IMG/VR virus record: IMGVR_UViG_3300035670_000110
Coordinates: 24,609-88,608 of that record
Length of the DNA stretch: 64,000 nt
Reading direction: 5' to 3' (one strand)
DNA from: a virus
Shown: positions 1-64,000 of the stretch, piece after piece
Layout of the letters: every line of letters starts with the position of its first letter
Position numbering within the stretch: the first letter of the stretch is position 1
Program-made: the position numbers and the translations under genes
Notes under the pieces: generated by a model
The model's input: only the letters and a program-made list of their open reading frames with translations
Database searches by the model: none
What the model was told of the DNA's origin: nothing

Positions 1-2726
1 GTAACAAACTCTGGAATATTAAGGTACTCATAAAGGTGCTCTCTTTCATTTCCAGTCCTGGGGTTATCGGGAAAAGCGGCTCCACCTATTTTATTCAGGG
101 CATCCACGGCCCTGCTGTTAACCCCAGAACCCTTCTTTGTTGTAAATTGTATAAATTCTTGATAAGAGTTAAACGGTCTAGCCGCGATTATCTTTTTTGC
201 GATTCCCTCTGAAATAAATTTTATGTTTCCTAGACCAAACCTAATCGCATCCCCTTCTAGGGTAAAGTCTTCTCCAGATTCATTAATGTGGGGGAGCCTA
301 ATTTTTATGTTCATTCTTTTTGCTTCAATTAGGTAGTCTGTTCTTTTATCCTTGTCCCCCTCATTTTTCATAAGAGAAAACATAAACTCTACGGGATAAT
401 ATTTCTTTAACCATGCCGTCCAGTAAGAGAGCGTAGAGTATGCGACAGCATGACTCTTATTAAACGAGTAACCTGCATGAGCCTCAAACTGGTGCCATAG
501 ATTTTCTGCGGCTTCCTTTGAAATGTGCCGTGAAGCGCCAGCAATAAATTTATCCTTGAACTGGTCGAATTCTTTTGCATCCTTCTTCTTTCCAATAATT
601 TTACGGACTTTATCCGCCTCAGCCATGGTCATTCCACCAAGACTTACACATGCCTGCATGACTTGCTCTTGGTAAAGAATACATCCATAAGTATCTTCAG
701 TAAACTCTTTCATTATGGGGTGAACATATGATACTGCCTGACGCCCCTTCTTTCTTTTGATATAGTCTGCGCCAATAGTGTTCATTGCTCCCGGTCTTAC
801 TAGAGCATTAGACGCTGCTAATTCATCCATGCTGCTTACACCCATCTTTATCAAAAGATTAGTGTAGGGCACCGCTTCTGCCTGGAATACCCCTTTTGTA
901 AATCCAGCAGATAAATCTGCATAAATCTCTGGATCATCTAACGGAATGGAAGACAGGTCTATATCTATTTCACGCCTTTCTTTTACATTCTTGATGGTAT
1001 CTTGTATTACTGTTAGGGTTTTTAATCCCAAAGCATCAATTTTAATTAGACCAATCTCTGCTGCCTGATCCATGTCCACAGCAACAACAGGAATTCTATT
1101 GTCACTTTGAGTATCTTTTCTAGTTTCCATAGGAGCATATTTAGATATTTCTGTCTTGGACGTTACAATTCCAGCCGCGTGCAGCCCTGTTCCACGGATT
1201 CTTCCCCTAAGCCTATCTGCGTACTCAACAACTTCAGGGTATCTGTCTCTGAATTCTTTGGCCCCAGGGGTTTTAATAAATTCCTCCCAGGTCTCTATAC
1301 CCTTCAGTGCTTTATTTACTTCTGTAAGAGGGATGTTAAAGGCTCTTGCAACGTCTCTTACGACTCCTTTGTCCCGGAATGTATTAAAGGTGGCGATAGA
1401 GGCAACGTGCTTATATTCTTTTACAAGATAGTCTTTCACCTCACCACGGCGGCGGTCCTCATAATCTGTATCGATATCAGGGAAATCGTTTCTCTCAGGG
1501 TTGATGAATCTGAAGAAAAGAAGTCCGTATTTTATTGGGTCTATATCAGTTATCTCAAGTGCGTAGCAGACCAGACTTCCCGCAGCAGAGCCTCTACCTG
1601 GCCCCACCAAAATATTCTGAGATTTTGCCCAAGAAATCATATTCGATACAACAAGAAAGTAAGATGAGAAGTTCTTCTCTTTGATGATCTCTAACTCTTC
1701 TTTTGCTCTCTCCAGATATTCAGGCTTTATGAGATCCCTTTTTCTCAGTCCGTCCATAACCAATTGCTTAAGTTCTGAGTGTGGATCACTGTGGCTTACT
1801 GGTAGTAGATCTACTGCACTTTTAATATCATATCTACCGATCTTTTCAGATATCTCTACGCTATTCTGATAAATATCTTCACGATCTATTCCCTGGGCCA
1901 GCATCCGATCTTTCACATCGGAATAATTCATAAGCCAAATATCTAAATCTTTAAAGGACATTTGCCTATCTCCGTAAAGATAGTCCAGTCTTTCCATCAG
2001 ATCTTTAATCTTTCGGCTTTTACCAAACTCTACTTCTTTAGAAATTTTAGGATGAGTTCCAAGGATAAGCATGATCTCTTCTGCCACCCTATCTTCTGGA
2101 GAAGCATAGTGACAGTCTAGGGTTACTACGGGCTTAATATTTTGACTATCAGCCAAGAGAAGAAGAGAGCGATTGAGGTGTGAAGGATTATGTGGCTGAA
2201 TCTCAATGTAAAAATCTTCTCCGAAAACATCTCTAAACCATCCAGCGTATTGTCTAGCAAGTTCTTCATTACCGTTCTCCAATGCTTTAGCAATTATTCC
2301 ATTCATACATCCAGATAAAACTATAAGTCCCTCTCTGTTTACCTCCAACATCTCAAAGTCGGTTCTTGGCTTTACGAAAAATCCATTTTCCCAGGCATCC
2401 TCAGAGAGTTTATTGAGATTATGAAGACCCGTGTCGTTTTTTGCAAGAACAATCAGGTGATTATAAATCTGATCGTCGGGGGTTCTTTCTTTCTTAGATC
2501 TCTTATCCATTCTATCTGTGGTGAAATAAGCCTCCAGTCCAAGAATGGGCTTTATATTATTTTCATTAGCCGCCTTGACTAGATCTCTATGTCCACTCAG
2601 TGTTCCGTGATCTGTTATAGAAAGTGCAGACATTCCTATCTCTGCTGCTCTTTTAATTAACTCTTCCGGGGAAGAGTATCCATCTAGAAGACTATAATAT
2701 GAATGTGAATGATGATTATGAAACAT
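1..2726 (-). CDS. dnaE: DNA polymerase III alpha subunit (C-terminal part beyond left edge)
   Basis: Replicative C-family DNA polymerase of the phage replisome. The visible 908 codons begin with a PHP domain (NHHSHSYYSLLDG near residue 3, ITDHGTLSGH near residue 43). The palm follows with PGRGSAAGSLVCYAL and then PDIDTDYEDRRR near residues 416-427, which holds the catalytic aspartates. At the left edge the frame reads the fingers motif IRFGLGNIKFI, so the truncation is only the window boundary. I chose the ATG at 2726 because GGAGAGAA lies just upstream. It follows the SSB gene on the same strand, at the end of a primase-helicase-SSB-polymerase series. The frame is open throughout and no intein was seen. 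Confidence 0.96.
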   Translation of the reverse strand, partial: MFHNHHSHSYYSLLDGYSSPEELIKRAAEIGMSALSITDHGTLSGHRDLVKAANENNIKPILGLEAYFTTDRMDKRSKKERTPDDQIYNHLIVLAKNDTGLHNLNKLSEDAWENGFFVKPRTDFEMLEVNREGLIVLSGCMNGIIAKALENGNEELARQYAGWFRDVFGEDFYIEIQPHNPSHLNRSLLLLADSQNIKPVVTLDCHYASPEDRVAEEIMLILGTHPKISKEVEFGKSRKIKDLMERLDYLYGDRQMSFKDLDIWLMNYSDVKDRMLAQGIDREDIYQNSVEISEKIGRYDIKSAVDLLPVSHSDPHSELKQLVMDGLRKRDLIKPEYLERAKEELEIIKEKNFSSYFLVVSNMISWAKSQNILVGPGRGSAAGSLVCYALEITDIDPIKYGLLFFRFINPERNDFPDIDTDYEDRRRGEVKDYLVKEYKHVASIATFNTFRDKGVVRDVARAFNIPLTEVNKALKGIETWEEFIKTPGAKEFRDRYPEVVEYADRLRGRIRGTGLHAAGIVTSKTEISKYAPMETRKDTQSDNRIPVVAVDMDQAAEIGLIKIDALGLKTLTVIQDTIKNVKERREIDIDLSSIPLDDPEIYADLSAGFTKGVFQAEAVPYTNLLIKMGVSSMDELAASNALVRPGAMNTIGADYIKRKKGRQAVSYVHPIMKEFTEDTYGCILYQEQVMQACVSLGGMTMAEADKVRKIIGKKKDAKEFDQFKDKFIAGASRHISKEAAENLWHQFEAHAGYSFNKSHAVAYSTLSYWTAWLKKYYPVEFMFSLMKNEGDKDKRTDYLIEAKRMNIKIRLPHINESGEDFTLEGDAIRFGLGNIKFISEGIAKKIIAARPFNSYQEFIQFTTKKGSGVNSRAVDALNKIGGAAFPDNPRTGNEREHLYEYLNIPEFV

Positions 2727-2746
2727 TTCTCTCCAATAATGAGTAA

Positions 2747-2769
2747 GCAGTAGGAGTATATCCTACTGC
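2747..2769. terminator. Hairpin between SSB and dnaE
   Basis: A perfect 9-bp inverted repeat, GCAGTAGGA / TCCTACTGC, surrounds a 5-base loop in the 63-base gap between the SSB stop and the dnaE start. Read leftwards, the T-run after the stem is weak (TTACTCATT). It may be an attenuator or an mRNA processing or stability element rather than a full terminator. Confidence 0.45.
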
Positions 2770-2789
2770 CCACCCAACAATCAAAATTT

Positions 2790-3443
2790 TTACCAATCTA
2801 CTGAGGTTGATGAAGTTGTATCTACGTCGGCACCCATGTAGAATGCCTCTTGATCTGGATAGGTTACACTGCGAACGGCAACCTTTTCTAGTTCATAAGG
2901 CTCAACACCGGACCAGTCATAATTATCTGTATCTGGTGCTAGGGGGATAAGTGTATAACTTGTCTGAGTCCCCGTGCCAGATCTCTTAAGACGCCATTGT
3001 AGATTTGTTATAGATTGAGTGTCGCCAGCATATTCGATAAGAATGTTCGTGGCTGGTGACTTTTGTCCAACTCCCTGAGACCATACGGCGACATACTGAT
3101 CTGTTCCGTCATCTACTAGAACATTAGTATAGAAACGCAGGCGGGCCTTCCAGCCAGCCTTGGGGTCCTTTCGATGCATCTCACATCCGAAGCATCGGCC
3201 CTCATCATCAAGGCTGCAAAGACCCTTGCGACGGTAATCCTTTGGATTTGTATGTTCTGCTACGACAATAGCAAGCCCACGACTCTTATCATAATGAGGT
3301 GAATCGGGATCTAGTTCATTGACAAATCTAATCTTTACGCTCTGACCATCTTCTAACTTAAGCCAGCGAGCGCGGCTGCCCTCCTCAACTTGGGGGCGCT
3401 CCATCTTACTCTTAATATTCTTTAATCCTGTAATAACTGACAT
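2790..3443 (-). CDS. Single-stranded DNA-binding protein, gp32-like
   Basis: Predicted 217-aa replication SSB. The chain has an N-terminal segment with SRARWLKLEDGQSVKIRFVN, a Cys/His cluster (CSLDDEGRCFGCEMH) like the zinc site of phage gp32-type proteins, an OB-like middle (ARLRFYTNVLVDDGTDQYVA) and an acidic, Ser/Thr-rich tail ending DVDTTSSTSVDW. The frame stays open upstream to 3521, but I chose the ATG at 3443 because AGGAG sits 7-8 bases before it. The setting between primase and dnaE supports the call. The family assignment is by motif and context only. Confidence 0.75.
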   Translation of the reverse strand: MSVITGLKNIKSKMERPQVEEGSRARWLKLEDGQSVKIRFVNELDPDSPHYDKSRGLAIVVAEHTNPKDYRRKGLCSLDDEGRCFGCEMHRKDPKAGWKARLRFYTNVLVDDGTDQYVAVWSQGVGQKSPATNILIEYAGDTQSITNLQWRLKRSGTGTQTSYTLIPLAPDTDNYDWSGVEPYELEKVAVRSVTYPDQEAFYMGADVDTTSSTSVDW

Positions 3444-3492
3444 TTTATTTCTCCTAAAAGTATTTAACCCTATAGATGGGCCGATTCTTATA

Positions 3493-4440
3493 TTATACAG
3501 GTAATGTAAACTTATTTCCAATATCTTTAAATATATCCGATAACTCTTCGTCTGAGTGATCGCCTACATCTTTTCCTCCGGGCAATCTTACTACATTTAC
3601 CACCCTATTATCAATATTATCTTTTATTTTATCTTCTAGTCTTTTCCCGGCATCATCATTGTCGGGACAAATGGTTATACTATTTGCATAATTTGATAAA
3701 AGTTTTATCTGGTTCCTGCTAATTGTCGCTCCAAGAGTTGCTACAGAATTAATCCCCAACTGCCATAGCCTTATGGCATCAAACGAGGACTCAACGACGA
3801 CCAAATCTTTTCTCTTTGAATTATTCAGATTGAAAAGAATATGCTTTTTCGGTAGCCCTGTGCTGTTTTTAAAAACCTTACCTTCTACAGATCTTCCTAC
3901 GAACCCAACACAAATATTGTTTACATCAAAAACAGGCACTGTAACCATGTCCTGATTAATTGAATATCCTAGTAAAAGTTCCTTCTGAGCATTATCAAAT
4001 ATGTTTCTGCTATAAAAATATTCTCTTCCCCTGGAACTATTTATAAGATTACTATGAAGGTTATTAATCATCCCCATATCAAACGGTTTAATTTCCTTGG
4101 GCCTATCAACTATTTCAATGATTTGTTTTTCTATATCAACATCTATTTTATAAGAATTAACCAGCCTTACCGCTTCAAAGTACGTTCTATTGGTTATCCT
4201 CATAACCATATCTATGAGGCTACCCGACTCTCCGCAAGAAAAGCATATAAACATGCCACTGCTTTTATCTATTTCACACGCTGGAGTATTGATGTTGTAA
4301 TGAAAGGGGCAGAATAAAAGAAAATGCGAGTCAATCTCTCCGCCTATTTTTACTGAACAATTATTTAGTACTGAGTATATTTGTCCCTCTGTGAATTGTC
4401 CATTGGAATAAGTCTGGTTCCACTTACTGCTAGATAGCAT
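3493..4440 (-). CDS. dnaG: DnaG-type primase
   Basis: Makes RNA primers for the phage fork. The 315-aa protein has a CHC2-type zinc finger (CPFH at 44-47, CFSC at 66-69) and a TOPRIM domain (VVVESSFDAIRLW near 214-226 with the acidic E217, then ICPDNDDAG at 257-265). It is shorter than bacterial DnaG (about 600 aa) and appears to lack the C-terminal helicase-binding domain, as is common in phage primases. Its start overlaps the preceding small gene by 76 bases. A GGAAAGG stretch lies about ten bases upstream of the ATG. Confidence 0.93.
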   Translation of the reverse strand: MLSSSKWNQTYSNGQFTEGQIYSVLNNCSVKIGGEIDSHFLLFCPFHYNINTPACEIDKSSGMFICFSCGESGSLIDMVMRITNRTYFEAVRLVNSYKIDVDIEKQIIEIVDRPKEIKPFDMGMINNLHSNLINSSRGREYFYSRNIFDNAQKELLLGYSINQDMVTVPVFDVNNICVGFVGRSVEGKVFKNSTGLPKKHILFNLNNSKRKDLVVVESSFDAIRLWQLGINSVATLGATISRNQIKLLSNYANSITICPDNDDAGKRLEDKIKDNIDNRVVNVVRLPGGKDVGDHSDEELSDIFKDIGNKFTLPV

Positions 4441-4679
4441 TTAGCCTTTGCCTTTCCAATAAAAACACCGTATATGGTCAATAAAAATTTATATTTATCG
4501 TTATCATATTCTAGACTAAATGCGGGATCTATGTCAAGATGCGGGACGTATCCCTGAGATCTCATAAGGTCTACTAAAATAATTTCATATCTTTCTCTTA
4601 CTTTTAAGATTACTGAATCGTCTTCGATGATTCCATCGATATGAAATTCTTTTATTTTTTTATGACCAACATAGTCCAC
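4365..4679 (-). CDS. Hypothetical 104-aa protein between helicase and primase
   Basis: I do not recognise the family. The protein is charged at the N-terminus, has a hydrophobic strand-like centre (KYKFLLTIYGVFIGKAKAK) and ends with a 76-base overlap into the primase gene. There is no clear Shine-Dalgarno before the ATG. Instead the 21-base gap after dnaB holds TATATAAT, so a weak internal promoter or a leaderless transcript is possible. Position in the helicase-primase operon suggests a replication accessory, which is inference only. Confidence 0.6.
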   Translation of the reverse strand: MDYVGHKKIKEFHIDGIIEDDSVILKVRERYEIILVDLMRSQGYVPHLDIDPAFSLEYDNDKYKFLLTIYGVFIGKAKAKCYLAVSGTRLIPMDNSQRDKYTQY

Positions 4680-4700
4680 ATAGACTATTATATAAGTTTA

Positions 4701-5924
4701 TCAGTTAACAATATCTATTATTTCTTTAAATATTCCTTTATCAAAATCTATTTCTAGATAGAAGTCTCCATTATAACCGTTCCTATTTTTCCTAAAAGCA
4801 CACTCAAGAACATCTGAGTTTTGCTTCCTACCCATTGCTAAAAGGAAATCTGCGTCATAGGCTATCTGTCTAGACCAGGCGACCTGTCCTAACTGCGGAA
4901 CAGACTCAAGATCTGAAGCATCATCCGGGGTAGCAGAAGCAATAGCAACAATTGGTATTTGCTGAGATATTGCAAGAAGTTTCAATTCTCTAGATAGGTT
5001 TTTAATTTTCACAGTCTCATTAGCAGAAGTTGATGAATTATCTGTCATTAATTGAAGATAGTCTACTATAACTATATCTGGCTTGTACTGATCAATTTTG
5101 GAGCCTATGAGGTTTGGGGTCATTTCTGAACCAGTGTCATTAGAAATAATCTTGAATGGGGGCCTATTGTCTAGGTTCTTCTCAGCCCATAATTTAAATT
5201 CTGAATCATTGATTCTTCCTGCACTGAGCGCTCTATGAGAAAAGAATCCATCAGCAATGATGGTAAAGATTCTATTCCTAACCTCGTGCTCTGTCATCTC
5301 TAGACTAATAATCATTGGCTTATGACCGTTTTTCCATGCTTGTACAGCAAAGTATAATGCTAGCCAAGACTTTCCAATGGCTGGATAGGCAAGAAGAATT
5401 CCCAACTGCCCCTTAGAAATACCCATAGGTAGACAAACGTCGAACGCTGCTATTCCAGTTTTAATTCCAACATTACCATTCTCAGCAGCCTTTCTAGTTT
5501 GTTCAAAATAAGATAATGCATTCTCAACATCGGTGACATCTAGATCTCTTACCCTGGCGCCCACCCTAGAAATCTTCGTTATATCGTAATTTAGATCAGC
5601 CAGCGCCTTTGCAGACTCATTATTATTAATAGTCTGGGCGGCTTTTCTTAAAGCATTTCTTAGCGATTCATCTAAAAATGCTTGACGTAGTTTATTTACA
5701 TGATAAATTGTTGGGCCTGAATCTACTGGATCAAAATCTTTAAATCTAGTAGAGATTAAATCTGAATCGGGAACCTGATGTGTTTGATCATAGTAGTCTT
5801 TGATAAATCCCCATATATCTGAACAGTCTTTTATTAATTCATCTGCGTTATTATCAAACAGGATGTGAATATCCTTATTCTTACAGACAGAAGAAATAAC
5901 CTCTACTTCTTCATTAAATGCCAT
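4701..5924 (-). CDS. dnaB: DnaB-family replicative helicase
   Basis: Hexameric 5'-3' fork helicase of 407 aa. An N-terminal region of about 125 aa corresponds to the DnaB N-domain. The RecA-like core follows: Walker A AYPAIGKS (179-186; the usual first Gly is Ala), IISLEMTEHEVRNRI (205-219) as the H1a region, Walker B DIVIVDYLQL (283-292), SRELKLLAISQQIPIVAIA as motif H3, and a RKNRNG arginine-finger region near the C-terminus. It overlaps the upstream 111-aa gene by 11 bases and lies before the primase. Confidence 0.95.
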   Translation of the reverse strand: MAFNEEVEVISSVCKNKDIHILFDNNADELIKDCSDIWGFIKDYYDQTHQVPDSDLISTRFKDFDPVDSGPTIYHVNKLRQAFLDESLRNALRKAAQTINNNESAKALADLNYDITKISRVGARVRDLDVTDVENALSYFEQTRKAAENGNVGIKTGIAAFDVCLPMGISKGQLGILLAYPAIGKSWLALYFAVQAWKNGHKPMIISLEMTEHEVRNRIFTIIADGFFSHRALSAGRINDSEFKLWAEKNLDNRPPFKIISNDTGSEMTPNLIGSKIDQYKPDIVIVDYLQLMTDNSSTSANETVKIKNLSRELKLLAISQQIPIVAIASATPDDASDLESVPQLGQVAWSRQIAYDADFLLAMGRKQNSDVLECAFRKNRNGYNGDFYLEIDFDKGIFKEIIDIVN

Positions 5925-6249
5925 TCAAATACTCCGCTCGCAACTCTTGAGTCCTTCTTCTTTGCTCTTCTCTAATCTTAGCATCCTTCTCTGAGTCTAG
6001 TCTAGAAGAATGCAGTGATGAGTAATTGTTGAAAAACCAGTTAAGGGGGTGACCATCTTTAGTTAATCTAAAATAGTATTGAAGGGTTTTATTTACCTCT
6101 TCTTGTCCAAAATCTTCCACCAGGGAAATCATCGCCCACTTTTCTTTATATTTATTAATAAGAGGGGGAATTCCATATCTTTGCTTATATAGGCAGATAT
6201 AGTCTGATATAAGTGTATATGCTGCAGTTTCTGCCTTACTTTTTGCCAC
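5914..6249 (-). CDS. Small charged protein upstream of DnaB; possible helicase loader
   Basis: A 111-aa, mostly helical protein. It has an N-terminal AAYTLISDYICLYKQRYGIPP segment, a central HPLNWFFNNY motif and a highly charged helical tail rich in Arg and Glu. A short protein with a xPLxWxxxNY-like motif directly before the phage helicase recalls replisome-organiser or helicase-loader C-terminal domains. That is context-based inference and no diagnostic motif was found. Overlaps of 11-14 bases on both sides point to translational coupling. Confidence 0.7.
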   Translation of the reverse strand: MAKSKAETAAYTLISDYICLYKQRYGIPPLINKYKEKWAMISLVEDFGQEEVNKTLQYYFRLTKDGHPLNWFFNNYSSLHSSRLDSEKDAKIREEQRRRTQELRAEYLNGI

Positions 6250-6454
6250 TTACATCTTCCTCAATAGCCTGGACCTTTTCAATTAGTTTATTCTCCACAA
6301 ACTCATAAACCCTATCCATTGCCTGGGATACACTCTCATCCTTACGAACATAATCTTCAACGCCCAAGTCAACGTGGATCGATTCATAATTACCGATGTT
6401 TCTTACGAATTTTAACCCGACCTTCACTCTGGTCAGGTTCATCTCCTGGCTCAT
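6236..6454 (-). CDS. Hypothetical 72-aa protein of the replication operon
   Basis: No function recognised. The N-terminal half alternates like beta strands (TRVKVGLKFVRNIGNYESIH) and the C-terminal half is a charged helix. The ATG at 6454 is supported by GGAGGT five bases upstream. It overlaps the preceding gene by 65 bases in another frame and the following gene by 14. The NxGNYESIxVxxGVxDY pattern is one I associate with small replication-operon proteins of tailed phages. Confidence 0.7.
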   Translation of the reverse strand: MSQEMNLTRVKVGLKFVRNIGNYESIHVDLGVEDYVRKDESVSQAMDRVYEFVENKLIEKVQAIEEDVSGKK

Positions 6455-6731
6455 CTAATACCTCCAATGCTGAAAATCCAAATTGTGATGGCTTTTTCTC
6501 TTCCTCTTCTTCTTCTCCAGATAGAAATCTGGCTAAATCATACCACGCATCAGCAACTTTAAGCAAAAGTTCTGCATCTCCCTTTTCTTTTGCTATATCG
6601 CCAGCACGCAAAAGATTTATTGATGATGCCAAAAGAGCACTTTCACTGCAAATAACCTCACCAATAAAATCAATTAACTCGTCTTCTTCAGTTTTCTTTT
6701 TCTTTGGCATTAGAAATCTATTGTCCTCCAA
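6390..6731 (-). CDS. Acidic hypothetical protein (113 aa)
   Basis: No family recognised. It begins with a basic patch (MPKKKKTEEDE), has a helical core (SALLASSINLLRAGDIAKEK) and a strongly acidic EEEEEEKK linker. The C-terminus returns to basic residues (RVKIRKKHR). An HTH is not evident. It overlaps both neighbours (22 bases with the upstream gene, 65 with the downstream gene), which is the normal packing of this operon. Confidence 0.65.
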   Translation of the reverse strand: MEDNRFLMPKKKKTEEDELIDFIGEVICSESALLASSINLLRAGDIAKEKGDAELLLKVADAWYDLARFLSGEEEEEEKKPSQFGFSALEVLDEPGDEPDQSEGRVKIRKKHR

Positions 6732-7246
6732 ACGGGAATAAATTCGCCCTTTTCATTTTGCACATAGAGTACGTCTCTTCTTCCAAGTTTAGCGTCAACT
6801 TCTTCTTTTGTCACGGTTCTTTTTTTTAAAGGAGTTATTGACCCGTCTTTTCTTGGTCTACCGTAATGTACATTGGCAAAATAATCCTGTATGTCTAATA
6901 TATCATCTTCATTAAAATAAAATTTTCCATTAGGCCCAGATCTTTGTGGATTTTTTAAATTTCCCTCATTAATTGCAATCCTTATTCTTTCTGGATGCCT
7001 GTTGACCATTTTTGCAACCTCGTTTATAAGATATGCTTTTTGAAAATGTTTTTTCATTGATTTATAAGGATATCTTATAATTTTATCTTGAATATAGTTA
7101 AAGGTAGTGCAAACGTCAGCCGGTTTATTTATATGAACAATATGATGGAGTTCTCCGTTTATGAAAACTTTTCTCCTTGCCCTTGGAGTTTTTAGAACCC
7201 CATATCTTTCCCTGTAAGATAAAGGGTCTCCGTTTTCATTATCCAT
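6710..7246 (-). CDS. MerR/excisionase-like winged-helix DNA-binding protein
   Basis: A 178-aa protein with a central helix-turn-helix of MerR/excisionase type: AYLINEVAKMVNRHPERIRI followed by a short wing (NPQRSGPNGKFYFNEDDILD) near residues 69-115. The pattern of INEVAKMV, RIRxAIxEG, then F-Y-F and DDILDIxDYF fits that fold. The flanks are basic and probably contact nucleic acid. It could be a regulator or a replication-origin accessory. No operator was identified. It overlaps the zinc-finger gene by 55 bases. Confidence 0.72.
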   Translation of the reverse strand: MDNENGDPLSYRERYGVLKTPRARRKVFINGELHHIVHINKPADVCTTFNYIQDKIIRYPYKSMKKHFQKAYLINEVAKMVNRHPERIRIAINEGNLKNPQRSGPNGKFYFNEDDILDIQDYFANVHYGRPRKDGSITPLKKRTVTKEEVDAKLGRRDVLYVQNEKGEFIPVWRTIDF

Positions 7247-7383
7247 CTTCCAAATCCTCCAAATTTTTCAGGATATCTTAATGGCCATCTTTTACCACAT
7301 CTTAAGCAGTATAATTCTATATGAACATCTGAATTTAATGTTCTATCAACCATCACCTTGCCGCGACATTTTTTACAGTGCAT
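7192..7383 (-). CDS. Small four-cysteine zinc-ribbon protein
   Basis: A 63-aa protein with two CxxC knuckles (CKKC at 3-6 and CLRC at 26-29), typical of a zinc ribbon that binds nucleic acid or protein. The start codon overlaps the metallophosphoesterase stop (TAATG), so the two are translationally coupled. The C-terminal half after the second knuckle is basic and aromatic and may fold separately. Function is unknown. Confidence 0.72.
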   Translation of the reverse strand: MHCKKCRGKVMVDRTLNSDVHIELYCLRCGKRWPLRYPEKFGGFGRWIMKTETLYLTGKDMGF

Positions 7384-8138
7384 TATGCTGTAAAAACCTT
7401 CCCATCAACCACACAAGTGTAGTCGTGGATTTGAATAAGTTGAATATGTGGATAGTCATCTACAACATGGGCAACAGCAAATCCCGCTTGCCAATTCTTT
7501 TGTATAGAGTAATCCATCTTAGACTCATCGCAAAGATGGCCTATCTCATACCCCCTTAGTTCTTGTCCGGTTAAATTATAAGTCTGAAAATATGCGCCCA
7601 TTCTATGTGAATGTCCTCTGACCAAAGAAACACCCCAATTATTCACATCATTTCGGACTGATTCTCCTGAATGCTTAGAGATGGACTCTCCATGATGACC
7701 ATACATGTCTCCAAATCTTTTTATAGGGGGTTCCTGATAAAGATGCCACTCAAAGCCCGAATTAGAATATTCGTACAGTGTGTCTGCCGTCACTAGTTCA
7801 AGGAACTGTGGTGCCTTTTTAGCAAGGTATTCGCCGTGTCTAGTCCAACCGTGATTCCCATCATGAAAATGACAATCAGCGTTAGGTACGATCTTCCTAA
7901 TATCTCTAAGGAACTGTCTTGTTTCACGCACGCCTCCATCTTCTAATGAAATTGACATTTCTAAAGGTTTATCTGCCGCCCACCTACTAGTAGAATCTGC
8001 ATCATCAATGTCCCCAAGCAAATCTACTGCGTCAGGCTTAAACCACTTCATTACTTTAAAAAATAAATCTAACTTTCTTGGATCATGTCTAGGAAAATGC
8101 ACATCAGAGCACATCATCCATTTAAGATCGTTTGTCAT
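7383..8138 (-). CDS. Metallophosphoesterase
   Basis: A calcineurin-like phosphoesterase of 251 aa with the complete metal-site series: DVH (12-14), GDIDDAD (42-48), DGNHGW in the middle, and GHSHR near residue 176. Enzymes of this fold cleave phosphodiesters or phosphomonoesters using two divalent metals. In phages they occur near replication genes and may act as nucleases or nucleotide phosphatases. The substrate cannot be told from sequence. The start overlaps the HNH gene end by 17 bases. Confidence 0.88.
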   Translation of the reverse strand: MTNDLKWMMCSDVHFPRHDPRKLDLFFKVMKWFKPDAVDLLGDIDDADSTSRWAADKPLEMSISLEDGGVRETRQFLRDIRKIVPNADCHFHDGNHGWTRHGEYLAKKAPQFLELVTADTLYEYSNSGFEWHLYQEPPIKRFGDMYGHHGESISKHSGESVRNDVNNWGVSLVRGHSHRMGAYFQTYNLTGQELRGYEIGHLCDESKMDYSIQKNWQAGFAVAHVVDDYPHIQLIQIHDYTCVVDGKVFTA

Positions 8139-8583
8139 TTTTAGCCTTTCTACGGCATTGTTTTGAACAAAAATCCCATAGATGAGATTTTGTTACTGGA
8201 ACAGTATAAATATTACCACACCCGTCGCATATTTTGTCAACCCTTAAGGATTTACAGGTTGAATTACATTTTACTCTTTTTTTAATGATTGATGGAGACC
8301 CATAAAAATTTTTTTTGCAATACTTGCATGTTTTTTTTATCCAATTTGGATGAAGTTTATACATAGAAACATTTTTCATCCCATGCGCTTTATCATGCTC
8401 GCGCCTTGAGCAAATAAATAAATTTTCTATTCTATTATCACTTTTTATTTCATTAATATGATGAACAGTTTCCCAGTTATGTAATAACCTTCCAATATAG
8501 TTCTCCATAATTAAAATGTGTTCGTAATACATTCCATTTATTGCTTTTGGGTGACTGGATTCTATTAATTTGTATCTAGCCAT
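8122..8583 (-). CDS. Free-standing HNH homing endonuclease
   Basis: A 153-aa selfish-type nuclease. The core is VHHINEIKSDNRIENL (40-55), with ICSRREHDKAH (57-67) completing the HNH_3-type motif. A zinc-ribbon-like second half with CKYCKK, CDGCG and CSKQC probably binds DNA. It stands alone between a tail-type gene and the metallophosphoesterase, six bases from the upstream gene. It therefore looks like a later insertion into the operon. No intron boundaries were seen on either side. Confidence 0.9.
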   Translation of the reverse strand: MARYKLIESSHPKAINGMYYEHILIMENYIGRLLHNWETVHHINEIKSDNRIENLFICSRREHDKAHGMKNVSMYKLHPNWIKKTCKYCKKNFYGSPSIIKKRVKCNSTCKSLRVDKICDGCGNIYTVPVTKSHLWDFCSKQCRRKAKNDKRS

Positions 8584-8588
8584 AATTA

Positions 8589-9038
8589 CTAACTAGATTG
8601 TGGTCCAATCGCAATATAATGTAAACTAATGGCTGTTGGTCTTTCTACAGATCTTAAAAGATCTATTTTAACCGTCATGCCTGTTTTTGTTAAGTTTGTT
8701 ACAGAAACATTGGCGAACTGAATACCTTGACCGGATTTTTCATTTGTTCTTTGATCGACAAGAGTTACACAAACATATGGTGCTATATCAAACCCTACAT
8801 TATTTGGGAAAACAATAGGATCAACCGTAGCGCTATTTGTTTTAACATCGACCCGGACAGAGCCTACGGCTATAACAACCTTATCGTCTTCCTTACGGCC
8901 AATATTATTTCCAAACACCTGAACAATCTGCTTTATCTCATCAGTATAGATGCTGGATGTCGCACGGTTTACTTCACTTATTATTTGATTAAGAAGGTCA
9001 TATGTTATTGGCTGACCATCGCTAATAGGACTAATCAT
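8589..9038 (-). CDS. Putative tail-fibre accessory protein (149 aa)
   Basis: No family recognised with confidence. The N-terminus is helical (YDLLNQIISEVNRATSSIY). The remainder is beta-rich (VAVGSVRVDVKTNSATVDPIVF) and ends in ISLHYIAIGPQ, a form seen in small beta-sandwich fibre or lectin-type phage domains. It is the last gene of the tail/fibre series and its ATG overlaps the stop of the upstream 54-aa coiled-coil gene (ATGATTAG). Confidence 0.65.
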   Translation of the reverse strand: MISPISDGQPITYDLLNQIISEVNRATSSIYTDEIKQIVQVFGNNIGRKEDDKVVIAVGSVRVDVKTNSATVDPIVFPNNVGFDIAPYVCVTLVDQRTNEKSGQGIQFANVSVTNLTKTGMTVKIDLLRSVERPTAISLHYIAIGPQSS

Positions 9039-9195
9039 CCAACTTGGCCTCTAGTTCAATAATTTTCTTGTCTCTAGCCTGGATTTGCTCAGTCGCCTGA
9101 GCCTTTAAAACGGCCAACTTTGTTTCATAGTCGCTGGTCATCTGACCAATTCTCTGCTGAAGTTCTTGTACTACTAGTTCCAATGTGTTTGACAT
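9031..9195 (-). CDS. Small coiled-coil protein (54 aa)
   Basis: A short gene between two overlapping neighbours. The protein, MSNTLELVVQELQQRIGQM onward, is one continuous charged heptad-like helix ending KKIIELEAKLDD. A strong AGGAGG site six bases before the ATG lies inside the last codons of the upstream gene, whose TAA overlaps the start (TAAATG). It may form a coiled-coil stalk or chaperone for the fibre protein before it, whose C-terminus is also a coiled coil. Confidence 0.8.
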   Translation of the reverse strand: MSNTLELVVQELQQRIGQMTSDYETKLAVLKAQATEQIQARDKKIIELEAKLDD

Positions 9196-10812
9196 TTATC
9201 CTCCTAATTGAGATTCCAATTGTAGCACGCGATTCTTTAGGTCGTCAATACTTTCTTGCTGTTCCTTTACTACCGCTAGCAGAGCAGGAATAATCATTTT
9301 TGAATGATATGATGGAATATCTCCCGAAATAGATGCTATAGGCATAACTTCAGCAATTTGTTCTGCTATGAATCCAAGTTCTGTTCCTCCATCGATCCAA
9401 TCAAATTGGACGGGAGTTAAGTTTAACACATCCTTATAATTAAAATCTATAGATTCTCTACTACCAATTTTATCTTCTGGAATATTTAATGTGTCTAATT
9501 CGATAAGAGGAATAATATTTTCTTTTACCGCAAGAGAAGACGCTACATATCCTATTTTTCCAGTAGAATCTATCTGTAAATCTCTAGCAGATGTTACAGT
9601 GGTATTATATGCATCTGGAAATACTACAGATCCAGTTCCCGCAAAACTATGGATGCTGGCACTTTTTGCCTTCATAAAGCCGTTATTATTTAGCCAGAAT
9701 ACTGAGTCTGATGCATTTGCAAATCCAAACCAAAGTCTTCCCTGACTAAAAGGTAGGGCGGCTAAATACATGGGCGCACCATCTCCTGGATATAACTGTA
9801 TTACTCCGTCATTTCTTAAAATTATCCTATCAGATGGGGCAATTATTGCTGGGGTGCCAAAATAATCTCCAATTTTAAACCCAGCGATTGTTCCAGCACT
9901 GGCGGTAATCACGCCAGTAAATGATCCAGAGGTGGCAGTTATCTGTCCAGTAAATGAACCAAATCCTCCATTAATAAAAGTGCTACTTATACTGCTACTA
10001 TTAAGGTTCGTGCCAAAAATCTCTCCACCAGTAATATATCCACCTACAATTAAGCCACCATAAATATTTCCGGCATAAATATCGACGCTATCTATTGTTC
10101 CACCCTTAATATAACCCCCACCTATATAACCTCCAGAAACACTGGCACCGTATAAATTTCCAACAAATGATCCAGATGTTGCATTAATATTTCCCGTGAA
10201 TGATAAATTTCCAGAAACTGTATCTAAGTTAAAATTATTTAATCCGGCTACCGAATTAATTCCTGATGCAGATAAAATCAAGTATCCATTAGTATTAGAT
10301 GCTGTTAAAGAGCCTCCTAGTGCTAGGTCGCCTAAAATATTGCCAGACGTTGCTTGAATTTCCCCCCGCACAGCAACATTAGAAAATATTGCATTTCCCT
10401 GGCCGCTTAAAAACCATCCAGTATTTCCTATATATTTATCTTCCCAACTTTCATATATAACTGGAAAAAATGATGATGCGCCGAGAACTACAACTTGAGA
10501 TTGACCAATTTCATCTAAATACTCTATTACCGTTGTGCCAATGGCAGACCCAGTAAAAATATCTCCTTCATTCCCCACGGCTACAACGGAATAATAAGTT
10601 TGAGCATCTGTAGACCCAGTAAAAGAAATTTTCATTCCTGGAGTTATTGAAGATGCAGAAATATTATTTAAAACTGATGGAATAACTCCGTCAAAATTAT
10701 AGGATGAAATGTCTGGATTTTTTATTCTGAATGCCCCGTTTGAATCTAAATATCCTGTTAAATTAATAAGAGAGGAGTTACTTTCTTCGGAGCCAAAATT
10801 ATTTGTCGCCAT
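9196..10812 (-). CDS. Tail fibre/tailspike with C-terminal S74 intramolecular chaperone
   Basis: A 538-aa fibre. The N-terminal part is an attachment region. The middle has repeated beta turns of the form GGxIxGGxI (about residues 225-280), suggesting a triple beta-helical shaft. The C-terminus fits the Peptidase_S74 chaperone: ASSLAVKENI near residue 425, followed by FNYKDVLNLTPVQFDW, GTELGFIAEQIAEVMP, and a coiled-coil tail ending VLQLESQLGG. In this family a Ser/Lys dyad cleaves the chaperone off after trimer assembly. Whether the Ser in ASSLAVK is the cleavage residue is inferred. Confidence 0.88.
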   Translation of the reverse strand: MATNNFGSEESNSSLINLTGYLDSNGAFRIKNPDISSYNFDGVIPSVLNNISASSITPGMKISFTGSTDAQTYYSVVAVGNEGDIFTGSAIGTTVIEYLDEIGQSQVVVLGASSFFPVIYESWEDKYIGNTGWFLSGQGNAIFSNVAVRGEIQATSGNILGDLALGGSLTASNTNGYLILSASGINSVAGLNNFNLDTVSGNLSFTGNINATSGSFVGNLYGASVSGGYIGGGYIKGGTIDSVDIYAGNIYGGLIVGGYITGGEIFGTNLNSSSISSTFINGGFGSFTGQITATSGSFTGVITASAGTIAGFKIGDYFGTPAIIAPSDRIILRNDGVIQLYPGDGAPMYLAALPFSQGRLWFGFANASDSVFWLNNNGFMKAKSASIHSFAGTGSVVFPDAYNTTVTSARDLQIDSTGKIGYVASSLAVKENIIPLIELDTLNIPEDKIGSRESIDFNYKDVLNLTPVQFDWIDGGTELGFIAEQIAEVMPIASISGDIPSYHSKMIIPALLAVVKEQQESIDDLKNRVLQLESQLGG

Positions 10813-11737
10813 TAAGGGTTGCCCTCCCCCAAATGACTTTTTCGCTTTTATTTATTTGCAACCATTCGCCCCTCCACTTACCATCTCTTAAATAATATCT
10901 TGCTATTGCAACATAAAATAAAAAGTTTGGCTTAGAATCTATATAAAAATTGTTGGTAAATGAAGGTCCATTAGCATATTGTAATAAATTTGTCGAATAG
11001 GCCGGTGGAGTTTTTTCATCGACTATTGTTAAATTTTTATTTCCATTTAACATTAAATATTTTGGAATCTTAGCGGTATTTTCTTTATCATAATTTTTAA
11101 ATGCATAAATTGGAATATCTCTTACGGCTTTAACGGGGGTTCCTGTTACTGGACTTTTTACATTAATTAAATTATCAAACACTTTATCTTTTGATATTTT
11201 AACAGTGAATGAAGATAAAATTCTTTTTGGCTGTACCTCTCTCACAAAAGAATTTTCTGGGTCAACTGAGCCGCTATCTGCACCTAATGCTCTAAAGTTA
11301 GGAACTTCTATATCTAGCACCCAAGTTTTTCCTGTCTGAGATAATCCCGATTGTAAGATTGTATATTCTCTTCCAATCTCAGTACCTTTTAAATTATCTA
11401 ACAAACTGCTAGAAGAAAAAATTCTTACTTTATCTCCCTTTTTTAAATCTTTTCTATCCTTGGCATCTTTTAATAAAATTCTTAATTTATAATATCCAAC
11501 CCTGTTATGAGGCTGTTTAGAAAACTTACTAAACTTAAATTCTCCCCCCACTCCGCCATATTCATCAAAGGGCCTTCCTACAGTTAATTCTATTTCTTCT
11601 TTGCTCATTAATGGGCACGCGGGAGGCACTTTAATCTGAAAACTTTGAGAGACGGCAACCTCCTCATAGGCTTCTCCCTCAATGGCGAATCTTAAATTAT
11701 TATTAGGCCATAAGGTGTTAATGGTTAATTTAGTCAT
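10799..11737 (-). CDS. Minor tail/fibre-region protein (312 aa)
   Basis: Not assigned to a named family. The protein looks beta-rich, with an N-terminal NTLWPNNNLRFAIEGEAYEE segment and a section that resembles an OB- or SH3-like barrel (KKGDKVRIFSSSSLLDNLKG). It overlaps both neighbours by 4-14 bases and lies between fibre genes. A structural role at the tail tip or as a fibre connector is inferred from position. Confidence 0.72.
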   Translation of the reverse strand: MTKLTINTLWPNNNLRFAIEGEAYEEVAVSQSFQIKVPPACPLMSKEEIELTVGRPFDEYGGVGGEFKFSKFSKQPHNRVGYYKLRILLKDAKDRKDLKKGDKVRIFSSSSLLDNLKGTEIGREYTILQSGLSQTGKTWVLDIEVPNFRALGADSGSVDPENSFVREVQPKRILSSFTVKISKDKVFDNLINVKSPVTGTPVKAVRDIPIYAFKNYDKENTAKIPKYLMLNGNKNLTIVDEKTPPAYSTNLLQYANGPSFTNNFYIDSKPNFLFYVAIARYYLRDGKWRGEWLQINKSEKVIWGRATLNGDK

Positions 11738-12687
11738 GACACTCCGTAGTTAAATCCTAAAGATAAAGAATATTCTATCGTTAAAGGGATGGACGCTGGC
11801 TTTCTGATAGGAGTCGGCAGGACTGCTCTAGATATTAGGCCATAGTTTGTATCTATAAAATAATTTCCTATATCAATTCTCATTGCATCTAATAATACCG
11901 GCTCCGAAGAATCGTGCCAAATTCTTACAAAATTAATGTCTGACCATTCGGGAAGTCCTGTAACTGTAGCAGCACCCTTTTCTGTGGAAGAAATAAAATA
12001 TCCAGATGCAGCAGGGGTAGTAAAAGCAATGTCATAATAACTATTTTCATCTTTCATAAATCTAAAAAATACATTAGATGAAGCCGTTGATTGATTATAT
12101 CCAGAAAGTATAAAATTATCCTGTGAGGTAAATGTTTCAATATACTGAAAGGCGCCGTCGGTTGACGAATACTGTAAATAATTATTTGCACTTGATGTTG
12201 GAGGTATATTAAATAATTGAGTTCCTATTCTGGCAAACTCTGTACTAATAAGTTCTGCTGCTGATGCTGATCCAAACTTAAGAAATAGGTCAACCCGGTC
12301 AAAGTCGAACAGCAATGATCCATTAAGACCGATCGTAGCATCTGATATTCTAGATGGATAAAGACCTACCTCTCTAATTTCTGATTGAAATGGGTCATCA
12401 ATTACTCCAGAATAAATCAATATATCATTATTATTTTCAAGATTTAAAGTTCCGCCGCGCACAACAGTTCTCCCTGATTCAAACTGCAGAGAGTTATTGG
12501 TAATCAGGGAGGTGGAGGCGGATAATGTATTTGGCTCATTACCTATTCCATAGGCTATACTGTTAGCAAAGTTAGGTATTATTCCAAGCAAAGATTTAAT
12601 AATAATGGAGCGTCCTGCGGTGGTAAGGGCATTCTGCTGCTCATAGATTAATTCATTGTCTAAATAAAATCTATAGATTCCTTTCAC
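11734..12687 (-). CDS. Tail fibre-like protein (317 aa)
   Basis: The N-terminal region (IYRFYLDNELIYEQQNALTT, then GIGNEPNTLSASTSLITNN) resembles proteins of phage fibre modules that start with a short virion-docking segment. The rest is a beta-sandwich-like sequence rich in Ser, Asn and Tyr, with no enzymatic motif. Four-base ATGA overlaps with both neighbours show tight coupling. The function assignment rests on composition and location. Confidence 0.72.
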   Translation of the reverse strand: MKGIYRFYLDNELIYEQQNALTTAGRSIIIKSLLGIIPNFANSIAYGIGNEPNTLSASTSLITNNSLQFESGRTVVRGGTLNLENNNDILIYSGVIDDPFQSEIREVGLYPSRISDATIGLNGSLLFDFDRVDLFLKFGSASAAELISTEFARIGTQLFNIPPTSSANNYLQYSSTDGAFQYIETFTSQDNFILSGYNQSTASSNVFFRFMKDENSYYDIAFTTPAASGYFISSTEKGAATVTGLPEWSDINFVRIWHDSSEPVLLDAMRIDIGNYFIDTNYGLISRAVLPTPIRKPASIPLTIEYSLSLGFNYGVS

Positions 12688-14255
12688 TGCTCAACCACCT
12701 CATATCTGGTGCCCAAGGAACTAGAGTCTTCAGTAACGCGGAAAATTCTCACACTAGTAATTATAGCATCGTTAACCTTTATGCTGAATGAATAGTATGG
12801 AGAGCCTCCAGCAGTATAATTTAATTCAAATGCTTCTAAATATTTTTCATAATCGAATTTTGAATTTGAGGGATCTCCATAATCAAGGACTTGAGATTGT
12901 ATTCTTGATACAAAATTTTGCACAATTTCATAAGCAGCCGTGTCAACGTAGGTGTCTGCGGAATTTGTTTGAGAAGGATCATAATACACTAAATCATCTG
13001 AATTAAATCTTTCATACGCTGGAACATAATTAATAGCATCATAGTCTATTCCTGCCTCCAAAAACTCTTTTGTATTTTTAATCAACGAAAGAGTTATTCT
13101 TTCAACCTCTCTTGTGATTCTTCTAGAAATGTTAGGCATAAAAATTCTTTCCGCATCTTTCGGATAAGTAATTTCAGCCCTTTCATTCATAGGGGGTATA
13201 TTTATTTCTGCTTTAGATGATCGTGTTGTTGGTACAAGATCTATAGCGTCAGACTCTTCATCGTATCGTGGAAGCCCCTCGTCCGACGGCTCTTCGATAT
13301 CAAAATCCAGAGATGATTCTTGGAGTGCTTGTATCTGAAGTTCTAAATCTGTAATTCTATCAAGAATTTTCTGTAAATCTTCTTGAGAAATTCCTGATGG
13401 CGTCCCCCCGCCAGGTGGGGGCGGAGGTGGAGGAGGTGGTGGTGGGGGAGGTGGAGGTGGGGTAGGTTCAGGGGGCGCACCTGGCTTGTAATCAAATGCG
13501 GCGTAAAGCGCTTTTTTTTCATCTGGAGTAATGTTACCATTGTCAACCGCTTCGACCAGTGCTTTTTGTTTCGGCACCTGCTTTTCGCCAAAGGCTTTTC
13601 TTCCACCCGATCCGGTGCCGACATTGGGCCATACATTTTTTATAACTGTTTTATCATAGTCTCCTAATACATTGTAATTATCTTTAAATGCACGCCATCT
13701 CTCGTCCTCTTCTTTTTGTCCCTGATTAGTTGGAGGGGGAGTGGTTGTTGACGGCGGCGGAGAGGGAGTCTTGGGCGGAGGAGGGGGCGTTGGCGTTGGG
13801 CCTTCCGTTGGGGGAGGAGTCTTAGGGGGAGGAGGGGTATTGGGTGGACGAGGGGTCGATGTTGGCCTGGGTCTACTTAAAAGATTTTGCATAATTTGCT
13901 TATTATTCTCTACAGTATCGGGGCTAGTGTTTTTAGAAACATTTTTATCCCTTGTAGTCGGAGCAGTTTCTGATTTATTACCTCTTTCAGGCTTAGTTTT
14001 GTCGGGCCGGATAGGGGGCAGGGGAACTGGCTTGTCGGGCCGGATAGGGGGCAGGGGAACTGGCTTGCCTGGTTCTGGCTTAAGTGGCCCTGGAGTAGGT
14101 TTGCCTGGTTCTGGCTTAAGTGGCCCTGGAGTAGGTTTGCCTGGTTCTGGCTTAAGTGGCCCTGGAGTAGGTTTAGATGGCTGCGGCTTAGAAGTACTAG
14201 GCTTAGGTGTTTGTGTTGTTTTTTTGGGTGGTGGTTTCGGGGGAATTTTAGCCAT
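12684..14255 (-). CDS. Proline-rich repeat tail protein (523 aa)
   Basis: A modular structural protein. It starts with a Lys/Pro-rich leader and exact tandem repeats TPGPLKPEPGKP (three) and VPLPPIRPDKP-type (two). These are followed by a Pro/Thr linker, a run of about sixteen prolines near residue 275, a short coiled coil (LQKILDRITDLELQIQALQ) and a roughly 200-aa alpha/beta C-terminal domain. The proline segments would form extended PPII rods, making a spacer between two folded parts. The nucleotide repeats are identical between copies, so copy number may vary. It lies downstream of the tail-hub gene. Confidence 0.8.
   Translation of the reverse strand: MAKIPPKPPPKKTTQTPKPSTSKPQPSKPTPGPLKPEPGKPTPGPLKPEPGKPTPGPLKPEPGKPVPLPPIRPDKPVPLPPIRPDKTKPERGNKSETAPTTRDKNVSKNTSPDTVENNKQIMQNLLSRPRPTSTPRPPNTPPPPKTPPPTEGPTPTPPPPPKTPSPPPSTTTPPPTNQGQKEEDERWRAFKDNYNVLGDYDKTVIKNVWPNVGTGSGGRKAFGEKQVPKQKALVEAVDNGNITPDEKKALYAAFDYKPGAPPEPTPPPPPPPPPPPPPPPPGGGTPSGISQEDLQKILDRITDLELQIQALQESSLDFDIEEPSDEGLPRYDEESDAIDLVPTTRSSKAEINIPPMNERAEITYPKDAERIFMPNISRRITREVERITLSLIKNTKEFLEAGIDYDAINYVPAYERFNSDDLVYYDPSQTNSADTYVDTAAYEIVQNFVSRIQSQVLDYGDPSNSKFDYEKYLEAFELNYTAGGSPYYSFSIKVNDAIITSVRIFRVTEDSSSLGTRYEVVEQ
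13999..14172. repeat. Exact tandem repeats in the proline-rich gene: 2 x 33 bp and 3 x 36 bp
   Basis: Two contiguous 33-base units (13999-14031 and 14032-14064) are followed without a gap by three identical 36-base units (14065-14100, 14101-14136, 14137-14172). All are in frame and encode 11- and 12-residue Pro-rich repeats. Sequence identity at synonymous positions implies recent slippage or recombination, or strong homogenisation. Confidence 0.95.
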
Positions 14256-17200
14256 TATTTACCAACCTCAATTATTTCTATATTCATAGTGGGGCCGGAA
14301 TTATTTACAGAATGAGATATTGCAGATACAATAAACACTCTATCTCCAAAATTTTCATTTTCTAAGGTGTATCCTCTTGTCTTATCATATATTCTTACTT
14401 TGTCCCCTAATTCTATTAATGGGTTTGGAAATATTTCTAAAGACATTTTTAACCTTTGTCTACCACAATATCTAGTTATCCATTTCATCATATTTTTAGC
14501 CTGAGCCATAGTCTGTATGTATTGGCTATCTATAGATACAGATTGAGAGCCATATATTGATAGATTCTGCTCTCTTCTTGTTACTCTAAGTTTATCCTCT
14601 TCGACAATATCATAATAGTCTTTCATATTTATTTGCCCAAAACTTAATTCTTCTAATTGTATTCCCACTATGTATAAAGGCATAAGACTTTCTTCTCCCA
14701 GCGTTATTGGCCCAGAGGATGTATTGACAACAACTAGCCTTGCTCCAAAAGTTGTTGGACTATATTTTTTAATCATATATTCAGGATTAACTTTAGAAAT
14801 ATCTACTAGGGCACTAGAAAATGCTGGTAGGTTATAACGAATATTATATTCTTTTACTTGTCTTACAAGTCTTGCAAAATCATTAAAATAAACTTTTATT
14901 TCTTCATTTTTAAAATAAAAATCTTTGCTTACTGGAAGTATTCCGCTTTGTATCTTTTGATCTAAAAAGTTTGCTGATTTAAAGTATGGATCATTATCTT
15001 TCCCCGCTGGCCTAGCAGCGGCTGCAATATATTCATATATTGCTTGAGAATCATTACGAACAAACATAAATATTCTTTTACTATTAAGTCCAAAGGCCGG
15101 TCCATTTGGTTCAATATAGGAATTAACCTTCCTATTTCCATAATAAACTACATATTTAACAGCATTTTCATATTGTTTAATTCTTATTTCAAGTTCGAAT
15201 ACCGGGTCTGCTGTATTAACATTTTTTATTACCTGAACATCAGTATTAGTTACAGTATTTGCTCCGACCGGGGCTGTAAATAAAAGTTTTGGCTCGTATT
15301 TTGATTTACTATTCAGGCTGACTTTATACATTCTAAGGTTGCCCGCGACGGCTTTTTCAGAAACGGAAGATTTTCCAGATCCTACTGATTCCACTTCAAC
15401 AAAGTATCCTTCATTTTTATCATTCAATCCAAATCCTATACCTGCAATTGAAGAGTTGGTTGACATGATATAAGTATTGGCCTTTCTTTTCTTTAAAGAA
15501 GAGAATAATCTCATTCTTGTTGAAATACTATTAGGAACAAAATCTAAGTCAATATATTGACCGTATATATTTCTTTCTCCAGACATGTACATGTATGGAT
15601 CAAAATCTCCATCTACCGCAGCATCGACCTGAGCGTTCATATCTTTTAATTTCTGAGTCACTATTTGAGTAGGGCCATCTTTATCAAATTGCTCTAAAAT
15701 AGTTATGTCTTCCTGCGGAGATTTTGGTCCAGATAATTTTAAGAATCCCAGGTAAGATTGTAAATCTTCAAACGCAAGGGAACCTATGTTTTCTTTAACA
15801 GACTTATATGTATTTCTATCTATATAATTAAATTTTGTAGTAGCCTTTATATCTCCGGGAACTTTATAATTATTTGTTTCCCCTAGAGTTAATTTAAATG
15901 TTTTATTAATATTTATTCCATCACTGTTTTCTGCTAATGCATAATGTTCTGCAACATCAGAAGAGAACTTCCCTCTCCCGTCTCCAACAACTTTATATGT
16001 ATATTCACCACTATTTTGAGAAATTACTTTAAGTTTAACATCTACAATTAATCCTATTATTGATATAGAACCACCTTTTGGTAAGTATCTTAATTCTTGT
16101 AAAAATTCTTCTTCACTAAATAATATTTTTAATCTGCCATTTATGGAAAATAATTTTCCTTTATATTTTATATATTCATTATCAATTAATATATAACCTT
16201 CATAATCTGAAAAAGTTCTACCTTCTCCTCTATCTATAAAAATTATTAATGATTGTTTTGCAGTTAAAATTTCTGACTGACTATCAAAATATTCAAAACT
16301 ATTAGTGGTTGAATAAATAAATCTGACCGCCTCTTCTTCATTTAAGGCTGTATACTCTTCAGTGAAAACATCTTTCAGTCTGTTAGATTTTAAATTTAGG
16401 ACTAGGTTTGCCGCTCCGAGCGCCGATGAATTGTCATCTCCTGGTTTCCACAACGGCATTGTTTTATAAGTGTAATTAGAAAATGCTAAAGCGGTCGCGG
16501 GGATATCTTCAATGAGATCATTTAAAACTTTTTCTGGAAGAGTGAGAAGCCCTGGCTCTTTTCTAGGGCCATAAGTGTGATAAAAAACTTCTCCATCGGT
16601 TATTGGATTAATTTTTTGTTCACTATAAGAAATTACATTTGATTTGTAATCATTAATATATGCATACTCTGCTACATTTGCGCTTGCTGTTTTTGTATAA
16701 TCTTCATTAAAAATAAACCAAAAATCTGTTTTTGCTATAGCATCATTTTCATTTTGGGATGGTGGAGGATAGTCTTCGTGAACCCAGAATCCAAATGTTG
16801 AAGAATAACTCCATTTTTCTTGTTCGTCCGGTAATGCGTCAGTATTTCCATTATAAAAATACCAATCATTTCTCCACCAAACAAATTTAGTCGGGTCGGG
16901 GTTGGGATTGTATTGACTATCTGAAGCACTTGATGCATCTATTTTTGCTTTTTCTACCAACCTTTCTTTTGTCATAACTTTTAACTTTCCAGTAGCATCG
17001 TAGAACATTGAGCATTGTGTTGCCAGGGCTAATTGTTCTAAAACTTCTGCAACAGTCTGTTCTTTTTTACAAAAGAAATTTCTAATGCTTACATCCTCTC
17101 CAGTGTTACCCAGCCCCGTTCCACTTCTTTCAAACTCCATCCCTGTAATTCCAGCATTATCTAAAACTGTCAAAATTGCGGTAGAGAGTTTTGTTCCAGT

Positions 17201-18418
17201 TTTATATTGCAACATTAGATCTGGAGCAGATTTTTCTCTTAAATATTTAAAGCCATCCTCTATATTAACAGACACCGAATAATCTTCTCCTACATTCCAT
17301 TCATTAGAATACATAACCTTTAAGGGAAATATTGCAGAAGAAGATTCTGTATTAACAATTTGATAAAAGGTAAATTTTGTATCTGGGTTTAACATTTTAA
17401 GATTGCTCAAGGTGCTTGAAAAAAGAAATTGATCCTCTTCATTAGATAGTGAAAGATTTCCATTACTAGACACAATAGATCCAACGGGAAGACCCATGTT
17501 TGCCGAATCTCCTATAGTAGAATTAAAACTAAATGATTCAGTATACGATGTTAGATCTATTTCTAATCTTGGAGAAAGTTCTATAATCTCTAATCCATAT
17601 GATTTTCTGTTTATTTTATACGTCAAGAATCTAATGCCTCTCACCGTTTTAACATTAGTTGAATTTTCATCTGTTAACTCAGTTATATCTGAAAGCCTAT
17701 TAACACTTGCCGACCATTCATTATTAGATAAATATAGTTCAAGGATTCCGTCTGAAAATAAAGAGGCTGCGGAAGATGCAGAAGGAAAGGCAACCTTCCA
17801 TTCTTCCCCCTCCAAATATTCTACCTGAAACTGACTGGGAACAGTCATATGGTTTTGAACCTTTATAGTAATTTTGTTCATGGGAAATTCTTTTTGATAT
17901 ATAACAAATGGGCTGGCGCAAAAAATAAATCTTTCATTATTAGACACTCCCCTTGAATCTGGGTCAGCAGCCATCACTTTTGCACTATTAAAATAATCAT
18001 AGTCCCTGTTATAAGAGAATGGATAGTATCTTGGGGAGTCCGGGCTAATATTATCTACTCTCATTGACGTAGAATTTCTTGTAATTAAATTATTTTTATA
18101 ATGTTGCAGTAAAACTATTCCTGGGTCTGGTCTGTTGGGAAGAAATATTGACGATAAATCAGAGAAGAATTGCGATTCGGGGGAAAGTTTTACCGTTCCA
18201 TCATCGTAAAGGAAATAATTCTTCCCCTCTAAAACATTATTATTACTAATTAAACCTAAAAGAGGTTCGCCCGAATTAACAATTTTTGGATCTTTATAAA
18301 TTCCATATTTGCGAATTTCTTGATACTTATTCATATTCCATTCGCCAATAACAATATGGGTGGAATTCACCCTATCAATGTTTTTGTATAAGTTTCTTAT
18401 ATCACCATAATCCAGCAT
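14255..18418 (-). CDS. Tail tip/hub (Tal-like) minor tail protein, 1387 aa
   Basis: A large structural protein directly after the small post-tape-measure gene, the usual place for the tail-hub or tail-associated protein. The N-terminal half is beta-rich. A central section (SIRNFFCKKEQTVAEVLEQL, then CSMFYDATGKLKVM) resembles baseplate-hub folds. The C-terminus (WITRYCGRQRLKMSLEIFPN, LIELGDKVRIYDKTRGYTLE, FIVSAISHSVNNSGPTM) matches the closing pattern of phage hub proteins, where strands end in an interaction-platform barrel. No lytic motif was seen here, since the cell-wall enzymes are on the tape measure. It abuts the Pro-rich gene. Confidence 0.8.
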   Translation of the reverse strand: MLDYGDIRNLYKNIDRVNSTHIVIGEWNMNKYQEIRKYGIYKDPKIVNSGEPLLGLISNNNVLEGKNYFLYDDGTVKLSPESQFFSDLSSIFLPNRPDPGIVLLQHYKNNLITRNSTSMRVDNISPDSPRYYPFSYNRDYDYFNSAKVMAADPDSRGVSNNERFIFCASPFVIYQKEFPMNKITIKVQNHMTVPSQFQVEYLEGEEWKVAFPSASSAASLFSDGILELYLSNNEWSASVNRLSDITELTDENSTNVKTVRGIRFLTYKINRKSYGLEIIELSPRLEIDLTSYTESFSFNSTIGDSANMGLPVGSIVSSNGNLSLSNEEDQFLFSSTLSNLKMLNPDTKFTFYQIVNTESSSAIFPLKVMYSNEWNVGEDYSVSVNIEDGFKYLREKSAPDLMLQYKTGTKLSTAILTVLDNAGITGMEFERSGTGLGNTGEDVSIRNFFCKKEQTVAEVLEQLALATQCSMFYDATGKLKVMTKERLVEKAKIDASSASDSQYNPNPDPTKFVWWRNDWYFYNGNTDALPDEQEKWSYSSTFGFWVHEDYPPPSQNENDAIAKTDFWFIFNEDYTKTASANVAEYAYINDYKSNVISYSEQKINPITDGEVFYHTYGPRKEPGLLTLPEKVLNDLIEDIPATALAFSNYTYKTMPLWKPGDDNSSALGAANLVLNLKSNRLKDVFTEEYTALNEEEAVRFIYSTTNSFEYFDSQSEILTAKQSLIIFIDRGEGRTFSDYEGYILIDNEYIKYKGKLFSINGRLKILFSEEEFLQELRYLPKGGSISIIGLIVDVKLKVISQNSGEYTYKVVGDGRGKFSSDVAEHYALAENSDGININKTFKLTLGETNNYKVPGDIKATTKFNYIDRNTYKSVKENIGSLAFEDLQSYLGFLKLSGPKSPQEDITILEQFDKDGPTQIVTQKLKDMNAQVDAAVDGDFDPYMYMSGERNIYGQYIDLDFVPNSISTRMRLFSSLKKRKANTYIMSTNSSIAGIGFGLNDKNEGYFVEVESVGSGKSSVSEKAVAGNLRMYKVSLNSKSKYEPKLLFTAPVGANTVTNTDVQVIKNVNTADPVFELEIRIKQYENAVKYVVYYGNRKVNSYIEPNGPAFGLNSKRIFMFVRNDSQAIYEYIAAAARPAGKDNDPYFKSANFLDQKIQSGILPVSKDFYFKNEEIKVYFNDFARLVRQVKEYNIRYNLPAFSSALVDISKVNPEYMIKKYSPTTFGARLVVVNTSSGPITLGEESLMPLYIVGIQLEELSFGQINMKDYYDIVEEDKLRVTRREQNLSIYGSQSVSIDSQYIQTMAQAKNMMKWITRYCGRQRLKMSLEIFPNPLIELGDKVRIYDKTRGYTLENENFGDRVFIVSAISHSVNNSGPTMNIEIIEVGK

Positions 18419-18957
18419 TAGACCTCCACCAAGGACATGCTAACATCCCAAAGATCGTGAGTAGACCCTCTCTTTTTTACAACATAAGAAAAATCTTCAA
18501 AGAATACGTTATAGGTTTCTAATGAATACTGTAGGGGGACTGACTCTGAGGCAAAAGGAGTGTCATAAACTAAAGTCAAGTAAAAACTTTCTGTGTGACC
18601 TTCATGCCATTTTAGCATTTCTTGGCCGGAGGCCCATCCACTAGGGGCGGTAATGAATCTACTTTCTGATAATTCTCCTTTAACTGATGGTAGGTTTTGC
18701 CAGTCTACAGAAAATATTTTTTTGTCGGCAACGTGATATGATCTCATTCTTCCATTTATCATTCTTTTTTTAAATTCTATTCTTTCTATAGATATTTGTA
18801 ACTCTGATCTATTATCATCAGTAAGGTATATAAAATTAGTTCCGGCTGTGCCTAAATCATACTGGCCCGCAGCAGCATTGACTGGTGTGGGTTGAGCCTC
18901 TGTAAATATCATTAGGGCTGGTCTTGTCCAGACTTTTTGTAATGTTGTTGTAGGCAT
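18418..18957 (-). CDS. Distal-tail-like protein (179 aa)
   Basis: A small beta-rich protein between the tape measure and the hub gene, where siphophages encode the distal tail protein. Segments such as RSELQISIERIEFKKRMING and KIFSVDWQNLPS form alternating strands. No direct family match is recognised from sequence and it is short for a Dit (often 200-300 aa). It may be only the ring domain. The stop overlaps the hub start by one base. Confidence 0.68.
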   Translation of the reverse strand: MPTTTLQKVWTRPALMIFTEAQPTPVNAAAGQYDLGTAGTNFIYLTDDNRSELQISIERIEFKKRMINGRMRSYHVADKKIFSVDWQNLPSVKGELSESRFITAPSGWASGQEMLKWHEGHTESFYLTLVYDTPFASESVPLQYSLETYNVFFEDFSYVVKKRGSTHDLWDVSMSLVEV

Positions 18958-18960
18958 TAA

Positions 18961-21900
18961 TTATAAACTCCTGCTATGGTTTCTTCTATTATTTGATGAA
19001 TTAATCATACTAGCAACCTTGTTAGCAATTGCTGTAGCACTCTTTCCACTAGCACCATTGATTATAATTTTAACATTTGATTTGCTTCCGCCATAATTAT
19101 TTGATACACCAGAAACATTTGATGGCATAACAGGAACTGAGAATTTCGGATCTTGCATGGATGACATTCCAAAATTACCAGCGTTAATTTGATCTAACAT
19201 TCCTCTACCGTACTTATTTACCGCACCAGCCTTTACCACATACTCTCCATTGGAGAGCATAGCGGGAATCATATCTGATCTTGGACCACCCCTCCCGGCA
19301 ACAAAACCACCGGAAGCATATTTTGCAATAGGAGTACCTGCTCTGTCGAAGAACATTCTGTGCCAAGGACTGCTTAAAGAAGTATATTTAACCGGACTTC
19401 CCGCTTCAATAACCTGATCGTTTCCGGCATATATTGCAATGTGCCTTCCCGATGGAGCCAGCCCAGTATTACTGTAATATAAAAGATCTCCAATTTTTAA
19501 TGATGAAGATGGAATTGGCGGCTGAGAACCGTCTCCAGGCCGTCCGCTAATTCTTCTTGCAACAATTCTAGAACTATTAATTTGACTTTCTGAATAAGAT
19601 AAAAGACCATATTTTTTATAACCATCGGGAACGCCTAAATTATATGACATTGCTGTCAGACCAGAGCAGCCCCAAGAATCTGGACCATTTACATTAACAA
19701 GACTGTAAGGCTCTCCTAGTTGCTGTTTGGCGAATTCTAATGCTAAAACTCCATCTGGATTTGATCCAGAATCTTGTGATGGGGTAGTTGCCCCCCTATA
19801 TCCCAAGAATGCAGGCCATAGATTGTTTGTGTTTGTTTCTGTTGAAACGCCCCACCAAGGTCTTCCATTATACTCACTCCAATCAAATCCGGCACTTGTA
19901 CCGTTATAGTTTTTCAACATCGCCCATGGTAAAAATGTTTGACCTCTATTAGATACATGCTCGTATGCCATTCTAGAGTTATAATTTCCATCCAATAATT
20001 GAGAAATATTAAACCATGGCTGACTTCCATAAGATCTTTTATTAATTTGGAAAAGACCGTAGTCACCATTTCCTTCAGAATACATTGAAGGATTATTAAT
20101 ATGATCAGAATATTTTCCTGGCTGACCGCCAGACTCTCTCATGGCAATGGTCCAGGCTAATCTATGTAAATCTCTTGGCCAGCCGCCAGCATCTAAATAT
20201 GTTAAAACATTTTGAGCGGTTGTTAATGTGTGACCTAATCCTGCTAGAACAGATTCATTAAATATCGGTGTTCCAGTTGCTCCGCCGTCTCCATATGGTG
20301 TGCTAGGTGGACTTCCTGGCTCACCGGAACCTGCTCCATTATTAGGATCTTCTACAGGAGTCTCTCTTAATTGTCTTCCATATACAAATCTTGGATCGGC
20401 CTGACCGACAAGTCCACCTTCAGCAAACCCTGTTGCTTTTTCATTAATTTCAAGCAGCCTCATTTCCGCATTATCCTCAGACAATGAGGTGATTAATCTA
20501 GATAAAGCAAGTGCCGCGCCTGTTCCTCCTAGTACTGTGCCAGTTCCTACAGCGGTTGTATAATATAAGGCCCCAGTTTCTACTTGATCTTCTGTTAGAG
20601 GGGAAAGACCATTCCTCGCTCTATTTGAATTTATCATTGGAACTATGTTATTACGGTATGGATATTGTATAGTTGATGAACCTAAATCTTTACCAATTCT
20701 TAAAAGGCCAGCAGTTTTTTCTCCAATAGAAAGTTGATCTCCCCAATAAAATGGACTATTTTTATTAAAAGCATGTTTTGCTGAATTATATAAAAATGTT
20801 GCTTTAAATGATGGAGTATTTCCATAAGAGTTTCCTGGTACATATCCTTTAAAATATGGTACTACATTATGAGATCCAGGAGACACCCCAATTTTTGAAA
20901 ATAGTATAGACATCGTTCTTATCCGATTTGCTTCGGCGGCGGCCTCAAGAGATCCGTAGGTTCTTTCACTGGAACTTGCTGGCCATTGTTGAGCACCACG
21001 ACTAAAAAGGTTGTTAAAGTCTAGAGCATGACCACCCTCATGTGCGGTAACACCCATAAGTTCAAAAATGTCTCCTGGGGTGGAATTAATTTGTGTTCCG
21101 GTATAAGGGTTATCGACCCCTCCCTGTAACTGATGTCCATTAAAAATTTGATCAACTACGTTATCCCAGGAAGATTTATTTACTACTGTTCCGGGGGCAG
21201 CAGGACCATAAAGTTGTGAAAGCATTGAATCCATTGAGGGATCTTTTCCAAAAATATAACCTTCTTCTGGAACAAAGTTTTTCATGCTCACTAGATTAGA
21301 GTGAGATCCCCAATATATATCTCTTTTAAGATTTTGCGCTTTATTATCATTATAAATAAAGTGGGACAAATATTTTCTATAAGCAGATTGAATTTCTGGA
21401 GAAATATTAAGTCCGACATAATAAGGATTTATTCCTGGTGGCAATTCTTTTTCTGGAAGACTGTTTAAATAATTTATAAGAACTTCACTTTGATCAACCC
21501 CTTCTTGATACTTTGGATCATTTCTATAAAGAAAGGGTTTTTCTGACTTTACTCCTGAAGAATAATTTCTCATGACCCCGGCTGTTTTAAATCTACTGAG
21601 TAGTCCAGATATTCCTTTAGGGATTGGAATAGGAGCAAAACTAGCAGCAAATAAAGCAGCGTCTAAAGCAGCACGATCTGCGTAATCTCTTTCATATTCT
21701 TCCTGGGTAACTCCCATTACCCAGGATGGAAGGGAGAACTGGGCGCTGGTGTTTGATCTAATTCCATATGGGGTTGGCCTAGTAGATGCTAATGTTCTTA
21801 CTCCCCCCAGACCTAATAAAGATAGAGTTGCTGAAAATCCTTGTCTAAGCCCATTCCACATCTCTCCAAGAATGCTTTCTGCAACAGGGTCTGGCCTAAC

Positions 21901-24900
21901 AATGTTATAATCTAAATTCTGGGGAACTCCATAATTTATGAGTCCGGTTCCAGCAGTAACAGGTTTTGTGGTAGGAGCAGGAGGTGGAGTAGTAGATTTT
22001 GAATACCCATAATATGGTTGACGCATTACTTGTCCGGCATAACCACCTATTTGGTTTGCAGTATTATTAGAAATTTGTCTTTGTTGAGATTGTTGTTCTA
22101 ATCTATCTGCGGATACATATCCACCTTCCGCAAATCTGGCCTGATTGATGGAATTCATCATTCCTACGCCGTACTTTTTAACAGATGATGCTTTTACAAC
22201 ATATTCACCATTAGAAAGTCTGGCTGGGATGGAATCAGATTTAGGACCTCCTGGTCCAGAAACATAACCTCCTGAATTAAATTTTACATCATATCTTTGA
22301 GTCGCGGGGTTCCATATATATCTCTTTCCATCGGGACCTGTAATTTCATTCCCACTATATGTTGTTTGCCAATTTGGAAGGAATCCTGAGCCTCCGCCAG
22401 AAGGAGTATTATTATTATTCTGTCTAGGTGGTGGGGGTGAGTAACCTGGAGGCTGTGTTTGTCCAGGGCTTCTATAATCTTCTGTCTGCGGTGTTGAAAC
22501 AGTTTGTATCCAATTTAAAATAGTTTGTAGAGGATCTTCTCCCGTCCTGGGCCTTCCAGTTACATCTCTTCCTCCCATGAGGGCGAAGTAATCTCCAGAA
22601 ATAAGTGACGCTGCCTCTCTTTGAGCCGCTTCAATATCTACAGTCAATCCGCTTTCTAGTTGCTTTCTTATAGCATCATCAAGGAATCTTTGATATCTAA
22701 GTTTAAGAATAATTGACATTTCTTCCATGTATCTTTTGCCAAATTCTTCCCCTAGTCTTTTAGTGACTTCTTTCGCACTCGTGATTTGCCCAGCATCATT
22801 TTGGCTTTGAATAACGCGGAGGTCAGCCAACTTAGTAGTTTGTTCGTTAATAGTGTCTCTAAAAGATTTTCTCTCTTCTCGCTGCCTTCTCTTAAAATTC
22901 CTTAAACGCCTTTCATATAATTCTTCTGCTTTATCTGCTGCTTCCTGTTCAGCCTCAATTTGATCATTTATTAAATCGATTCTTGTTTGGGTATCTTTTT
23001 CAAATTGTTCTTGTTTTTCTTGCTCTGTTTCTATTGTTTTATCTATAGAATCAATTTCTCTGTCCCGAGCCTCTTCGATACCTTTAATTTGTTCATCGTA
23101 TGCAAATTGTTGAGCATCTTGAGACATTTGTTGTCTATCTTGCAAGAATCCAAAAACATCTCCAGATGCAAGTTTTTCAAGGGCTGATAGAGCAGTTTTT
23201 CTTTGATTAGAATAAAAGTTATCTACTTTCTGTCTCTTTTGAATAGAATTAATATAGTTTTCCGTTGATTCATTTATTCTATCTTTTTCTTCATTTAACC
23301 CTTCGATCTTTTCTTCAAATCTTTCTCTTTCTTCTTCTGCAGCATCAGAGATGGCCTCTTTTTGTTTTTCAAGACTTTCTATTGTTTTTTCACTATCTCT
23401 GACAGATTGATTCCTTAGTCTTCTTTGCTTTCTTTCATATCTTTCATACTGTCTATCTAGTTTTTCTAAACCTTCTTGAGAATTTTGAATTAATTCTTCT
23501 GTGAAACCTATTTGTTTGTCAATTAAACTTCCAGCACTCTCTGTGAGTCCAGCAGCAATATCATTAATTTGATCTTGTAATTCTGCTCTGTTGGTTGTAA
23601 TGACAATTTCTGCTTCTAGTTTTAAGGGTCCTCCAACCATTAAAGCGTCTATAATATCCTGTATACTCATCCCCGCAGATAAAGCCTTTGATACCTGAAG
23701 GGCCAATTCTTCATCCATACCAATCATTGCAGCAAGAATAGCCCCTCTTACAGGATCTATTTCATTAATAAAATCTTTAATTGGCTGTGGGTCAAAGGCC
23801 ATCGCTGTAGATTCTTTTGCTATTTTAATAATTTGATCCATGGCCTCCATGGTTTCTTTGGGAGCCTCTTTAAAGTTTTCAAACATTATTTCTGTAATTT
23901 TTACAATACTTTCTGCGCTAATGTCGGCCATTTCCTCTATATTGGTTTGCATTTGATGGATTTGTCTTGTAACATTGGCAGCATTATCTATAGTCTCTTG
24001 CATTTTATCTTTATCAAAAATGTTTTCAAAGGCTTCGAAGTCAGTTGCTGCTCTAAGAATTTGCAGAGGAATGCTGAGATTAGTTATAAAACTTGTTAAT
24101 CCTGTACTAAGATCTCCAACCGAATTTTCCAGATTTTGAGCAATTACACCAGAAAATCTTTCTGCACCATTGAGAGTATTCTCTAGTTTATCAAGTCCTT
24201 GTTGAGTAACATCTATGGTTAATTTTTGTTTTTCTGGGTCAAACAGGTTAGCCATAGCACTGGCCAACTCTTCCGCTGTTTTTTGTTCAAACAAGCCATT
24301 CTTTAATCCTATTGCGTAGGCTTGTCCTCCAGTATAACCCGCTTCAGCGGCTATCGCCTTTACTGCATCAACAGCCTGCTCTTCTGAGAGTCCGCTTGTA
24401 ATCATTTTATTAAATGCTAGGGCTAATTCTCTAGAACCGGCTTCTGCTCCACCATATTTTATTTTTTCAATCAGGTTTCCGTAATCTTGTTGAACTGCTT
24501 TTTTAAGATTTTCATCTATTTCGCCAATTTCTCCCACCTGACTTGAGGCTTGCTTAAGTTTTTCTGTAACATCAGTTATCTGTATACCAAAAAACTCTGC
24601 TGTTTTTGCAGGATCTTCAAATGATGCAACGGCTCTTTTTCTTGCTTCTTCCGCCGCTTTTTGGTACATCATATAGCCGCCGACAGTGGTTGCGAGCGCT
24701 GCGGCAATTCCTATGCCAATAGGACCGCCAAGCATGGAAACTGCGCCGCCTGCTCTAAAAAGAAGATTTCCTTTTGATGCAGCGCCTGTTGCTAAATTGG
24801 AAGTTGGTCCAATAGCCGCCTTTGATGCTTGCATCTTTGTTCCTAGGCTTCCAAGGCCAAGGAAATTCCCCATCACATTCTTTCCGCTAAACATTTGCAT

Positions 24901-27900
24901 CATAGCGGCTGCGCCCATTACAGCCCCGGAAAGAATTCCTAGTTTCATTGCTAAATCATTTGAAGCCCCACCAGCCATACTCATACTTCCGACAAGCATT
25001 GATGATGCAAAGGCAATGTTCATCAACCCCATGCCTTTCATCATTTGCGGTTGATTTTCAGCGGCCTGGCGGGAGGATGCCAGAGACTCCTGCGGCCCTC
25101 CAGTTTGAGTTGGGCTATTCATTAAAGCGGTCCATCTTTGTTGAAATGCTTGTGATGTAAGGTCTGGAGTTTTTATTTTAATGGGAGAAACAGACCCATC
25201 TCTATTAATCATCGCCCCATTGTCTGCATACATGGGCTTCGGGATCATGACTTCATTGGGCATTACTCTTAGCATTGGGCCGCGAGGAGTCATTACAAAC
25301 GGTCTTGGGCCTGGTCCAGATGGACGCTGCATGGATGGAGGAACTGCACCTGGACCAACAATTCCTGGTCTTCTCCCCGAACTTCTAGCAGGTGGTATTG
25401 GAGTTGTGCCCATTACCTGTGATTCTGTTAACGCTATAGATCTTCTGGCGGCGGCGGGGATATCTCCACCAGCCGCCTTAATCGCTTGAGCAACATTAGT
25501 AGCAATCGGAAGTTCTCTAGGCAAAAGCCTCCCTCCGCCAGTCAGCCTTTCATCTATTATTGCTTTAAACAAAGGTGCCCAAATTCTTTTTGTGGGTCCG
25601 TCTTTACCCCAGATATTTTTGTTATCTGGCTGATCTAGCATAGATCCTATAATTTTTTCCATCAATCTCAACTGTGACGGTGTTTTTGGATGTCTAACTT
25701 CTATATCACCTGTTAGTGGATCTATTTTAAGAAGAGAGGGTCTTGAATCTCCCCTTCTTTGTATTTCTGAAATTATATGTCTCCCGGCATTGCCTCGGGT
25801 CAGATTTTCCAATGCCTGATTTTCTGCGCCAGATGAAAGTAAAAGGTTTGCTGGATCAAAATACTTTACGCCACCACGAATATCTTTTTCATAATGGGCC
25901 AAGTGTACTTTTGTTGCATCTCTTAATTGTGTATCGTTTTCAAAAGAGATTCCTGCTCTTCGTGCAATTTCTTGCACCACCTCTGCCATTCTAATCTTCT
26001 GTGCTTCATGAACTAAGGCGTCTCTCATTTTATCGGGGGTCGATGTTTTATGCCCTCCACGACCAGCGGCAGGTTCGACAATATCTCCAAAGGCATATCC
26101 ACGAACCTCACCACGATTCATTGCTCTTAAAAATTCAACGTTTCCTCTGGCGGCTTCTTTTCTTACAACAAATTCGCCTGGCTCAAGGAGGGCTGGAACT
26201 TTGTCCCCTCCGCCGTAACCGCCTGGAACTTTTTCTGGACTGGTAGACCCCATCTGTCTTCTTATAACAGTCGGTGCCCGTCCAGCGGGAGCAAGTGATC
26301 CGGGCGCAAAGAGACCGGGGTTGGTTTTCATTAAATATCCTAAAGATCCTGAATAAGCAGACATCACACTTACTAATCTTTTAAGGGCAGCCTCTTGTGT
26401 CAGAAATGATGTTGTTAAATTATCAACGCCCAGCCTGGCTGCCATAACGTCGGCGGTAAGTAATTCAAATTTTTCAAATCTCAATCCTGCTATTTTTGCA
26501 CCCATTCTAACTATCATCATGCTGAATTTAATTCCATTAGCAATAAGGTTTCCGAATAAACCGACAAGCATGACTACAGGTCCTGCTAAAGCAGTTAATA
26601 AGATCGCATACTTACTAAAGTTTTTTACCGGCTCTGGAAGTGCCTGAAAGAATTCCATAAAACTCTTAATTCCCCCACCAATACTAGAAAGAACTGGAAT
26701 AAGAGTCTCTGTTAGCAGATTTCCAAGTGGAATTAAAGAGTTTTTCAAATTTTCAATAGTTCTTTGAAATCTCATTGAAGATGATTCTTGTAAAGCCTTT
26801 AATTCTTTATTTGCAATTCCGGCCAATTCTGTACTGCTTGCAGAGGCAAGTTCCATAACAGAAAGAGTTTGAGAACCTTGTCGGCGGAGGTTGGCAAAAA
26901 GAGCCGCCATACGAGCAAATTGATATTTTCCAAAGACTTTTTCAAGAACTTGTGCTCTAGAAAAATCATCAAGTCCTTGCAGGGCATCTTGCAGCCCAAA
27001 AATCATAGGCAGCAATTCCCCTCTACCGTTTTCAATAATATTTTCTAGGGAAACTCCAAATCCTGCTGCTACTTCTTTTGCCTGTTTCGTAGGATTGATT
27101 AATCTACCAAGTCCAGATTTTAGAGCGTTTGCAGCCTCACCCGCAGAAACGCCTCCTTCGCGCATGGCAACAAGCAGGAGTGCCATATCTTTAATGTCTC
27201 CTCCAAGAGCCTGAATGACAGGGCCAACTCTTGGAATGGCTCCTGCTAAATCCTGAAGGTTGGTCGATGTTTGATTTTCTACGGCATTCAAGAAGTCAAT
27301 AGACTCTGCCAATTCATTGGTATTTAGTTTAAATGCATTTTGAATTGACAGGGTGGCACGCATTGCCTCTTGTCTTTCAACTTCACCTAAGACAGATAAT
27401 CTTGTCGTTTGTCTTACAGATGAAAGAAGTTCTTCTCCCTCTTTACCCGTTTGAGCAATATCTGCGGCCAGGGCTGCTGTTTCTTTTGCAGCAATTCCAT
27501 AAGAAGAACTAATTTCATATGCGAGTTGTTGAACACTGTCGCGCATTTTTTTAGTAGAATCTTCTACTGTATTAACAAGATCTGCTCCGTAAACTTTTTC
27601 AAACCTAGTTAATTCTTTATCAATTTCGCGGAATTGTTTTGACACAAGTGCGGTAAACATGACCAACGGAAGGGTGAAGCCTACCATCAACTGGCGACCA
27701 GTCCACTGAGTGTTTTTACCAAAGTTTAGAAGTCTTTCACTTCCCCCGCGAACTAATTCGTTAAAAATAGAGAATTTTTGAGACGCCATAGCAGCAGAAG
27801 TGCCCATTGCTGACAAGGCTGTTGGAGTAAGAAGAGCACCAGTGGCAGCGCCGCCAGCAGTGCCCCCCATAGGAACCAGCATAGATTGTTGCATTCTTAC

Positions 27901-28239
27901 CTGCTGTGCGGCAAGTTGCTTCATCATGCTATTTTGTTTTGTATATCCGGCAATCGCTTCGCGGAAGTACTGCCTCATTGTAAGTTTTTGACGTTGTAGT
28001 GCTTTGCCAAAATCATCTACTGCTGTAGTACTTTTTACCATTTGGGTGGTGAATCCACCAATTTGTCCAACATTTGTCATAAATGTGGACGCCAAAGATG
28101 CTTGCGCCTTTAATGCGCTTTTATCTAAAGTATTAAATGCAGCCGTAAGACCTGCAATATTGCCAGTAAGTGCCTTTATTTGAGCCTGTGCTGGGGAAAG
28201 GTTGGCATTATATGTGATGGTAGAATAAATATTAGCCAA
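18961..28239 (-). CDS. Tape measure protein with metallopeptidase-like, lysozyme-like and NlpC/P60 domains (3092 aa)
   Basis: Sets tail length and carries cell-wall enzymes for DNA entry. The N-terminal third fits TP901-type tape measures (FGKNTQWTGRQLMVGFTLPL; AAGFGVSLENII). Small-residue-rich hydrophobic spans occur near 525-560 and 1140-1260, and long coiled coils near 1590-1860. A putative zinc-peptidase motif TAHEGGHALD has HExxH at 2400-2404. A goose-lysozyme/SLT-type domain has RESGG with E2702 plus GDYGLFQINKRSYG. An NlpC/P60 domain has C2858 in WGCSGL and H2933 in RHIAIYAG. A motif of the form G-x-x-SDxIPAxLSNGEYVVKAxxVxKYG occurs twice, with a degenerate third copy near 695. At about 1.5 angstrom per residue the full length would give roughly 0.46 micrometre, less if the C-terminal domains are not stretched. 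Confidence 0.95.
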   Translation of the reverse strand: MANIYSTITYNANLSPAQAQIKALTGNIAGLTAAFNTLDKSALKAQASLASTFMTNVGQIGGFTTQMVKSTTAVDDFGKALQRQKLTMRQYFREAIAGYTKQNSMMKQLAAQQVRMQQSMLVPMGGTAGGAATGALLTPTALSAMGTSAAMASQKFSIFNELVRGGSERLLNFGKNTQWTGRQLMVGFTLPLVMFTALVSKQFREIDKELTRFEKVYGADLVNTVEDSTKKMRDSVQQLAYEISSSYGIAAKETAALAADIAQTGKEGEELLSSVRQTTRLSVLGEVERQEAMRATLSIQNAFKLNTNELAESIDFLNAVENQTSTNLQDLAGAIPRVGPVIQALGGDIKDMALLLVAMREGGVSAGEAANALKSGLGRLINPTKQAKEVAAGFGVSLENIIENGRGELLPMIFGLQDALQGLDDFSRAQVLEKVFGKYQFARMAALFANLRRQGSQTLSVMELASASSTELAGIANKELKALQESSSMRFQRTIENLKNSLIPLGNLLTETLIPVLSSIGGGIKSFMEFFQALPEPVKNFSKYAILLTALAGPVVMLVGLFGNLIANGIKFSMMIVRMGAKIAGLRFEKFELLTADVMAARLGVDNLTTSFLTQEAALKRLVSVMSAYSGSLGYLMKTNPGLFAPGSLAPAGRAPTVIRRQMGSTSPEKVPGGYGGGDKVPALLEPGEFVVRKEAARGNVEFLRAMNRGEVRGYAFGDIVEPAAGRGGHKTSTPDKMRDALVHEAQKIRMAEVVQEIARRAGISFENDTQLRDATKVHLAHYEKDIRGGVKYFDPANLLLSSGAENQALENLTRGNAGRHIISEIQRRGDSRPSLLKIDPLTGDIEVRHPKTPSQLRLMEKIIGSMLDQPDNKNIWGKDGPTKRIWAPLFKAIIDERLTGGGRLLPRELPIATNVAQAIKAAGGDIPAAARRSIALTESQVMGTTPIPPARSSGRRPGIVGPGAVPPSMQRPSGPGPRPFVMTPRGPMLRVMPNEVMIPKPMYADNGAMINRDGSVSPIKIKTPDLTSQAFQQRWTALMNSPTQTGGPQESLASSRQAAENQPQMMKGMGLMNIAFASSMLVGSMSMAGGASNDLAMKLGILSGAVMGAAAMMQMFSGKNVMGNFLGLGSLGTKMQASKAAIGPTSNLATGAASKGNLLFRAGGAVSMLGGPIGIGIAAALATTVGGYMMYQKAAEEARKRAVASFEDPAKTAEFFGIQITDVTEKLKQASSQVGEIGEIDENLKKAVQQDYGNLIEKIKYGGAEAGSRELALAFNKMITSGLSEEQAVDAVKAIAAEAGYTGGQAYAIGLKNGLFEQKTAEELASAMANLFDPEKQKLTIDVTQQGLDKLENTLNGAERFSGVIAQNLENSVGDLSTGLTSFITNLSIPLQILRAATDFEAFENIFDKDKMQETIDNAANVTRQIHQMQTNIEEMADISAESIVKITEIMFENFKEAPKETMEAMDQIIKIAKESTAMAFDPQPIKDFINEIDPVRGAILAAMIGMDEELALQVSKALSAGMSIQDIIDALMVGGPLKLEAEIVITTNRAELQDQINDIAAGLTESAGSLIDKQIGFTEELIQNSQEGLEKLDRQYERYERKQRRLRNQSVRDSEKTIESLEKQKEAISDAAEEERERFEEKIEGLNEEKDRINESTENYINSIQKRQKVDNFYSNQRKTALSALEKLASGDVFGFLQDRQQMSQDAQQFAYDEQIKGIEEARDREIDSIDKTIETEQEKQEQFEKDTQTRIDLINDQIEAEQEAADKAEELYERRLRNFKRRQREERKSFRDTINEQTTKLADLRVIQSQNDAGQITSAKEVTKRLGEEFGKRYMEEMSIILKLRYQRFLDDAIRKQLESGLTVDIEAAQREAASLISGDYFALMGGRDVTGRPRTGEDPLQTILNWIQTVSTPQTEDYRSPGQTQPPGYSPPPPRQNNNNTPSGGGSGFLPNWQTTYSGNEITGPDGKRYIWNPATQRYDVKFNSGGYVSGPGGPKSDSIPARLSNGEYVVKASSVKKYGVGMMNSINQARFAEGGYVSADRLEQQSQQRQISNNTANQIGGYAGQVMRQPYYGYSKSTTPPPAPTTKPVTAGTGLINYGVPQNLDYNIVRPDPVAESILGEMWNGLRQGFSATLSLLGLGGVRTLASTRPTPYGIRSNTSAQFSLPSWVMGVTQEEYERDYADRAALDAALFAASFAPIPIPKGISGLLSRFKTAGVMRNYSSGVKSEKPFLYRNDPKYQEGVDQSEVLINYLNSLPEKELPPGINPYYVGLNISPEIQSAYRKYLSHFIYNDNKAQNLKRDIYWGSHSNLVSMKNFVPEEGYIFGKDPSMDSMLSQLYGPAAPGTVVNKSSWDNVVDQIFNGHQLQGGVDNPYTGTQINSTPGDIFELMGVTAHEGGHALDFNNLFSRGAQQWPASSSERTYGSLEAAAEANRIRTMSILFSKIGVSPGSHNVVPYFKGYVPGNSYGNTPSFKATFLYNSAKHAFNKNSPFYWGDQLSIGEKTAGLLRIGKDLGSSTIQYPYRNNIVPMINSNRARNGLSPLTEDQVETGALYYTTAVGTGTVLGGTGAALALSRLITSLSEDNAEMRLLEINEKATGFAEGGLVGQADPRFVYGRQLRETPVEDPNNGAGSGEPGSPPSTPYGDGGATGTPIFNESVLAGLGHTLTTAQNVLTYLDAGGWPRDLHRLAWTIAMRESGGQPGKYSDHINNPSMYSEGNGDYGLFQINKRSYGSQPWFNISQLLDGNYNSRMAYEHVSNRGQTFLPWAMLKNYNGTSAGFDWSEYNGRPWWGVSTETNTNNLWPAFLGYRGATTPSQDSGSNPDGVLALEFAKQQLGEPYSLVNVNGPDSWGCSGLTAMSYNLGVPDGYKKYGLLSYSESQINSSRIVARRISGRPGDGSQPPIPSSSLKIGDLLYYSNTGLAPSGRHIAIYAGNDQVIEAGSPVKYTSLSSPWHRMFFDRAGTPIAKYASGGFVAGRGGPRSDMIPAMLSNGEYVVKAGAVNKYGRGMLDQINAGNFGMSSMQDPKFSVPVMPSNVSGVSNNYGGSKSNVKIIINGASGKSATAIANKVASMINSSNNRRNHSRSL

Positions 28240-28612
28240 GTTCTGCGCCCTCCACTATTTTATATTCTACCCCCATGTCTGGGGTCAAGCCCTGACCGAC
28301 CGCTCCAGCCAAATTCTTGTCTCCAGTTATACGGGCCATAGCCCTTGCCTGAATTTCTTCAACAGTAGGAATATGCTCCTCTTGCAAAGAATCTTCCCCT
28401 TGATCAAGTGAGATACCCTGTAGAGCAGCCATAAACTTTTGTCGCCTCCGTTCAGATTCATATACTGCTTTTAGTGTTGCAGCAAGTTCTGGCATTGACA
28501 GCGACGACTCTAGTTCTTCATAGTCTTTCCAGTGCCCTAGTAGAAAGACTTCACCTAACATAGATGCTAGATCTAGATCCTCCCAGCGAGTTCCTGAGCC
28601 GTCGCTACTAGG
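28232..28612 (-). CDS. Tail assembly chaperone, -1 frameshift extension (T part)
   Basis: The open frame from 28612 down to 28232 is in the -1 frame relative to the upstream chaperone. It is read as PSSDGSGTRWEDLDLASMLG onward after slippage at CCCAAAC. The WEDLD segment is typical of such extensions. A free-standing start at the ATG at 28561 would give 109 aa, but the frame is open back to the slippery site, as in lambda G-GT. The fusion would be join(28905..28612,28612..28232), 224 aa. The extension is thought to hold the tail tube subunit while the N-part coats the tape measure. The stop overlaps the tape-measure start. Confidence 0.9.
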   Translation of the reverse strand, partial: PSSDGSGTRWEDLDLASMLGEVFLLGHWKDYEELESSLSMPELAATLKAVYESERRRQKFMAALQGISLDQGEDSLQEEHIPTVEEIQARAMARITGDKNLAGAVGQGLTPDMGVEYKIVEGAELG

Positions 28613-28905
28613 TTTGGGTCGTTCAACCTAATATCTGCTGCTACCTCTAAAATCTTGTACATTGTTTGAAGATCTACGGCCTCTTCAATGTCTTCTTTTT
28701 CTGATAAATCTGGAGCAAATTGCCTGAAAGCAATTGTTGTGCAATTAATTAGTACGTCAAGGAACTCATCCTCGCTCTTTACTTCAGCGGCTTTTTGCCA
28801 CTCCTTCATAACCTCTCTTAGGTTTTTGAGGTTTAATGGTTTTACTATAATTACTCTTCCATCTAACAATTCAAGTTCTACTGTCTCATAAACTGTTGTC
28901 GCCAT
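28573..28905 (-). CDS. Tail assembly chaperone (G part)
   Basis: A 110-aa protein upstream of the tape measure. Its sequence, with VELELLDGRVIIVKPLNLKN, a helical middle and a final VAADIRLNDPNLVATAQELA, is the usual form of siphophage tail chaperones that coat the tape measure during assembly. The last codons include the slippery heptamer, so a fraction of ribosomes should make the longer GT-type product. The gene follows a strong terminator-like hairpin after the major tail protein. Confidence 0.9.
   Translation of the reverse strand: MATTVYETVELELLDGRVIIVKPLNLKNLREVMKEWQKAAEVKSEDEFLDVLINCTTIAFRQFAPDLSEKEDIEEAVDLQTMYKILEVAADIRLNDPNLVATAQELAGRI
28612..28618 (-). promoter_or_regulatory. Programmed -1 ribosomal frameshift site CCCAAAC
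   Basis: On the minus strand the zero frame reads GAC CCA AAC. This places the heptamer C CCA AAC exactly in X-XXY-YYZ phase, 13 codons before the zero-frame TAG. The -1 frame is open from here into the second chaperone gene. This is the known arrangement for tail assembly chaperones. I did not identify a firm downstream pseudoknot. Confidence 0.92.
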
Positions 28906-28952
28906 TTAATTAATCCTTTCTTCTTAGTAATATTATATATCATATTAAATAA

Positions 28953-28982
28953 TAAAAGCATGGCATTCCTGCCATGCTTTTA
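28953..28982 (-). terminator. Rho-independent terminator after the major tail protein gene
   Basis: A perfect 13-bp inverted repeat, TAAAAGCATGGCA / TGCCATGCTTTTA, with a TTCC loop. Read leftwards it ends in TTTTATTATTT. It lies between the abundant major tail protein and the low-copy chaperone/tape-measure genes, so it likely sets expression ratios by partial termination. It is symmetric enough to work on the other strand too, but nothing is transcribed that way here. Confidence 0.92.
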
Positions 28983-28999
28983 TTACAGTGCTTTTAGAA

Positions 29000-29776
29000 T
29001 CAGAAGATTCTGTCGATGATCTTACCATAAGCGGCATTACCATCGGGGGCAACTAAGCCAGCGCCAGTAGCAGGCATAACTCGGAAGTTAACGGGGAAGA
29101 CGGTAGCATCGTCACGACGAACGCCAACGCCAACTGCCTCTACAGAAACTGCACGATAGAGCATATAAATTCTCTCTGCCTTCTTACCTGCGCCACCAGA
29201 TTCGGCAACTGAGGTTGGAGCAGAACCTACGAAGCAAACGGAGCGCTCTACGGGAGCGATACCCAAAGAACCACCATTTAGATGAAGTAGATTTTGCACC
29301 TGTCCTACTGCTGAACCAGAAGCATAAACTGCTGATGCTCCTGCGGTTCCCAGAACGTTAGTAGCGCCGTCTGCTGATGCAGTAAGGTTGTAGGACTGTC
29401 CAAGATCTGTACTCTGGAAGTCTCCAGTAGCACCTGTGGCTCCACCGATAGCAACATACATATTTTCTAATGTTGCCTCTGTGAGGCTGGTTGCCACTGT
29501 AACTCTTTGAGAAGTCTTGAATAGTCTTGCGGTATCAAGGAGTTGGTCAACCATGACATCATTGAAGGTAGGCTCAATGTTTAGAGTTACACCCTCCATG
29601 GTGTAGCCTAGGTGATACCAGTCACCGTCGGGTACAGAAACTACGTTAGTAGGAATCTGAGCGGAAACTGTTGAAGAACTTACATTAATCTTGGTATTTT
29701 CTTGTCCTGCTTTGCCAGCATATACAACTGCTGCGCCAACGATAATATTTTTTGCATTAAAGTCTCTTGCGGCCAT
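29000..29776 (-). CDS. Major tail (tube) protein
   Basis: A 258-aa protein, rich in Ala, Gly and Thr. It begins MAARDFNAKNIIVGAAVVYA and contains a DGDWYHLGYTMEGVTLNIEP segment like those of siphophage tube subunits. A strong AAGGAGGTGA site precedes the ATG and a terminator follows the stop, as expected for an abundant structural protein. It sits between head-tail joining genes and the chaperone pair. The family assignment is by position and composition. Confidence 0.85.
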   Translation of the reverse strand: MAARDFNAKNIIVGAAVVYAGKAGQENTKINVSSSTVSAQIPTNVVSVPDGDWYHLGYTMEGVTLNIEPTFNDVMVDQLLDTARLFKTSQRVTVATSLTEATLENMYVAIGGATGATGDFQSTDLGQSYNLTASADGATNVLGTAGASAVYASGSAVGQVQNLLHLNGGSLGIAPVERSVCFVGSAPTSVAESGGAGKKAERIYMLYRAVSVEAVGVGVRRDDATVFPVNFRVMPATGAGLVAPDGNAAYGKIIDRIF

Positions 29777-29846
29777 TTATTATTTTCACCTCCTTGGAGC
29801 ATTAAAATAAAAACGCTTCCTCACAATTATGTTACCATGTAAGAAA

Positions 29847-30341
29847 TTATTTTGTGTACTCATAAGTTAGTTTTAAACAAGTAATAAACTTGGGTTTAAA
29901 ACTATCTATTCTTTTTTCATCTGCTATATAAGAGTCTTGATCTACTGTAATATATTTAAACTTTATTGTTGGGCTTGATGAAAGAAGATGGTTGTTAACT
30001 TCATTAGCACTTTCATCAAATTTTTCTAGAGCGTCAACAATGTAATTTTTTAGATAAAATATTTGAGGTAAATCTCCGACAATAATATAATCTGCCTCTT
30101 CTTTTTGAAGTGGCCAAAATGTTCCTGCTTTTGGCAAAAACATATAATCATATAGGATAAACGGCATTGTTGCTGAGTCTGGGGCTAGATTTTCACTGAC
30201 CGGGAAAAATGGTTTAAATGTATAGTTAGATGCGTTCCAAACAACACTTGCTGCTGCAGGCTGACCTGAAACAGATCCACTCACTAAATCCCATAAATAA
30301 TTGTTTATGTGAACAATGGCAAGTTCTGTTGGATTAGACAT
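29847..30341 (-). CDS. Tail terminator / tail completion protein (164 aa)
   Basis: The gene just before the major tail protein normally encodes the tail terminator. This 164-aa product has an alternating helix-strand pattern (LAIVHINNYLWDLV, then IIVGDLPQIFYLKNYIVDAL), compatible with the gpU-like fold of that family. No single diagnostic motif is visible. It overlaps the previous gene by eight bases. Confidence 0.7.
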   Translation of the reverse strand: MSNPTELAIVHINNYLWDLVSGSVSGQPAAASVVWNASNYTFKPFFPVSENLAPDSATMPFILYDYMFLPKAGTFWPLQKEEADYIIVGDLPQIFYLKNYIVDALEKFDESANEVNNHLLSSSPTIKFKYITVDQDSYIADEKRIDSFKPKFITCLKLTYEYTK

Positions 30342-31035
30342 AATATGTGCTTATACCTCCAGCAATTTGTGATGCATCTCTTCTAGCAGTTGTTAATGAA
30401 TCTCTCACCACTCCAGAGTTAATTCTTGGAATAATTAATCTTCTTCTTTCTAGTATACCTAATTCTATTCTTTTAAAGTATCCAAATTTAGTTAAAACTG
30501 CATTTGCTTGCTTTATCATAAAATTATTGAATGTTTTTTCAAAACTGCCAGCGACCTCTGGTCCTCCAGGATTTCTAACAAAAGATTCTGTAGTAGAAAC
30601 AAATCTACCATCCTTTAACCTAAAGGTTAAATACTTTCGTTCTTTCGGAGTAATGGTGATTGGGTCATTTTTTTCCATTACATCTGCTTTATTGGGAAAA
30701 GCATACCCTTGTCTATTTGGGTTTTTTGCCCGTGTAAATTTAAAATTAATAAAAGAATTCTTTGAATCGCTTGTTACTGTTCCTTTAAACAATCTTGCAT
30801 TCTTATCTCCAGTTTTATCAAACTCATAAACGTGGTGGTACGCAGAGGGGTTTTGTGCTGCCTGAGAATCCACATAGCCCTCAAAATAATTTTTTATTAC
30901 GAAGGCTGCACCTCTATTTATTTTTTCTCTGTTAACAGGGTTTTGATACAGATTGGTTATAATCGAACTATCGTAAGTAGATATTGCCAAAACTTTTTCA
31001 GAAAATTTATCAGTGTTGAATGCTTTTGTGGCCAT
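30334..31035 (-). CDS. Head-tail joining / tail completion protein (233 aa)
   Basis: A basic protein in the connector cluster. It contains a long central strand-rich segment (NSFINFKFTRAKNPNRQGYA) and ends in a basic helix with RRRLIIPRINSGVV. No known family was recognised with confidence. The place between the stopper-like and terminator-like genes suggests a neck component. The start overlaps the preceding stop by one base. Confidence 0.7.
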   Translation of the reverse strand: MATKAFNTDKFSEKVLAISTYDSSIITNLYQNPVNREKINRGAAFVIKNYFEGYVDSQAAQNPSAYHHVYEFDKTGDKNARLFKGTVTSDSKNSFINFKFTRAKNPNRQGYAFPNKADVMEKNDPITITPKERKYLTFRLKDGRFVSTTESFVRNPGGPEVAGSFEKTFNNFMIKQANAVLTKFGYFKRIELGILERRRLIIPRINSGVVRDSLTTARRDASQIAGGISTYYV

Positions 31036-31472
31036 TAGGACATCCTCTGCATTTCTTGTCTCATGAGAATAGTTTCGTATTCTATAACTGATCCGTCAAA
31101 GTTTATTAATGGAGTGCTTCCTCTTGGCTCAAAAATGGTAGATCCTTGAAATCCGCCGTCTGTTGATGGGTCTTGATTTTCTAGGTATATTACTCCATTA
31201 GAATTTCTTATCTTTACGACCCTTCTGTCTGAAGGAATAACTTCTGAAGCCCTTAATTTTACTAAAGAATTTAACATATTTAAATAATTATTTATCTCTA
31301 CTGTAGTAGAGTTTTCTCCGACACCTTTTCTGATGACACCCCTGGCAAGACAGTTAATTGTTTTTTCAAACGACCAGGATCTTACTACCGCGCCAGTAGA
31401 ATCCTGAGAAATTGTTGGCTTATATATATCTGCTTGCATTGTGTATGTTGTTGATGTTATACATCCAGTCAT
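31035..31472 (-). CDS. Head-closure (stopper)-like protein (145 aa)
   Basis: The mostly beta protein begins MTGCITSTTYTMQADIYKPT and has the small-barrel pattern expected of head-closure proteins (TTVEINNYLNMLNSLVKLRA, VIPSDRRVVKIRNSNG). It lies immediately after the connector gene, as in SPP1- and HK97-like modules. The assignment is from gene order and fold impression. Confidence 0.7.
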   Translation of the reverse strand: MTGCITSTTYTMQADIYKPTISQDSTGAVVRSWSFEKTINCLARGVIRKGVGENSTTVEINNYLNMLNSLVKLRASEVIPSDRRVVKIRNSNGVIYLENQDPSTDGGFQGSTIFEPRGSTPLINFDGSVIEYETILMRQEMQRMS

Positions 31473-32378
31473 TTAAATCACCAAGTATCTTGGCTGCTTA
31501 TAAATTGACAATAAATTATCTACGATTAAATTTCCTGTTCCTGTTGCAAAATCTTTTCCATACTTAATATCGTAGGAGTCATTTGATAATTCAGCAATAT
31601 TTTTATTTCTTATATTGGAATCACTGCATAGATAATCTTCTATTAATAATGCTGTTGATTCTTCTATTTCTGCAGGAACATAGTCCCATCCCCACACTCC
31701 ATCAATTTTATACGAATAATCTTTTTTAAATATTCCATCATAATAAAAAACTGAAAACTTTGGAAACTCTAATGTTTCTTTGTTTTCTAGCGAACTATTA
31801 ACAATTTTTATCCTGCTGTCTGATGGACCTATTTCTATCGGGTAATCAAACTGGTAAGTTGAATTATCTCTTTCATAAACTAATAGATCATCTTCATAGA
31901 TTGAGTCAATTCTGTATATTTTTTCTGGCAAAGATAAAATATCTGTATTGTTTCCATAAACAGTCACAGTTCTTTTTTCTTTATTAAAATTAAAACCAAG
32001 ATGAGAGTTTATAATTAATCTTGCTCTTCTTTCTAATCTTCTTAGTTGTTCATCTGTTACTGAATCTTGTATTGTAGCCAACTCTCTGATTCTATCTGGA
32101 GTTGCATATGGCCTAACTAATGAAGCAAATTGAATTTCATTATAGGCCCCAGATCCACTAGTGGTTACATACTCTATTTTTAATTTTCTATCATATTGTG
32201 TTGAGTCTGCGTTAAGAGTAACAGTATATACGGAGGATGCTCCCACAGAGGCTTTACCGCCCTGAATAAATTCTTCAGTATCTAAATCATACACCTCAAA
32301 ATAAACATTCGTTGCGTATGCGCTAGCACTATATAAAATGTTAAGAGGGGCATTGTCTTGTCTTAAATATTCAATCAT
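31473..32378 (-). CDS. Head-tail connector/adaptor protein (301 aa)
   Basis: The N-terminal 90 aa form a beta domain (FEVYDLDTEEFIQGGKASVG). The rest resembles phage head-tail adaptors, with ATIQDSVTDEQLRRLERRAR and ALLIEDYLCSDSNIRNKNIA helices and a final SNDSYDIKYG segment common in that family. It follows the capsid gene after a terminator hairpin. The extra N-terminal domain makes it longer than a typical adaptor of 100-180 aa. Confidence 0.78.
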   Translation of the reverse strand: MIEYLRQDNAPLNILYSASAYATNVYFEVYDLDTEEFIQGGKASVGASSVYTVTLNADSTQYDRKLKIEYVTTSGSGAYNEIQFASLVRPYATPDRIRELATIQDSVTDEQLRRLERRARLIINSHLGFNFNKEKRTVTVYGNNTDILSLPEKIYRIDSIYEDDLLVYERDNSTYQFDYPIEIGPSDSRIKIVNSSLENKETLEFPKFSVFYYDGIFKKDYSYKIDGVWGWDYVPAEIEESTALLIEDYLCSDSNIRNKNIAELSNDSYDIKYGKDFATGTGNLIVDNLLSIYKQPRYLVI

Positions 32379-32434
32379 TGAACACCGCCATATAAATTTA
32401 TATAACTATTTTACTATATATTAAGATATGGAAA

Positions 32435-32456
32435 GAGGGCCGATTTCTCGGCCCTC
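32435..32456 (-). terminator. Terminator-like hairpin after the major capsid gene
   Basis: A GC-rich 9-bp perfect stem, GAGGGCCGA / TCGGCCCTC, with a 4-base loop starts 22 bases past the capsid stop. Read leftwards it is followed by a short TTTCC. Partial termination would keep capsid mRNA levels above those of the connector genes. Confidence 0.85.
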
Positions 32457-32477
32457 CAACCACATTATTTAGTTATA

Positions 32478-33596
32478 TCAGCCAGTTACGGCATTGGCCT
32501 TGGCCATTGCAGAGAGTTCTTCGATGTTTAGACCCATTCGGACATAAACGGTGTACTCTACTGTGTCCTTCTTTGGCTTGAACTCACGATGGACAGTAAC
32601 GTCTCTCTGGAAGCCCCAGATTCTGTTCTGTGGGAATGTGAGGTCAACGTAGTGGTCTGGGTATAGTGGAACTTCCATTACGGGAATACCGAAAATGGAG
32701 GTTGTCATACCTGCAGGGCCACCAACGCGGGCGGGGGTGCCACGAAGAATACCGGCAGCGATATCCTCAGGAACACCTCCTGAGCCAATCTGACGTAGAT
32801 CAGTTAGAAGGGTTTGAACGTTCTTTGTGGAAGCATAGAACTTCAACTCTTGACGACGAGCCTTGAACTTACGGGGCAATGCGTTGTAAAGAGACTCAAA
32901 GAAGGCGATTGCTGAACCACTCTTCAGTTGTCCTGAAGTAGTTGCAGCGGTGAAGAATGTGGATGCTGTAGTAAGGGTTGCAGCAGTACCGAAGTGAGTA
33001 CCACCAGCAGCGCCGTCAGCGAGTGCAACGAACCCATCGATTGTGTATGGGTAGGTTGTACCAGCGTAGGAAGCAGTTCCCTGAGCAGCCAGACCATTGA
33101 TGGCGATATCTTCAAGATCGTTACCGAATTGACCAGCCATTAGGCGGACAATGTGATCCTCAAGAGCGGAGCCTTCAATGTTATCCTCAAGTGCCTCAGT
33201 TGAGAGTTCGTAGTCCAAGCGGAACTTAGTTGTGACGATTTCAACCTTGGTAAATTGAGCACCACGGTTTGCATAGCCTGTTTCGCCTGCACCAGCATCA
33301 AAGATGTTCTCACTTGCTTGTGATGCTTTGCGGATCAAACGAGTACCAACCTGAATCTTATCGAATTCAGCGGTGTTGGCTCGCATGATTTGTCTACGAC
33401 CGTCGTTGCCTAATACCATCTGATCAAACACATAGTCTAGGAATTGACGGGATTGTTCTGGAAGTAGCACGCCACCATTTTGAGTCAATGGGTTGCTTGT
33501 CAAGTTCTCCATATCACCGCTAGATGATAGGTCGGAGATGATTGCACCTGTACCAACATTTACTGCGGCAGCGGCCTTATTAATTGCGTCACTCAT
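32478..33596 (-). CDS. Major capsid protein, HK97 fold
   Basis: A 372-aa capsid subunit. The N-terminal arm leads to LLPEQSRQFLDYVFDQMVLG, then the E-loop-like FDKIQVGTRLIRKASQA, then KFRLDYELSTEALEDNIEGS and VRLMAGQFGNDLEDIAINGL, a pattern common to phage capsid proteins of this fold. The C-terminal part has FGIPVMEVPLYPDHYVD and RIWGFQRDVTVHREFKPKKD. A GAGAGGTG site precedes the start and a terminator follows. Codon use looks smoother and more GC-rich than that of its neighbours, as for a highly expressed gene. Confidence 0.93.
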   Translation of the reverse strand: MSDAINKAAAAVNVGTGAIISDLSSSGDMENLTSNPLTQNGGVLLPEQSRQFLDYVFDQMVLGNDGRRQIMRANTAEFDKIQVGTRLIRKASQASENIFDAGAGETGYANRGAQFTKVEIVTTKFRLDYELSTEALEDNIEGSALEDHIVRLMAGQFGNDLEDIAINGLAAQGTASYAGTTYPYTIDGFVALADGAAGGTHFGTAATLTTASTFFTAATTSGQLKSGSAIAFFESLYNALPRKFKARRQELKFYASTKNVQTLLTDLRQIGSGGVPEDIAAGILRGTPARVGGPAGMTTSIFGIPVMEVPLYPDHYVDLTFPQNRIWGFQRDVTVHREFKPKKDTVEYTVYVRMGLNIEELSAMAKANAVTG

Positions 33597-33624
33597 GCTT
33601 TTCTTTACACCTCTCTTTCATATT

Positions 33625-34164
33625 TTAGTTAAATAGATCTGCGGAACTGAGGAAGCGTCCGCCCCATAATGATTTCTTCATTACGGGTTGCTCTGGGATA
33701 CTATTTTCTAGTTCACCAGACTTCTTAATTGCTGTCTCTTCTTCTACAGATTCAACTCTGCTTGCAATTTCTGTAGCAGCGTTATTGAGATCAGCCAAAC
33801 TCTTAGTTACCTCTTCGTATTTTGCTTGAAGTTGCCCAACTTTTTCATCGACAGCCTTTGCCAACTCAAGAACAGCGCTTGTAATTTTATCAAATGACTC
33901 TGTGCTTGACTCAACTGACTTTGTTAGGGCCTCTTCCACAAATGACTTAACTTCGCCTAAAGCCTTTTCCATGTCAAAAACTTCTGAGGAAGTGTCTTCT
34001 GATTCGGCTTCTCCAGCCTCAACAACATCAGATTTAGCCATTGCTAGTGCCTCATTAACAACGTCCTCTATAGTTTCTTCTACTTCAAACTCAACCTCTT
34101 CTGAAGTTTCGTCTACAGCCTGGGCGGTGTCAAGTTCTTCATGGCTTGTTTCGTTGTCAGCCAT
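33625..34164 (-). CDS. Nested in-frame scaffold protein (179 aa)
   Basis: An internal ATG at 34164 (codon 556 of the protease frame) starts MADNETSHEELDTAQAVDET. It is preceded by a near-perfect AAGGAGGTG ribosome site with six-base spacing. The product is acidic, with long helices (VKSFVEEALTKSVESSTESF, LEVAKAV-like heptads), as scaffolding proteins are. This matches lambda C/Nu3-type nesting, where protease and scaffold share a C-terminus. Translation from this start is inferred from the ribosome site. Confidence 0.82.
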   Translation of the reverse strand: MADNETSHEELDTAQAVDETSEEVEFEVEETIEDVVNEALAMAKSDVVEAGEAESEDTSSEVFDMEKALGEVKSFVEEALTKSVESSTESFDKITSAVLELAKAVDEKVGQLQAKYEEVTKSLADLNNAATEIASRVESVEEETAIKKSGELENSIPEQPVMKKSLWGGRFLSSADLFN

Positions 34165-35829
34165 TTCAACACCTCCTTCGTTTTTTTGTAAAGTCTCTAA
34201 GGACTTTTTTGTTGACAAGGGATTTTCCTTTGGCAACAAGTCTGTATCGTAAGAAGTTCTTTTGAACTTTCCTGTTTTTAGCGCGTGCAAAAATCCTTTA
34301 ACTCTGGCCTCAGCCCATTCATTTTCTGAAGAAGAATTATTTTTTGAAGATACTGGATTATTTCTGTAGGACTCTATTCCGCGATTAAAAACCTTTAGTA
34401 ATGTTTCAAAATCGGTTCTCTTAGAATTAACGTTACCATATTTTTCATTATGTTGAGAAACTAGATTTTCTAAATTCTTTTTAATGTTTTCTGGAATAAC
34501 TTTATTAACACTAATAACCTTTAATTTAACAAGTTCTTCTATGCTTTTATAAACAAAATTTTGTGTGGAAAGAAATTTATTTCCAAACTCTTTATACAGT
34601 CTTAATTCGGCAATGTTATCTGAAATAACCTCTACACGGCCCTTATTAATTTTATTGTCTTCTCTATAAGCAACAAAAGATCCTACCTCTATTTCTGTAG
34701 GATCAGACTTATACATTCTTTTCTTCTTTCCATATGCTTTTTTAGGAGACATTGTGGCAGAAGCGGATACAGCACCTGGAAGCCCTTGTTCAGCATTTCT
34801 AGCAGGAGTATTTTCACTTGTGACTGTTTCTTTCTCAATATCTTCTGCTTTGTCTAAGGAGTCTATTGCTCTTAAAGTACTCATTTTATGCCCCACTCTA
34901 GTATCTGTTGCCTCCCAGCCCTCTGATCCTTTTCGATAGACTCTAATTAATACTGCTGGGTCGCCATCTTCTGCATTAACTGTAAAGTCTGAATCAGGAA
35001 CATCGATGCTGCCACTTCTGACCACTCTTTCTACTTTCCCGCGTGCAGTGCCACCAGAAGAATTCCAGGAAACAAATTGTCCTACGCGAACTGAATCTGC
35101 TTTTGCTAAAAAGCCGTCCACTATTTTTCCTATTTCTTGATTTTTGTTAATGTCTGTTGATTCTACCCATCCTATTTCATTCATATTTGTTGAGCAAACT
35201 GGGCATTGGAAGGAATCTGATTTTTCAGTTATTGCGATTTTATCTATTGGACACCAAAAAACATTCTCTGTTGTAAACTCTGTGGCGATACCGCTGGTCA
35301 CTATTTGATCATCGACTTTTTGAATGGAAAAAATATTAGCAAATTGGTTTGCAGGAGAATCAACTAGGGATAACTCCATTAACTCGTATTCTTTTACTAT
35401 TCTTACAGAATTATCATCTTCGTCGTCCATTTTATTTTCATAGTCAACAATTCTTCCACCAATAGAAAATCCTGTTAAAGTTCCATCTAAAACCATTTGC
35501 CAAATGTTTTCTGCGCCTTTTGAAATATAGGCGTCTACAAAAATACCGTTATATGTTTTACCAGTTTCTTTATCAAAGAAGGAGTTTTCTCTAAACGAAA
35601 CAACTTTTCCGGCAGGAATGGGCTGATGCATTAATCTTACATTTCCACGAAAATTCTCAAAAGCCTTTCTTGATGCTTCTGATAGCAAGACATCACCTTG
35701 CCTGTCAACATTATCTAATGTAGCAAACCCGCTAACGATTCTTCTTTCTTCATCCACCTTAGCGATGGGCATTGTTAATCTTAGGCTGTCGCCATCTAAA
35801 TCAAAGTGTGCTTTATTCATATCAACCAT
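33625..35829 (-). CDS. Capsid maturation protease (XkdF-like) fused to scaffold region, 734 aa
   Basis: The N-terminal 165 aa form a prohead-protease domain: IVSGFATLDNVDRQGDVLL, MHQPIPAGKV with probable catalytic H68, GTLTGFSIGGRI with probable nucleophile S122, and YELMELSLVDSPANQF. Next comes a cysteine cluster (C193, C209, C212) and an SH3-like VGQFVSWNSSGGTARGKVER segment, repeated in weaker form as VGSFVAYREDNKINKGRVEV. A helical WAEARVKGFLHALKTGKFKR section follows. The last 179 residues are acidic and coiled-coil and form a scaffold, with its own start at M556. Gene order portal-protease-capsid is classical. Confidence 0.9.
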   Translation of the reverse strand: MVDMNKAHFDLDGDSLRLTMPIAKVDEERRIVSGFATLDNVDRQGDVLLSEASRKAFENFRGNVRLMHQPIPAGKVVSFRENSFFDKETGKTYNGIFVDAYISKGAENIWQMVLDGTLTGFSIGGRIVDYENKMDDEDDNSVRIVKEYELMELSLVDSPANQFANIFSIQKVDDQIVTSGIATEFTTENVFWCPIDKIAITEKSDSFQCPVCSTNMNEIGWVESTDINKNQEIGKIVDGFLAKADSVRVGQFVSWNSSGGTARGKVERVVRSGSIDVPDSDFTVNAEDGDPAVLIRVYRKGSEGWEATDTRVGHKMSTLRAIDSLDKAEDIEKETVTSENTPARNAEQGLPGAVSASATMSPKKAYGKKKRMYKSDPTEIEVGSFVAYREDNKINKGRVEVISDNIAELRLYKEFGNKFLSTQNFVYKSIEELVKLKVISVNKVIPENIKKNLENLVSQHNEKYGNVNSKRTDFETLLKVFNRGIESYRNNPVSSKNNSSSENEWAEARVKGFLHALKTGKFKRTSYDTDLLPKENPLSTKKSLETLQKNEGGVEMADNETSHEELDTAQAVDETSEEVEFEVEETIEDVVNEALAMAKSDVVEAGEAESEDTSSEVFDMEKALGEVKSFVEEALTKSVESSTESFDKITSAVLELAKAVDEKVGQLQAKYEEVTKSLADLNNAATEIASRVESVEEETAIKKSGELENSIPEQPVMKKSLWGGRFLSSADLFN
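34170..34180 (-). promoter_or_regulatory. Strong internal ribosome-binding site for the nested scaffold
   Basis: Minus-strand GAAGGAGGTGT lies inside the protease open frame, six bases before the in-frame ATG at 34164. It is among the best Shine-Dalgarno matches in the window and has no other purpose in the middle of a long gene. Confidence 0.88.
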
Positions 35830-35859
35830 GGTGTTTTAATTATATTATATATAACTTTA

Positions 35860-37461
35860 TTAATTTTGCTGTCTTCCGTCGCCCTGTGTTGCCCTTGGCA
35901 TTTCCGCTGAATCTGATGCATTAGAAGATCTTTCTTGATCTCTTACCCTATTTCTAGTTGCTTGTGCTGTTTGCTCTGATGCTTGTGGGCCAGTTAATAT
36001 TACAGGATTATCCCCATCAGGTAGGCTGGACTTTCCAAGTCTTTCTCTTACCTCATTGGGAACAATAACTCTCATTCTTAAATATCTTTCATCAATTTTT
36101 GATTGAGTTTCTTCGTCAGTCAGGGTTAGTTCATTAAATTCAAATTTAAATATGTCTGTTTTTTCAGCAATAATTTTATTAATTTTCTTTTCAAGCGCGT
36201 CCTGTGCTGGACGGCAGACTTGTTCTTTAAATGTTCTGTCTGACTCTCTTGCCGCAGCCAATCCAATTCCTTCAGTAGATCCTACTTTAGATGCTGGAAC
36301 TCTATGGGCCATTAAGATTTCTTCTTTATTCATTTTTTTATAGTTATTAAATGATGAATCTTGAATGTTTGTTTCAATAGGCTCCATCTTCATTTCCACT
36401 TTAGTTTCTGGGGTATCTCCTGGAATAGGAATGATGGCTGTTCTATGAGACTGACCTCTTAGATTTCCCTGAAAAAATTCAAACAGTCTTTCTTCTGCCT
36501 GACGACTCATCTTTGCGCCCTTTAGCCAGAAAATATATCTTGGAACTGCCTTGTTCTCAAAGTACTCAAGATTAAATCTGGACGCAAACTCATTTCCTGC
36601 CATTGCATTTTTAGCAGCAACAATTGCGGGAAGTCCGTAATAAGTGTTAGTGGGCGTGTAATTCTTAATATGAATTATTTCATTTGGCCTTGGGTCAGTT
36701 GTTATCGGGTTCTTTTCTTTTCCTTCAAAGTTTCTAAAGAACACGGCCTTGCCGTTGACGATTTGTACAAAGCCGTCACGCAATCTACGCACTCGCATTG
36801 TAGAGGCGGGAATATGACCAATGTAACCGATTTCGCCATTAACTTTCCGACCGATTTCAATATACCCATTACCCGTTGCCTCCGCATCTATATAAGATTT
36901 AATTAGTGTCATAGTAAATGTATCATCGTCATTACGGGATTCAAGCCATTCTATTGCCTGCTCTCTTTGTCGGGCAATCTTTCTTCTGGCTCTTGCCAAT
37001 TGGTCTGGGTCATTTATCTCTTCAAGTTTTTGTATTATTTCCAATTTAGGCAATAAATCGTATCCTAGACCAACTATGTTTGCAACCTTTGCATTAATTG
37101 CAGAATAGTTTGGAGCGGAAAGTTCATATATTTTTGCTAAAGCCCCTAAATTATATTGAGGCTCTACAACGTCAAATATTCCATACCCGTACTTATCTGG
37201 AATAATTTGTTTTGAGGTTGCTTCATCTCCAGCATAAACATTATCGTCTGCTGTAACAATTTCTCCCCCGGCAGTTATAAGCGCTTTGCTTAATTTTCTA
37301 CGAGCAGATCTTTTAAAATTTTGAGACAATCCGTTAAGTTGCAAGATGCTATCTGCATCCTGTTTAAAATCATCTTTCTCTGGTTGCATTGGATTGTCTG
37401 ATGATACAGACTTTCCTATGTGAACGCTATCGATCCAAAGATCTTCTTGTTCGTTTTGCAT
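35860..37461 (-). CDS. Portal protein (PBSX/HK97-type family)
   Basis: A portal of about 533 aa, forming the dodecameric ring at the DNA-entry vertex. Key stretches are PNEIIHIKNYTPTNTYYGLP, GNEFASRFNLEYFENKAVPR, MNKEEILMAHRVPASKVGST and ARESDRTFKEQVCRPAQDAL, which together match phage portals of the PBSX type. The C-terminus is Gln/Arg/Ser rich. The frame is open upstream to an ATG at 37485. I prefer the ATG at 37461 because GGAG lies nine bases before it, but this is not certain. It overlaps the 108-aa gene before it. No terminase gene precedes it. Confidence 0.92.
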   Translation of the reverse strand: MQNEQEDLWIDSVHIGKSVSSDNPMQPEKDDFKQDADSILQLNGLSQNFKRSARRKLSKALITAGGEIVTADDNVYAGDEATSKQIIPDKYGYGIFDVVEPQYNLGALAKIYELSAPNYSAINAKVANIVGLGYDLLPKLEIIQKLEEINDPDQLARARRKIARQREQAIEWLESRNDDDTFTMTLIKSYIDAEATGNGYIEIGRKVNGEIGYIGHIPASTMRVRRLRDGFVQIVNGKAVFFRNFEGKEKNPITTDPRPNEIIHIKNYTPTNTYYGLPAIVAAKNAMAGNEFASRFNLEYFENKAVPRYIFWLKGAKMSRQAEERLFEFFQGNLRGQSHRTAIIPIPGDTPETKVEMKMEPIETNIQDSSFNNYKKMNKEEILMAHRVPASKVGSTEGIGLAAARESDRTFKEQVCRPAQDALEKKINKIIAEKTDIFKFEFNELTLTDEETQSKIDERYLRMRVIVPNEVRERLGKSSLPDGDNPVILTGPQASEQTAQATRNRVRDQERSSNASDSAEMPRATQGDGRQQN

Positions 37462-37753
37462 CTCTCCACGCTCCAGTATCTCCATATGTTAGGAGTCCAT
37501 TTTCCATACGATATTTATCCTCTTGGTATTCTTCTTCTGTCACACGACCTATGCCTGGAATAAAAACAGCCTGTCCTTCCGGCTGACCATAATGTGCAGC
37601 AGCCTTTCTAATTTCAGCCATTTTTTCAATGTCTCCACGCATAGAAGGAATGTTTAAAACATTATCATCGTCATCTTTAAAGATTCCACCCTCTGGAAGT
37701 AGCCAAACATATACTCCATAGTTAGACGGATCTTGTACTATTTGTAATCCCAT
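37427..37753 (-). CDS. Hypothetical 108-aa protein before the portal
   Basis: A small protein with NYGVYVWLLPEGGIFKDDDD near the N-terminus and a charged helical C-terminus with ITEEEYQ-like segments and a RTRR stretch. The family is not recognised, although short proteins with a YVWLLPxG motif before the portal are known to me from other tailed phages. It overlaps the portal start by 35-59 bases in a different frame. Its job may be linked to portal assembly, inferred from position only. Confidence 0.72.
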   Translation of the reverse strand: MGLQIVQDPSNYGVYVWLLPEGGIFKDDDDNVLNIPSMRGDIEKMAEIRKAAAHYGQPEGQAVFIPGIGRVTEEEYQEDKYRMENGLLTYGDTGAWRDAKRTRRSLDR

Positions 37754-37771
37754 GTACCAAATAATATCATA

Positions 37772-38620
37772 TTAAGGGTTATTTGTATCGAAAATGTTCA
37801 CAAAAGTAGTAACTTTTTGTACTGCGGGGGTATTTATAAACCCTAAATCTGTTTTTAAAAAGAATGTTGTTCCATATCTAGAGCCAAAAAGAATTCTTAC
37901 AAAATCTCCTACTGAACTACTAATTGGGATAAATTGTGATGATGCACTTAATTCATAAATTTGATTATCAGTTATTGATAAAACTTTATCCCCTTCAGTG
38001 ATATTAAATCCATCGATAAAAAGATCATCATTGATAAGGACAGATGCAGAAACATATTCTAAAAGACTCTCTTCGTTAGCGACACTAACATCGAAAAGGT
38101 ATCTGGACTGATTTTTAATCGGCTGATAAACTATACCACTGGATGCCGAAATAAAATTATCTTCTACATAGTCTATAACATTAATAGAAAATGACGCTGT
38201 ATCTGATACCACTAGTTTTGCTGTTCCAGCACCTGTAAACTCTTCATGTAAATATTGTGGATCTGAGTCCAACAAAGATGAATCCATAATATATAGATTT
38301 TGTATATTAAAATTTGCTCCAGAGTAGTCTCCAAAACGAATGTTAAACGAATCATTGCTGGAAGTTAATAATTTTTCGGGAAAGGTGAAGGTTAAATGAG
38401 ACCATTTACCTTGAGAAATAAAAGATCCTGATTGTCCGTTAACGTAACAATTTACGATACTATCGTCAAATACTAGTTGACCCGTATTATTATTAATACT
38501 GGCAGAAAACAGTAATTTTGAGTTAGAAGATGACGAAAATATATTTAAAAAATTATAAAAAGAATCTGTATCATCATTTAATCTAACAAAACAACCGACT
38601 GAACCAAGATATTTGATCAT
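37772..38620 (-). CDS. Putative LamG/beta-sandwich structural protein (282 aa)
   Basis: The N-terminal 130 aa look like a concanavalin/LamG-type jelly roll: GCFVRLNDDTDSFYNFLNIF, NSKLLFSASINNNTGQLVFD, QGKWSHLTFTFPEKLLTSS and FNIQNLYIMDSSLL. Similar wording occurs in the 1085-aa protein at 52992-56249. The C-terminal part is unassigned. It is a likely fibre or capsid-decoration component, encoded just before the portal region, 18 bases after the next upstream gene. Confidence 0.65.
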   Translation of the reverse strand: MIKYLGSVGCFVRLNDDTDSFYNFLNIFSSSSNSKLLFSASINNNTGQLVFDDSIVNCYVNGQSGSFISQGKWSHLTFTFPEKLLTSSNDSFNIRFGDYSGANFNIQNLYIMDSSLLDSDPQYLHEEFTGAGTAKLVVSDTASFSINVIDYVEDNFISASSGIVYQPIKNQSRYLFDVSVANEESLLEYVSASVLINDDLFIDGFNITEGDKVLSITDNQIYELSASSQFIPISSSVGDFVRILFGSRYGTTFFLKTDLGFINTPAVQKVTTFVNIFDTNNP

Positions 38621-38637
38621 ATTGTTATTATATCCTA

Positions 38638-39387
38638 TTATATGTATCTTCCAGAAGAAAAATATTCTTCTATGTTAAATATAACATTTTTACATAATTC
38701 ATGATCAAGTTCTTCTATAATCTGATTTTTATATAAATATGCTTTATTAGAGAAACCAAATAAATTAATCAAAGACTCCAGATAATTTTTATAAACAAAC
38801 ATTACCTCACTGTTAGGATTTGCCTGAATTGGATCAAATTTATAAGAATCTGACTCTAAAAACATCAATGCGTTAGAAATATATTGTTTATAGCAAATGT
38901 CAAAGTCATACGCTAGTGGTCCGTCGATCAAAGAATTTTTCTCTGCGTACATATTAAAAGAATCTTTATGTGCTATCAAAGATCCGTCTAATGGCCATAC
39001 TTTATAGGACATATGGTAGTCGTAGTAAAAATTTTCTAATATTTCTTCTTTTATCATTGAATCTATAATTTTATTTATCTGACTTTCTTCTTTTATCATA
39101 TACATTTTATTTGATGGTTTTATAAAACATTTATGCTCTTTGCATAACTCTATAGATTGATGTAATGAAAACGGTGGAATTATAATATAATCTATTAAAA
39201 TTAATATTTCTTCATTTTTAATAGTTTCATTGATTAGTTTAATATAATTAATGTCTTTATCGAAATCGTAGGATGCTTTTTTTACATTAAACCCGATATC
39301 ATTATAATATTTTTTATAAAATAAAAATTTTTCTTCTTCATGAAAACCATCTACATAGGGTATATAAACATTATTTGTATACGACAT
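38638..39387 (-). CDS. Hypothetical protein of the modification block (249 aa)
   Basis: Rich in Tyr, Ile, Lys and Glu. It starts MSYTNNVYIPYVDGFHEEEK and has an alternating strand-helix pattern (EILILIDYIIIPPFSLHQSI) reminiscent of a Rossmann or GT-A half. No DxD or other active-site motif can be assigned. It overlaps the glycosyltransferase before it by 17 bases, so it may work in the same pathway, perhaps as a sugar-nucleotide or acceptor partner. That role is speculative. Confidence 0.68.
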   Translation of the reverse strand: MSYTNNVYIPYVDGFHEEEKFLFYKKYYNDIGFNVKKASYDFDKDINYIKLINETIKNEEILILIDYIIIPPFSLHQSIELCKEHKCFIKPSNKMYMIKEESQINKIIDSMIKEEILENFYYDYHMSYKVWPLDGSLIAHKDSFNMYAEKNSLIDGPLAYDFDICYKQYISNALMFLESDSYKFDPIQANPNSEVMFVYKNYLESLINLFGFSNKAYLYKNQIIEELDHELCKNVIFNIEEYFSSGRYI

Positions 39388-40483
39388 TAAGATTTGGAAC
39401 CTCCCACCATGGTGATGTTTTTTTATCTACAATATTAATTCCAGAGTAAGATAAAAATCCTTGAATTGATCGTGGAAGATATCCAAAAACTTTTTCTTTA
39501 TTTTCTATTAGTTTCATATTTATTAAATCATCTGATAAACAAGAATTTATTTTATTTAAATTATAATCTACTGAGTTTTTTATATAATTGTTATAAAAAT
39601 ATAATTTTTCTTCAAAGGATGTGTAACCTTCTTCATGCTTTTCTTCATATTTTCTAGAATTTACAACATCATATAAATGAAAAAATAATTGTGTTTTAAT
39701 CCATACTAAATTATATCCTCTTGCATAAGAGAGGGCCGATTGATAAAATTCTTCTCCCCAGAATTTAATATCTTTATCTAAATTAATATTATATTTTGTT
39801 AGCCATGGATCTGCTTCTGTAAAATAAAAATGTGCAGCAATTTTTTTTGCTGGTAGGTACTCATTATCTATTATTTTATTTTCAAAGATTTTTATTGATT
39901 CTTTATTCATATCTTTATCGTTGGGAAAGGGAAAAACTGTAGAATTTACTAAATCATGAGATAATTTTTTATAAAAATCAAAGAACTGCCATCTATTGGC
40001 TACGTCTCTTTTAGATTTTATAGTTTTATCTCCATCGAAATATTCACCAACTTCTTCATTAATTTTATAAGAACTTAAATATGTAGTTATTACTCTTCTT
40101 TTACCAAAAATTTTTCTAGAATTTTCATACAGATCTATAAGTTGTTCATCCCATCCCTGTACAAAATCAGTATGCGAGTCTATTGATAAAAAATATTTTT
40201 CATTATTGTAATGTTTTGTTGGAGCAATCCTCCCCTGACCAACACCAGGGTATAAAAACCATGGTTGTATATCATATTTTACTTTTTTAAAATTATTATC
40301 CAAACCATTTTTTATATGATGAAAAAATGGTTTAGAGTTTTCTTTTATATCATTACTCTTCCAAAATATTGTGGTGCCTATAGAAATATCGTCTGGATTA
40401 GACGAATAGTCATATGCCCGCTCAACAGTTGAAAGATATTCATAATCATTCATTGTTGGGACGCACATAAATATTTTATTCAT
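39371..40483 (-). CDS. GT-A glycosyltransferase, GlcNAc-transferase-like
   Basis: Predicted sugar-nucleotide transferase of 370 aa. Motifs match the phage/protist GlcNAc-transferase group: FMCVPTMNDYEYLSTVERAY at the N-terminus, GVGQGRIAPTK, YFLSIDSHTDFVQGWDEQLI with the metal-binding DSH at 102-104, and later FWGEEFYQSALSYARGYNLV. I chose the ATG at 40483 because the upstream gene ends at 40476 and the two overlap as ATGAATAA. It lies in a row with oxygenases and fibre genes, consistent with glycosylation of a virion protein or cell-surface glycan. Confidence 0.87.
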   Translation of the reverse strand: MNKIFMCVPTMNDYEYLSTVERAYDYSSNPDDISIGTTIFWKSNDIKENSKPFFHHIKNGLDNNFKKVKYDIQPWFLYPGVGQGRIAPTKHYNNEKYFLSIDSHTDFVQGWDEQLIDLYENSRKIFGKRRVITTYLSSYKINEEVGEYFDGDKTIKSKRDVANRWQFFDFYKKLSHDLVNSTVFPFPNDKDMNKESIKIFENKIIDNEYLPAKKIAAHFYFTEADPWLTKYNINLDKDIKFWGEEFYQSALSYARGYNLVWIKTQLFFHLYDVVNSRKYEEKHEEGYTSFEEKLYFYNNYIKNSVDYNLNKINSCLSDDLINMKLIENKEKVFGYLPRSIQGFLSYSGINIVDKKTSPWWEVPNLNVVYK

Positions 40484-41189
40484 AATTTTTTTTGACCCAC
40501 ATATGCTTTCTATATCCTCCATAAAAATGATCAAAAACTCTTTTATGGATTTTCATTCTTTCTTTTTCTATATCTTCATATTTCCTGATCTCTGATTTCC
40601 AATTTTCTCTTTTAAAGAAAAACATTTGATATAAAGGGGTTCCTTTAGGAATAATCCCCTCAAATCCATTTTTTAATAGGAATGGAACACTGCCTCCAAT
40701 CCACCATCTATCAGTATCTATTATTCCATCGATTGTCCTAAATGGAAGATCATATTGATTTAATGGGTGGGTATAGTATGTAGACCATCCTCTTGGAGTT
40801 CTTGGTTCCCAGTGAGTGTACCAATTTAAATGATCATCTGGATTATAGTAATAATTTTTATCCTTTGGGATAATTCTATTAGGACCCCCTCTAGATAGAA
40901 TAATATTTTCTACTTGACTGGAAGCATTAATAGAAATTTTTCCATTGGTATCAAGCCTGACACTTATATCACACCAGGCCTCTTGTATATATCCTGTTGT
41001 AAATGTATCTAAAAGAGGCATACAATTTTTTTCAGTTGAATCTGCTCTCTCACAACTAATTGTTGGAGTATGTCCTCCAGCAAAGGGAGGTAAATTTTTA
41101 TACCATTCAGGAATATAGTTTTTTGCAGGCTTGGGTGGATCTATATAATCTGATGCGTATTGACTCTGGGGAATCCATTCAACTATCAT
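40476..41189 (-). CDS. Triplicated unknown family, copy C (237 aa)
   Basis: The third of three tandem paralogues. Shared features are an N-terminal PxxWYKNLPP (here IPEWYKNLPPFAGGHTP), CxPxLDxxxxGYI, a WExxTPxGxSxxYTHP block, GxIDTDRWW and GFEGIIPKGTPLYQMFFFKR. The conserved strand series and the closing IIPxGTPxxQ look like a jelly-roll fold. I associate this pattern with the uncharacterised family DUF6065, from memory and unchecked. Function is unknown. It overlaps copy B by four bases. Confidence 0.8.
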   Translation of the reverse strand: MIVEWIPQSQYASDYIDPPKPAKNYIPEWYKNLPPFAGGHTPTISCERADSTEKNCMPLLDTFTTGYIQEAWCDISVRLDTNGKISINASSQVENIILSRGGPNRIIPKDKNYYYNPDDHLNWYTHWEPRTPRGWSTYYTHPLNQYDLPFRTIDGIIDTDRWWIGGSVPFLLKNGFEGIIPKGTPLYQMFFFKRENWKSEIRKYEDIEKERMKIHKRVFDHFYGGYRKHMWVKKNYE

Positions 41190-41926
41190 GAGTAATCCTT
41201 TCTACTCCAACATTCTTTTTTATATCCAGAACTTGCGTGTCTTCTTACTTTAGCCTGCAAAACATTATATTCTTTTTCTTCCATAAATCTTTTATCACTA
41301 ACCCAATCTTCTCTCTTAAAAGGAATAATACTCATCATTGGAGTTCCCATTGGGATTATGCCTTCAAACCCCTTTTTAATAAAAAATGGATGGTTCCCTG
41401 TGACCCACCATTTATCCGTGTCCATCACTCCAGATAAGGTATAGAATGGTAATTCTGGCCTATTTATAGGATGTGTATATAAACAACTATACCCCTCTGG
41501 AGTATTTGCCTCCCATGCAGTTTGCCATACAAATTCAATTTGGTAATAATCTTCTGGTACGGGCATTGATAGATGATTAGAAGGACCTCTGCTACCGACT
41601 ATTGAAAAATAGTCATGACTTTTTACGCTAACACTACTTCCATCGAAATTTTTTTCCACAAATACATCGCACGGTAGTGTCATTATATATCCAATCGTCC
41701 AACTATCTAAAAATGGCATACAGTGCTTTAAAGTAGAGTTATGGTTTCCAGACCCCTCAACGAAATGTGGAGATTTCGTAAAGTGAGTTGGAATGTTTTT
41801 GTACCACTCTGGAAGCAATAATTTTGCAGGAACTGGTGCATCAGAAATATCAAAAATCGTTTCATTTCTTGCAACAAAAGATATATCGTTATATTCTTTT
41901 TTTACCTTTTTATTTCTCTTAAACAT
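41186..41926 (-). CDS. Triplicated unknown family, copy B (246 aa)
   Basis: A close relative of copies A and C. Aligned landmarks are LLPEWYKNIPTHF, HCMPFLDSWTIGYIMTLPCD, ANTPEGYSCLYTHPINRPEL, VMDTDKWWVTGNHPFFIKKG and GIIPMGTPMMSIIPFKRE. The His, Asp-Thr-Asp and Trp positions are the best conserved and may form an active or ligand site. It is one base from copy A and four bases overlapping copy C, a pattern fitting local duplication. Confidence 0.8.
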   Translation of the reverse strand: MFKRNKKVKKEYNDISFVARNETIFDISDAPVPAKLLLPEWYKNIPTHFTKSPHFVEGSGNHNSTLKHCMPFLDSWTIGYIMTLPCDVFVEKNFDGSSVSVKSHDYFSIVGSRGPSNHLSMPVPEDYYQIEFVWQTAWEANTPEGYSCLYTHPINRPELPFYTLSGVMDTDKWWVTGNHPFFIKKGFEGIIPMGTPMMSIIPFKREDWVSDKRFMEEKEYNVLQAKVRRHASSGYKKECWSRKDYS

Positions 41927-42621
41927 TATTTAAATTCCTTCCTGTTCCACCAGTTTAATTTATATCTATTAATGAATGTTCTATGATGAAAGTTTTTTAA
42001 TTTTTTATATTCTTTTTCTTTAAATTCTTTTTGATCTGATTTAAAAGAATCTCGTTTAAACGGTATTACTTGAACCATTGGTGTGTTATAAGGTATAACT
42101 CCAGTAAAATTATTATTTAAAAAAAATGGGAAGTTTATTGTTAATGGGAACTCATCTGTGTCAACGATACCCTCTATTATTTTAAATGGTAAATGATGTC
42201 CTATCGGAGTTATAAAAAGACAACTATAACCTTTTGGCGTTTCTATTTTCCATGGATTTGTCCATTTAAACGCTTCTTTTTTATAAAAAGATTGAATTGG
42301 ATAGTATGGTAACTGATCTATTGTATGACCTTCTACTGCAGGTATTCTAGGATCGGTGAGGCTCCATGTAACACTGTTTTCAGAAAAATGAACGTCCGTC
42401 CATGTTTTTATAATATATCCAGTAGACAGTGCGTCTAAAACGGGGATACATTTTTTTATTGTGGCGTTTGCATTTCCAGAAGAATAAGTTTTTTCACCAT
42501 CAACATAGGGGCTAGTTTTTTTATACCATTCTGGTAAATTCTTAATTGCTGGGCTAGGAAATTCTGCTACACCGTTTAAGTCACTCTCTGTTAATATAAA
42601 ATTTATTTTTTTATCTAACAT
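41926..42621 (-). CDS. Triplicated unknown family, copy A (231 aa)
   Basis: The first and most divergent of the three copies. It keeps NLPEWYKKTSPYVDG, KKCIPVLDALSTGYIIKTWT, IETPKGYSCLFITPIGHHLP, IVDTDEFPLTINFPFFLNNN and GVIPYNTPMVQVIPFKRDSF. The THP histidine and the WW after DTD are replaced, so it may bind something different. It overlaps the upstream glycosyltransferase-like gene by seven bases. Confidence 0.78.
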   Translation of the reverse strand: MLDKKINFILTESDLNGVAEFPSPAIKNLPEWYKKTSPYVDGEKTYSSGNANATIKKCIPVLDALSTGYIIKTWTDVHFSENSVTWSLTDPRIPAVEGHTIDQLPYYPIQSFYKKEAFKWTNPWKIETPKGYSCLFITPIGHHLPFKIIEGIVDTDEFPLTINFPFFLNNNFTGVIPYNTPMVQVIPFKRDSFKSDQKEFKEKEYKKLKNFHHRTFINRYKLNWWNRKEFK

Positions 42622-43844
42622 TTTTTATTCCAATGTAAAGAATTTTCATAGGTTGAAAAATTGTATAACGATATAAAACTATTTACAGCATCTACAAAAG
42701 AGTTGCTGGAAAATATTGACCTAGGTTTAAATTTTAGTTTTTCCCAGTCTATAGATAATAAAATATTAAATTTTTCATCATCATAAACATTTTTTTCTAG
42801 CATTCTTTTTATTTCATTTATTCCTTCTGACTGTAAATAATCTTCTAGATTATATAAATCTGATGGACTTTTTTGATTTTCCCCGGAATATCTAATATCT
42901 TCGTATAATTGATAGACTGGTATGAATCTAAGCGTTATTACATTAAAATCATTAATTATAAAATTAATAAATGAATAAAAATTAAACTGACCTTCATCAA
43001 CTAGTGATTTTGGAAATGAATTATTTTTAATATAATTTTTTGCACTAGTGAAAATAAATTTATAAGATAGTCCAGTACTCAATGCAATATATTCATCTTT
43101 AATAAACTTTCTACTATTAAATCTGGGGAAATGAAATGTTTTTAAAAATTCATCATCTATTTTTACATTTTCTTTTTCTATTAAATACTGACTAATATCA
43201 GAACCGACTTCTTCTTGAGATTGATCAAAGTTTTTATTATTATCATTCACAAACTCTGTATATCCTGATACTGGTATCCTTGACCCATCATATTCTTCTC
43301 TTTGCATAGACATTTTTGTTTTATGGTTTGTAAAATATACAAAACCTTTAACAACATCATCATGCGGTAAATAATTCCTTGGCTCTGCTGTAATCACATT
43401 TTTTGGCCCCATGTTGTTTTCTATTTCTGTAAACTGTTTAATTAATATACTGTCCCAGTGTGGGTCGAACTCGCTTCTTGATGAAACGGACATATAATAA
43501 TCTTCTTTATTATATTTTGAATCGGCAATTTTTTTTAATTGTCCGAAAGTAAGTTTATTACTTAATTCTACTGTTTCTATATCCATGTTATTTTTATTAT
43601 TTTCATAGATATGCATAAGTTCAGTTGCTATATAATCGTAATTTAAATCATTATCAGAAAGTGCGATTGATATGAATATATTGTCTGGCCTTTTTGCATT
43701 TTTAAGAATAGAGTTAACTGTTCTTACAATATACGGATCTTTATAAGAAACTATAGATATAAAGATTGATTTTCTTGAATTTTTATAACCATTTGTATTA
43801 AAAATAGTTCCTTCATATGGCTCATATTTCATTGGTATATTCAT
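42615..43844 (-). CDS. Glycosyltransferase-like protein with altered DSH motif (409 aa)
   Basis: The N-terminal half follows the GlcNAc-transferase-like group: SIFISIVSYKDPYIVRTVNS, then KLTFGQLKKIADSKYNKEDY and YYMSVSSRSEFDPHWD. At the position of the metal-binding DSH found in its two relatives in this window it has SSR (121-123). The aspartate is therefore missing and the protein may be an inactive or binding-only paralogue, or use another metal ligand. The C-terminal 150 aa are unassigned. It lies between an oxygenase and the triplicated family. Confidence 0.72.
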   Translation of the reverse strand: MNIPMKYEPYEGTIFNTNGYKNSRKSIFISIVSYKDPYIVRTVNSILKNAKRPDNIFISIALSDNDLNYDYIATELMHIYENNKNNMDIETVELSNKLTFGQLKKIADSKYNKEDYYMSVSSRSEFDPHWDSILIKQFTEIENNMGPKNVITAEPRNYLPHDDVVKGFVYFTNHKTKMSMQREEYDGSRIPVSGYTEFVNDNNKNFDQSQEEVGSDISQYLIEKENVKIDDEFLKTFHFPRFNSRKFIKDEYIALSTGLSYKFIFTSAKNYIKNNSFPKSLVDEGQFNFYSFINFIINDFNVITLRFIPVYQLYEDIRYSGENQKSPSDLYNLEDYLQSEGINEIKRMLEKNVYDDEKFNILLSIDWEKLKFKPRSIFSSNSFVDAVNSFISLYNFSTYENSLHWNKKC

Positions 43845-43846
43845 AA

Positions 43847-44383
43847 TTATTTTATCTCACAATCTAAAAAGAACATGTGGTTTGGCTCAGCAAAGTGCAT
43901 GAATAACATTAAGACTTCATTGCCTTCGGTAAATTCTGGTCTTGAATGAAATTGATCTTCTCCGTAAAAACATAACGCCTGATTATTTTTAAGAATATAT
44001 TCTTTACCCTCTACAATAATCGGCCAAGGTTCTTTTGAAGACAAACAAATGTCAAAGGTATAGGTGCAGGCGTTTTGATCTTTATGATTTTCTAACCTAG
44101 AATTATATTGATTGTAATATGCTAAAAGAGAATATGTATGTAGAAGAGTGTCACTATCAAACTCTTTCCTAGCCCGATCCATATTCAGTAAGCCGATTCT
44201 ATCGCAACAATCATTTTCATTAACATATCTATTATGAAGTGGCTCAAAGTTCCAAAGATTTTTAGGAATAGAGTTTGCTATAGACATTATTTTAGAATAT
44301 TCTTTATCATTAAAGAACTTATCTATTATCCATGGATCTTTTATCTTTGCCAACGATTCACCGCCCAGGGAGGGCCAAACCAA
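43847..44383 (-). CDS. 2OG-Fe(II) oxygenase-like protein (178 aa)
   Basis: A double-stranded beta-helix hydroxylase candidate. The motif HKD (H100, D102) in NSRLENHKDQNACTYTFDIC and the distal H146 in YGEDQFHSRPEF form the HxD...H iron facial triad. R148 is a possible 2-oxoglutarate anchor. The frame opens at 44383 and overlaps the preceding gene by 43 bases. A TTG at 44353 with GGCGGTGA upstream is an alternative start that trims the overlap. It probably hydroxylates a protein or small molecule, with the substrate unknown. Confidence 0.78.
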   Translation of the reverse strand: MVWPSLGGESLAKIKDPWIIDKFFNDKEYSKIMSIANSIPKNLWNFEPLHNRYVNENDCCDRIGLLNMDRARKEFDSDTLLHTYSLLAYYNQYNSRLENHKDQNACTYTFDICLSSKEPWPIIVEGKEYILKNNQALCFYGEDQFHSRPEFTEGNEVLMLFMHFAEPNHMFFLDCEIK

Positions 44384-45012
44384 GTAACTATAGCATATTT
44401 ATATCCATCAAAAACTGGCCTAGCGGCATGTCTATAGGCATAATTAGATGGAAAAAGTGCTAATGCTGGAGAATCTGGGTTAACAGTATGGTTAAAATTA
44501 CTAAAATATGTTCCCCCACCCTCATATTCGCCAGGGTTTATATATATAAGTCCAGAAAGAACTCTATGCTCCACCCCAGGTCCATAATCTGTATGAACCT
44601 TGTACTGTCTTCCCGGTGAATATTTTAACACCTGCAACCCCTCATCAAATGCTATTTCTAGGTCATATTTAATACAATAATGTCTGACAAAAAGTGACAA
44701 TTGATCTTTAATAAACTGAACGGCACTATTTATTTGACATAAACATGGATTGTTGTGTATATCGTTATGCTCAAATATCGACATGGTAAGATTAGATCTT
44801 ACACTTCCACCATCATTACCGTCCCCGATTAACGCATTAGAATATTTAATGGGGCAACTGGGGTTATTATTTGCTTCTTCAAATGCTTCAATTAGTTTTT
44901 TAGAAATTTCTTCTGTAAAAATATTTTCATATAAATCTATAGCCCCTGATGATTCTGTCACCTTTATATTTTCAGGTAAAATAATTGTATTTTGAGTTTC
45001 TACTAAGCTCAT
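44341..45012 (-). CDS. 2OG-Fe(II) oxygenase, prolyl-4-hydroxylase type (223 aa)
   Basis: The clearest hydroxylase of the block. YSPGRQYKVHTDYGPGVEHR holds H140 and D142. INPGEYEGGGTYFSNFN is the strand region after it. ALALFPSNYAYRHAARPV gives H195, and the K205 in FDGYKYAIVTWFG is the usual 2OG-binding position. The full HxD...H...K set is typical of the P4H group, which oxidises proline or lysine side chains in proteins using 2-oxoglutarate, O2 and iron. It lies next to collagen-like fibre genes, so a fibre target is plausible but not shown. Confidence 0.9.
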   Translation of the reverse strand: MSLVETQNTIILPENIKVTESSGAIDLYENIFTEEISKKLIEAFEEANNNPSCPIKYSNALIGDGNDGGSVRSNLTMSIFEHNDIHNNPCLCQINSAVQFIKDQLSLFVRHYCIKYDLEIAFDEGLQVLKYSPGRQYKVHTDYGPGVEHRVLSGLIYINPGEYEGGGTYFSNFNHTVNPDSPALALFPSNYAYRHAARPVFDGYKYAIVTWFGPPWAVNRWQR

Positions 45013-45020
45013 TTTTTATC

Positions 45021-45695
45021 CTATCTTAAATAGGAGAACAGTAAATTTGAATTCTCCTCCAGACCATTTTCTTCGGCAAGAAAATCTTTTCCCCCGTTGA
45101 AAAATGTTGTAAGTGCTACTTTTCTACCCCTTATTATAGTATTATGTTTTTTAGAAAACAAATAATTCGCAGGATAGAATAATATAGTTCCTCTAGTCCA
45201 ATCAACATACTTTAAATTATTTAAATATTCCCACTCTATAACCCCGCCAGAATAATCATCATCTATTAAAATTTCTACAGCAACCTGTCTGCTAAAGGGG
45301 GTGTTATTTATATTACCTTCTTCATCCTGGAATGATTTATTAGGATTATAAATAAAAGATTTCTCACCAGACAGTTCTATGTCAATAAATATATTTTCTT
45401 GCCACTGAATACTGTGGATAGTTTCTTCATAAATATCGCAATATTTAGCAAAGTAATACATTATACCTTTTTGTATATTTTCCGCTGTTTCTTTTTTATT
45501 AATTTTGTCTAATCCATAAAAAAAGGTATTTTTGACTTTATCTATTAAATAATATTCTGGGTATTTATTAATATGATTATGAACAGAAACGATATCCTCA
45601 ATGTCATTTATTGATATATCATAAACATTATTATATGCAACAACTCCTGGATATAAAATAGTTTCTTTACTATCCCGTGAAAAAGAATTTATCAT
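45021..45695 (-). CDS. 2OG oxygenase paralogue with degenerate iron site (224 aa)
   Basis: It aligns by eye with the neighbouring P4H-type enzyme. FIYNPNKSFQDEEGNINNTP corresponds to the HxD strand, VAVEILIDDDYSGGVIEWEY to the GxYxGG strand, and RGTILFYPANYLFSKKHNTI plus GRKVALTTFF to the C-terminal core with H184 and R191. The first histidine of HxD is not evident (SFQDE replaces it). It may be inactive, a regulatory partner, or ligate iron differently. It overlaps the upstream gene by 26 bases. Confidence 0.72.
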   Translation of the reverse strand: MINSFSRDSKETILYPGVVAYNNVYDISINDIEDIVSVHNHINKYPEYYLIDKVKNTFFYGLDKINKKETAENIQKGIMYYFAKYCDIYEETIHSIQWQENIFIDIELSGEKSFIYNPNKSFQDEEGNINNTPFSRQVAVEILIDDDYSGGVIEWEYLNNLKYVDWTRGTILFYPANYLFSKKHNTIIRGRKVALTTFFNGGKDFLAEENGLEENSNLLFSYLR

Positions 45696-46185
45696 CAGCA
45701 GAGTTATCTTCCTTGTATTGTTTATAAATAATTATTCTATCTGTAAACAATATTTTATCTTCTTTATTATTTACAGCAGAAACTATTGTAAATTCATATT
45801 CTCCAAATTTATCTATTGATAAATCTATTTCATAAAAAACTTTATTTATTTTATTCATTTTTTTAGATAAAATAAAATTTTTATTTTTTAAATTATTTTC
45901 ATCTAACTGATAAAGATTTATTGTTAACTCATCATAACCGCTATTGATAGCAAACTCATCAATAAATCTTATTTTAAAATCTTCTGACTCATGAAACACT
46001 AAGAAATCATTATCCAGCATTCTGTATTCTGGTATATTAATTTCCTGAACTGAATCTATATTTTTTATTAGCCCAGAAACTATATCTGACTCCCCATGAA
46101 TAATTTGATGAAAATTATTATGAACGGCAAAATTAATATGTTCATCTAGATCCTCATTTTCTGGAATATAAAGATATCTTAACAT
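45670..46185 (-). CDS. Hypothetical 171-aa protein
   Basis: No family recognised. It starts MLRYLYIPENEDLDEHINFA and is beta-rich and acidic, with a long central strand series (FKIRFIDEFAINSGYDELTI) and a C-terminal immunoglobulin-like run (GEYEFTIVSAVNNKEDKILF). It is packed between a fibre-type gene and the degenerate oxygenase. A role as a fibre accessory or oxygenase partner is a guess from position. Confidence 0.65.
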   Translation of the reverse strand: MLRYLYIPENEDLDEHINFAVHNNFHQIIHGESDIVSGLIKNIDSVQEINIPEYRMLDNDFLVFHESEDFKIRFIDEFAINSGYDELTINLYQLDENNLKNKNFILSKKMNKINKVFYEIDLSIDKFGEYEFTIVSAVNNKEDKILFTDRIIIYKQYKEDNSADDKFFFTG

Positions 46186-46189
46186 TTTA

Positions 46190-46855
46190 TTATACTACAA
46201 ATTGTAGAATTCTCCCATCTTCATATCCAGATACATCAAAATCTATGCCGCTTGGCTTTTCCCTAGAAGAACAATAAATTATAGCACCGCCGCCTGTAGT
46301 ATAAAAAGATCCATTATTAAATCCAGATGCATAAATTGTTCCGTTACCGCTGACTCTCCTTGCCGAAACTATTACAATTCCGCCGCCAGGATTAGTTCCA
46401 TCGCCAGCGCCTCCGGTAACACCCAAAGCAGATTGCTGAGATGCATTTAATATGTATCCATCAACTGCCAGGTTTGGATCATAAAAATATGATGCACTTC
46501 CAAAAGAAGAATCAATTTCTATAGAAGAATAACTGGCACTATCCCCTCCTAAACTATTAGAAACTGATGCTGTCCCGCCGCCAAATATTGAACCTGCCTG
46601 AGACGATCCATTAATTAAACCAACACTTGTATTTGGATCTTGACTAGATGAACCTAGAAAAATCATATTATTTCTTACAAAGATTTTATATCCATTAGTA
46701 TCTATATGTATTCCATTATTTATTTTTAAATTATTCCAATACATATCTCTTGTTAATGAAAAATTTGCCGATGCGGTAAAATTACCGTCTTTTCCAGATC
46801 CATATATAGGGTCTGGAAAAACTCTATCGTCTGATGCATAACTTTTAATTGGCAT
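46190..46855 (-). CDS. Glycine-rich fibre protein, short paralogue (221 aa)
   Basis: It shares the whole N-terminal domain with the 568-aa collagen-like protein just before it: GSGKDGNFTASANFSLTRDM, YWNNLKINNGIHIDTNGYKI, FVRNNMIFLGSSS, GSIFGGGTASVSNSLGGDSA. It lacks the collagen-like and Tyr/Asn-rich inserts and ends with a short GGGIVIVSARRVSGNGTIYA unit. It looks like a duplication of the framework of the larger gene, without the low-complexity part. Such glycine-rich beta-structured proteins are often adhesins. Confidence 0.75.
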   Translation of the reverse strand: MPIKSYASDDRVFPDPIYGSGKDGNFTASANFSLTRDMYWNNLKINNGIHIDTNGYKIFVRNNMIFLGSSSQDPNTSVGLINGSSQAGSIFGGGTASVSNSLGGDSASYSSIEIDSSFGSASYFYDPNLAVDGYILNASQQSALGVTGGAGDGTNPGGGIVIVSARRVSGNGTIYASGFNNGSFYTTGGGAIIYCSSREKPSGIDFDVSGYEDGRILQFVV

Positions 46856-48551
46856 TATCTATGGCCTCATTCTTAATAATTATTACAGTGCCAGAGGTTG
46901 GTGTTCCAGCATCACCAGTGCCCGCAGCGGCTCGAACCTCTATACTATCTGGAATATTTGACTCTGTTACAACAAGAACAACCCCTCCGCCGCCAGAATA
47001 TCCGTTAAGACCTGGAGAACCTGGAAGACCGGCGCTACCTATTCCTCCTGCACCACCCAACCCACCAGCGCCACCGGCACCTCCTGCAAAATATTCAGCC
47101 GGTTGTATGGAAAACTGATCTGGTTCAAACTCGGTGTTATAGGCGTAAGAAGTATTTCCTGGAACTATTGTATTATATACAGTGTATGAATTTCCAGGTT
47201 GAAAATAATATCCAAATGCTGGAAAATATGCAATATATGCATAGATATTTCCAGCAGTATAGAATGTATTTCCTATTACCTCATAAGATGGTCCGGGGGT
47301 GTAATATACCGTTCCTGGGTTATATCCAAGAAAAGTAAGGAAAAATTGATTTCCCGGAACTGTAAAGGCAGTTCCGGGGTTTTCGTTACTGGGCCTCCAT
47401 CTGACAGATGCTGGACCAGGAGTACGAGGATTAAATGTTGGTCTGTTATATGCAGTTGTTGGACGGTTGTATGCAGGAGTATTGTATATATATGCTGTTG
47501 GACTATTGTATAGAGTTACTCTATTGTAAGAATAAAATGGTCTATTATATGATAAAACTGGACTATTATATGCAAAAGTTCCTTGTGATCCTATAAAATT
47601 ATATCCTGGCTGTGTTGGAGAATTATAAAGAGTAGCCGCATTTCCTCCAGTTGTTGGATTAGTAAAAGAATATTCAACTGAATAATTATATCCTGGAGTT
47701 GAAACGTATAAATATGATGCGCTGTAGAAATCTGGTGCAGGCTCCCCAGGACTTCCTGGGGAGCCTGGTGGACCTGGAAAACCTGGACCTCCTATTCCAC
47801 CAGGATTTCCTGGAGAACCAGATTCTCCATCTGCTCTAATAATTCCAGAGCCAATGATATTTCTTGCTGAAATTATTACGACTCCACCGCCTGCACCACC
47901 GTCTCCTCCTAATCCTCCAGATCCACCTAGCCCAGCAAACCCTGGAGATCCAGCAGATCCTGGAAACCCTGAAGACCCCATGCCACCGGATGCACCAACG
48001 GTATATTCAAATCCCGGCCTAGATCCAGGTGATCCTGGACTTCCCGGACTACCTAATTCCCCTGCAGTAAATGATCCAGACTGTCCCGCAGATCCACTTT
48101 CCCCTATAGCACCGCCAGATCCACCCATAAGAAATCTAAGAGTTCCTTCTACCGCATCAAACTTATAGCCAGCGATTGCTTGAGAGAAATTATAAAATTC
48201 TGCTTCTCCAAAAAAGTTTTCTCCTGGGTTTAAGCCTCCGTCGCCTCCAAGAGTATCGGACGCTTTAATTCCTGATGGAGCGCCACCTAAAATACTTCCC
48301 GCAGAAGTTTTGTCTGACAATCTTCCAATAACAGCAGAAGAATCAGCCATATTTAGGGTATCTTTAACGAAAACCCTATAACCATTTGTATCAAGTTGGG
48401 CGGAACCTAGCACAGTTAGATTGTTGTAATACATGTCTCTGTTAAGTACAACCGTTCCAGTAATAATTACATTTCCGTCAGTCCCTGGGCCATATACCGC
48501 CAACCCTCCGCGACCATTAAAGTTAGTAGGAACAATATCTTGTATCGACAT
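46845..48551 (-). CDS. Collagen-like, Tyr/Asn-rich fibre protein (568 aa)
   Basis: Probable virion adhesin. Residues 1-140 match the shorter paralogue. Glycine-rich, collagen-like or polyglycine-II-like runs lie at about 142-178, 189-223, 242-272 and 489-522, with units such as GSPGSPGS and GFPGPPGSPGSPGEP. Several place Pro in the Y position. Between them, about 285-475, is a segment rich in Tyr, Asn and Pro with repeated YNSP, YNRP, YNTP and YNPG units, for which I know no named family. The GGGVVIISAR unit recurs as GGGVVLVVTE. The prolines are potential targets for the nearby P4H-type oxygenase. Polyglycine-II lattices of phage adhesins are an alternative to a triple helix. Confidence 0.82.
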   Translation of the reverse strand: MSIQDIVPTNFNGRGGLAVYGPGTDGNVIITGTVVLNRDMYYNNLTVLGSAQLDTNGYRVFVKDTLNMADSSAVIGRLSDKTSAGSILGGAPSGIKASDTLGGDGGLNPGENFFGEAEFYNFSQAIAGYKFDAVEGTLRFLMGGSGGAIGESGSAGQSGSFTAGELGSPGSPGSPGSRPGFEYTVGASGGMGSSGFPGSAGSPGFAGLGGSGGLGGDGGAGGGVVIISARNIIGSGIIRADGESGSPGNPGGIGGPGFPGPPGSPGSPGEPAPDFYSASYLYVSTPGYNYSVEYSFTNPTTGGNAATLYNSPTQPGYNFIGSQGTFAYNSPVLSYNRPFYSYNRVTLYNSPTAYIYNTPAYNRPTTAYNRPTFNPRTPGPASVRWRPSNENPGTAFTVPGNQFFLTFLGYNPGTVYYTPGPSYEVIGNTFYTAGNIYAYIAYFPAFGYYFQPGNSYTVYNTIVPGNTSYAYNTEFEPDQFSIQPAEYFAGGAGGAGGLGGAGGIGSAGLPGSPGLNGYSGGGGVVLVVTESNIPDSIEVRAAAGTGDAGTPTSGTVIIIKNEAIDNAN

Positions 48552-48886
48552 TAAGAAACCTCTACTCCTGAAATATGAATATTTAAGGATGCTGAAGCAC
48601 TTGCGAACCCATGAATAGAAGATCCTGTTGGAAGAACACTTTTAATTTCAATGCTAAGAGTGTTATTTGCTGATACTAATATTTCCGGGAAAATTTTATT
48701 TGAATTTGAGGGTGATCCTGCATTTGGAACAAAATATAATGTAGCATCTAAATCTGCTCCAGTTGTATTTGAAATTAATATTTGCTTTATTATAGATGTT
48801 GTGGAGGCAGGAACGACATATAATGCACTTGCTGTACCTGGAAGATCCCTGGCAGCAACCAGTTCCTTTAAATCAAAAACGGACAT
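48551..48886 (-). CDS. Small beta-rich fibre-associated protein (111 aa)
   Basis: Sequence such as TASALYVVPASTTSIIKQIL, DATLYFVPNAGSPSNSNKIF and ASASLNIHISGVEV forms a compact beta-sandwich pattern. Similar small proteins occur beside fibre genes in many tailed phages, where they may cap or decorate fibres. No catalytic motif is visible. The stop overlaps the start of the collagen-like gene by one base. Confidence 0.7.
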   Translation of the reverse strand: MSVFDLKELVAARDLPGTASALYVVPASTTSIIKQILISNTTGADLDATLYFVPNAGSPSNSNKIFPEILVSANNTLSIEIKSVLPTGSSIHGFASASASLNIHISGVEVS

Positions 48887-48926
48887 TTAAACCTCCTCCA
48901 CTTTATTATAGATTATATCATTCATG

Positions 48927-50756
48927 TTAGTAAATTCCCATATGGGTTGCTACCATAAGATTATTAAAATCTTGATTACTTGCATATAAAGATGATGCTG
49001 TGCTTTCTGTTAAGAAACTAGGGGCATCAGTTATTCCGGTCCAATTTATTGATGATGCTGTCTGAGCGTGATTAGCCGTATTATTAATACCTAAATAAAT
49101 ATTTGATGCGTCTGTTTTACTTAAATATATTACTGACGCTGTTTCTGCTGATTGAAAATATTCTGCTTTATATCCATCAAGGAATTCTGCATTTAAATTT
49201 ATTGACTTTGCGCTTGATGATACTTCAATATTATTAACTACTAAAGTTGCAAAAGTAACACTAGGAGAACTAAAATCAAAAATATCGTTTATTGGATGAT
49301 CTGCATTTGCTAATAATTTCCACTTTTTATCCAAATGATCTCTAATTAATCCGGTATGACTATGTTGACCCGCTGCAGATGATGAATTGATATCTCCATA
49401 TGGTGCAATGAATCCTATATCTAAAATATCAGAAGTGTACTGACTTCGACCAAGATATATAACTGGATCATTAACTTCTAATGATGTTGTATTAAGATAT
49501 ACTGTTGATCCAGTAACAAATAGATCATGAGCAAAAAGTACTCCATGTATGTTTAAATTTCCTTCTTTTATTTGAGTAGCAGAAGAAGTGTTTATAAAAT
49601 ATGATGCATGAAATGAATCTAATGTATCTGCATCTATTCCTGACCCTTCTCCGTCAACTTCTTGAATCGCGGCGGCTAAACCTTGATTAGTCCAATAAGA
49701 TGATGATTGACTGTAAGTAATAATATCGTTGTCGGATAATGTTGTGAATTCAACATTGGAGTCTGTTCCGCCCAAAACTGATCCATTATCCATACGAACA
49801 TAAATTCTCCCTGTATTTGCTTCTTGTCTTAAAACAATTGCGAGAGATGTTTTAATTGCTGGAGACGTTGGTTTTGTACTTGTCCACCCACCAGGATTTA
49901 TTGGGTCTGGGTAAAGGATTGTTCCGATAGCATAACTGGCGGTATTAACGTCACGAACAATTCCATCGGTGGTTACCAGACCATATTCTGATCCATCAGG
50001 AATATCTTGGGTGGCTACACCAATAATATATTCTGGACCCACCGTTCCATTTGTTACTGCCTTAGCAATAGTTACTCTATCTCCAATAACCCCTGTAGCC
50101 ATAACAATAGAGCCATGAGGAATTAATACACCAGAATTATTTTTTACAGGAGCAAAGTAAGACTCCATGCCAATAGATTGAACAACACTTCCAGACATTC
50201 CAAGATCTAGAGTTCCTTCTTCAACATTCCACTCTAATTGTCCTGGCTCTAAAAATCCTGGCTCTAATGAGGTATTAAAGTCTATTCTTGTAATATCAAA
50301 TGACTGTTCACCGTCGCGCATAACAATTGCGGAGGCGGTATTGTTCCAAGTAGCATTAGTTGATATGGTTAATTTATCAGCAGAGGCGGTAGCATTAAGA
50401 ATGATTCCATTCTCCGCCGCAAAAGTTAATTCATCGGTAATTAAATCTGCTATAACATCTTCCGTTGGCGGAAGGGTTTTAATAGTGCCAAAATTGTTTA
50501 CACTTGATGATATTCTAAAATATGCTGAGGCTGCTGATTCTTCTGTTAAAAAGTTTCCAGATGGACTAGTACCAGTATTACCATCACCGACTAAATTCCA
50601 TTCTGAACCATTCCAAGCATAAAGGCTAGATGCACTAATCCATAGTTGTCCTATAAACGGATTAGATGGGGATGAAGAGGTATAATTAACAAGATTTGTA
50701 GGACCGCCAACTTGAAGGCCGTTCTTTACCTTAAAATCTTTATCTTGTGTCGCCAA
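48927..50756 (-). CDS. Tail fibre protein with KDFxVKNG N-terminus (609 aa)
   Basis: The N-terminus MATQDKDFKVKNGLQVGGPT is a widespread virion-docking segment of phage fibre proteins. Long Ser/Ala/Thr-rich strands follow, including TTSLEVNDPVIYLG and an AGQHSHTGLIRDHLDKKWKL segment. It shares the start motif and overall style with the next gene upstream (MATVNKDFVVRNGIVAG), so the two are likely duplicates with diverged receptor-binding parts. A 28-base gap separates them. Confidence 0.8.
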   Translation of the reverse strand: MATQDKDFKVKNGLQVGGPTNLVNYTSSSPSNPFIGQLWISASSLYAWNGSEWNLVGDGNTGTSPSGNFLTEESAASAYFRISSSVNNFGTIKTLPPTEDVIADLITDELTFAAENGIILNATASADKLTISTNATWNNTASAIVMRDGEQSFDITRIDFNTSLEPGFLEPGQLEWNVEEGTLDLGMSGSVVQSIGMESYFAPVKNNSGVLIPHGSIVMATGVIGDRVTIAKAVTNGTVGPEYIIGVATQDIPDGSEYGLVTTDGIVRDVNTASYAIGTILYPDPINPGGWTSTKPTSPAIKTSLAIVLRQEANTGRIYVRMDNGSVLGGTDSNVEFTTLSDNDIITYSQSSSYWTNQGLAAAIQEVDGEGSGIDADTLDSFHASYFINTSSATQIKEGNLNIHGVLFAHDLFVTGSTVYLNTTSLEVNDPVIYLGRSQYTSDILDIGFIAPYGDINSSSAAGQHSHTGLIRDHLDKKWKLLANADHPINDIFDFSSPSVTFATLVVNNIEVSSSAKSINLNAEFLDGYKAEYFQSAETASVIYLSKTDASNIYLGINNTANHAQTASSINWTGITDAPSFLTESTASSLYASNQDFNNLMVATHMGIY

Positions 50757-50784
50757 GGTTCCCTATCCCCTCGTCCTTTTTAAA

Positions 50785-52458
50785 TTAAGAGTCTATCAGT
50801 GTTCTTACCGCCTTGATATCAACATTTGTTGTGGCAGCATCAGGAGATTCCGCTTTAAAGAATAATCCACCGCTGAACGCTGAAGCGGTCAAAATTATGT
50901 TTGCGGCACCATTGGCACTATCTACAATAGCATATTCAGTTATATATGCATTAGTTCCATCCCAAGAGACAAGGACCTTTGAAGAAGTCATTTTAGTACC
51001 TTGTTTTGCTTGTAAAAGATATTCTGCAGTAGTGAATGAGGATACACTGAATGAATCTATGGTTGTTGGAGTATCGTTTGCAGTTACTGTAACAGTAGAA
51101 GTTGTAATTGTAGCATGTGCAAAATCTACACCAGCAAATGTTGGTGTAGATGTGGTTCCTATGCTTTGTGGAAGGCTAAGAACAACTGATGCTGTCTCTC
51201 CACCAGAACCTGCAACAAGAACCTGATCGGCAGTTCCATAAATTCCAGCAACATAGTCTCCAGTGGTATCTGTTCCAAGAGCAATGGAGTCGGCAGCAAT
51301 AGTAAGAGTAATACTTGCACTGTCTAGATTGCTTACTGTTCCTGTTCCTGTGACATCGCCAGTGAATACTAAGTTAAAGTCTTTTTCTACTGTAACTGTA
51401 ATGCTTGCGGAGCCAAGATCTGTTAATGTTGCTCCACCAGAAACATCACCGATTAAAGTAATTGTTGGGTCTGGAATATTAAGAATATTTGACCAGTCTA
51501 CATTGGCATCAATCTCTCCTTTAGTACCGGAAAATACTTCAGCGGAGTTGGTAGCATCTGGAATAAATGTAAATTTTCCGGTGGAGTCATCGAAACCAAA
51601 GAAACCTAATTTAGCAGTTCCGTCGTTCCATTTAAATTCAATACCTCTATCTTTACCGTCATCAATTCCGTCTGTGTCTCCTCCCAATGTAAAGATTGGG
51701 TCGTCGATGGTAACGACTGTGCTATTAATAATGACAGAAGATCCTGTCACAATAAGATTTTCTCCTACTGTAAGGCTCCCTGCAATAGTGACATTATCCG
51801 GTAGGCCAACCTGAATATTTCCGGTAGATGCTGACACTGTAACTTCATTATCAGTTCCAATAACAGACTGTACTCCAGACATTCCAATTAGTTGCTCTAC
51901 TGTATATCCATTTAAATATTGCGAATTAAGGTTATTAACTAAAGCAGAACTTCCTACAGTAAATATATCTGTAATATATAATGCGCCAAAAGTTGGGCTA
52001 GCGCCAGAAGAAATATCTTGAATAGTAGAAATTGTTGGACTAGCACTTTCTCCCGATGTATGGCTAATGACAATGCTATTTCCAGGCTGGATTGACTCTA
52101 CATAATCCCCAAAAGTTTCTACTCCCAAGGTTACTGCATCTAAAGCAACTCCAGCATCCTGAATAACTATTGTTCCATTTTGTAAATCTGTAAATGTTGC
52201 AGAGCCTGTTCCAACAAGGCCGCCAGATAGTTCTACAGTGATGGTGAGGTCTGGCTTATTTGTAGTATTTGACCAATCTAATAGATAAGAAGAGTCTAGA
52301 CCATCAACATAGTCAGCGCTTAAATTAGTGACATTGGCGGAAGAGGTTACTACCAATGGAGGGTTTGATGAAGTAGTGGATATTAGTTGAGTACCTTGTA
52401 CCTCTTCTCCAGCAACTATTCCATTTCTAACAACAAAGTCTTTATTTACAGTAGCCAT
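50785..52458 (-). CDS. Tail fibre protein, paralogue with shared C-terminal domain (557 aa)
   Basis: It begins MATVNKDFVVRNGIVAGEEV, then repeats TGSATFTDL and GDVTGTGTVSNLDSAS-like units with low-complexity Ser/Thr/Gly strands. The last 115 residues (TIDSFSVSSFTTAEYLLQAK, GTKMTSSKVLVSWDGTNAYI) match the C-terminus of the 158-aa protein upstream. This points to a shared receptor-binding or trimer-cap domain. It is a probable side or tip fibre. Confidence 0.8.
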   Translation of the reverse strand: MATVNKDFVVRNGIVAGEEVQGTQLISTTSSNPPLVVTSSANVTNLSADYVDGLDSSYLLDWSNTTNKPDLTITVELSGGLVGTGSATFTDLQNGTIVIQDAGVALDAVTLGVETFGDYVESIQPGNSIVISHTSGESASPTISTIQDISSGASPTFGALYITDIFTVGSSALVNNLNSQYLNGYTVEQLIGMSGVQSVIGTDNEVTVSASTGNIQVGLPDNVTIAGSLTVGENLIVTGSSVIINSTVVTIDDPIFTLGGDTDGIDDGKDRGIEFKWNDGTAKLGFFGFDDSTGKFTFIPDATNSAEVFSGTKGEIDANVDWSNILNIPDPTITLIGDVSGGATLTDLGSASITVTVEKDFNLVFTGDVTGTGTVSNLDSASITLTIAADSIALGTDTTGDYVAGIYGTADQVLVAGSGGETASVVLSLPQSIGTTSTPTFAGVDFAHATITTSTVTVTANDTPTTIDSFSVSSFTTAEYLLQAKQGTKMTSSKVLVSWDGTNAYITEYAIVDSANGAANIILTASAFSGGLFFKAESPDAATTNVDIKAVRTLIDS

Positions 52459-52499
52459 AGTGAAACCTCACAAGTATTGGATTTAATTAAATTATAGCA

Positions 52500-52976
52500 T
52501 TATATCTTTATTATTATCTTATACAATTTAACAGTCACACTGGTTACATCACCGTCTGGAACTGTTACTGTAAGGACGAGATTAGCCCCTGAAATATCGG
52601 CGGCGAGTGTGTATGAAATAGATCCGCCTAACTCTATTTTTCCATATTCAGAGATTCCTGCATTTGTATCATCATGAATTATCATACATTTTACTGAAGT
52701 ATATTTAGTTCCCTGATTCATTTGAATTATATATTCAGCAGATCTGTATGAAGATGCTGGAAAAGAATCAAGAATTGTAGATAAATTACTGCTAACGTTA
52801 ATTGTGGATGAACTGTTTATTACCTGGCCAAAATTTACACCAGAAAATTCTGGCTGATCAGTAGTTTTAACACCCTGATCTAAATAAGAGTCATGGGTTG
52901 TTAAGGTAGACCTAATATTATTGTGGTCTTCTAAGTGTCCTGAATTTCCATGTGATCTAATTGGAGGGATGGCCAT
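52500..52976 (-). CDS. Short fibre protein sharing the tip domain (158 aa)
   Basis: A short N-terminal segment with SHGNSGHLEDHNNIRSTLTT (a His-rich turn often found before fibre tips) is followed by a roughly 115-aa domain with TILDSFPASSYRSAEYIIQM and GTKYTSVKCMIIHDDTNAGI. The same domain ends the 557-aa fibre protein. It may be a stand-alone receptor-binding tip or an assembly partner for it. Confidence 0.75.
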   Translation of the reverse strand: MAIPPIRSHGNSGHLEDHNNIRSTLTTHDSYLDQGVKTTDQPEFSGVNFGQVINSSSTINVSSNLSTILDSFPASSYRSAEYIIQMNQGTKYTSVKCMIIHDDTNAGISEYGKIELGGSISYTLAADISGANLVLTVTVPDGDVTSVTVKLYKIIIKI

Positions 52977-52991
52977 AAAATTTATTATACA

Positions 52992-55900
52992 TTAAGGAAG
53001 ATAATAAAAATCTATTCCTTTGGATAAATTAAAAGATTCATTCAGCCAACTATTAACAAGCAGTACCGTTTGATCATCATGGCTATTGCTAAATAAAACA
53101 ATGGAAGAAATATCTCCATTTAATGATCCTTGAGAACTTTTCCCTAAAATAATACTTTCTATATTTGATTGATTAGATATATTTTCATACAATTTAACAT
53201 TGTTCATATATATAGAACTTGAACCGGAAGAGGCAGTTATGGTATAAATATGAAAACTATTATCATAATTTGATACTGATGCAGAAGTTTCTGCCTGTGC
53301 ATATATATATCCTCCATCAGAATATATGGAAACTGATGCGGACTCAAATATGCCGCCGTCGTTAAATATTCTTCCAACAATATATAATGTATATGGCTGA
53401 TTTGATGAAGCGGAGGATTCCATGAACTGCGTTCCATTAAATTTAACTACTGGCATATCATAATCAGTGGAAAGTGGGAAGACCCAGGACGATGTAATAA
53501 CTGATCCTGTAGAAGGATAAAGACCTAGATTGTCCCAGTAAACAAAGTCATTAATATCATATGAGCCATTATAAAATCTTATTTCTGCGGATATTGCTGA
53601 AGAAGATGTTGTAAATTCTGTGTATAAATCATATATTCCTGTTAAATTATCTGATGCATTTGATGATGCAGAGAATATTAATCCCGATCCCTCATCTACA
53701 TAAACAGATATTGTTCTTGATAAATTATGTAAAAATGAAGCAGATTGAGGTTTAGATAACTTTAAACTCCCGACAACAGAATATTTCTGATTAGGATAAA
53801 TAGAAATAGAGGCAGTGTTATTCATATAAATATATGAATCTATTGATGTTCCATCAGGAATTACCTTTAGGCCTTTTTGTCCAGAAACAGCACCATCTGA
53901 AGAAGATTCTACTGATGAATTAACTGAAATAATATTGGATACGCTTCCAGACTCACCCCCGGCTAACTGTTCATTGGTAAATACATTTTTAGATTGAAGT
54001 CTAAATATTGGAGCAGATGCTGAATCATTCTGAATCGCATGAAATTCATTTCCAGATAAATCATTCCATCGGTTAACATGTGAATCATCTTCCGACTTTA
54101 TTTTATTTAATCCATTAGTAAATCTAGAATCTAGCCATAATATAAGGTTGTTTAAAGATCTTGGGTCTAATGGCTTTGCTGCAAAATCGTCCGTAAATTC
54201 AGATATCGAATTTAACATTTTTATTCCAGAATTTTTTGTCATAAATATGTTAGGGGTTTTCCTTATTTCTGGAAGAAATACATACGATGATGAATTATAC
54301 AATAAATAGTTGTTTCCGTCGTCATGTCTCAGCGAGACTTTATCCGCATCGCCGGAATATGTCTCAAAAGTGAAATATTTAATCCTTGGTGGCAAATAGT
54401 TAGCATCCTCTGAATACATTTCAAAGTCAAAGGTTAGGTATGTTCCAGAAAGATTGTTATTATTTATAAATGGAAATGTGTCATTTTTGTAAAATCTAGT
54501 TTTTGGATATATAACGCTTCCGCTGTAATCGTAGTGGGTCACATAAAAAAGAACTTGCGAAGATGATAAAATATCTGGGTAGCCAACGCTAACAGTATTT
54601 GCAGAAAGTTTTTGATCATCATCATTATTAAATTTACCAATATCAATAGCGTGGAGATTAAAGGTTAAATTACCATAAGTTTGAGTTTTGAATCTTTTTT
54701 GATTGCTATCATATGTGATTTTATATCTATATTTTTTATATGACTCTAAATCTTGAAACGTAGAATAAGAAGCGGAAAAGTCATCTTGAAGAACAGAAAA
54801 TGATTTGAATGTTCCAGAAAATTGATTTACTGACGGTAGATTGGTTGAATAATTATCTTGATCATAAGAAATATTGCTTCCGATCCTAATTATTTTTTGA
54901 TAATCTAATGGGAAATAGTAACTAAGAGGATCTAGTCCATAAAGATTTTCATCGTAGAAAGCAAAAGAAGATGTTTGAACAAAACTTCCTGTTTGAGCAA
55001 AATAAAAGTATGAGTTGTCTAAAAACTTCATACCAATATATGCCTCTGGATTGCTCTCAATATCTACAATATTAAAATCAACAGCATTTCCATTTATTGT
55101 TTCTATTAAAATTTTATATGAGCCAGATTGATTATATAAATTAAATTTTAGTATCTCTTCACTGGGTTCGGAGCCAATGGACATTATCGTTTGCTTTTCA
55201 AAAACCTTGGGTAAATTTCCATCAAATTTTACTTTTACAAAAAATGGATATTGTCCTGAAAGTATTTTTTGATATAAACTTCTTATATCTATATATGCCG
55301 CATTAACAGTAGATCCGCTGCTCGTAATAAAAGATATTTGATTTGATGAAGTCTGAATGTCATTGTTATAAGAATAAAATATTGGTTCATCATAATTTAA
55401 AGGAGATATGCCAGATTGAGTCATTATTAAATCTTTTACTTCCGCCTGACGCCATTCCTGTGGATATCTCCAGTCAATTTTAAATATTTTTTCCGTATCT
55501 ATTGTGGAAAAATTATATAGTGTCCCGCCTCGGGCATGAAATACATCATCCCCAATAGATTTACCCAAACCATATACATAATGTCTTTTAGCATCGAAAG
55601 TGCTTAGGATATTTGAATATAAAGCGACACTATCTATTATCCAATTTTCTGACGGAGGTCCGTAAAAATCTATGTAATCATTTTCTAAATGACTAGGGTC
55701 TAATTCCAAATTAATATAATTATTTTCATTATTTTTAAAAGAATTTCCATTTATCATCAATACCATTGACGATGGATTTTTCCCAATTAATATATGATTA
55801 GGTTCTTCTGGATTTTCAATGTCTCCACGAACTTCCATATAACTTGCACTTGTTCCATATCTAAAAATTAAATAATTATTTTTAATAAATAATCCTACAT

Positions 55901-56249
55901 TATCAGATCCTCTTTTTTTAAAAATGGGATATTCTTCAGAGGACAGGAACTCTGTTTGAAACCAAAATGTCATACAAGAGTTTTTATTTTTATATAGTTC
56001 TGAAAATTGTCCTATTGCTGGCACAGACATGCCAACTGAAGAGGATATGAATCTAAGAGCAGACCCTCCTCCAAAAACTATAGGAGTTTCTGTAACATCA
56101 GTATTATTTATAAAAATGGAGGCACTATTAGAGTAAGCACTATTATTATAAAAATTTATAGCCTTAGACATTGAAGAACTTTGGGTAATATCATCCAGCG
56201 GCCAAACAATATCAGCAGAGTCTTGCAAGATTATCTTGCTGTATGACAT
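52992..56249 (-). CDS. Large LamG-like fibre protein (1085 aa)
   Basis: A long beta-sandwich chain. It opens MSYSKIILQDSADIVWPLDD, a start common in phage fibre proteins. Concanavalin-like/LamG modules are suggested by MTFWFQTEFLSSEEYPIFKK with GLFIKNNYLIFRYGTS, and again by LDSRFTNGLNKI with NRWNDLSGNEFHAIQNDSAS near residue 725, where ligand-binding lectin folds are expected. The final 100 residues (YTLYIVGRIFNDGGIFESAS, VLLVNSWLNESFNLSKG) match the closing strands of such modules. It likely binds cell-surface glycans. The stop lies close before the 158-aa fibre gene. Confidence 0.8.
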   Translation of the reverse strand: MSYSKIILQDSADIVWPLDDITQSSSMSKAINFYNNSAYSNSASIFINNTDVTETPIVFGGGSALRFISSSVGMSVPAIGQFSELYKNKNSCMTFWFQTEFLSSEEYPIFKKRGSDNVGLFIKNNYLIFRYGTSASYMEVRGDIENPEEPNHILIGKNPSSMVLMINGNSFKNNENNYINLELDPSHLENDYIDFYGPPSENWIIDSVALYSNILSTFDAKRHYVYGLGKSIGDDVFHARGGTLYNFSTIDTEKIFKIDWRYPQEWRQAEVKDLIMTQSGISPLNYDEPIFYSYNNDIQTSSNQISFITSSGSTVNAAYIDIRSLYQKILSGQYPFFVKVKFDGNLPKVFEKQTIMSIGSEPSEEILKFNLYNQSGSYKILIETINGNAVDFNIVDIESNPEAYIGMKFLDNSYFYFAQTGSFVQTSSFAFYDENLYGLDPLSYYFPLDYQKIIRIGSNISYDQDNYSTNLPSVNQFSGTFKSFSVLQDDFSASYSTFQDLESYKKYRYKITYDSNQKRFKTQTYGNLTFNLHAIDIGKFNNDDDQKLSANTVSVGYPDILSSSQVLFYVTHYDYSGSVIYPKTRFYKNDTFPFINNNNLSGTYLTFDFEMYSEDANYLPPRIKYFTFETYSGDADKVSLRHDDGNNYLLYNSSSYVFLPEIRKTPNIFMTKNSGIKMLNSISEFTDDFAAKPLDPRSLNNLILWLDSRFTNGLNKIKSEDDSHVNRWNDLSGNEFHAIQNDSASAPIFRLQSKNVFTNEQLAGGESGSVSNIISVNSSVESSSDGAVSGQKGLKVIPDGTSIDSYIYMNNTASISIYPNQKYSVVGSLKLSKPQSASFLHNLSRTISVYVDEGSGLIFSASSNASDNLTGIYDLYTEFTTSSSAISAEIRFYNGSYDINDFVYWDNLGLYPSTGSVITSSWVFPLSTDYDMPVVKFNGTQFMESSASSNQPYTLYIVGRIFNDGGIFESASVSIYSDGGYIYAQAETSASVSNYDNSFHIYTITASSGSSSIYMNNVKLYENISNQSNIESIILGKSSQGSLNGDISSIVLFSNSHDDQTVLLVNSWLNESFNLSKGIDFYYLP

Positions 56250-56259
56250 TTACACTCCC

Positions 56260-58194
56260 TCATGCGCTATTGATATCGACAACCTCACAGTTACCCGCAG
56301 AACAGGCTAAATCCTGAGTTCCAGTAGTTCCGTCAGATGTCTCATAGTAAGAAAGCCAATTCCAATCTATACTGGACGGCGTTTTTTCTACTAATTCATT
56401 ATACTCTGATTCTGTTATATCCTGGTAGGGCGCTTGCTGATATGTATGCTCGGAATATGGAAGGAATGAAACCCCGGACAATTCATCTATGTGCTTATAT
56501 ACCCAAGATCCTACTTCCATCCACTCATGTTCTTTTACTGAGATTGTGATCGACGGCTTGTGTTCTGTCCAATTTCTTTGATAAGCAAGCCATAGTTCTA
56601 GATGATCGATTGCTGTGAGATCTTTTCTAGTAAGAGCACCTTCTGGAGCCTTTATGGGGAAGGTGAAAACGGTAGTATCTGATGGCTTCATTACATCCGG
56701 CTCATTCATGACTCCAAAATCTCTTAATAATGTCGTAACTGGATCTTTATTATCCGCCCTAATTGTTCGTGCATAAAACTCATTGTGCCATGGATGCATA
56801 CCTGAAGAGCAATTTACTAATTGAGATACTGTTCCAGATGGCTTGACGCAAGTAATTGCTGCTGATTGATTTATTCCTAAATCATTTGCCACAGTTTTAT
56901 TTACCTCTACAGCCTTTTCCCTCATTTTGTTTAACCACTCAGATAGTTTTTCCATACCCTCTGATCCATTAAGTACTTTATGTCCTAATTGACCAGTAAG
57001 TGATACCCCAAGCAATCTTTCTTCTTCAGAATTTTTTTGCCATATTTTTCTTAAGTATTTAAATCTAGTGAATGTTGACTGGAAGGTTCCCAGAATAGTT
57101 GCTATCTCTACTTTTCTTAAAAGATCTTCTAGGGTATCATCTTCTTTTACAACAACTTCTGTTAAATTGCAGAACTGGAACGGTCTAAGAATAATTTCGC
57201 TACAAGGATTGGTTCCAAATTCATGGCCTATATCTCTACGCCCACTAACCGACGCAACTCTTCTAGCAGCATCCCTAGAAAAGATGCCACGCTCTCCAGA
57301 TTTAGAATCATAAAGTGACTTCCATTCCGCCATAAAAACTTCCATGCTTGGCCTTGAGTCGTAGACGGCTGAATTATTTGCTAAGGCTCTCTGCCCATTA
57401 TACTCCCACCATGATCCCGCTTTGGCAGCAGCCATGTTTCTATCTTCTAAATCAGAAAGTGATATCATAGCGGATCTTCTTACTCCACCAACTACTACAA
57501 CTTCTGCAATTTTACACATAATGTCGTGGGCTTCTAGAGGTGTTAGTTTTCTTCCAGAAGCATTTTTTATTGTATCTACCGTGAATTTAAATAATCTTTC
57601 TAGTGGTTCTGGACCAGACGCACGACCGCCAAAAGTTTTAAGTCTAGCACCTGCTGGACGTACGTTAGAAACATCCCATGAGGGAACCTGTCCTTGATAT
57701 AAAAGAGCAATTAACTCTCTAAGAGCCTTAGCCCATCCAGCCTTAGAGTCGTCAACCATAATTATGGTATTTGAATTTTCAAAATGCTCGTTAATAACTG
57801 GAAGTTGATTAACGTATTTAGATTCTACTGAGTATCCAACTCCAGTTCCACACATAAGAATGTACATTGCTTCATCGAATGACCTCAGTGAGTCTACTGG
57901 TAGGTAACTACAGTTATACAAGCATGTACTGTCTCTTTCCAGCGCCGGGCCAGCGGTCATTAGACCTCTCATGGAGGGCATTACATCTGTTTGTAAAATA
58001 GCATCTAGAATTAATTGCTTAGTAAATTCATCTACATGATAGTCATTATGTTTTATTAACGTGTCGCATACATAATTTACATATCGCCCAACTGTTTCAT
58101 GCCAGTCCTCTCTTCTATTCTCTTCTTCTATCCATCTTGCGTATCTTGTTTTATGAATAACTTGCTGATAGGCTGTTGGCAATGAAACTGTCAT
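56260..58194 (-). CDS. nrdJ: Class II adenosylcobalamin-dependent ribonucleotide reductase
   Basis: A 644-aa monomeric RTPR-type enzyme that makes deoxynucleotides for phage DNA. Active-site landmarks follow the Lactobacillus leichmannii enzyme: STCLYNC (C91/C95), then NPCSEIILRPFQFC with N329, C331 (thiyl radical), E333 and C342, spaced exactly as N406, C408, E410 and C419. VKPSGTVSQLVNCSSGMHPW lies near 450, and the C-terminal redox pair is CSAGNC at 631/636. I prefer the ATG at 58194, with GGAGTGG seven bases before it, to the upstream ATG of the open frame. It needs host B12. Confidence 0.95.
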   Translation of the reverse strand: MTVSLPTAYQQVIHKTRYARWIEEENRREDWHETVGRYVNYVCDTLIKHNDYHVDEFTKQLILDAILQTDVMPSMRGLMTAGPALERDSTCLYNCSYLPVDSLRSFDEAMYILMCGTGVGYSVESKYVNQLPVINEHFENSNTIIMVDDSKAGWAKALRELIALLYQGQVPSWDVSNVRPAGARLKTFGGRASGPEPLERLFKFTVDTIKNASGRKLTPLEAHDIMCKIAEVVVVGGVRRSAMISLSDLEDRNMAAAKAGSWWEYNGQRALANNSAVYDSRPSMEVFMAEWKSLYDSKSGERGIFSRDAARRVASVSGRRDIGHEFGTNPCSEIILRPFQFCNLTEVVVKEDDTLEDLLRKVEIATILGTFQSTFTRFKYLRKIWQKNSEEERLLGVSLTGQLGHKVLNGSEGMEKLSEWLNKMREKAVEVNKTVANDLGINQSAAITCVKPSGTVSQLVNCSSGMHPWHNEFYARTIRADNKDPVTTLLRDFGVMNEPDVMKPSDTTVFTFPIKAPEGALTRKDLTAIDHLELWLAYQRNWTEHKPSITISVKEHEWMEVGSWVYKHIDELSGVSFLPYSEHTYQQAPYQDITESEYNELVEKTPSSIDWNWLSYYETSDGTTGTQDLACSAGNCEVVDINSA

Positions 58195-58311
58195 ATATAT
58201 CCACTCCGTTATATAAATATAATTGGCTACCATCTCTAGATGGTAACCTTAATAATTCTACTACTACTTTCCTTCAAAGTATATGATTTTTATGTGTGAT
58301 ATTATATCGAC
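58195..58311. promoter_or_regulatory. Divergent intergenic region with palindrome (58228-58245)
   Basis: This 117-base gap separates the minus-strand ribonucleotide reductase from a plus-strand small gene. A palindrome, TACCATCT-CT-AGATGGTA, sits 34 bases upstream of the reductase start and may be an operator or the end of a short terminator. The gap is too short to hold a cobalamin riboswitch and none of its conserved elements were noticed. AT-rich TATTATATC precedes the plus-strand start. Confidence 0.5.
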
Positions 58312-58524
58312 ATGATCACAATACAAGAACTTCATTTATATAAAAAGATGAGTGATAAAAAATTACTTCCGAGTCTTGTTTGTCCTGTAGATGAACTTCA
58401 TAAAGAAATTTATCCATGGGTAGATGAAAATGAAAAAGTTTGCCTATGGTGTGTTTTTTGTAATTCTAAAGTATATTTAGGTTTAGAAAGAGAAAAGTAT
58501 ATTAAAGAGTTACTTCGTCGGTAA
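58312..58524 (+). CDS. Small Cys-containing protein on the opposite strand (70 aa)
   Basis: One of the few plus-strand genes in the left 60 kb. The protein reads MITIQELHLYKKMSDKKLLP, then LVCPVDELHKEIYPWVDE and VCLWCVFCNSKVYLG. The Cys/His arrangement (CPxxxxH and CLWCxxC) suggests a zinc ribbon. The frame runs 23 bases past the end of the opposing gene, so the two overlap tail to tail. A short AT-rich gap upstream could hold its promoter. Function is unknown. Confidence 0.75.
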   Translation: MITIQELHLYKKMSDKKLLPSLVCPVDELHKEIYPWVDENEKVCLWCVFCNSKVYLGLEREKYIKELLRR

Positions 58525-58843
58525 CAAAAATATTTCCGGTCATCAGAGTGGTCACAACAGACGATGAATTTTCCATTTGAACATCGTAGACCCAGTTTTT
58601 ATTTGCAGCAAGAAGAGATGAATTCTCAGAACTCAGAGTGAACAAAACTTTTCCTGAAGATGCTGAAAGTATTTCTGTATCAAAACTTGACACTGGAGAT
58701 GATGAACCCTTCTGCTTAATTGATCCTGAGAATACTGTTCCCCCTGGGATACTAAATGCACTACCACTTGTCTGTAAAGTAAGGGAAAATCTTAAAGTAT
58801 CTCCCTTATATAATTCAAAAGAGTTATATGCTGGCATAGTCAT
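58502..58843 (-). CDS. BppU N-terminal-domain-like baseplate/fibre protein (113 aa)
   Basis: The pattern ELYKGDTLRFSLTLQTSGSA, then VFSGSIKQKGSSSPVSSFDT and NWVYDVQMENSSSVVTTLMT, closely follows the N-terminal domain of phage baseplate upper proteins, a beta sandwich used to plug fibres into the virion. Only this domain is present, so it may act as an adaptor or decoration protein. The start overlaps the preceding gene by four bases. Confidence 0.75.
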   Translation of the reverse strand: MTMPAYNSFELYKGDTLRFSLTLQTSGSAFSIPGGTVFSGSIKQKGSSSPVSSFDTEILSASSGKVLFTLSSENSSLLAANKNWVYDVQMENSSSVVTTLMTGNIFVTDEVTL

Positions 58844-59208
58844 CGCTGTACAACCACCTTATATCCTGAAAGATCTATTGCTGCTTTAATTGTAACATTA
58901 TTAGAATCTATTATCTCTACATCTGAAAATACTAATTGATTGCCTGGATTATAAAGGAACACTATAGGATTTTCATAATTTAAAGAATGTGTAAATGTAT
59001 GAAAATATATTCCAGCAGAGGATGTTCCAGAGGAAAGAGTCCCATATGAAGTTAAGTTAACATTACCTGTAAGACTATTTACTGAAAAAACACTTTGAGC
59101 AGCATCTCCCACAGATACAATAATGTTATCTATTTCGTTAATATATTGAATATCGATATCTGTTATCTGATTATCATATTCAATAATTATATTGTCTACT
59201 TCGGACAT
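58840..59208 (-). CDS. Small beta-rich structural protein (122 aa)
   Basis: It begins MSEVDNIIIEYDNQITDIDI, with repeated DIDIQYI/DNIIV strands, then SVFSVNSLTGNVNLTSYGTL, a segment common at the start of phage fibre domains. The end has VTIKAAIDLSGYKVVVQR. The type is a likely fibre or baseplate accessory, coupled to the BppU-like gene by a four-base overlap. No precise family was recognised. Confidence 0.7.
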   Translation of the reverse strand: MSEVDNIIIEYDNQITDIDIQYINEIDNIIVSVGDAAQSVFSVNSLTGNVNLTSYGTLSSGTSSAGIYFHTFTHSLNYENPIVFLYNPGNQLVFSDVEIIDSNNVTIKAAIDLSGYKVVVQR

Positions 59209-59209
59209 T

Positions 59210-59563
59210 CTATCCTCCAGACTCTAAAGTTTCTACTCTATCTTCTATTCTATTAATAGCATCTCGTAGGCTGGTTCCTGAATTTGGCTGCAATTCTTTT
59301 TCTATATTTTCAATTTTGTATTCTATTGTTTTAAATCTCAAATCTACATTACTAAGGCAGGATTCCATTTTAGACAAACGCTCTGAGACCCCTGCTCTTC
59401 TTTCAACCCCCGGCCTTTCTTCTTCTCCAAAATAATCATCAAAGAAGTGAACAGTTTTTTTAATAAACTTACTAGTTTTTCTAAAAGCAACAATAAGAAT
59501 TGTTATTGCAGTAATTATTGCAGCCGCTGCAATAATATTTTCAGCCACTATCCAGTTTTCCAT
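59210..59563 (-). CDS. Membrane-anchored coiled-coil lysis-cassette protein (117 aa)
   Basis: A single TM helix, ENIIAAAAIITAITILIVAF (7-26), precedes a basic patch, then a long coiled coil (RLSKMESCLSNVDLRFKTIE, then RDAINRIEDRVETLESG). The style matches actinophage lysis-cassette proteins of the DUF2746 type, an association from memory and unchecked. It may be a second holin or a spanin-like factor. It follows the amidase gene by 23 bases. Confidence 0.72.
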   Translation of the reverse strand: MENWIVAENIIAAAAIITAITILIVAFRKTSKFIKKTVHFFDDYFGEEERPGVERRAGVSERLSKMESCLSNVDLRFKTIEYKIENIEKELQPNSGTSLRDAINRIEDRVETLESGG

Positions 59564-59586
59564 TTTCAGTTGTCTCCCAGATTAAA

Positions 59587-60477
59587 TTAAGGTTTATCCT
59601 TTCCAAATAATTTAATCCAAGTAATCTTATTAGGCATTCCTGATGCGTTTTCTCCTGTTAGCCCAATAGACTTTTGGAATGCTATCATTGCTGTCTTTGG
59701 ATATGGTTGACCGCCAAATCCTTTTGGCTTATGTTTTCTAAAACCTAAATCATATAGTCTACAGACACATCTCCAAGCAGCCTTATTATTAATTTTTTCA
59801 TTTGCGGCTTTAGTTGCAGCCCTTCTTGTTGGGATTGTTCCGTCCCAGGTTTCTACGCCTAATCTATATTTAGATGCTTCTTTACGCCAGAAATTTTGAT
59901 CATAAAATTGTCTTAACGTATCATTTTTTCGATATCTGTAAGGACCATAATTTGTTTCCTTAAGATAAGGTCCAGAGTCGGTCCAGTCTCCGTGTGTTAT
60001 AATGCGAGATCCGTCATCGGGCCACTCGCATAAGTCCCACAGCGCAGCAATTGTTCTTGCTACCTGTTCTATCTGATAACTATTAATGGTATTTGAAACG
60101 CCAGGATCATCTATTTCTATACCCCAGGCCCGCCAATGTAATACATTCCCTACGCCGACTCCTACTGCGGACCAGGGACCACCAAGACCACTATGATAGG
60201 TGCCGCGTCCACAAAGTATCATATTCTCCCCAGCATTTTTACCAACCAATTGATTAGCCACGGCATAGGGGGCGTAAGCATTAACACACCAGTATAAAAT
60301 ATTTTTAAAGTTTCCTAATTTTCCAGAATTTGGATTTGCCGTATGATGAACAACTACAGCCTGTAATCCATTGGTCCAGGCATTTCCTTTAGTATCCCAC
60401 CCAGAATAAAATGATGCATCAACACCGTGATCGATGAATGACTGTCTGATTTCAGCAGGAGTAGGATTTTTAGCCAT
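59587..60477 (-). CDS. Endolysin, N-acetylmuramoyl-L-alanine amidase (Amidase_2)
   Basis: A 296-aa cell-wall hydrolase. The Amidase_2 motifs are GLQAVVVHHTANPNSGKLGN (zinc His), GTYHSGLGGPW, WRAWGIEIDDPG, and IITHGDWTDSGPYLKETNYG with the second His and downstream catalytic region. The C-terminal 90 residues (RLYDLGFRKHKPKGFGGQPY, AMIAFQKSIGLTG) look like a peptidoglycan-binding-1 module. I chose the ATG at 60477 because it overlaps the acidic gene stop as ATGGCTAA. No signal peptide is seen, so it needs the holin. Confidence 0.93.
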   Translation of the reverse strand: MAKNPTPAEIRQSFIDHGVDASFYSGWDTKGNAWTNGLQAVVVHHTANPNSGKLGNFKNILYWCVNAYAPYAVANQLVGKNAGENMILCGRGTYHSGLGGPWSAVGVGVGNVLHWRAWGIEIDDPGVSNTINSYQIEQVARTIAALWDLCEWPDDGSRIITHGDWTDSGPYLKETNYGPYRYRKNDTLRQFYDQNFWRKEASKYRLGVETWDGTIPTRRAATKAANEKINNKAAWRCVCRLYDLGFRKHKPKGFGGQPYPKTAMIAFQKSIGLTGENASGMPNKITWIKLFGKDKP

Positions 60478-60625
60478 CAGAGTCATCGTCCTTGTCGCTG
60501 GCATCGAATGGCAATTCATCTTCTTCAAAGTTCCATCCTTCAGGGGCTACAAGGTCTGAGTCTAAATCAGCCATATCTAGGAGTCCGCCCTCATCATCAA
60601 TTGGTAGGTTTTCCGTTGATTCCAT
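60470..60625 (-). CDS. Small acidic protein between holin and amidase (51 aa)
   Basis: The 156-base frame encodes MESTENLPIDDEGGLLDMAD and continues acidic to its end (DASDKDDDSDG), with a net charge strongly negative. It overlaps the holin gene by 29 bases and the amidase start by eight, so coupling is likely. Similar very acidic mini-proteins can act as antiholins or DNA mimics. I have no evidence for either. Confidence 0.75.
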   Translation of the reverse strand: MESTENLPIDDEGGLLDMADLDSDLVAPEGWNFEEDELPFDASDKDDDSDG

Positions 60626-60824
60626 ATCTAGTATCCTTAGGGTTTAAGTAGTTAAAACCGGCAACTAAGACTGATGCAATGGCTGCTCCAGCGATGCCTT
60701 TCCACCCCTCAAGTGTAACATCAAAAATGTTAACACCAAGACCGATAAATGCGGCCAGGGCCGATGAAATAAAAACAGTTAATAACGTTTTGGTAACTTG
60801 TAGTGCTTCTTCTTTATTAAACAT
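60597..60824 (-). CDS. Holin (75 aa)
   Basis: Two probable TM helices, TLLTVFISSALAAFIGLGVN and GIAGAAIASVLVAGFNYLN, are joined by a short loop with a Glu and Lys. A charged N-terminus and a basic C-terminal tail follow class II holins. It forms membrane holes that release the amidase. The ATG at 60824 is preceded by AGGAG, whereas the upstream TTG at 60830 is unlikely. It is the first gene of the long leftward operon. Confidence 0.85.
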   Translation of the reverse strand: MFNKEEALQVTKTLLTVFISSALAAFIGLGVNIFDVTLEGWKGIAGAAIASVLVAGFNYLNPKDTRYGINGKPTN

Positions 60825-60830
60825 GTACAA

Positions 60831-60917
60831 TCTCCTATATATATTAAATATTAAAATATATTATATATTCTATATAAGATATTATATCTTTATAATAATT
60901 AAAACTAACGGAGTGTT
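60831..60917. promoter_or_regulatory. Divergent control region between leftward and rightward operons
   Basis: An AT-rich 87-base gap with many TATA-like tracts (TATAATAATT near 60891 on the plus strand; several mirror tracts for the minus strand). No clear TTGACA box was found. It is the only place where transcription of both large arms can start, so it should hold promoters for the long leftward set and the rightward set. Confidence 0.6.
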
Positions 60918-61862
60918 GTGTCTAGTATCTATGTAGCCATACCAAGTATAAAAGACAGTGAACTGGTAAAAACCATCATTAGGTGCTTAAACAAATCTAG
61001 CAAACTTAATGAAATTAACATAGGGGTGGCTGTCTTTTTATTTGAAGAAGAGTTGAACGACCCACTGTTTGATCTACCATATAAAAATGTAAAAATAAAG
61101 AATTTTGATAGAAACTATTATAAAGGTGTTGGAATAGCCAGAAAAGAATCAATGTCTTTTTATAACGGAGAAGACTACATATTAATGATTGATTCTCATT
61201 GCGAGTTTAAAGAAAACTGGGATTTAATTCTTATAGATAAATTAAAATATCTAAAGGATAAAAAGGGGTTAATAACCTGTTATCCTCCAGAATACAAATA
61301 TATTTACAAAAACTTTACAAATTTAAAAAATGATTGGAAAAATATTTATGTATCTAATTTTGTTGAAGGATATATAAAACAAAAATTTGATCACGAACCT
61401 GATTGTATAGCGTGTAATGAATTTTCACCTGTTCCTTTGTGGGAAGAAAAAAGAATAGAGAATAAAGATAATGATTTTATTTTAAATAAAAAAATATCGG
61501 CTGGAATGTTGTTTGCCGATAAAAGATTTGCAGAAGAATACGAAATAATGATTCCATACAATTACTCATTCTTTGAAGAAGAACTTATTATGTCCATAGA
61601 GGCATTAAATCTTGGATGGACATTTTACGCCCCCACTGATTACGTTCCAATAGCACATCTATATGCAGAAGACATTAATGAGTTTGGTGGAGATAGGTCT
61701 GCTCTAAAAGAGTGTGAAGTGGTAGAACTAAACACTAAACAAAACTATCTAAGTTATGTCCTTGATCCTAATAATAAAGATAAGATTATAAGATTTGAGA
61801 AACATGCTGGAATAGATATACTTAATCGTGCTGAATTCGAAAAGCGAAAAGTCGAAAAATAG
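60918..61862 (+). CDS. GT-A glycosyltransferase, GlcNAc-transferase-like (314 aa)
   Basis: A relative of the enzyme at 39371-40483. SIYVAIPSIKDSELVKTIIR is followed by GVGIARKESMSFYNGEDYIL and LMIDSHCEFKENWD with the metal-binding DSH at 92-94, then FFEEELIMSIEALNLGWTFY and VPIAHLYAEDINEF. The start is GTG with CGGAG four bases upstream. It is the first gene of the rightward arm and separate from the other sugar genes. Its target may be a virion protein, teichoic acid or DNA, and the sequence cannot decide. Confidence 0.85.
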   Translation: MSSIYVAIPSIKDSELVKTIIRCLNKSSKLNEINIGVAVFLFEEELNDPLFDLPYKNVKIKNFDRNYYKGVGIARKESMSFYNGEDYILMIDSHCEFKENWDLILIDKLKYLKDKKGLITCYPPEYKYIYKNFTNLKNDWKNIYVSNFVEGYIKQKFDHEPDCIACNEFSPVPLWEEKRIENKDNDFILNKKISAGMLFADKRFAEEYEIMIPYNYSFFEEELIMSIEALNLGWTFYAPTDYVPIAHLYAEDINEFGGDRSALKECEVVELNTKQNYLSYVLDPNNKDKIIRFEKHAGIDILNRAEFEKRKVEK

Positions 61863-61894
61863 AATGCTACACTACCCCTGACCGAAGGAGAATT

Positions 61895-62578
61895 GTGAAG
61901 ATTTTAGATAAAGGATATATCAATCTTGTTAATGTTATGGGTTCTGATTTAGATGTTGTAAACTCTGCAAGAGTTAGTTTTGATAAATATGTAGATACCT
62001 TAGAAAATAAGGATATTAAACTAATTAATTATCTTATTGAACATAAGCATGATTCCGTTTTGAGACATTGTTCCATGTCCTTTGAAGTCTACGCCCCACT
62101 TTTCGTTGCTCGCCAATGGTGGAAGCACCATGTTTCTAGCACACATGTGGATGATGCGAACGGCTGGAATGAATCTTCTCGCAGATATGTTACCGAAGAG
62201 CCAGAGTTCTACATTCCTGGGGACTGGAGGGGCGCTGCGGAGAATAAAAAACAAGGTAGTAGTGATCCTGTGGACTCACATATTTCCGACAAGCACAACC
62301 GGCTTTTAGAGTATTTTGTAGAAACTGGAATCAGTGCCTATACCGCCGCCATGCAAGACGGAATAGCAGTAGAACAGGCAAGATTATTTCTTCCTGCTTA
62401 TGCTATGTATGTGAGATGGAGATGGACGGCTTCTCTCAATGCACTCCTCCACTTTATTTCATTACGATTAGATAACCATGCACAATGGGAAATACAACAG
62501 TACGCCATCGCGGTGGCGGAAATGGTGAAATCTCATTTCCCTCATACCTATGAAGCATGGGAGACATATCGTGTCTGA
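61895..62578 (+). CDS. thyX: FAD-dependent thymidylate synthase
   Basis: A 227-aa flavin-dependent enzyme that converts dUMP to dTMP using NADPH and methylenetetrahydrofolate. VLRHCSMSFEVYAPLFVARQ and WNESSRRY (91-98) are the family landmarks. The usual RHRx7S signature reads WWKHH (75-79), with about seven extra residues (THVDDAN) before WNESSRRY. The usual Arg, His, Arg set is thus changed to Lys, His, His. The start is GTG with AAGGAG. It overlaps the next gene by eight bases. Confidence 0.92.
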   Translation: MKILDKGYINLVNVMGSDLDVVNSARVSFDKYVDTLENKDIKLINYLIEHKHDSVLRHCSMSFEVYAPLFVARQWWKHHVSSTHVDDANGWNESSRRYVTEEPEFYIPGDWRGAAENKKQGSSDPVDSHISDKHNRLLEYFVETGISAYTAAMQDGIAVEQARLFLPAYAMYVRWRWTASLNALLHFISLRLDNHAQWEIQQYAIAVAEMVKSHFPHTYEAWETYRV

Positions 62579-62798
62579 AGGAGTAGATGATATCAATTCA
62601 AATGTTGGTGCCGTAACTTATATTATGCTGGGTCGTATTTATGATATGCTTATTCTTATTGCGGATTCATTAGGCAAGGGAGAAGATGCCTTGCAATTGA
62701 TCCAATTACATAGTCAAGGACAACTTATGTCGCCCCCGCCCAGTTTAGCAATAGATGAGGATGGAAATGAACCTACTGATAGCAATTCTAGTAGTTAG
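62571..62798 (+). CDS. Small hypothetical protein (75 aa)
   Basis: A GTG at 62571 with GGGAGA upstream is a better start than the ATG at 62550, since the shift keeps only an eight-base overlap with thyX. The chain has a helical part (VGAVTYIMLGRIYDMLILIA) and an acidic Ser-rich tail. No family recognised. It may assist thyX, given the coupling. Confidence 0.65.
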   Translation: MSEGVDDINSNVGAVTYIMLGRIYDMLILIADSLGKGEDALQLIQLHSQGQLMSPPPSLAIDEDGNEPTDSNSSS

Positions 62799-62841
62799 TC
62801 TTATGACTGTATGGTTTATGATTGGACACTATGATGAATGA
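62767..62841 (+). CDS. Tiny membrane protein (24 aa)
   Basis: The frame reads MNLLIAILVVSLMTVWFMIG followed by HYDE. GAGGATGGA upstream serves as ribosome site. It is one TM helix with a short charged tail. It overlaps the 75-aa gene in another frame and the HNH gene start (ATGATGAATGA). The size makes the call uncertain, but the codon frame, site and packing agree. Confidence 0.5.
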   Translation: MNLLIAILVVSLMTVWFMIGHYDE

Positions 62842-63097
62842 TATTAAAAATTTAATGACAATCTATAAAGCGTCTGCAGGTTGCAGACGCTGTGGATACA
62901 ATAAGAATACAAGAGCGCTTCATTTTGCTCATAGAGATCCTAATACCAAATATCGTGATAAGAATGGAAAAGTTGTCGAACCGTCCGATATGATCAAAGG
63001 TAGATACCGTTCCCGTTATGGAATTGAGACAATTATTGCTGAAATAGCCAAATGTGATGTTCTATGTGCTAATTGTCATGCAGAGGATACCTTTTAA
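62831..63097 (+). CDS. Small HNH endonuclease-like protein (88 aa)
   Basis: CRRCGYN and ALHFAHRDPNTKYRDKNGK, then RYGIETIIAEIAKCDVLCAN and CH, make the typical small HNH/zinc-finger nuclease pattern (CxxC ... LHxxHxxP ... CxxCH). Starts at TTG 62822, ATG 62831 or ATG 62834 are possible, and I prefer an ATG because of the overlap with the membrane gene. It could be a packaging-type HNH or a selfish element. No terminase was seen next to it, so the former is unsupported here. Confidence 0.82.
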   Translation: MMNDIKNLMTIYKASAGCRRCGYNKNTRALHFAHRDPNTKYRDKNGKVVEPSDMIKGRYRSRYGIETIIAEIAKCDVLCANCHAEDTF

Positions 63098-63606
63098 TAT
63101 CCCCCGACCGTTTTGATTTCGTTATCAAATTGTTATATATGAAATTTAAGAAAATGTTAGTAAATTTTATTTATGTATGATGCGCCAAAATAATGTCGCG
63201 CTCAGGCTTTTGAGTAGTGCGCCCATAGTTGTTGTGCCACAACGACTATTTAGCCGACCCCGCAAGGTTAGAAACCCTTGCAACGCAACGTATTTCGCGC
63301 CGACCCGCGATTCGACATAATGCGTTGCGGCGCAACGGGTTTGGGGTGCAGCATAATGCGGATTCTCAGACCTACTTCGGGCGATAGCATAATGCGGAAA
63401 TGTGTTGCGAGACAACAACTTTCGAGATCTAGCATAATGCGTTGCAGCGCAACGGTTTCTCTGATTTAGCACAAGCGTTCGATAAATAAGCAGCTCTTTT
63501 GTGACACAACCGTGACCTAATGTCTGCCTAATCTGACCGATATTGTCAGACCTGTAAGGCATAATGGTACCTGTCAGACAGACACCAACTAGCCAGGAGG
63601 CTGACA
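63098..63606. repeat. Non-coding region with CATAATGCG direct repeats and palindromes
   Basis: No credible gene. The element CATAATGCG occurs at 63316, 63352, 63388 and 63433 (start positions), the first three exactly 36 bases apart. It is mostly preceded by AG and has a shorter form, CATAATGG, at 63560. Between and around them lie palindromes: TAGTTGTTGTG-CC-ACAACGACTA-type near 63227, CGTTGCG-G-CGCAACG at 63322-63336, TGTTG-CGAGA-CAACA near 63402, and CGTTGC-AGC-GCAACG near 63440. GTCTG and GTCAGAC half-sites at 63522, 63532, 63545 and 63573 flank the last repeat. Promoter/operator array and origin iterons are both possible. Confidence 0.7.
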
Positions 63607-63780
63607 ATGCTCGAAGGTATCCTGCTCGCCGTAGCAATCTTCGTTGGTATCCCAATGCTCGCCAGCGTTGTGTATTTCGCAATCGAACGCTATTTCGACC
63701 GCCAGATCGAGCGAGAGGCGGAACGGGCATATTGGCGCGCGCGTGGGATCGTTCCTCCCGCGTGGGACATGAGCGCATAG
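63607..63780 (+). CDS. Small membrane protein of the right-end cassette (57 aa)
   Basis: The frame gives MLEGILLAVAIFVGIPMLAS then VVYFAIERYFDRQIERE and a short basic tail. It is one TM helix with a charged cytoplasmic part. CAGGAGG six bases before the ATG is a strong ribosome site. The composition is clearly richer in G and C than the rest of the window. CATAATGG at 63560 may be a -10 element for it. Confidence 0.8.
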   Translation: MLEGILLAVAIFVGIPMLASVVYFAIERYFDRQIEREAERAYWRARGIVPPAWDMSA

Positions 63781-63784
63781 GGGT

Positions 63785-63961
63785 ATGACAATGACCTACT
63801 ACATCGCATCCGACGGCGTTCACGTTGACGTCGAGGCCCCGACGTTTTCCGACCTATACCGCGCCATGGGATACGCCGCTACAGAATGTAGCGGTTTCCC
63901 GTGGTCGATCTATACCCATCCCACAGACGGCGCGTCTGTTGCTACGTTCGACGAGGAGTAG
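63785..63961 (+). CDS. Small hypothetical protein of the right-end cassette (58 aa)
   Basis: A frame with in-phase ATGs at 63785 and 63791 gives MTMTYYIASDGVHVDVEAPT and continues through FSDLYRAMGYAA to ATFDEE. It is acidic with no family recognised. It follows the membrane gene by four bases and shares its GC-rich composition. The next gene has GAGGAG overlapping this stop. Confidence 0.72.
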   Translation: MTMTYYIASDGVHVDVEAPTFSDLYRAMGYAATECSGFPWSIYTHPTDGASVATFDEE

Positions 63962-63966
63962 AAACT

Positions 63967-64000
63967 ATGTCTATAAATCGCATGATTACCGACGACATCA
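63967..64000 (+). CDS. Small gene running off the right edge
   Basis: An ATG at 63967 with GAGGAG seven bases upstream opens MSINRMITDDI to the window end. Packing and composition match the two previous genes, so it is probably the third member of the cassette. Only 11 codons are visible. Confidence 0.6.
   Translation, partial: MSINRMITDDI

Follow-up and report, generated by a model that had tools for sequence, protein, structure and literature searches.

A glycine-rich, adhesin-like phage fibre tied to a P4H-like oxygenase: a possible fibre-decoration module in uncultivated tailed phages

Why should a tailed phage carry genes for oxygenases and glycosyltransferases directly beside the gene for a glycine-rich fibre? 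The question is raised by a locus in the window, that is, the whole 64-kb stretch of DNA analysed here, which is the terminal part of an 88.6-kb virus record. The initial annotation of this DNA had proposed a collagen-like fibre that is hydroxylated at Gly-X-Pro and then glycosylated by the products of neighbouring genes. All of the open reading frames on which it relied are present on the minus strand; they form part of a run of 13 minus-strand genes, extending from 48551 to 37772 between the tail genes and the portal, and spacings of -59 to +17 bp across these genes bear out the tight packing described earlier. The genes of this cassette, and one further gene outside it, are as follows.

46845..48551, minus strand: long fibre rich in glycine, 568 aa; of the 76 viral loci selected by the fibre (best 80 matches), 75 have homologues
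46190..46855, minus strand: short fibre paralogue, 221 aa; aligns with the long fibre
45670..46185, minus strand: small protein; no Pfam match
45021..45695, minus strand: degenerate 2OG-oxygenase homologue; HxD lost in the window clade
44341..45012, minus strand: P4H-like 2OG-Fe(II) oxygenase; PF13640, phrog_61; H140, D142, H195 and K205 intact
43847..44383, minus strand: second oxygenase-like protein with HxD..H, 178 aa; translation probably begins near residue 12
42615..43844, minus strand: PF11397 (GT60-type) glycosyltransferase homologue; DxH motif lost
41926..42621, minus strand: phrog_7084 copy 1; dUTPase-like fold predicted
41186..41926, minus strand: phrog_7084 copy 2 (PHROGs)
40476..41189, minus strand: phrog_7084 copy 3 (PHROGs)
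39371..40534, minus strand: PF11397 (GT60-type) glycosyltransferase with an intact DSH motif; translation probably begins near residue 18
38638..39387, minus strand: unknown protein, conserved within the window clade
37772-38620, minus strand: 13th gene of the cassette, following the 38638..39387 gene
60918-61862: third GT60 (PF11397), outside the cassette

The full cassette, from fibre to portal, is syntenic in the independent contigs L003, L004, L086 and L094, and synteny is partial in contigs L006/L092 and L077/L091. Within the phage record the P4H and phrog_7084 families are confined to the cassette, and PF11397 has one extra copy (60918-61862). This third GT60 and the short fibre paralogue (46190-46855), which is found in most loci of the fibre family, had both been missed by the initial annotation. 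An ORF similar in size and place to 45670..46185, between the fibre and P4H, occurs in every clade examined, and its product is a possible fibre chaperone.

The product of 44341-45012 is predicted to be a P4H-like 2OG-Fe(II) oxygenase with intact active-site residues. It matches PF13640 with a score of 46.7 bits (cut-off 27), its profile is nearest to the solved bacterial prolyl 4-hydroxylases (PDB 5hv0 and 3itq, E about 8e-17, of the order of 1e-16), and residues H140, D142, H195 and K205 (HxD..H..K) are invariant in 37 aligned relatives; such invariance across diverse sequences implies selection for catalysis. Three 2OG-Fe(II) oxygenases had been annotated in this region. The HxD...H signature is kept in 44341-45012 and in the 43847-44383 protein (H100xD102..H146) and is absent from 45021-45695, where PNxS or a similar motif replaces HxD in every member of the window clade. 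Marine homologues of the latter protein retain HSD or HGD, and its intact homologue in contig L099 (13318-14043) matches PF13640.

Both proteins previously described as GT-A-like match PF11397 ('GlcNAc'), a Pfam family which we take to correspond to CAZy GT60 (Gnt1), and DxH is kept only in 39371-40534. The latter scores 67.4 bits (cut-off 21) and carries the motif as IDSHTDF; the 42615-43844 protein also exceeds the cut-off, with SSRSEF (SSR) in place of DxH, while D[SA]H is found in other members of its family, including the glycosyltransferases of the second clade described below. PF11397 was found in none of 14 control genomes, as against three copies in the window phage. The Gnt1 enzyme (CAZy GT60) glycosylates hydroxyproline produced by a P4H (PMC6939170). 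Judged by these motifs, the oxygenase step and the glycosyltransferase step each seem to pair one active with one degenerate copy; the degenerate copies might, at a guess, be heterodimer partners.

The triplicated family of the initial annotation proved to be three tandem copies of phrog_7084 (PHROGs). Modelling suggests a dUTPase-like fold: the model has a pLDDT of 95, and the best 50 Foldseek matches listed are all dUTPases (prob 0.97-1.00), with a best E of only 2e-3. One homologue matches PF00692 across a motif-3-like stretch at 18 bits, below the cut-off of 22, and 30 of 62 relatives weakly match DUF6065, for which a literature search found nothing. Comparison of the 7084 profile with one dUTPase gave a weak match (prob 10.7, E 0.003) and was set aside. 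The three tandem copies could build a dUTPase-like trimer.

The oxygenase and the 7084 proteins might alternatively be structural or assembly proteins of the virion, such as chaperones, in which catalysis is no longer needed. Their location among tail genes, the three tandem copies of 7084 and the loss of catalytic motifs in two homologues would be in line with this, yet the P4H catalytic residues have stayed invariant in 37 diverse sequences, and such a role is considered very improbable.

To what extent these enzymes belong to the fibre was assessed from their co-occurrence. A scan of viral contigs by the long fibre alone gave 76 loci (best 80 matches); the scan ran on two motifs, so that fibres without those motifs escape it. 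Before removal of redundancy, P4H and 7084 lay downstream on the same strand in 64 of the 64 fibre loci with enough sequence, with P4H within 4.4 kb in each of them. After near-copies were removed and three metagenome-assembled genome contigs were added, 46 loci were left. A P4H-like oxygenase was present in all 46 of these non-redundant fibre loci, drawn from the best 80 matches, and a phrog_7084 protein in 45. The control comprised 32 fibre-less tail regions, picked via an unrelated tail gene and scored with the same profiles, of which 12 carry P4H, 14 carry 7084 and nine carry both (Fisher p=1.6e-11 for P4H plus 7084 against the fibre loci). Loci selected by 7084 and lacking the fibre contained P4H in five cases of 50. 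A portal scan covered mostly short contigs. P4H and 7084 are thus frequent in tail regions, yet P4H is found in 46 of 46 loci with the fibre family, and therefore appears to be obligatory beside this family. Phylogenies of P4H and of the short fibre resolve the same four clades. The co-occurrence search that the initial annotation had suggested found fibre family and P4H together in these 46 loci. The idea that any glycine-rich protein goes with P4H was rejected (odds 0.88 in the tail-region control). A fusion of fibre and P4H was likewise rejected, no oxygenase ORF longer than 300 aa being found among 164 sequences; PLOD/LH3-type enzymes fuse hydroxylase and glycosyltransferase, unlike the window, where separate ORFs encode the two. 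A tblastn search of 50,697 named-phage records with two long-fibre stretches and two short-fibre relatives gave no match, and all relatives are from uncultivated viruses.

The 568-aa protein itself appears from its sequence to be a glycine-rich, adhesin-like host-recognition fibre. It consists of an N-terminal beta domain, glycine-rich tracts at residues 144-287 and 490-525, and a YN[SR]P-rich hypervariable middle (288-478). Its Gly-X-Y runs, with proline often in Y, had been correctly recognised in the initial annotation: there are 46 triplets in five runs, and 15 tract prolines occupy Y and one occupies X. The longest run, of 13 triplets, was reached in none of 5000 shuffles of the protein (shuffle mean 3.4). 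Identity between the window and L003 is 0.86/0.69/0.44/0.81 by region, i.e. 44% in the middle and 69-86% in the flanks, which points to the middle as the fastest-evolving part.

Whether the tracts form a true collagen triple helix, hydroxylated at Gly-X-Pro and then glycosylated, can be considered in the light of predicted structure. The best fold matches of the long fibre in BFVD are 'collagen-like' proteins of giant viruses, which favours such a helix, while the PF01391 (collagen) score of 15.8 bits lies under the cut-off of 27.2. Structure prediction of the Gly-X-Y runs, as had been advised in the initial annotation, speaks against it: the single-chain AF2 model has pLDDT >90 over residues 145-275 and 485-545, and <50 over 288-475. 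A lone collagen strand is not expected at pLDDT >90, and an intramolecular polyglycine-II bundle was therefore inferred; this modelling favours a bundle with a variable middle, resembling gp38 of phage S16, over a collagen triple helix. The gp38 structure of phage S16/PP01 is a polyglycine-II (PGII) sandwich with hypervariable loops (PMC12892980). Like the window fibre, the T-even gp38 adhesin (Salmonella phage S16, PP01) has glycine-rich segments around hypervariable receptor-type ones and proline at G-x-P-G; the window fibre differs in being roughly double in length and in its linkage with P4H, with 7084 and with tailoring enzymes. No match of the window fibre to gp38 structures was obtained by sequence or Foldseek, and a Foldseek search of the PDB with the long fibre found nothing.

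The position of proline, considered by itself, resembles a P4H signature. In the fibre family the Y:X ratio is 128:12, whereas the other Gly-X-Y proteins encoded on the contigs searched give 29:313; counted per protein, triplets not being independent, the figures are 20:1 and 5:28. Phage collagen-like EPclPs, said to be without prolyl hydroxylation, place proline in X and not in Y (PMC3368898); they share Gly-X-Y tracts with the window fibre, which differs in having proline in Y and a linked P4H. Nevertheless, P4H-less gp38-type PGII adhesins also carry proline at GxPG, that is, in Y (11:3), and Gly_rich_2 fibres show the same lean whether P4H is present or absent (18:6 vs 11:6), so that proline in Y was rejected as proof of P4H action. 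X-Pro-Gly is enriched 2.8x in the window; as enrichment is below 1 in several P4H-bearing relatives, it was rejected as a universal target. Gly-X-Pro-Gly (GxPG) is wholly missing from many relatives that do bear P4H, which leaves Gly-X-Pro unsupported as a general substrate. The collagen interpretation as a whole is regarded as improbable. The earlier proposal is thus supported in so far as the fibre has modification enzymes of its own, on the strength of the 46/46 linkage and of the action of Gnt1 on hydroxyproline, and is unsupported as regards the triple helix and Gly-X-Pro as the general target.

The four clades differ in the enzymes that accompany P4H and 7084. The window clade has two GT60-type glycosyltransferases and the second clade one GT60, whereas the marine clade carries an FkbM methyltransferase immediately before 7084. 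The fourth clade, with 20 of the 46 loci (from the best 80 matches), has a Trp-halogenase (PF04820, E about 1e-103). One extra enzyme type per clade suits a scheme in which the fibre is hydroxylated and then capped. In the GT60 clades histidine makes up 0-0.3% of the long fibre, as against 2.2-2.9% in the FkbM (marine) clade and a median of 6.75% in the halogenase clade. This tracking of the enzyme set by fibre composition fits enzymes matched to the fibre, with the differences in composition and enzymes not being independent, because they are at clade level and amount to about four evolutionary events. Three phages of the same lineage as the window phage show further combinations: in L225 a Cys/Asn-rich fibre is followed by P4H, 7084 and GT60, in L189 Gly_rich_2 fibres are followed by P4H, 7084 and a halogenase, and L227 has neither P4H nor 7084, with a sulfotransferase instead. 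From these combinations the slot appears to be a site at which a fibre plus tailoring enzymes can be exchanged, and collagen is not the common factor; in view of L225, a collagen-specific role of the enzymes is unsupported.

Enzymes of the same kinds, namely 2OG oxygenases, an amino acid halogenase, methyltransferases and glycosyltransferases, are grouped in jumbo cyanophages, where they have been read as serving polysaccharide or capsule decoration or metabolite synthesis (PMC7824862). By analogy the enzymes of the cassette could act on glycans of the host surface or in the synthesis of a small molecule, merely sharing a late operon with the fibre, and the frequency of P4H and 7084 near other tail genes and the position of the third GT60 can be read in the same way. 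In contrast to the jumbo-cyanophage clusters, the enzymes here are tied to a fibre family, strictly so in 46 of 46 loci (from the best 80 matches) and with matching trees; moreover, the extra enzyme shifts along with fibre composition, and proteins are the substrates of those GT60 enzymes whose acceptors are known. This, the main alternative, is judged unlikely.

Since relatives always inherit the enzyme block with the fibre, the phage probably decorates its own fibre. The block is interpreted, with somewhat better than even confidence, as a host-recognition fibre pair together with enzymes that modify that fibre, in some form, in the infected cell. The occurrence of P4H in 12 and of 7084 in 14 of the 32 fibre-less tail regions, and of a GT60 copy outside the cassette, counts against fibre modification, as does the finding that glycine-rich proteins at large show no association with P4H in the control set. 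In the proposed mechanism P4H would hydroxylate the long fibre, most likely on prolines, before folding and assembly. In the window clade, the single GT60 with an intact DxH motif (39371-40534) would add a sugar to the new hydroxyl, while the motif-less homologues and the dUTPase-fold 7084 proteins would serve as partners or hold the substrate. With its hypervariable tip decorated, the fibre may then differ in receptor specificity, in stability or in its escape from host defences. That proline is the residue hydroxylated and that GT60 caps its hydroxyl is plausible by analogy, and is put forward with some reserve. The analogy is with PhyA and Gnt1 of the Skp1 pathway, a P4H followed by a GT60 GlcNAc-transferase that acts on hydroxyproline, and thus with the same two types of enzyme, a P4H-type oxygenase and a PF11397/GT60-type glycosyltransferase; the phage system differs in that the genes are those of a phage, the fibre is the presumed substrate, and one glycosyltransferase and one oxygenase copy are degenerate.

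Uncultivated tailed phages may, as a tentative generalisation, possess a self-contained fibre-decoration module composed of a glycine-rich adhesin, an obligate P4H-type hydroxylase, a dUTPase-fold partner and an interchangeable capping enzyme, be it a glycosyltransferase, a methyltransferase or a halogenase. Prolyl hydroxylase genes are often carried by aquatic viruses, and their use has been described as cryptic (PMC9301287); the strict tie to one fibre family gives the viral P4H a concrete candidate substrate. If such a module exists, phages would hold a P4H/GT60 protein-modification pair parallel to the protist Skp1 pathway, and the host-recognition tip would be diversified chemically as well as in sequence. 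Hydroxyl, sugar, methyl or halogen groups would thereby extend the chemistry with which phages bind their receptors, and would be invisible to sequence-based prediction of host range.

A fold search with the long glycine-rich fibre (46845-48551) returned 'collagen-like' proteins of Orpheovirus and Pandoravirus as the top predicted-structure matches (E-values of 6e-10 to 4e-8), and a non-triple-helical glycine fold may be common to the fibre and the giant-virus proteins. In the viral contigs L281, L282, L293, L302, L262, L270, L291 and L292, 5-6 ORFs matching the prolyl-4-hydroxylase (P4H) profile are grouped per tail region, and a glycine-rich fibre of the 46845-48551 family is absent from these regions. 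Haloarchaeal tailed viruses also carry phrog_7084 (L001:7911-8795 and others, HF1/HF2 relatives); virion genes are nearby, and the other strand encodes a glycine-rich ORF at a distance of about 1 kb.

The annotated start codons of 43847-44383, an oxygenase-like gene, and of the glycosyltransferase gene 39371-40534 are probably too early; their relatives begin approximately 11 and 17 residues downstream, respectively. Two further genes lie in the window:

18961-28239, minus strand, 3092-aa ORF within the tail/structural region
60918-61862, plus strand, third PF11397 glycosyltransferase, outside the cassette

The latter product scores 92.9 bits against PF11397 and keeps the DSH motif; its gene adjoins a Thy1 thymidylate synthase gene (61895-62578).

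In L225, a fibre whose tip bears repeated Cys/Asn-rich motifs, such as NWNASNCN..GGxC (14453-15520), is followed by two phrog_7084 genes, a GT60 glycosyltransferase and a P4H. A PF13469 sulfotransferase occupies the cassette slot, between tail genes and portal, in the relatives L227 (20164-20991) and L224, which lack P4H and phrog_7084. The same slot in L189 (2151-8845), whose portal lineage is that of the window phage, contains two Gly_rich_2 fibres, a Trp-halogenase and one phrog_7084 gene, together with two oxygenase-like genes that run in the opposite direction; this gene content looks like cassette exchange at a single locus.

Follow-up and report, generated by a model that had tools for sequence, protein, structure and literature searches.

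Matched and mirrored repeat arms in the insert of a phage fibre-like protein suggest a register-locked hairpin needle

The window considered here is the whole stretch of DNA that was analyzed, 64,000 nt corresponding to positions 24,609–88,608 of the IMG/VR record IMGVR_UViG_3300035670_000110, whose parent viral contig is 88.6 kb long. One of its genes encodes a 568-aa fibre/adhesin-like protein with a Tyr-, Asn- and Pro-rich insert in a Gly-rich scaffold. At the level of primary sequence, comparison of this insert with its relatives shows two arms of matched length with mirrored spacing of their repeat units, repeat type X on one arm opposite type Z on the other, and changes in length that occur on both arms together. 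Antiparallel contact between the arms would give rise to such register-locked co-variation, which points to an antiparallel hairpin. The insert is probably an antiparallel, register-locked needle at the distal end of the Gly-rich fibre scaffold. The gene and the parts of its product are listed below.

46845–48551, minus strand: fibre/adhesin-like protein with the putative hairpin insert, 568 aa; ATG start, homologues found.
48123–48551, minus strand: conserved N-terminal domain, residues 1–143, motif LNRDMYYNNLTV...LDTNGYRVFVKDTL, from alignments A1 and A2.
47739–48122, minus strand: Gly-rich (GXX) strands, residues 144–271, with VVIISARNIIGSGIIRADG in between; Gly columns invariant and nearly gap-free in A1.
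47433–47738, minus strand: ascending arm, residues 272–373, with Z-type units YNSP, YNRP and YNTP, from comparison with relatives.
47394–47432, minus strand: tip motif NPRTPGPASVRWR, residues 374–386, at the midpoint (0.50) of the insert; conserved block.
47085–47393, minus strand: descending arm, residues 387–489, with X-type units PGT, PGN and PGP, from comparison with relatives.
46845–47084, minus strand: returning Gly-rich strand and C-terminal beta segments, residues 490–568; invariant columns in A1 and A2.

An earlier sequence-only reading had proposed a domain of YNSP, YNRP and YNTP units at about residues 285–475 of this protein. A Y/N/P-rich segment does exist, but its true span is residues 272–489 (218 aa; Y 14.7, P 11.5, T 11.5, and N 10.6%). 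The YNxP-type repeats are genuine. YN occurs 13 times compared with 3.4 in shuffled sequences and YN[SRT]P seven times compared with 0.1, counts that none of 5000 shuffles reached in either case, and the top self-match of the insert is at lag 7, followed by lags 12–14 and 20. These units are confined to residues 309–371 in the first arm, however, and the second half of the insert is made from PGN, PGT, and PGP units, so that a simple YNxP domain is not supported. The same reading correctly placed the insert between glycine-rich segments, which are (GXX)n runs at residues 144–271 and 490–525, and correctly assigned it to no known family, as neither Pfam nor PHROG searches returned a family over residues 272–489. 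Matches elsewhere in the protein were weak and were to Gly-rich or collagen-like models. Collagen (PF01391) scored 15.8 bits, below the Pfam cut-off of 27.2, and the tail fiber protein family PHROG 5073 matched residues 144–285 weakly (E 2e-4). The latter match is probably compositional, with the insert outside the matched part. The location of the insert in a phage fibre-like protein is also supported, and an adhesin role for the protein is plausible.

A scan of IMG/VR with the 568-aa protein returned seven full-length relatives with 48–66% identity in the best segment, representing six distinct sequences because L006 and L007 are apparent copies of one. The seven homologues carry the insert at the same site on other IMG/VR contigs, which rules out an assembly artefact. 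Alignment A1 is conserved and nearly gap-free over the N-terminal domain, the Gly-rich strands and the C-terminal part, and the region from A272-P273 to G490-G491, invariant columns that define the edges of the insert, is hypervariable. The length of the flanking Gly-rich runs is nearly constant among close relatives. Judging from the alignment, this appears to fit a packed polyglycine-II type scaffold, as proposed for residues 144–271, better than free collagen tails. The N-terminal domain (residues 1–143) may be beta-helix-like, and this region is 38% identical to a paralogous stretch in the adjacent gene. A profile scan added more distant groups with the same insertion site and quite different repeats, including PGNNYSY/NPTNYGS, YTYTAGSGATTNPNN, ATNYP, EVRLVEGRVN, and the His-rich HHHVNGG/HHHTNP or NHHHT. 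Insert length and repeat alphabet differ strongly among relatives from other metagenomes, yet the arms remain matched. These comparisons back the earlier suggestion of an ordered, repeat-built module and favour a hairpin of two arms around a conserved centre over the 'sticky low-complexity fibre' that had also been suggested.

Searches outside this set returned little. In tblastn searches of INPHARED, no cultured phage had a detectable relative of any query used, namely the window protein, the small paralogue, L019, L029 and L066. The insert had no match in a scan of bacterial genomes, and a scan of the same kind with the scaffold profile gave mainly N-terminal domain matches. Profile searches of the PDB gave only weak, apparently compositional matches. 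The insert of one relative, used alone as query, found itself and its sister only, and so there is no sign of the module moving to other scaffolds. In the open-licence literature, no description of matched arms of this kind was found.

The window protein and its relatives L003, L004, and L009 share the block NPRT[PL]GPASVR[WY]R, which lies at 0.50–0.51 of the insert in all four (inserts of 183–218 aa). Ascending and descending arms measure 102/103 residues in the window and 90/90, 85/85, and 87/88 in the others, a difference of 0 or −1. In the L019 group, the ascending arm ranges from 55 to 73 aa, and ascending minus descending equals 4 in 20/20 distinct inserts of nine length classes. The three L025-type inserts have differences of 3, 3, and 3; L005 and L008 have the centre NPFARNPARQFGGN in common and give 0 and 2. 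Scaffolds of the L019 and L025 types form 15 clusters at 90% identity, and the constant difference is therefore not one sequence counted repeatedly. This test is independent of the definitions of the X and Z markers and covers inserts other than the most His-rich ones (L035, L041, L046, L047, and L221).

Close relatives show the arms changing together. L024 (57/53) differs from L020 (55/51) by +2/+2 on scaffolds that are 92% identical, and L028 (45/42) differs from L025 (48/45) by a three-residue shift on both arms on scaffolds that are 95% identical. L062 and L066 are seven residues apart in one arm and six in the second, in both cases roughly the length of a unit, and within each of them the two arms are unequal by 14–15 residues. 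Each arm of L029 contains a tandem duplication of 48 residues (144 bp), and the two duplications mirror each other about the tip. In the B group (L026, L029, and L030), arms measured from the motif are unequal by 9–18 residues, probably because of a larger, asymmetric tip. A disordered, sticky low-complexity linker that evolves through replication slippage would account for the biased composition and the tandem DNA repeats. Slippage in one arm should not be matched in the other, however, and with 20/20 inserts holding the same difference this explanation is hardly credible. The 144-bp duplications on either side of the tip within one gene (L029:5956–8157) present a puzzle as to how both arms duplicate together. 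The mirrored arms could have arisen by inverted DNA duplication, but the codons of the units, read by eye, showed no match in reverse complement.

When the inserts are folded at the tip, their units mirror one another one for one. In L115, spacing from the tip is 7, 7, 7, 4, 4, 4, 4 on both arms, with PGNNYSY and GYSY (X) on one arm and NPTNYGS and NYGA (Z) on the other. X is on the ascending and Z on the descending arm in L019, L022, and L104, and the reverse holds for L109, L115, and L117. In L020, L024, and L105, X and Z switch part way along, on both arms at the same mirrored place. In the L019 group, the largest, 125/127 facing pairs are X-Z (a count that still contains three mis-anchored inserts), compared with a mean of 54% and a maximum of 84% in 2000 arm-swap trials; the markers here were YSY and N[YSNF]G and, like all X and Z markers, were set after the sequences had been looked at. 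Mutual information between mirrored residues is 0.7–1.0 bits near register and ≤0.20 in swaps. For the window's group, with X defined as [PAGT]G[NTS] and Z as NP or NxP, 25/25 facing markers are X-Z at offset +3, where Pro faces Pro. Exchange of arms among its four members (derangements) lowers the X-Z share to 53–75%. The ascending arm of the window insert has eight Z and one X markers, and the descending arm has six X and no Z.

The B group pooled at one offset gave no X-Z signal, as tip size varies among its members. Taken singly, two of the three members fit at the predicted offset, and the third, L030, has no usable Z markers. L026 and L029 have 18-residue units, each with an X part and a Z part. 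Alignment of the arm bases predicts offsets of −13 and −18, respectively, and X-Z facing is near its maximum there (10/11 in L026 compared with 0/10 at half-period, and 24/25 in L029 compared with 2/25). These observations suggest a two-letter rule in which a PGN-class unit pairs exclusively with an NPT-class unit, one to one and antiparallel, leaving the needle free to lengthen, shorten or cross over provided that both arms change together. This rule, loosely comparable to base pairing, is slightly favoured. Each arm could also be an independent solenoid or spiral stack, with equal arms merely keeping the tip centred. The clear short periods of 4, 5, 7, 9, and 13 residues would suit such stacks. 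Residue-exact compensation, mirrored spacing, X-Z facing and simultaneous switching would be left unexplained, and this reading is quite improbable.

The hairpin needle would be built as follows. From the last outgoing Gly-rich strand, the chain would run into the ascending arm, made of short units with turns, the central tip would turn it, and the descending arm would lead it back to the first returning Gly-rich strand. The arms would keep a fixed register, every PGN-type turn (X) lying across from an NPT/NxP-type turn (Z) of the opposite arm, with turn spacing of 4, 5, 7 or 9 residues identical on both arms. The scaffold would consist of a probable beta-helix base with polyglycine-II strands, and the long hairpin with its tip would be mounted distally. 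The needle, presumably rigid and adjustable in length, would project its tip towards a receptor on the host cell, and its length (arms of ~42 to 209 residues) may be tuned to the reach that the tip needs. The physical pairing of the arms, as we infer it, could be within one chain or between the chains of a trimer.

The plan appears to resemble the stem and tip of T4 gp37 placed on a scaffold like that of T2/S16 gp38. In T4 gp37, domain D11 is an insertion in D10 with stem halves at residues 882–931 and 960–1009 (50 + 50) around a tip at 932–959, and this needle binds LPS and OmpC (PMC6957217). The present insert is likewise placed in a scaffold, with nearly equal arms (102/103 in the window) around a central tip. 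The gp37 needle contains iron (PMC6957217), and its stem has seven HxH sites. HxH motifs also occur in the L019 group, where HTHYHWH and HYHYxHxH blocks lie beside the tip and L019-type relatives have five HxH; by analogy with gp37, these blocks suggest metal binding in the His-containing groups. On this basis, the arms could pair mainly between chains: as in gp37 D11, six strands from three copies would intertwine into a needle, and in His-containing relatives the HxH motifs would bind metal. The window insert has no His, no HxH is present in it or its nearest relatives, and hhalign detected no sequence homology to gp37 (probability 0.6%). Between-chain pairing is given somewhat less than even weight. 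The T4 stem, on reading, has no X/Z repeats, unlike the present insert, and gp37 has a collar fold in place of a Gly-rich scaffold. The gp38 proteins of PP01 and S16 have a beta-helix base with polyglycine-II strands (PMC12892980). The likeness to T2/PP01/S16 gp38 consists of Gly-rich motifs around a variable distal segment (A1) and a base that is probably beta-helix-like here, although gp38 has short receptor loops and the present proteins have one long hairpin of ~120 to 420 aa. No homology to S16 gp38 was detected by hhalign (probability 0.1%). Marine phage fibres such as R22Y gp12 have predicted HxH iron sites (PMC11705849) and in this respect are like the His-containing relatives. In the parts of that source consulted, the HxH motifs are in an N-terminal segment, and matched repeat arms are not described (PMC11705849).

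Very His-rich inserts (24–36% His) occupy the same position in related fibre proteins, namely L066:6684–8474, L062, L047, and L035. In L062 and L066, one arm has HHHVNGG and the opposite arm HHHTNP; the His-rich inserts are possibly metal-loaded needles. L005:5001–6869 has arms of EVRLVEGRVN-type 13-residue repeats in which Glu and Arg alternate, a pattern that suggests a hairpin of the same kind based on salt bridges. To our knowledge, few repeat proteins show a pairing rule between two arms that is explicit and readable. If the pairing rule is physical, rigid rods could be designed to a chosen length on its principle, and it would show how a phage can change the reach of its fibre without losing the tip. 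A class of unannotated low-complexity phage sequence becomes a recognizable, testable module: the sequence by itself is enough to test whether the arms are equal, and for many uncultured phages the fold would be settled by a single structure.

Receptor binding is probably the likeliest role of the needle, and the projection of the tip towards a receptor, with length tuned to reach, is inferred with it. In the window's group, the tip is more conserved than the arms, which is unlike a hypervariable receptor loop and counts against the needle reading. The hairpin could instead serve as a strut or connector in the structure, or be a substrate for hydroxylation and glycosylation. The conserved tip of the window's group fits this alternative, as do the conserved genes nearby for a 2OG-Fe(II) oxygenase and a PF11397 glycosyltransferase. 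Very variable arms on a constant scaffold would, on the other hand, typify exposed, host-facing parts, and the alternative is considered unlikely, though worth keeping in mind. Genes near the fibre gene are as follows.

48551–48886, minus strand: 111-aa protein directly upstream of the fibre gene, in the same place in relatives; weak match to phrog_1276 (function unknown).
46190–46855, minus strand: 221-aa scaffold paralogue without insert, directly downstream of the fibre gene; the pair is conserved.
44341–45012, minus strand: 2OG-Fe(II) oxygenase (PF13640), conserved cassette gene.
42615–43844, minus strand: glycosyltransferase (GlcNAc; PF11397), conserved cassette gene.
39371–40534: second PF11397 glycosyltransferase, conserved block.

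The conserved cassette consists of the 111-aa protein, the hairpin fibre, the small paralogue, a 171-aa protein, the 2OG-Fe(II) oxygenase and similar genes, the PF11397 glycosyltransferase, and phrog_7084 proteins, some of which are absent depending on the group. The insert-free paralogue follows the hairpin fibre gene in most loci. The PF13640 oxygenase may be a prolyl hydroxylase, and the family PF11397 includes the Skp1 hydroxyproline GlcNAc-transferase. The pair offers a lead that the prolines of the fibre are possibly hydroxylated and glycosylated. Just downstream of the fibre genes (42615–45695), two genes resemble the oxygenase by eye and have no Pfam match. The block at 39371–41926 also contains a tandem pair of phrog_7084 proteins (function unknown). 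The phage contig also carries ribonucleotide reductase and thymidylate synthase genes at 56260–58233 and 61895–62578.
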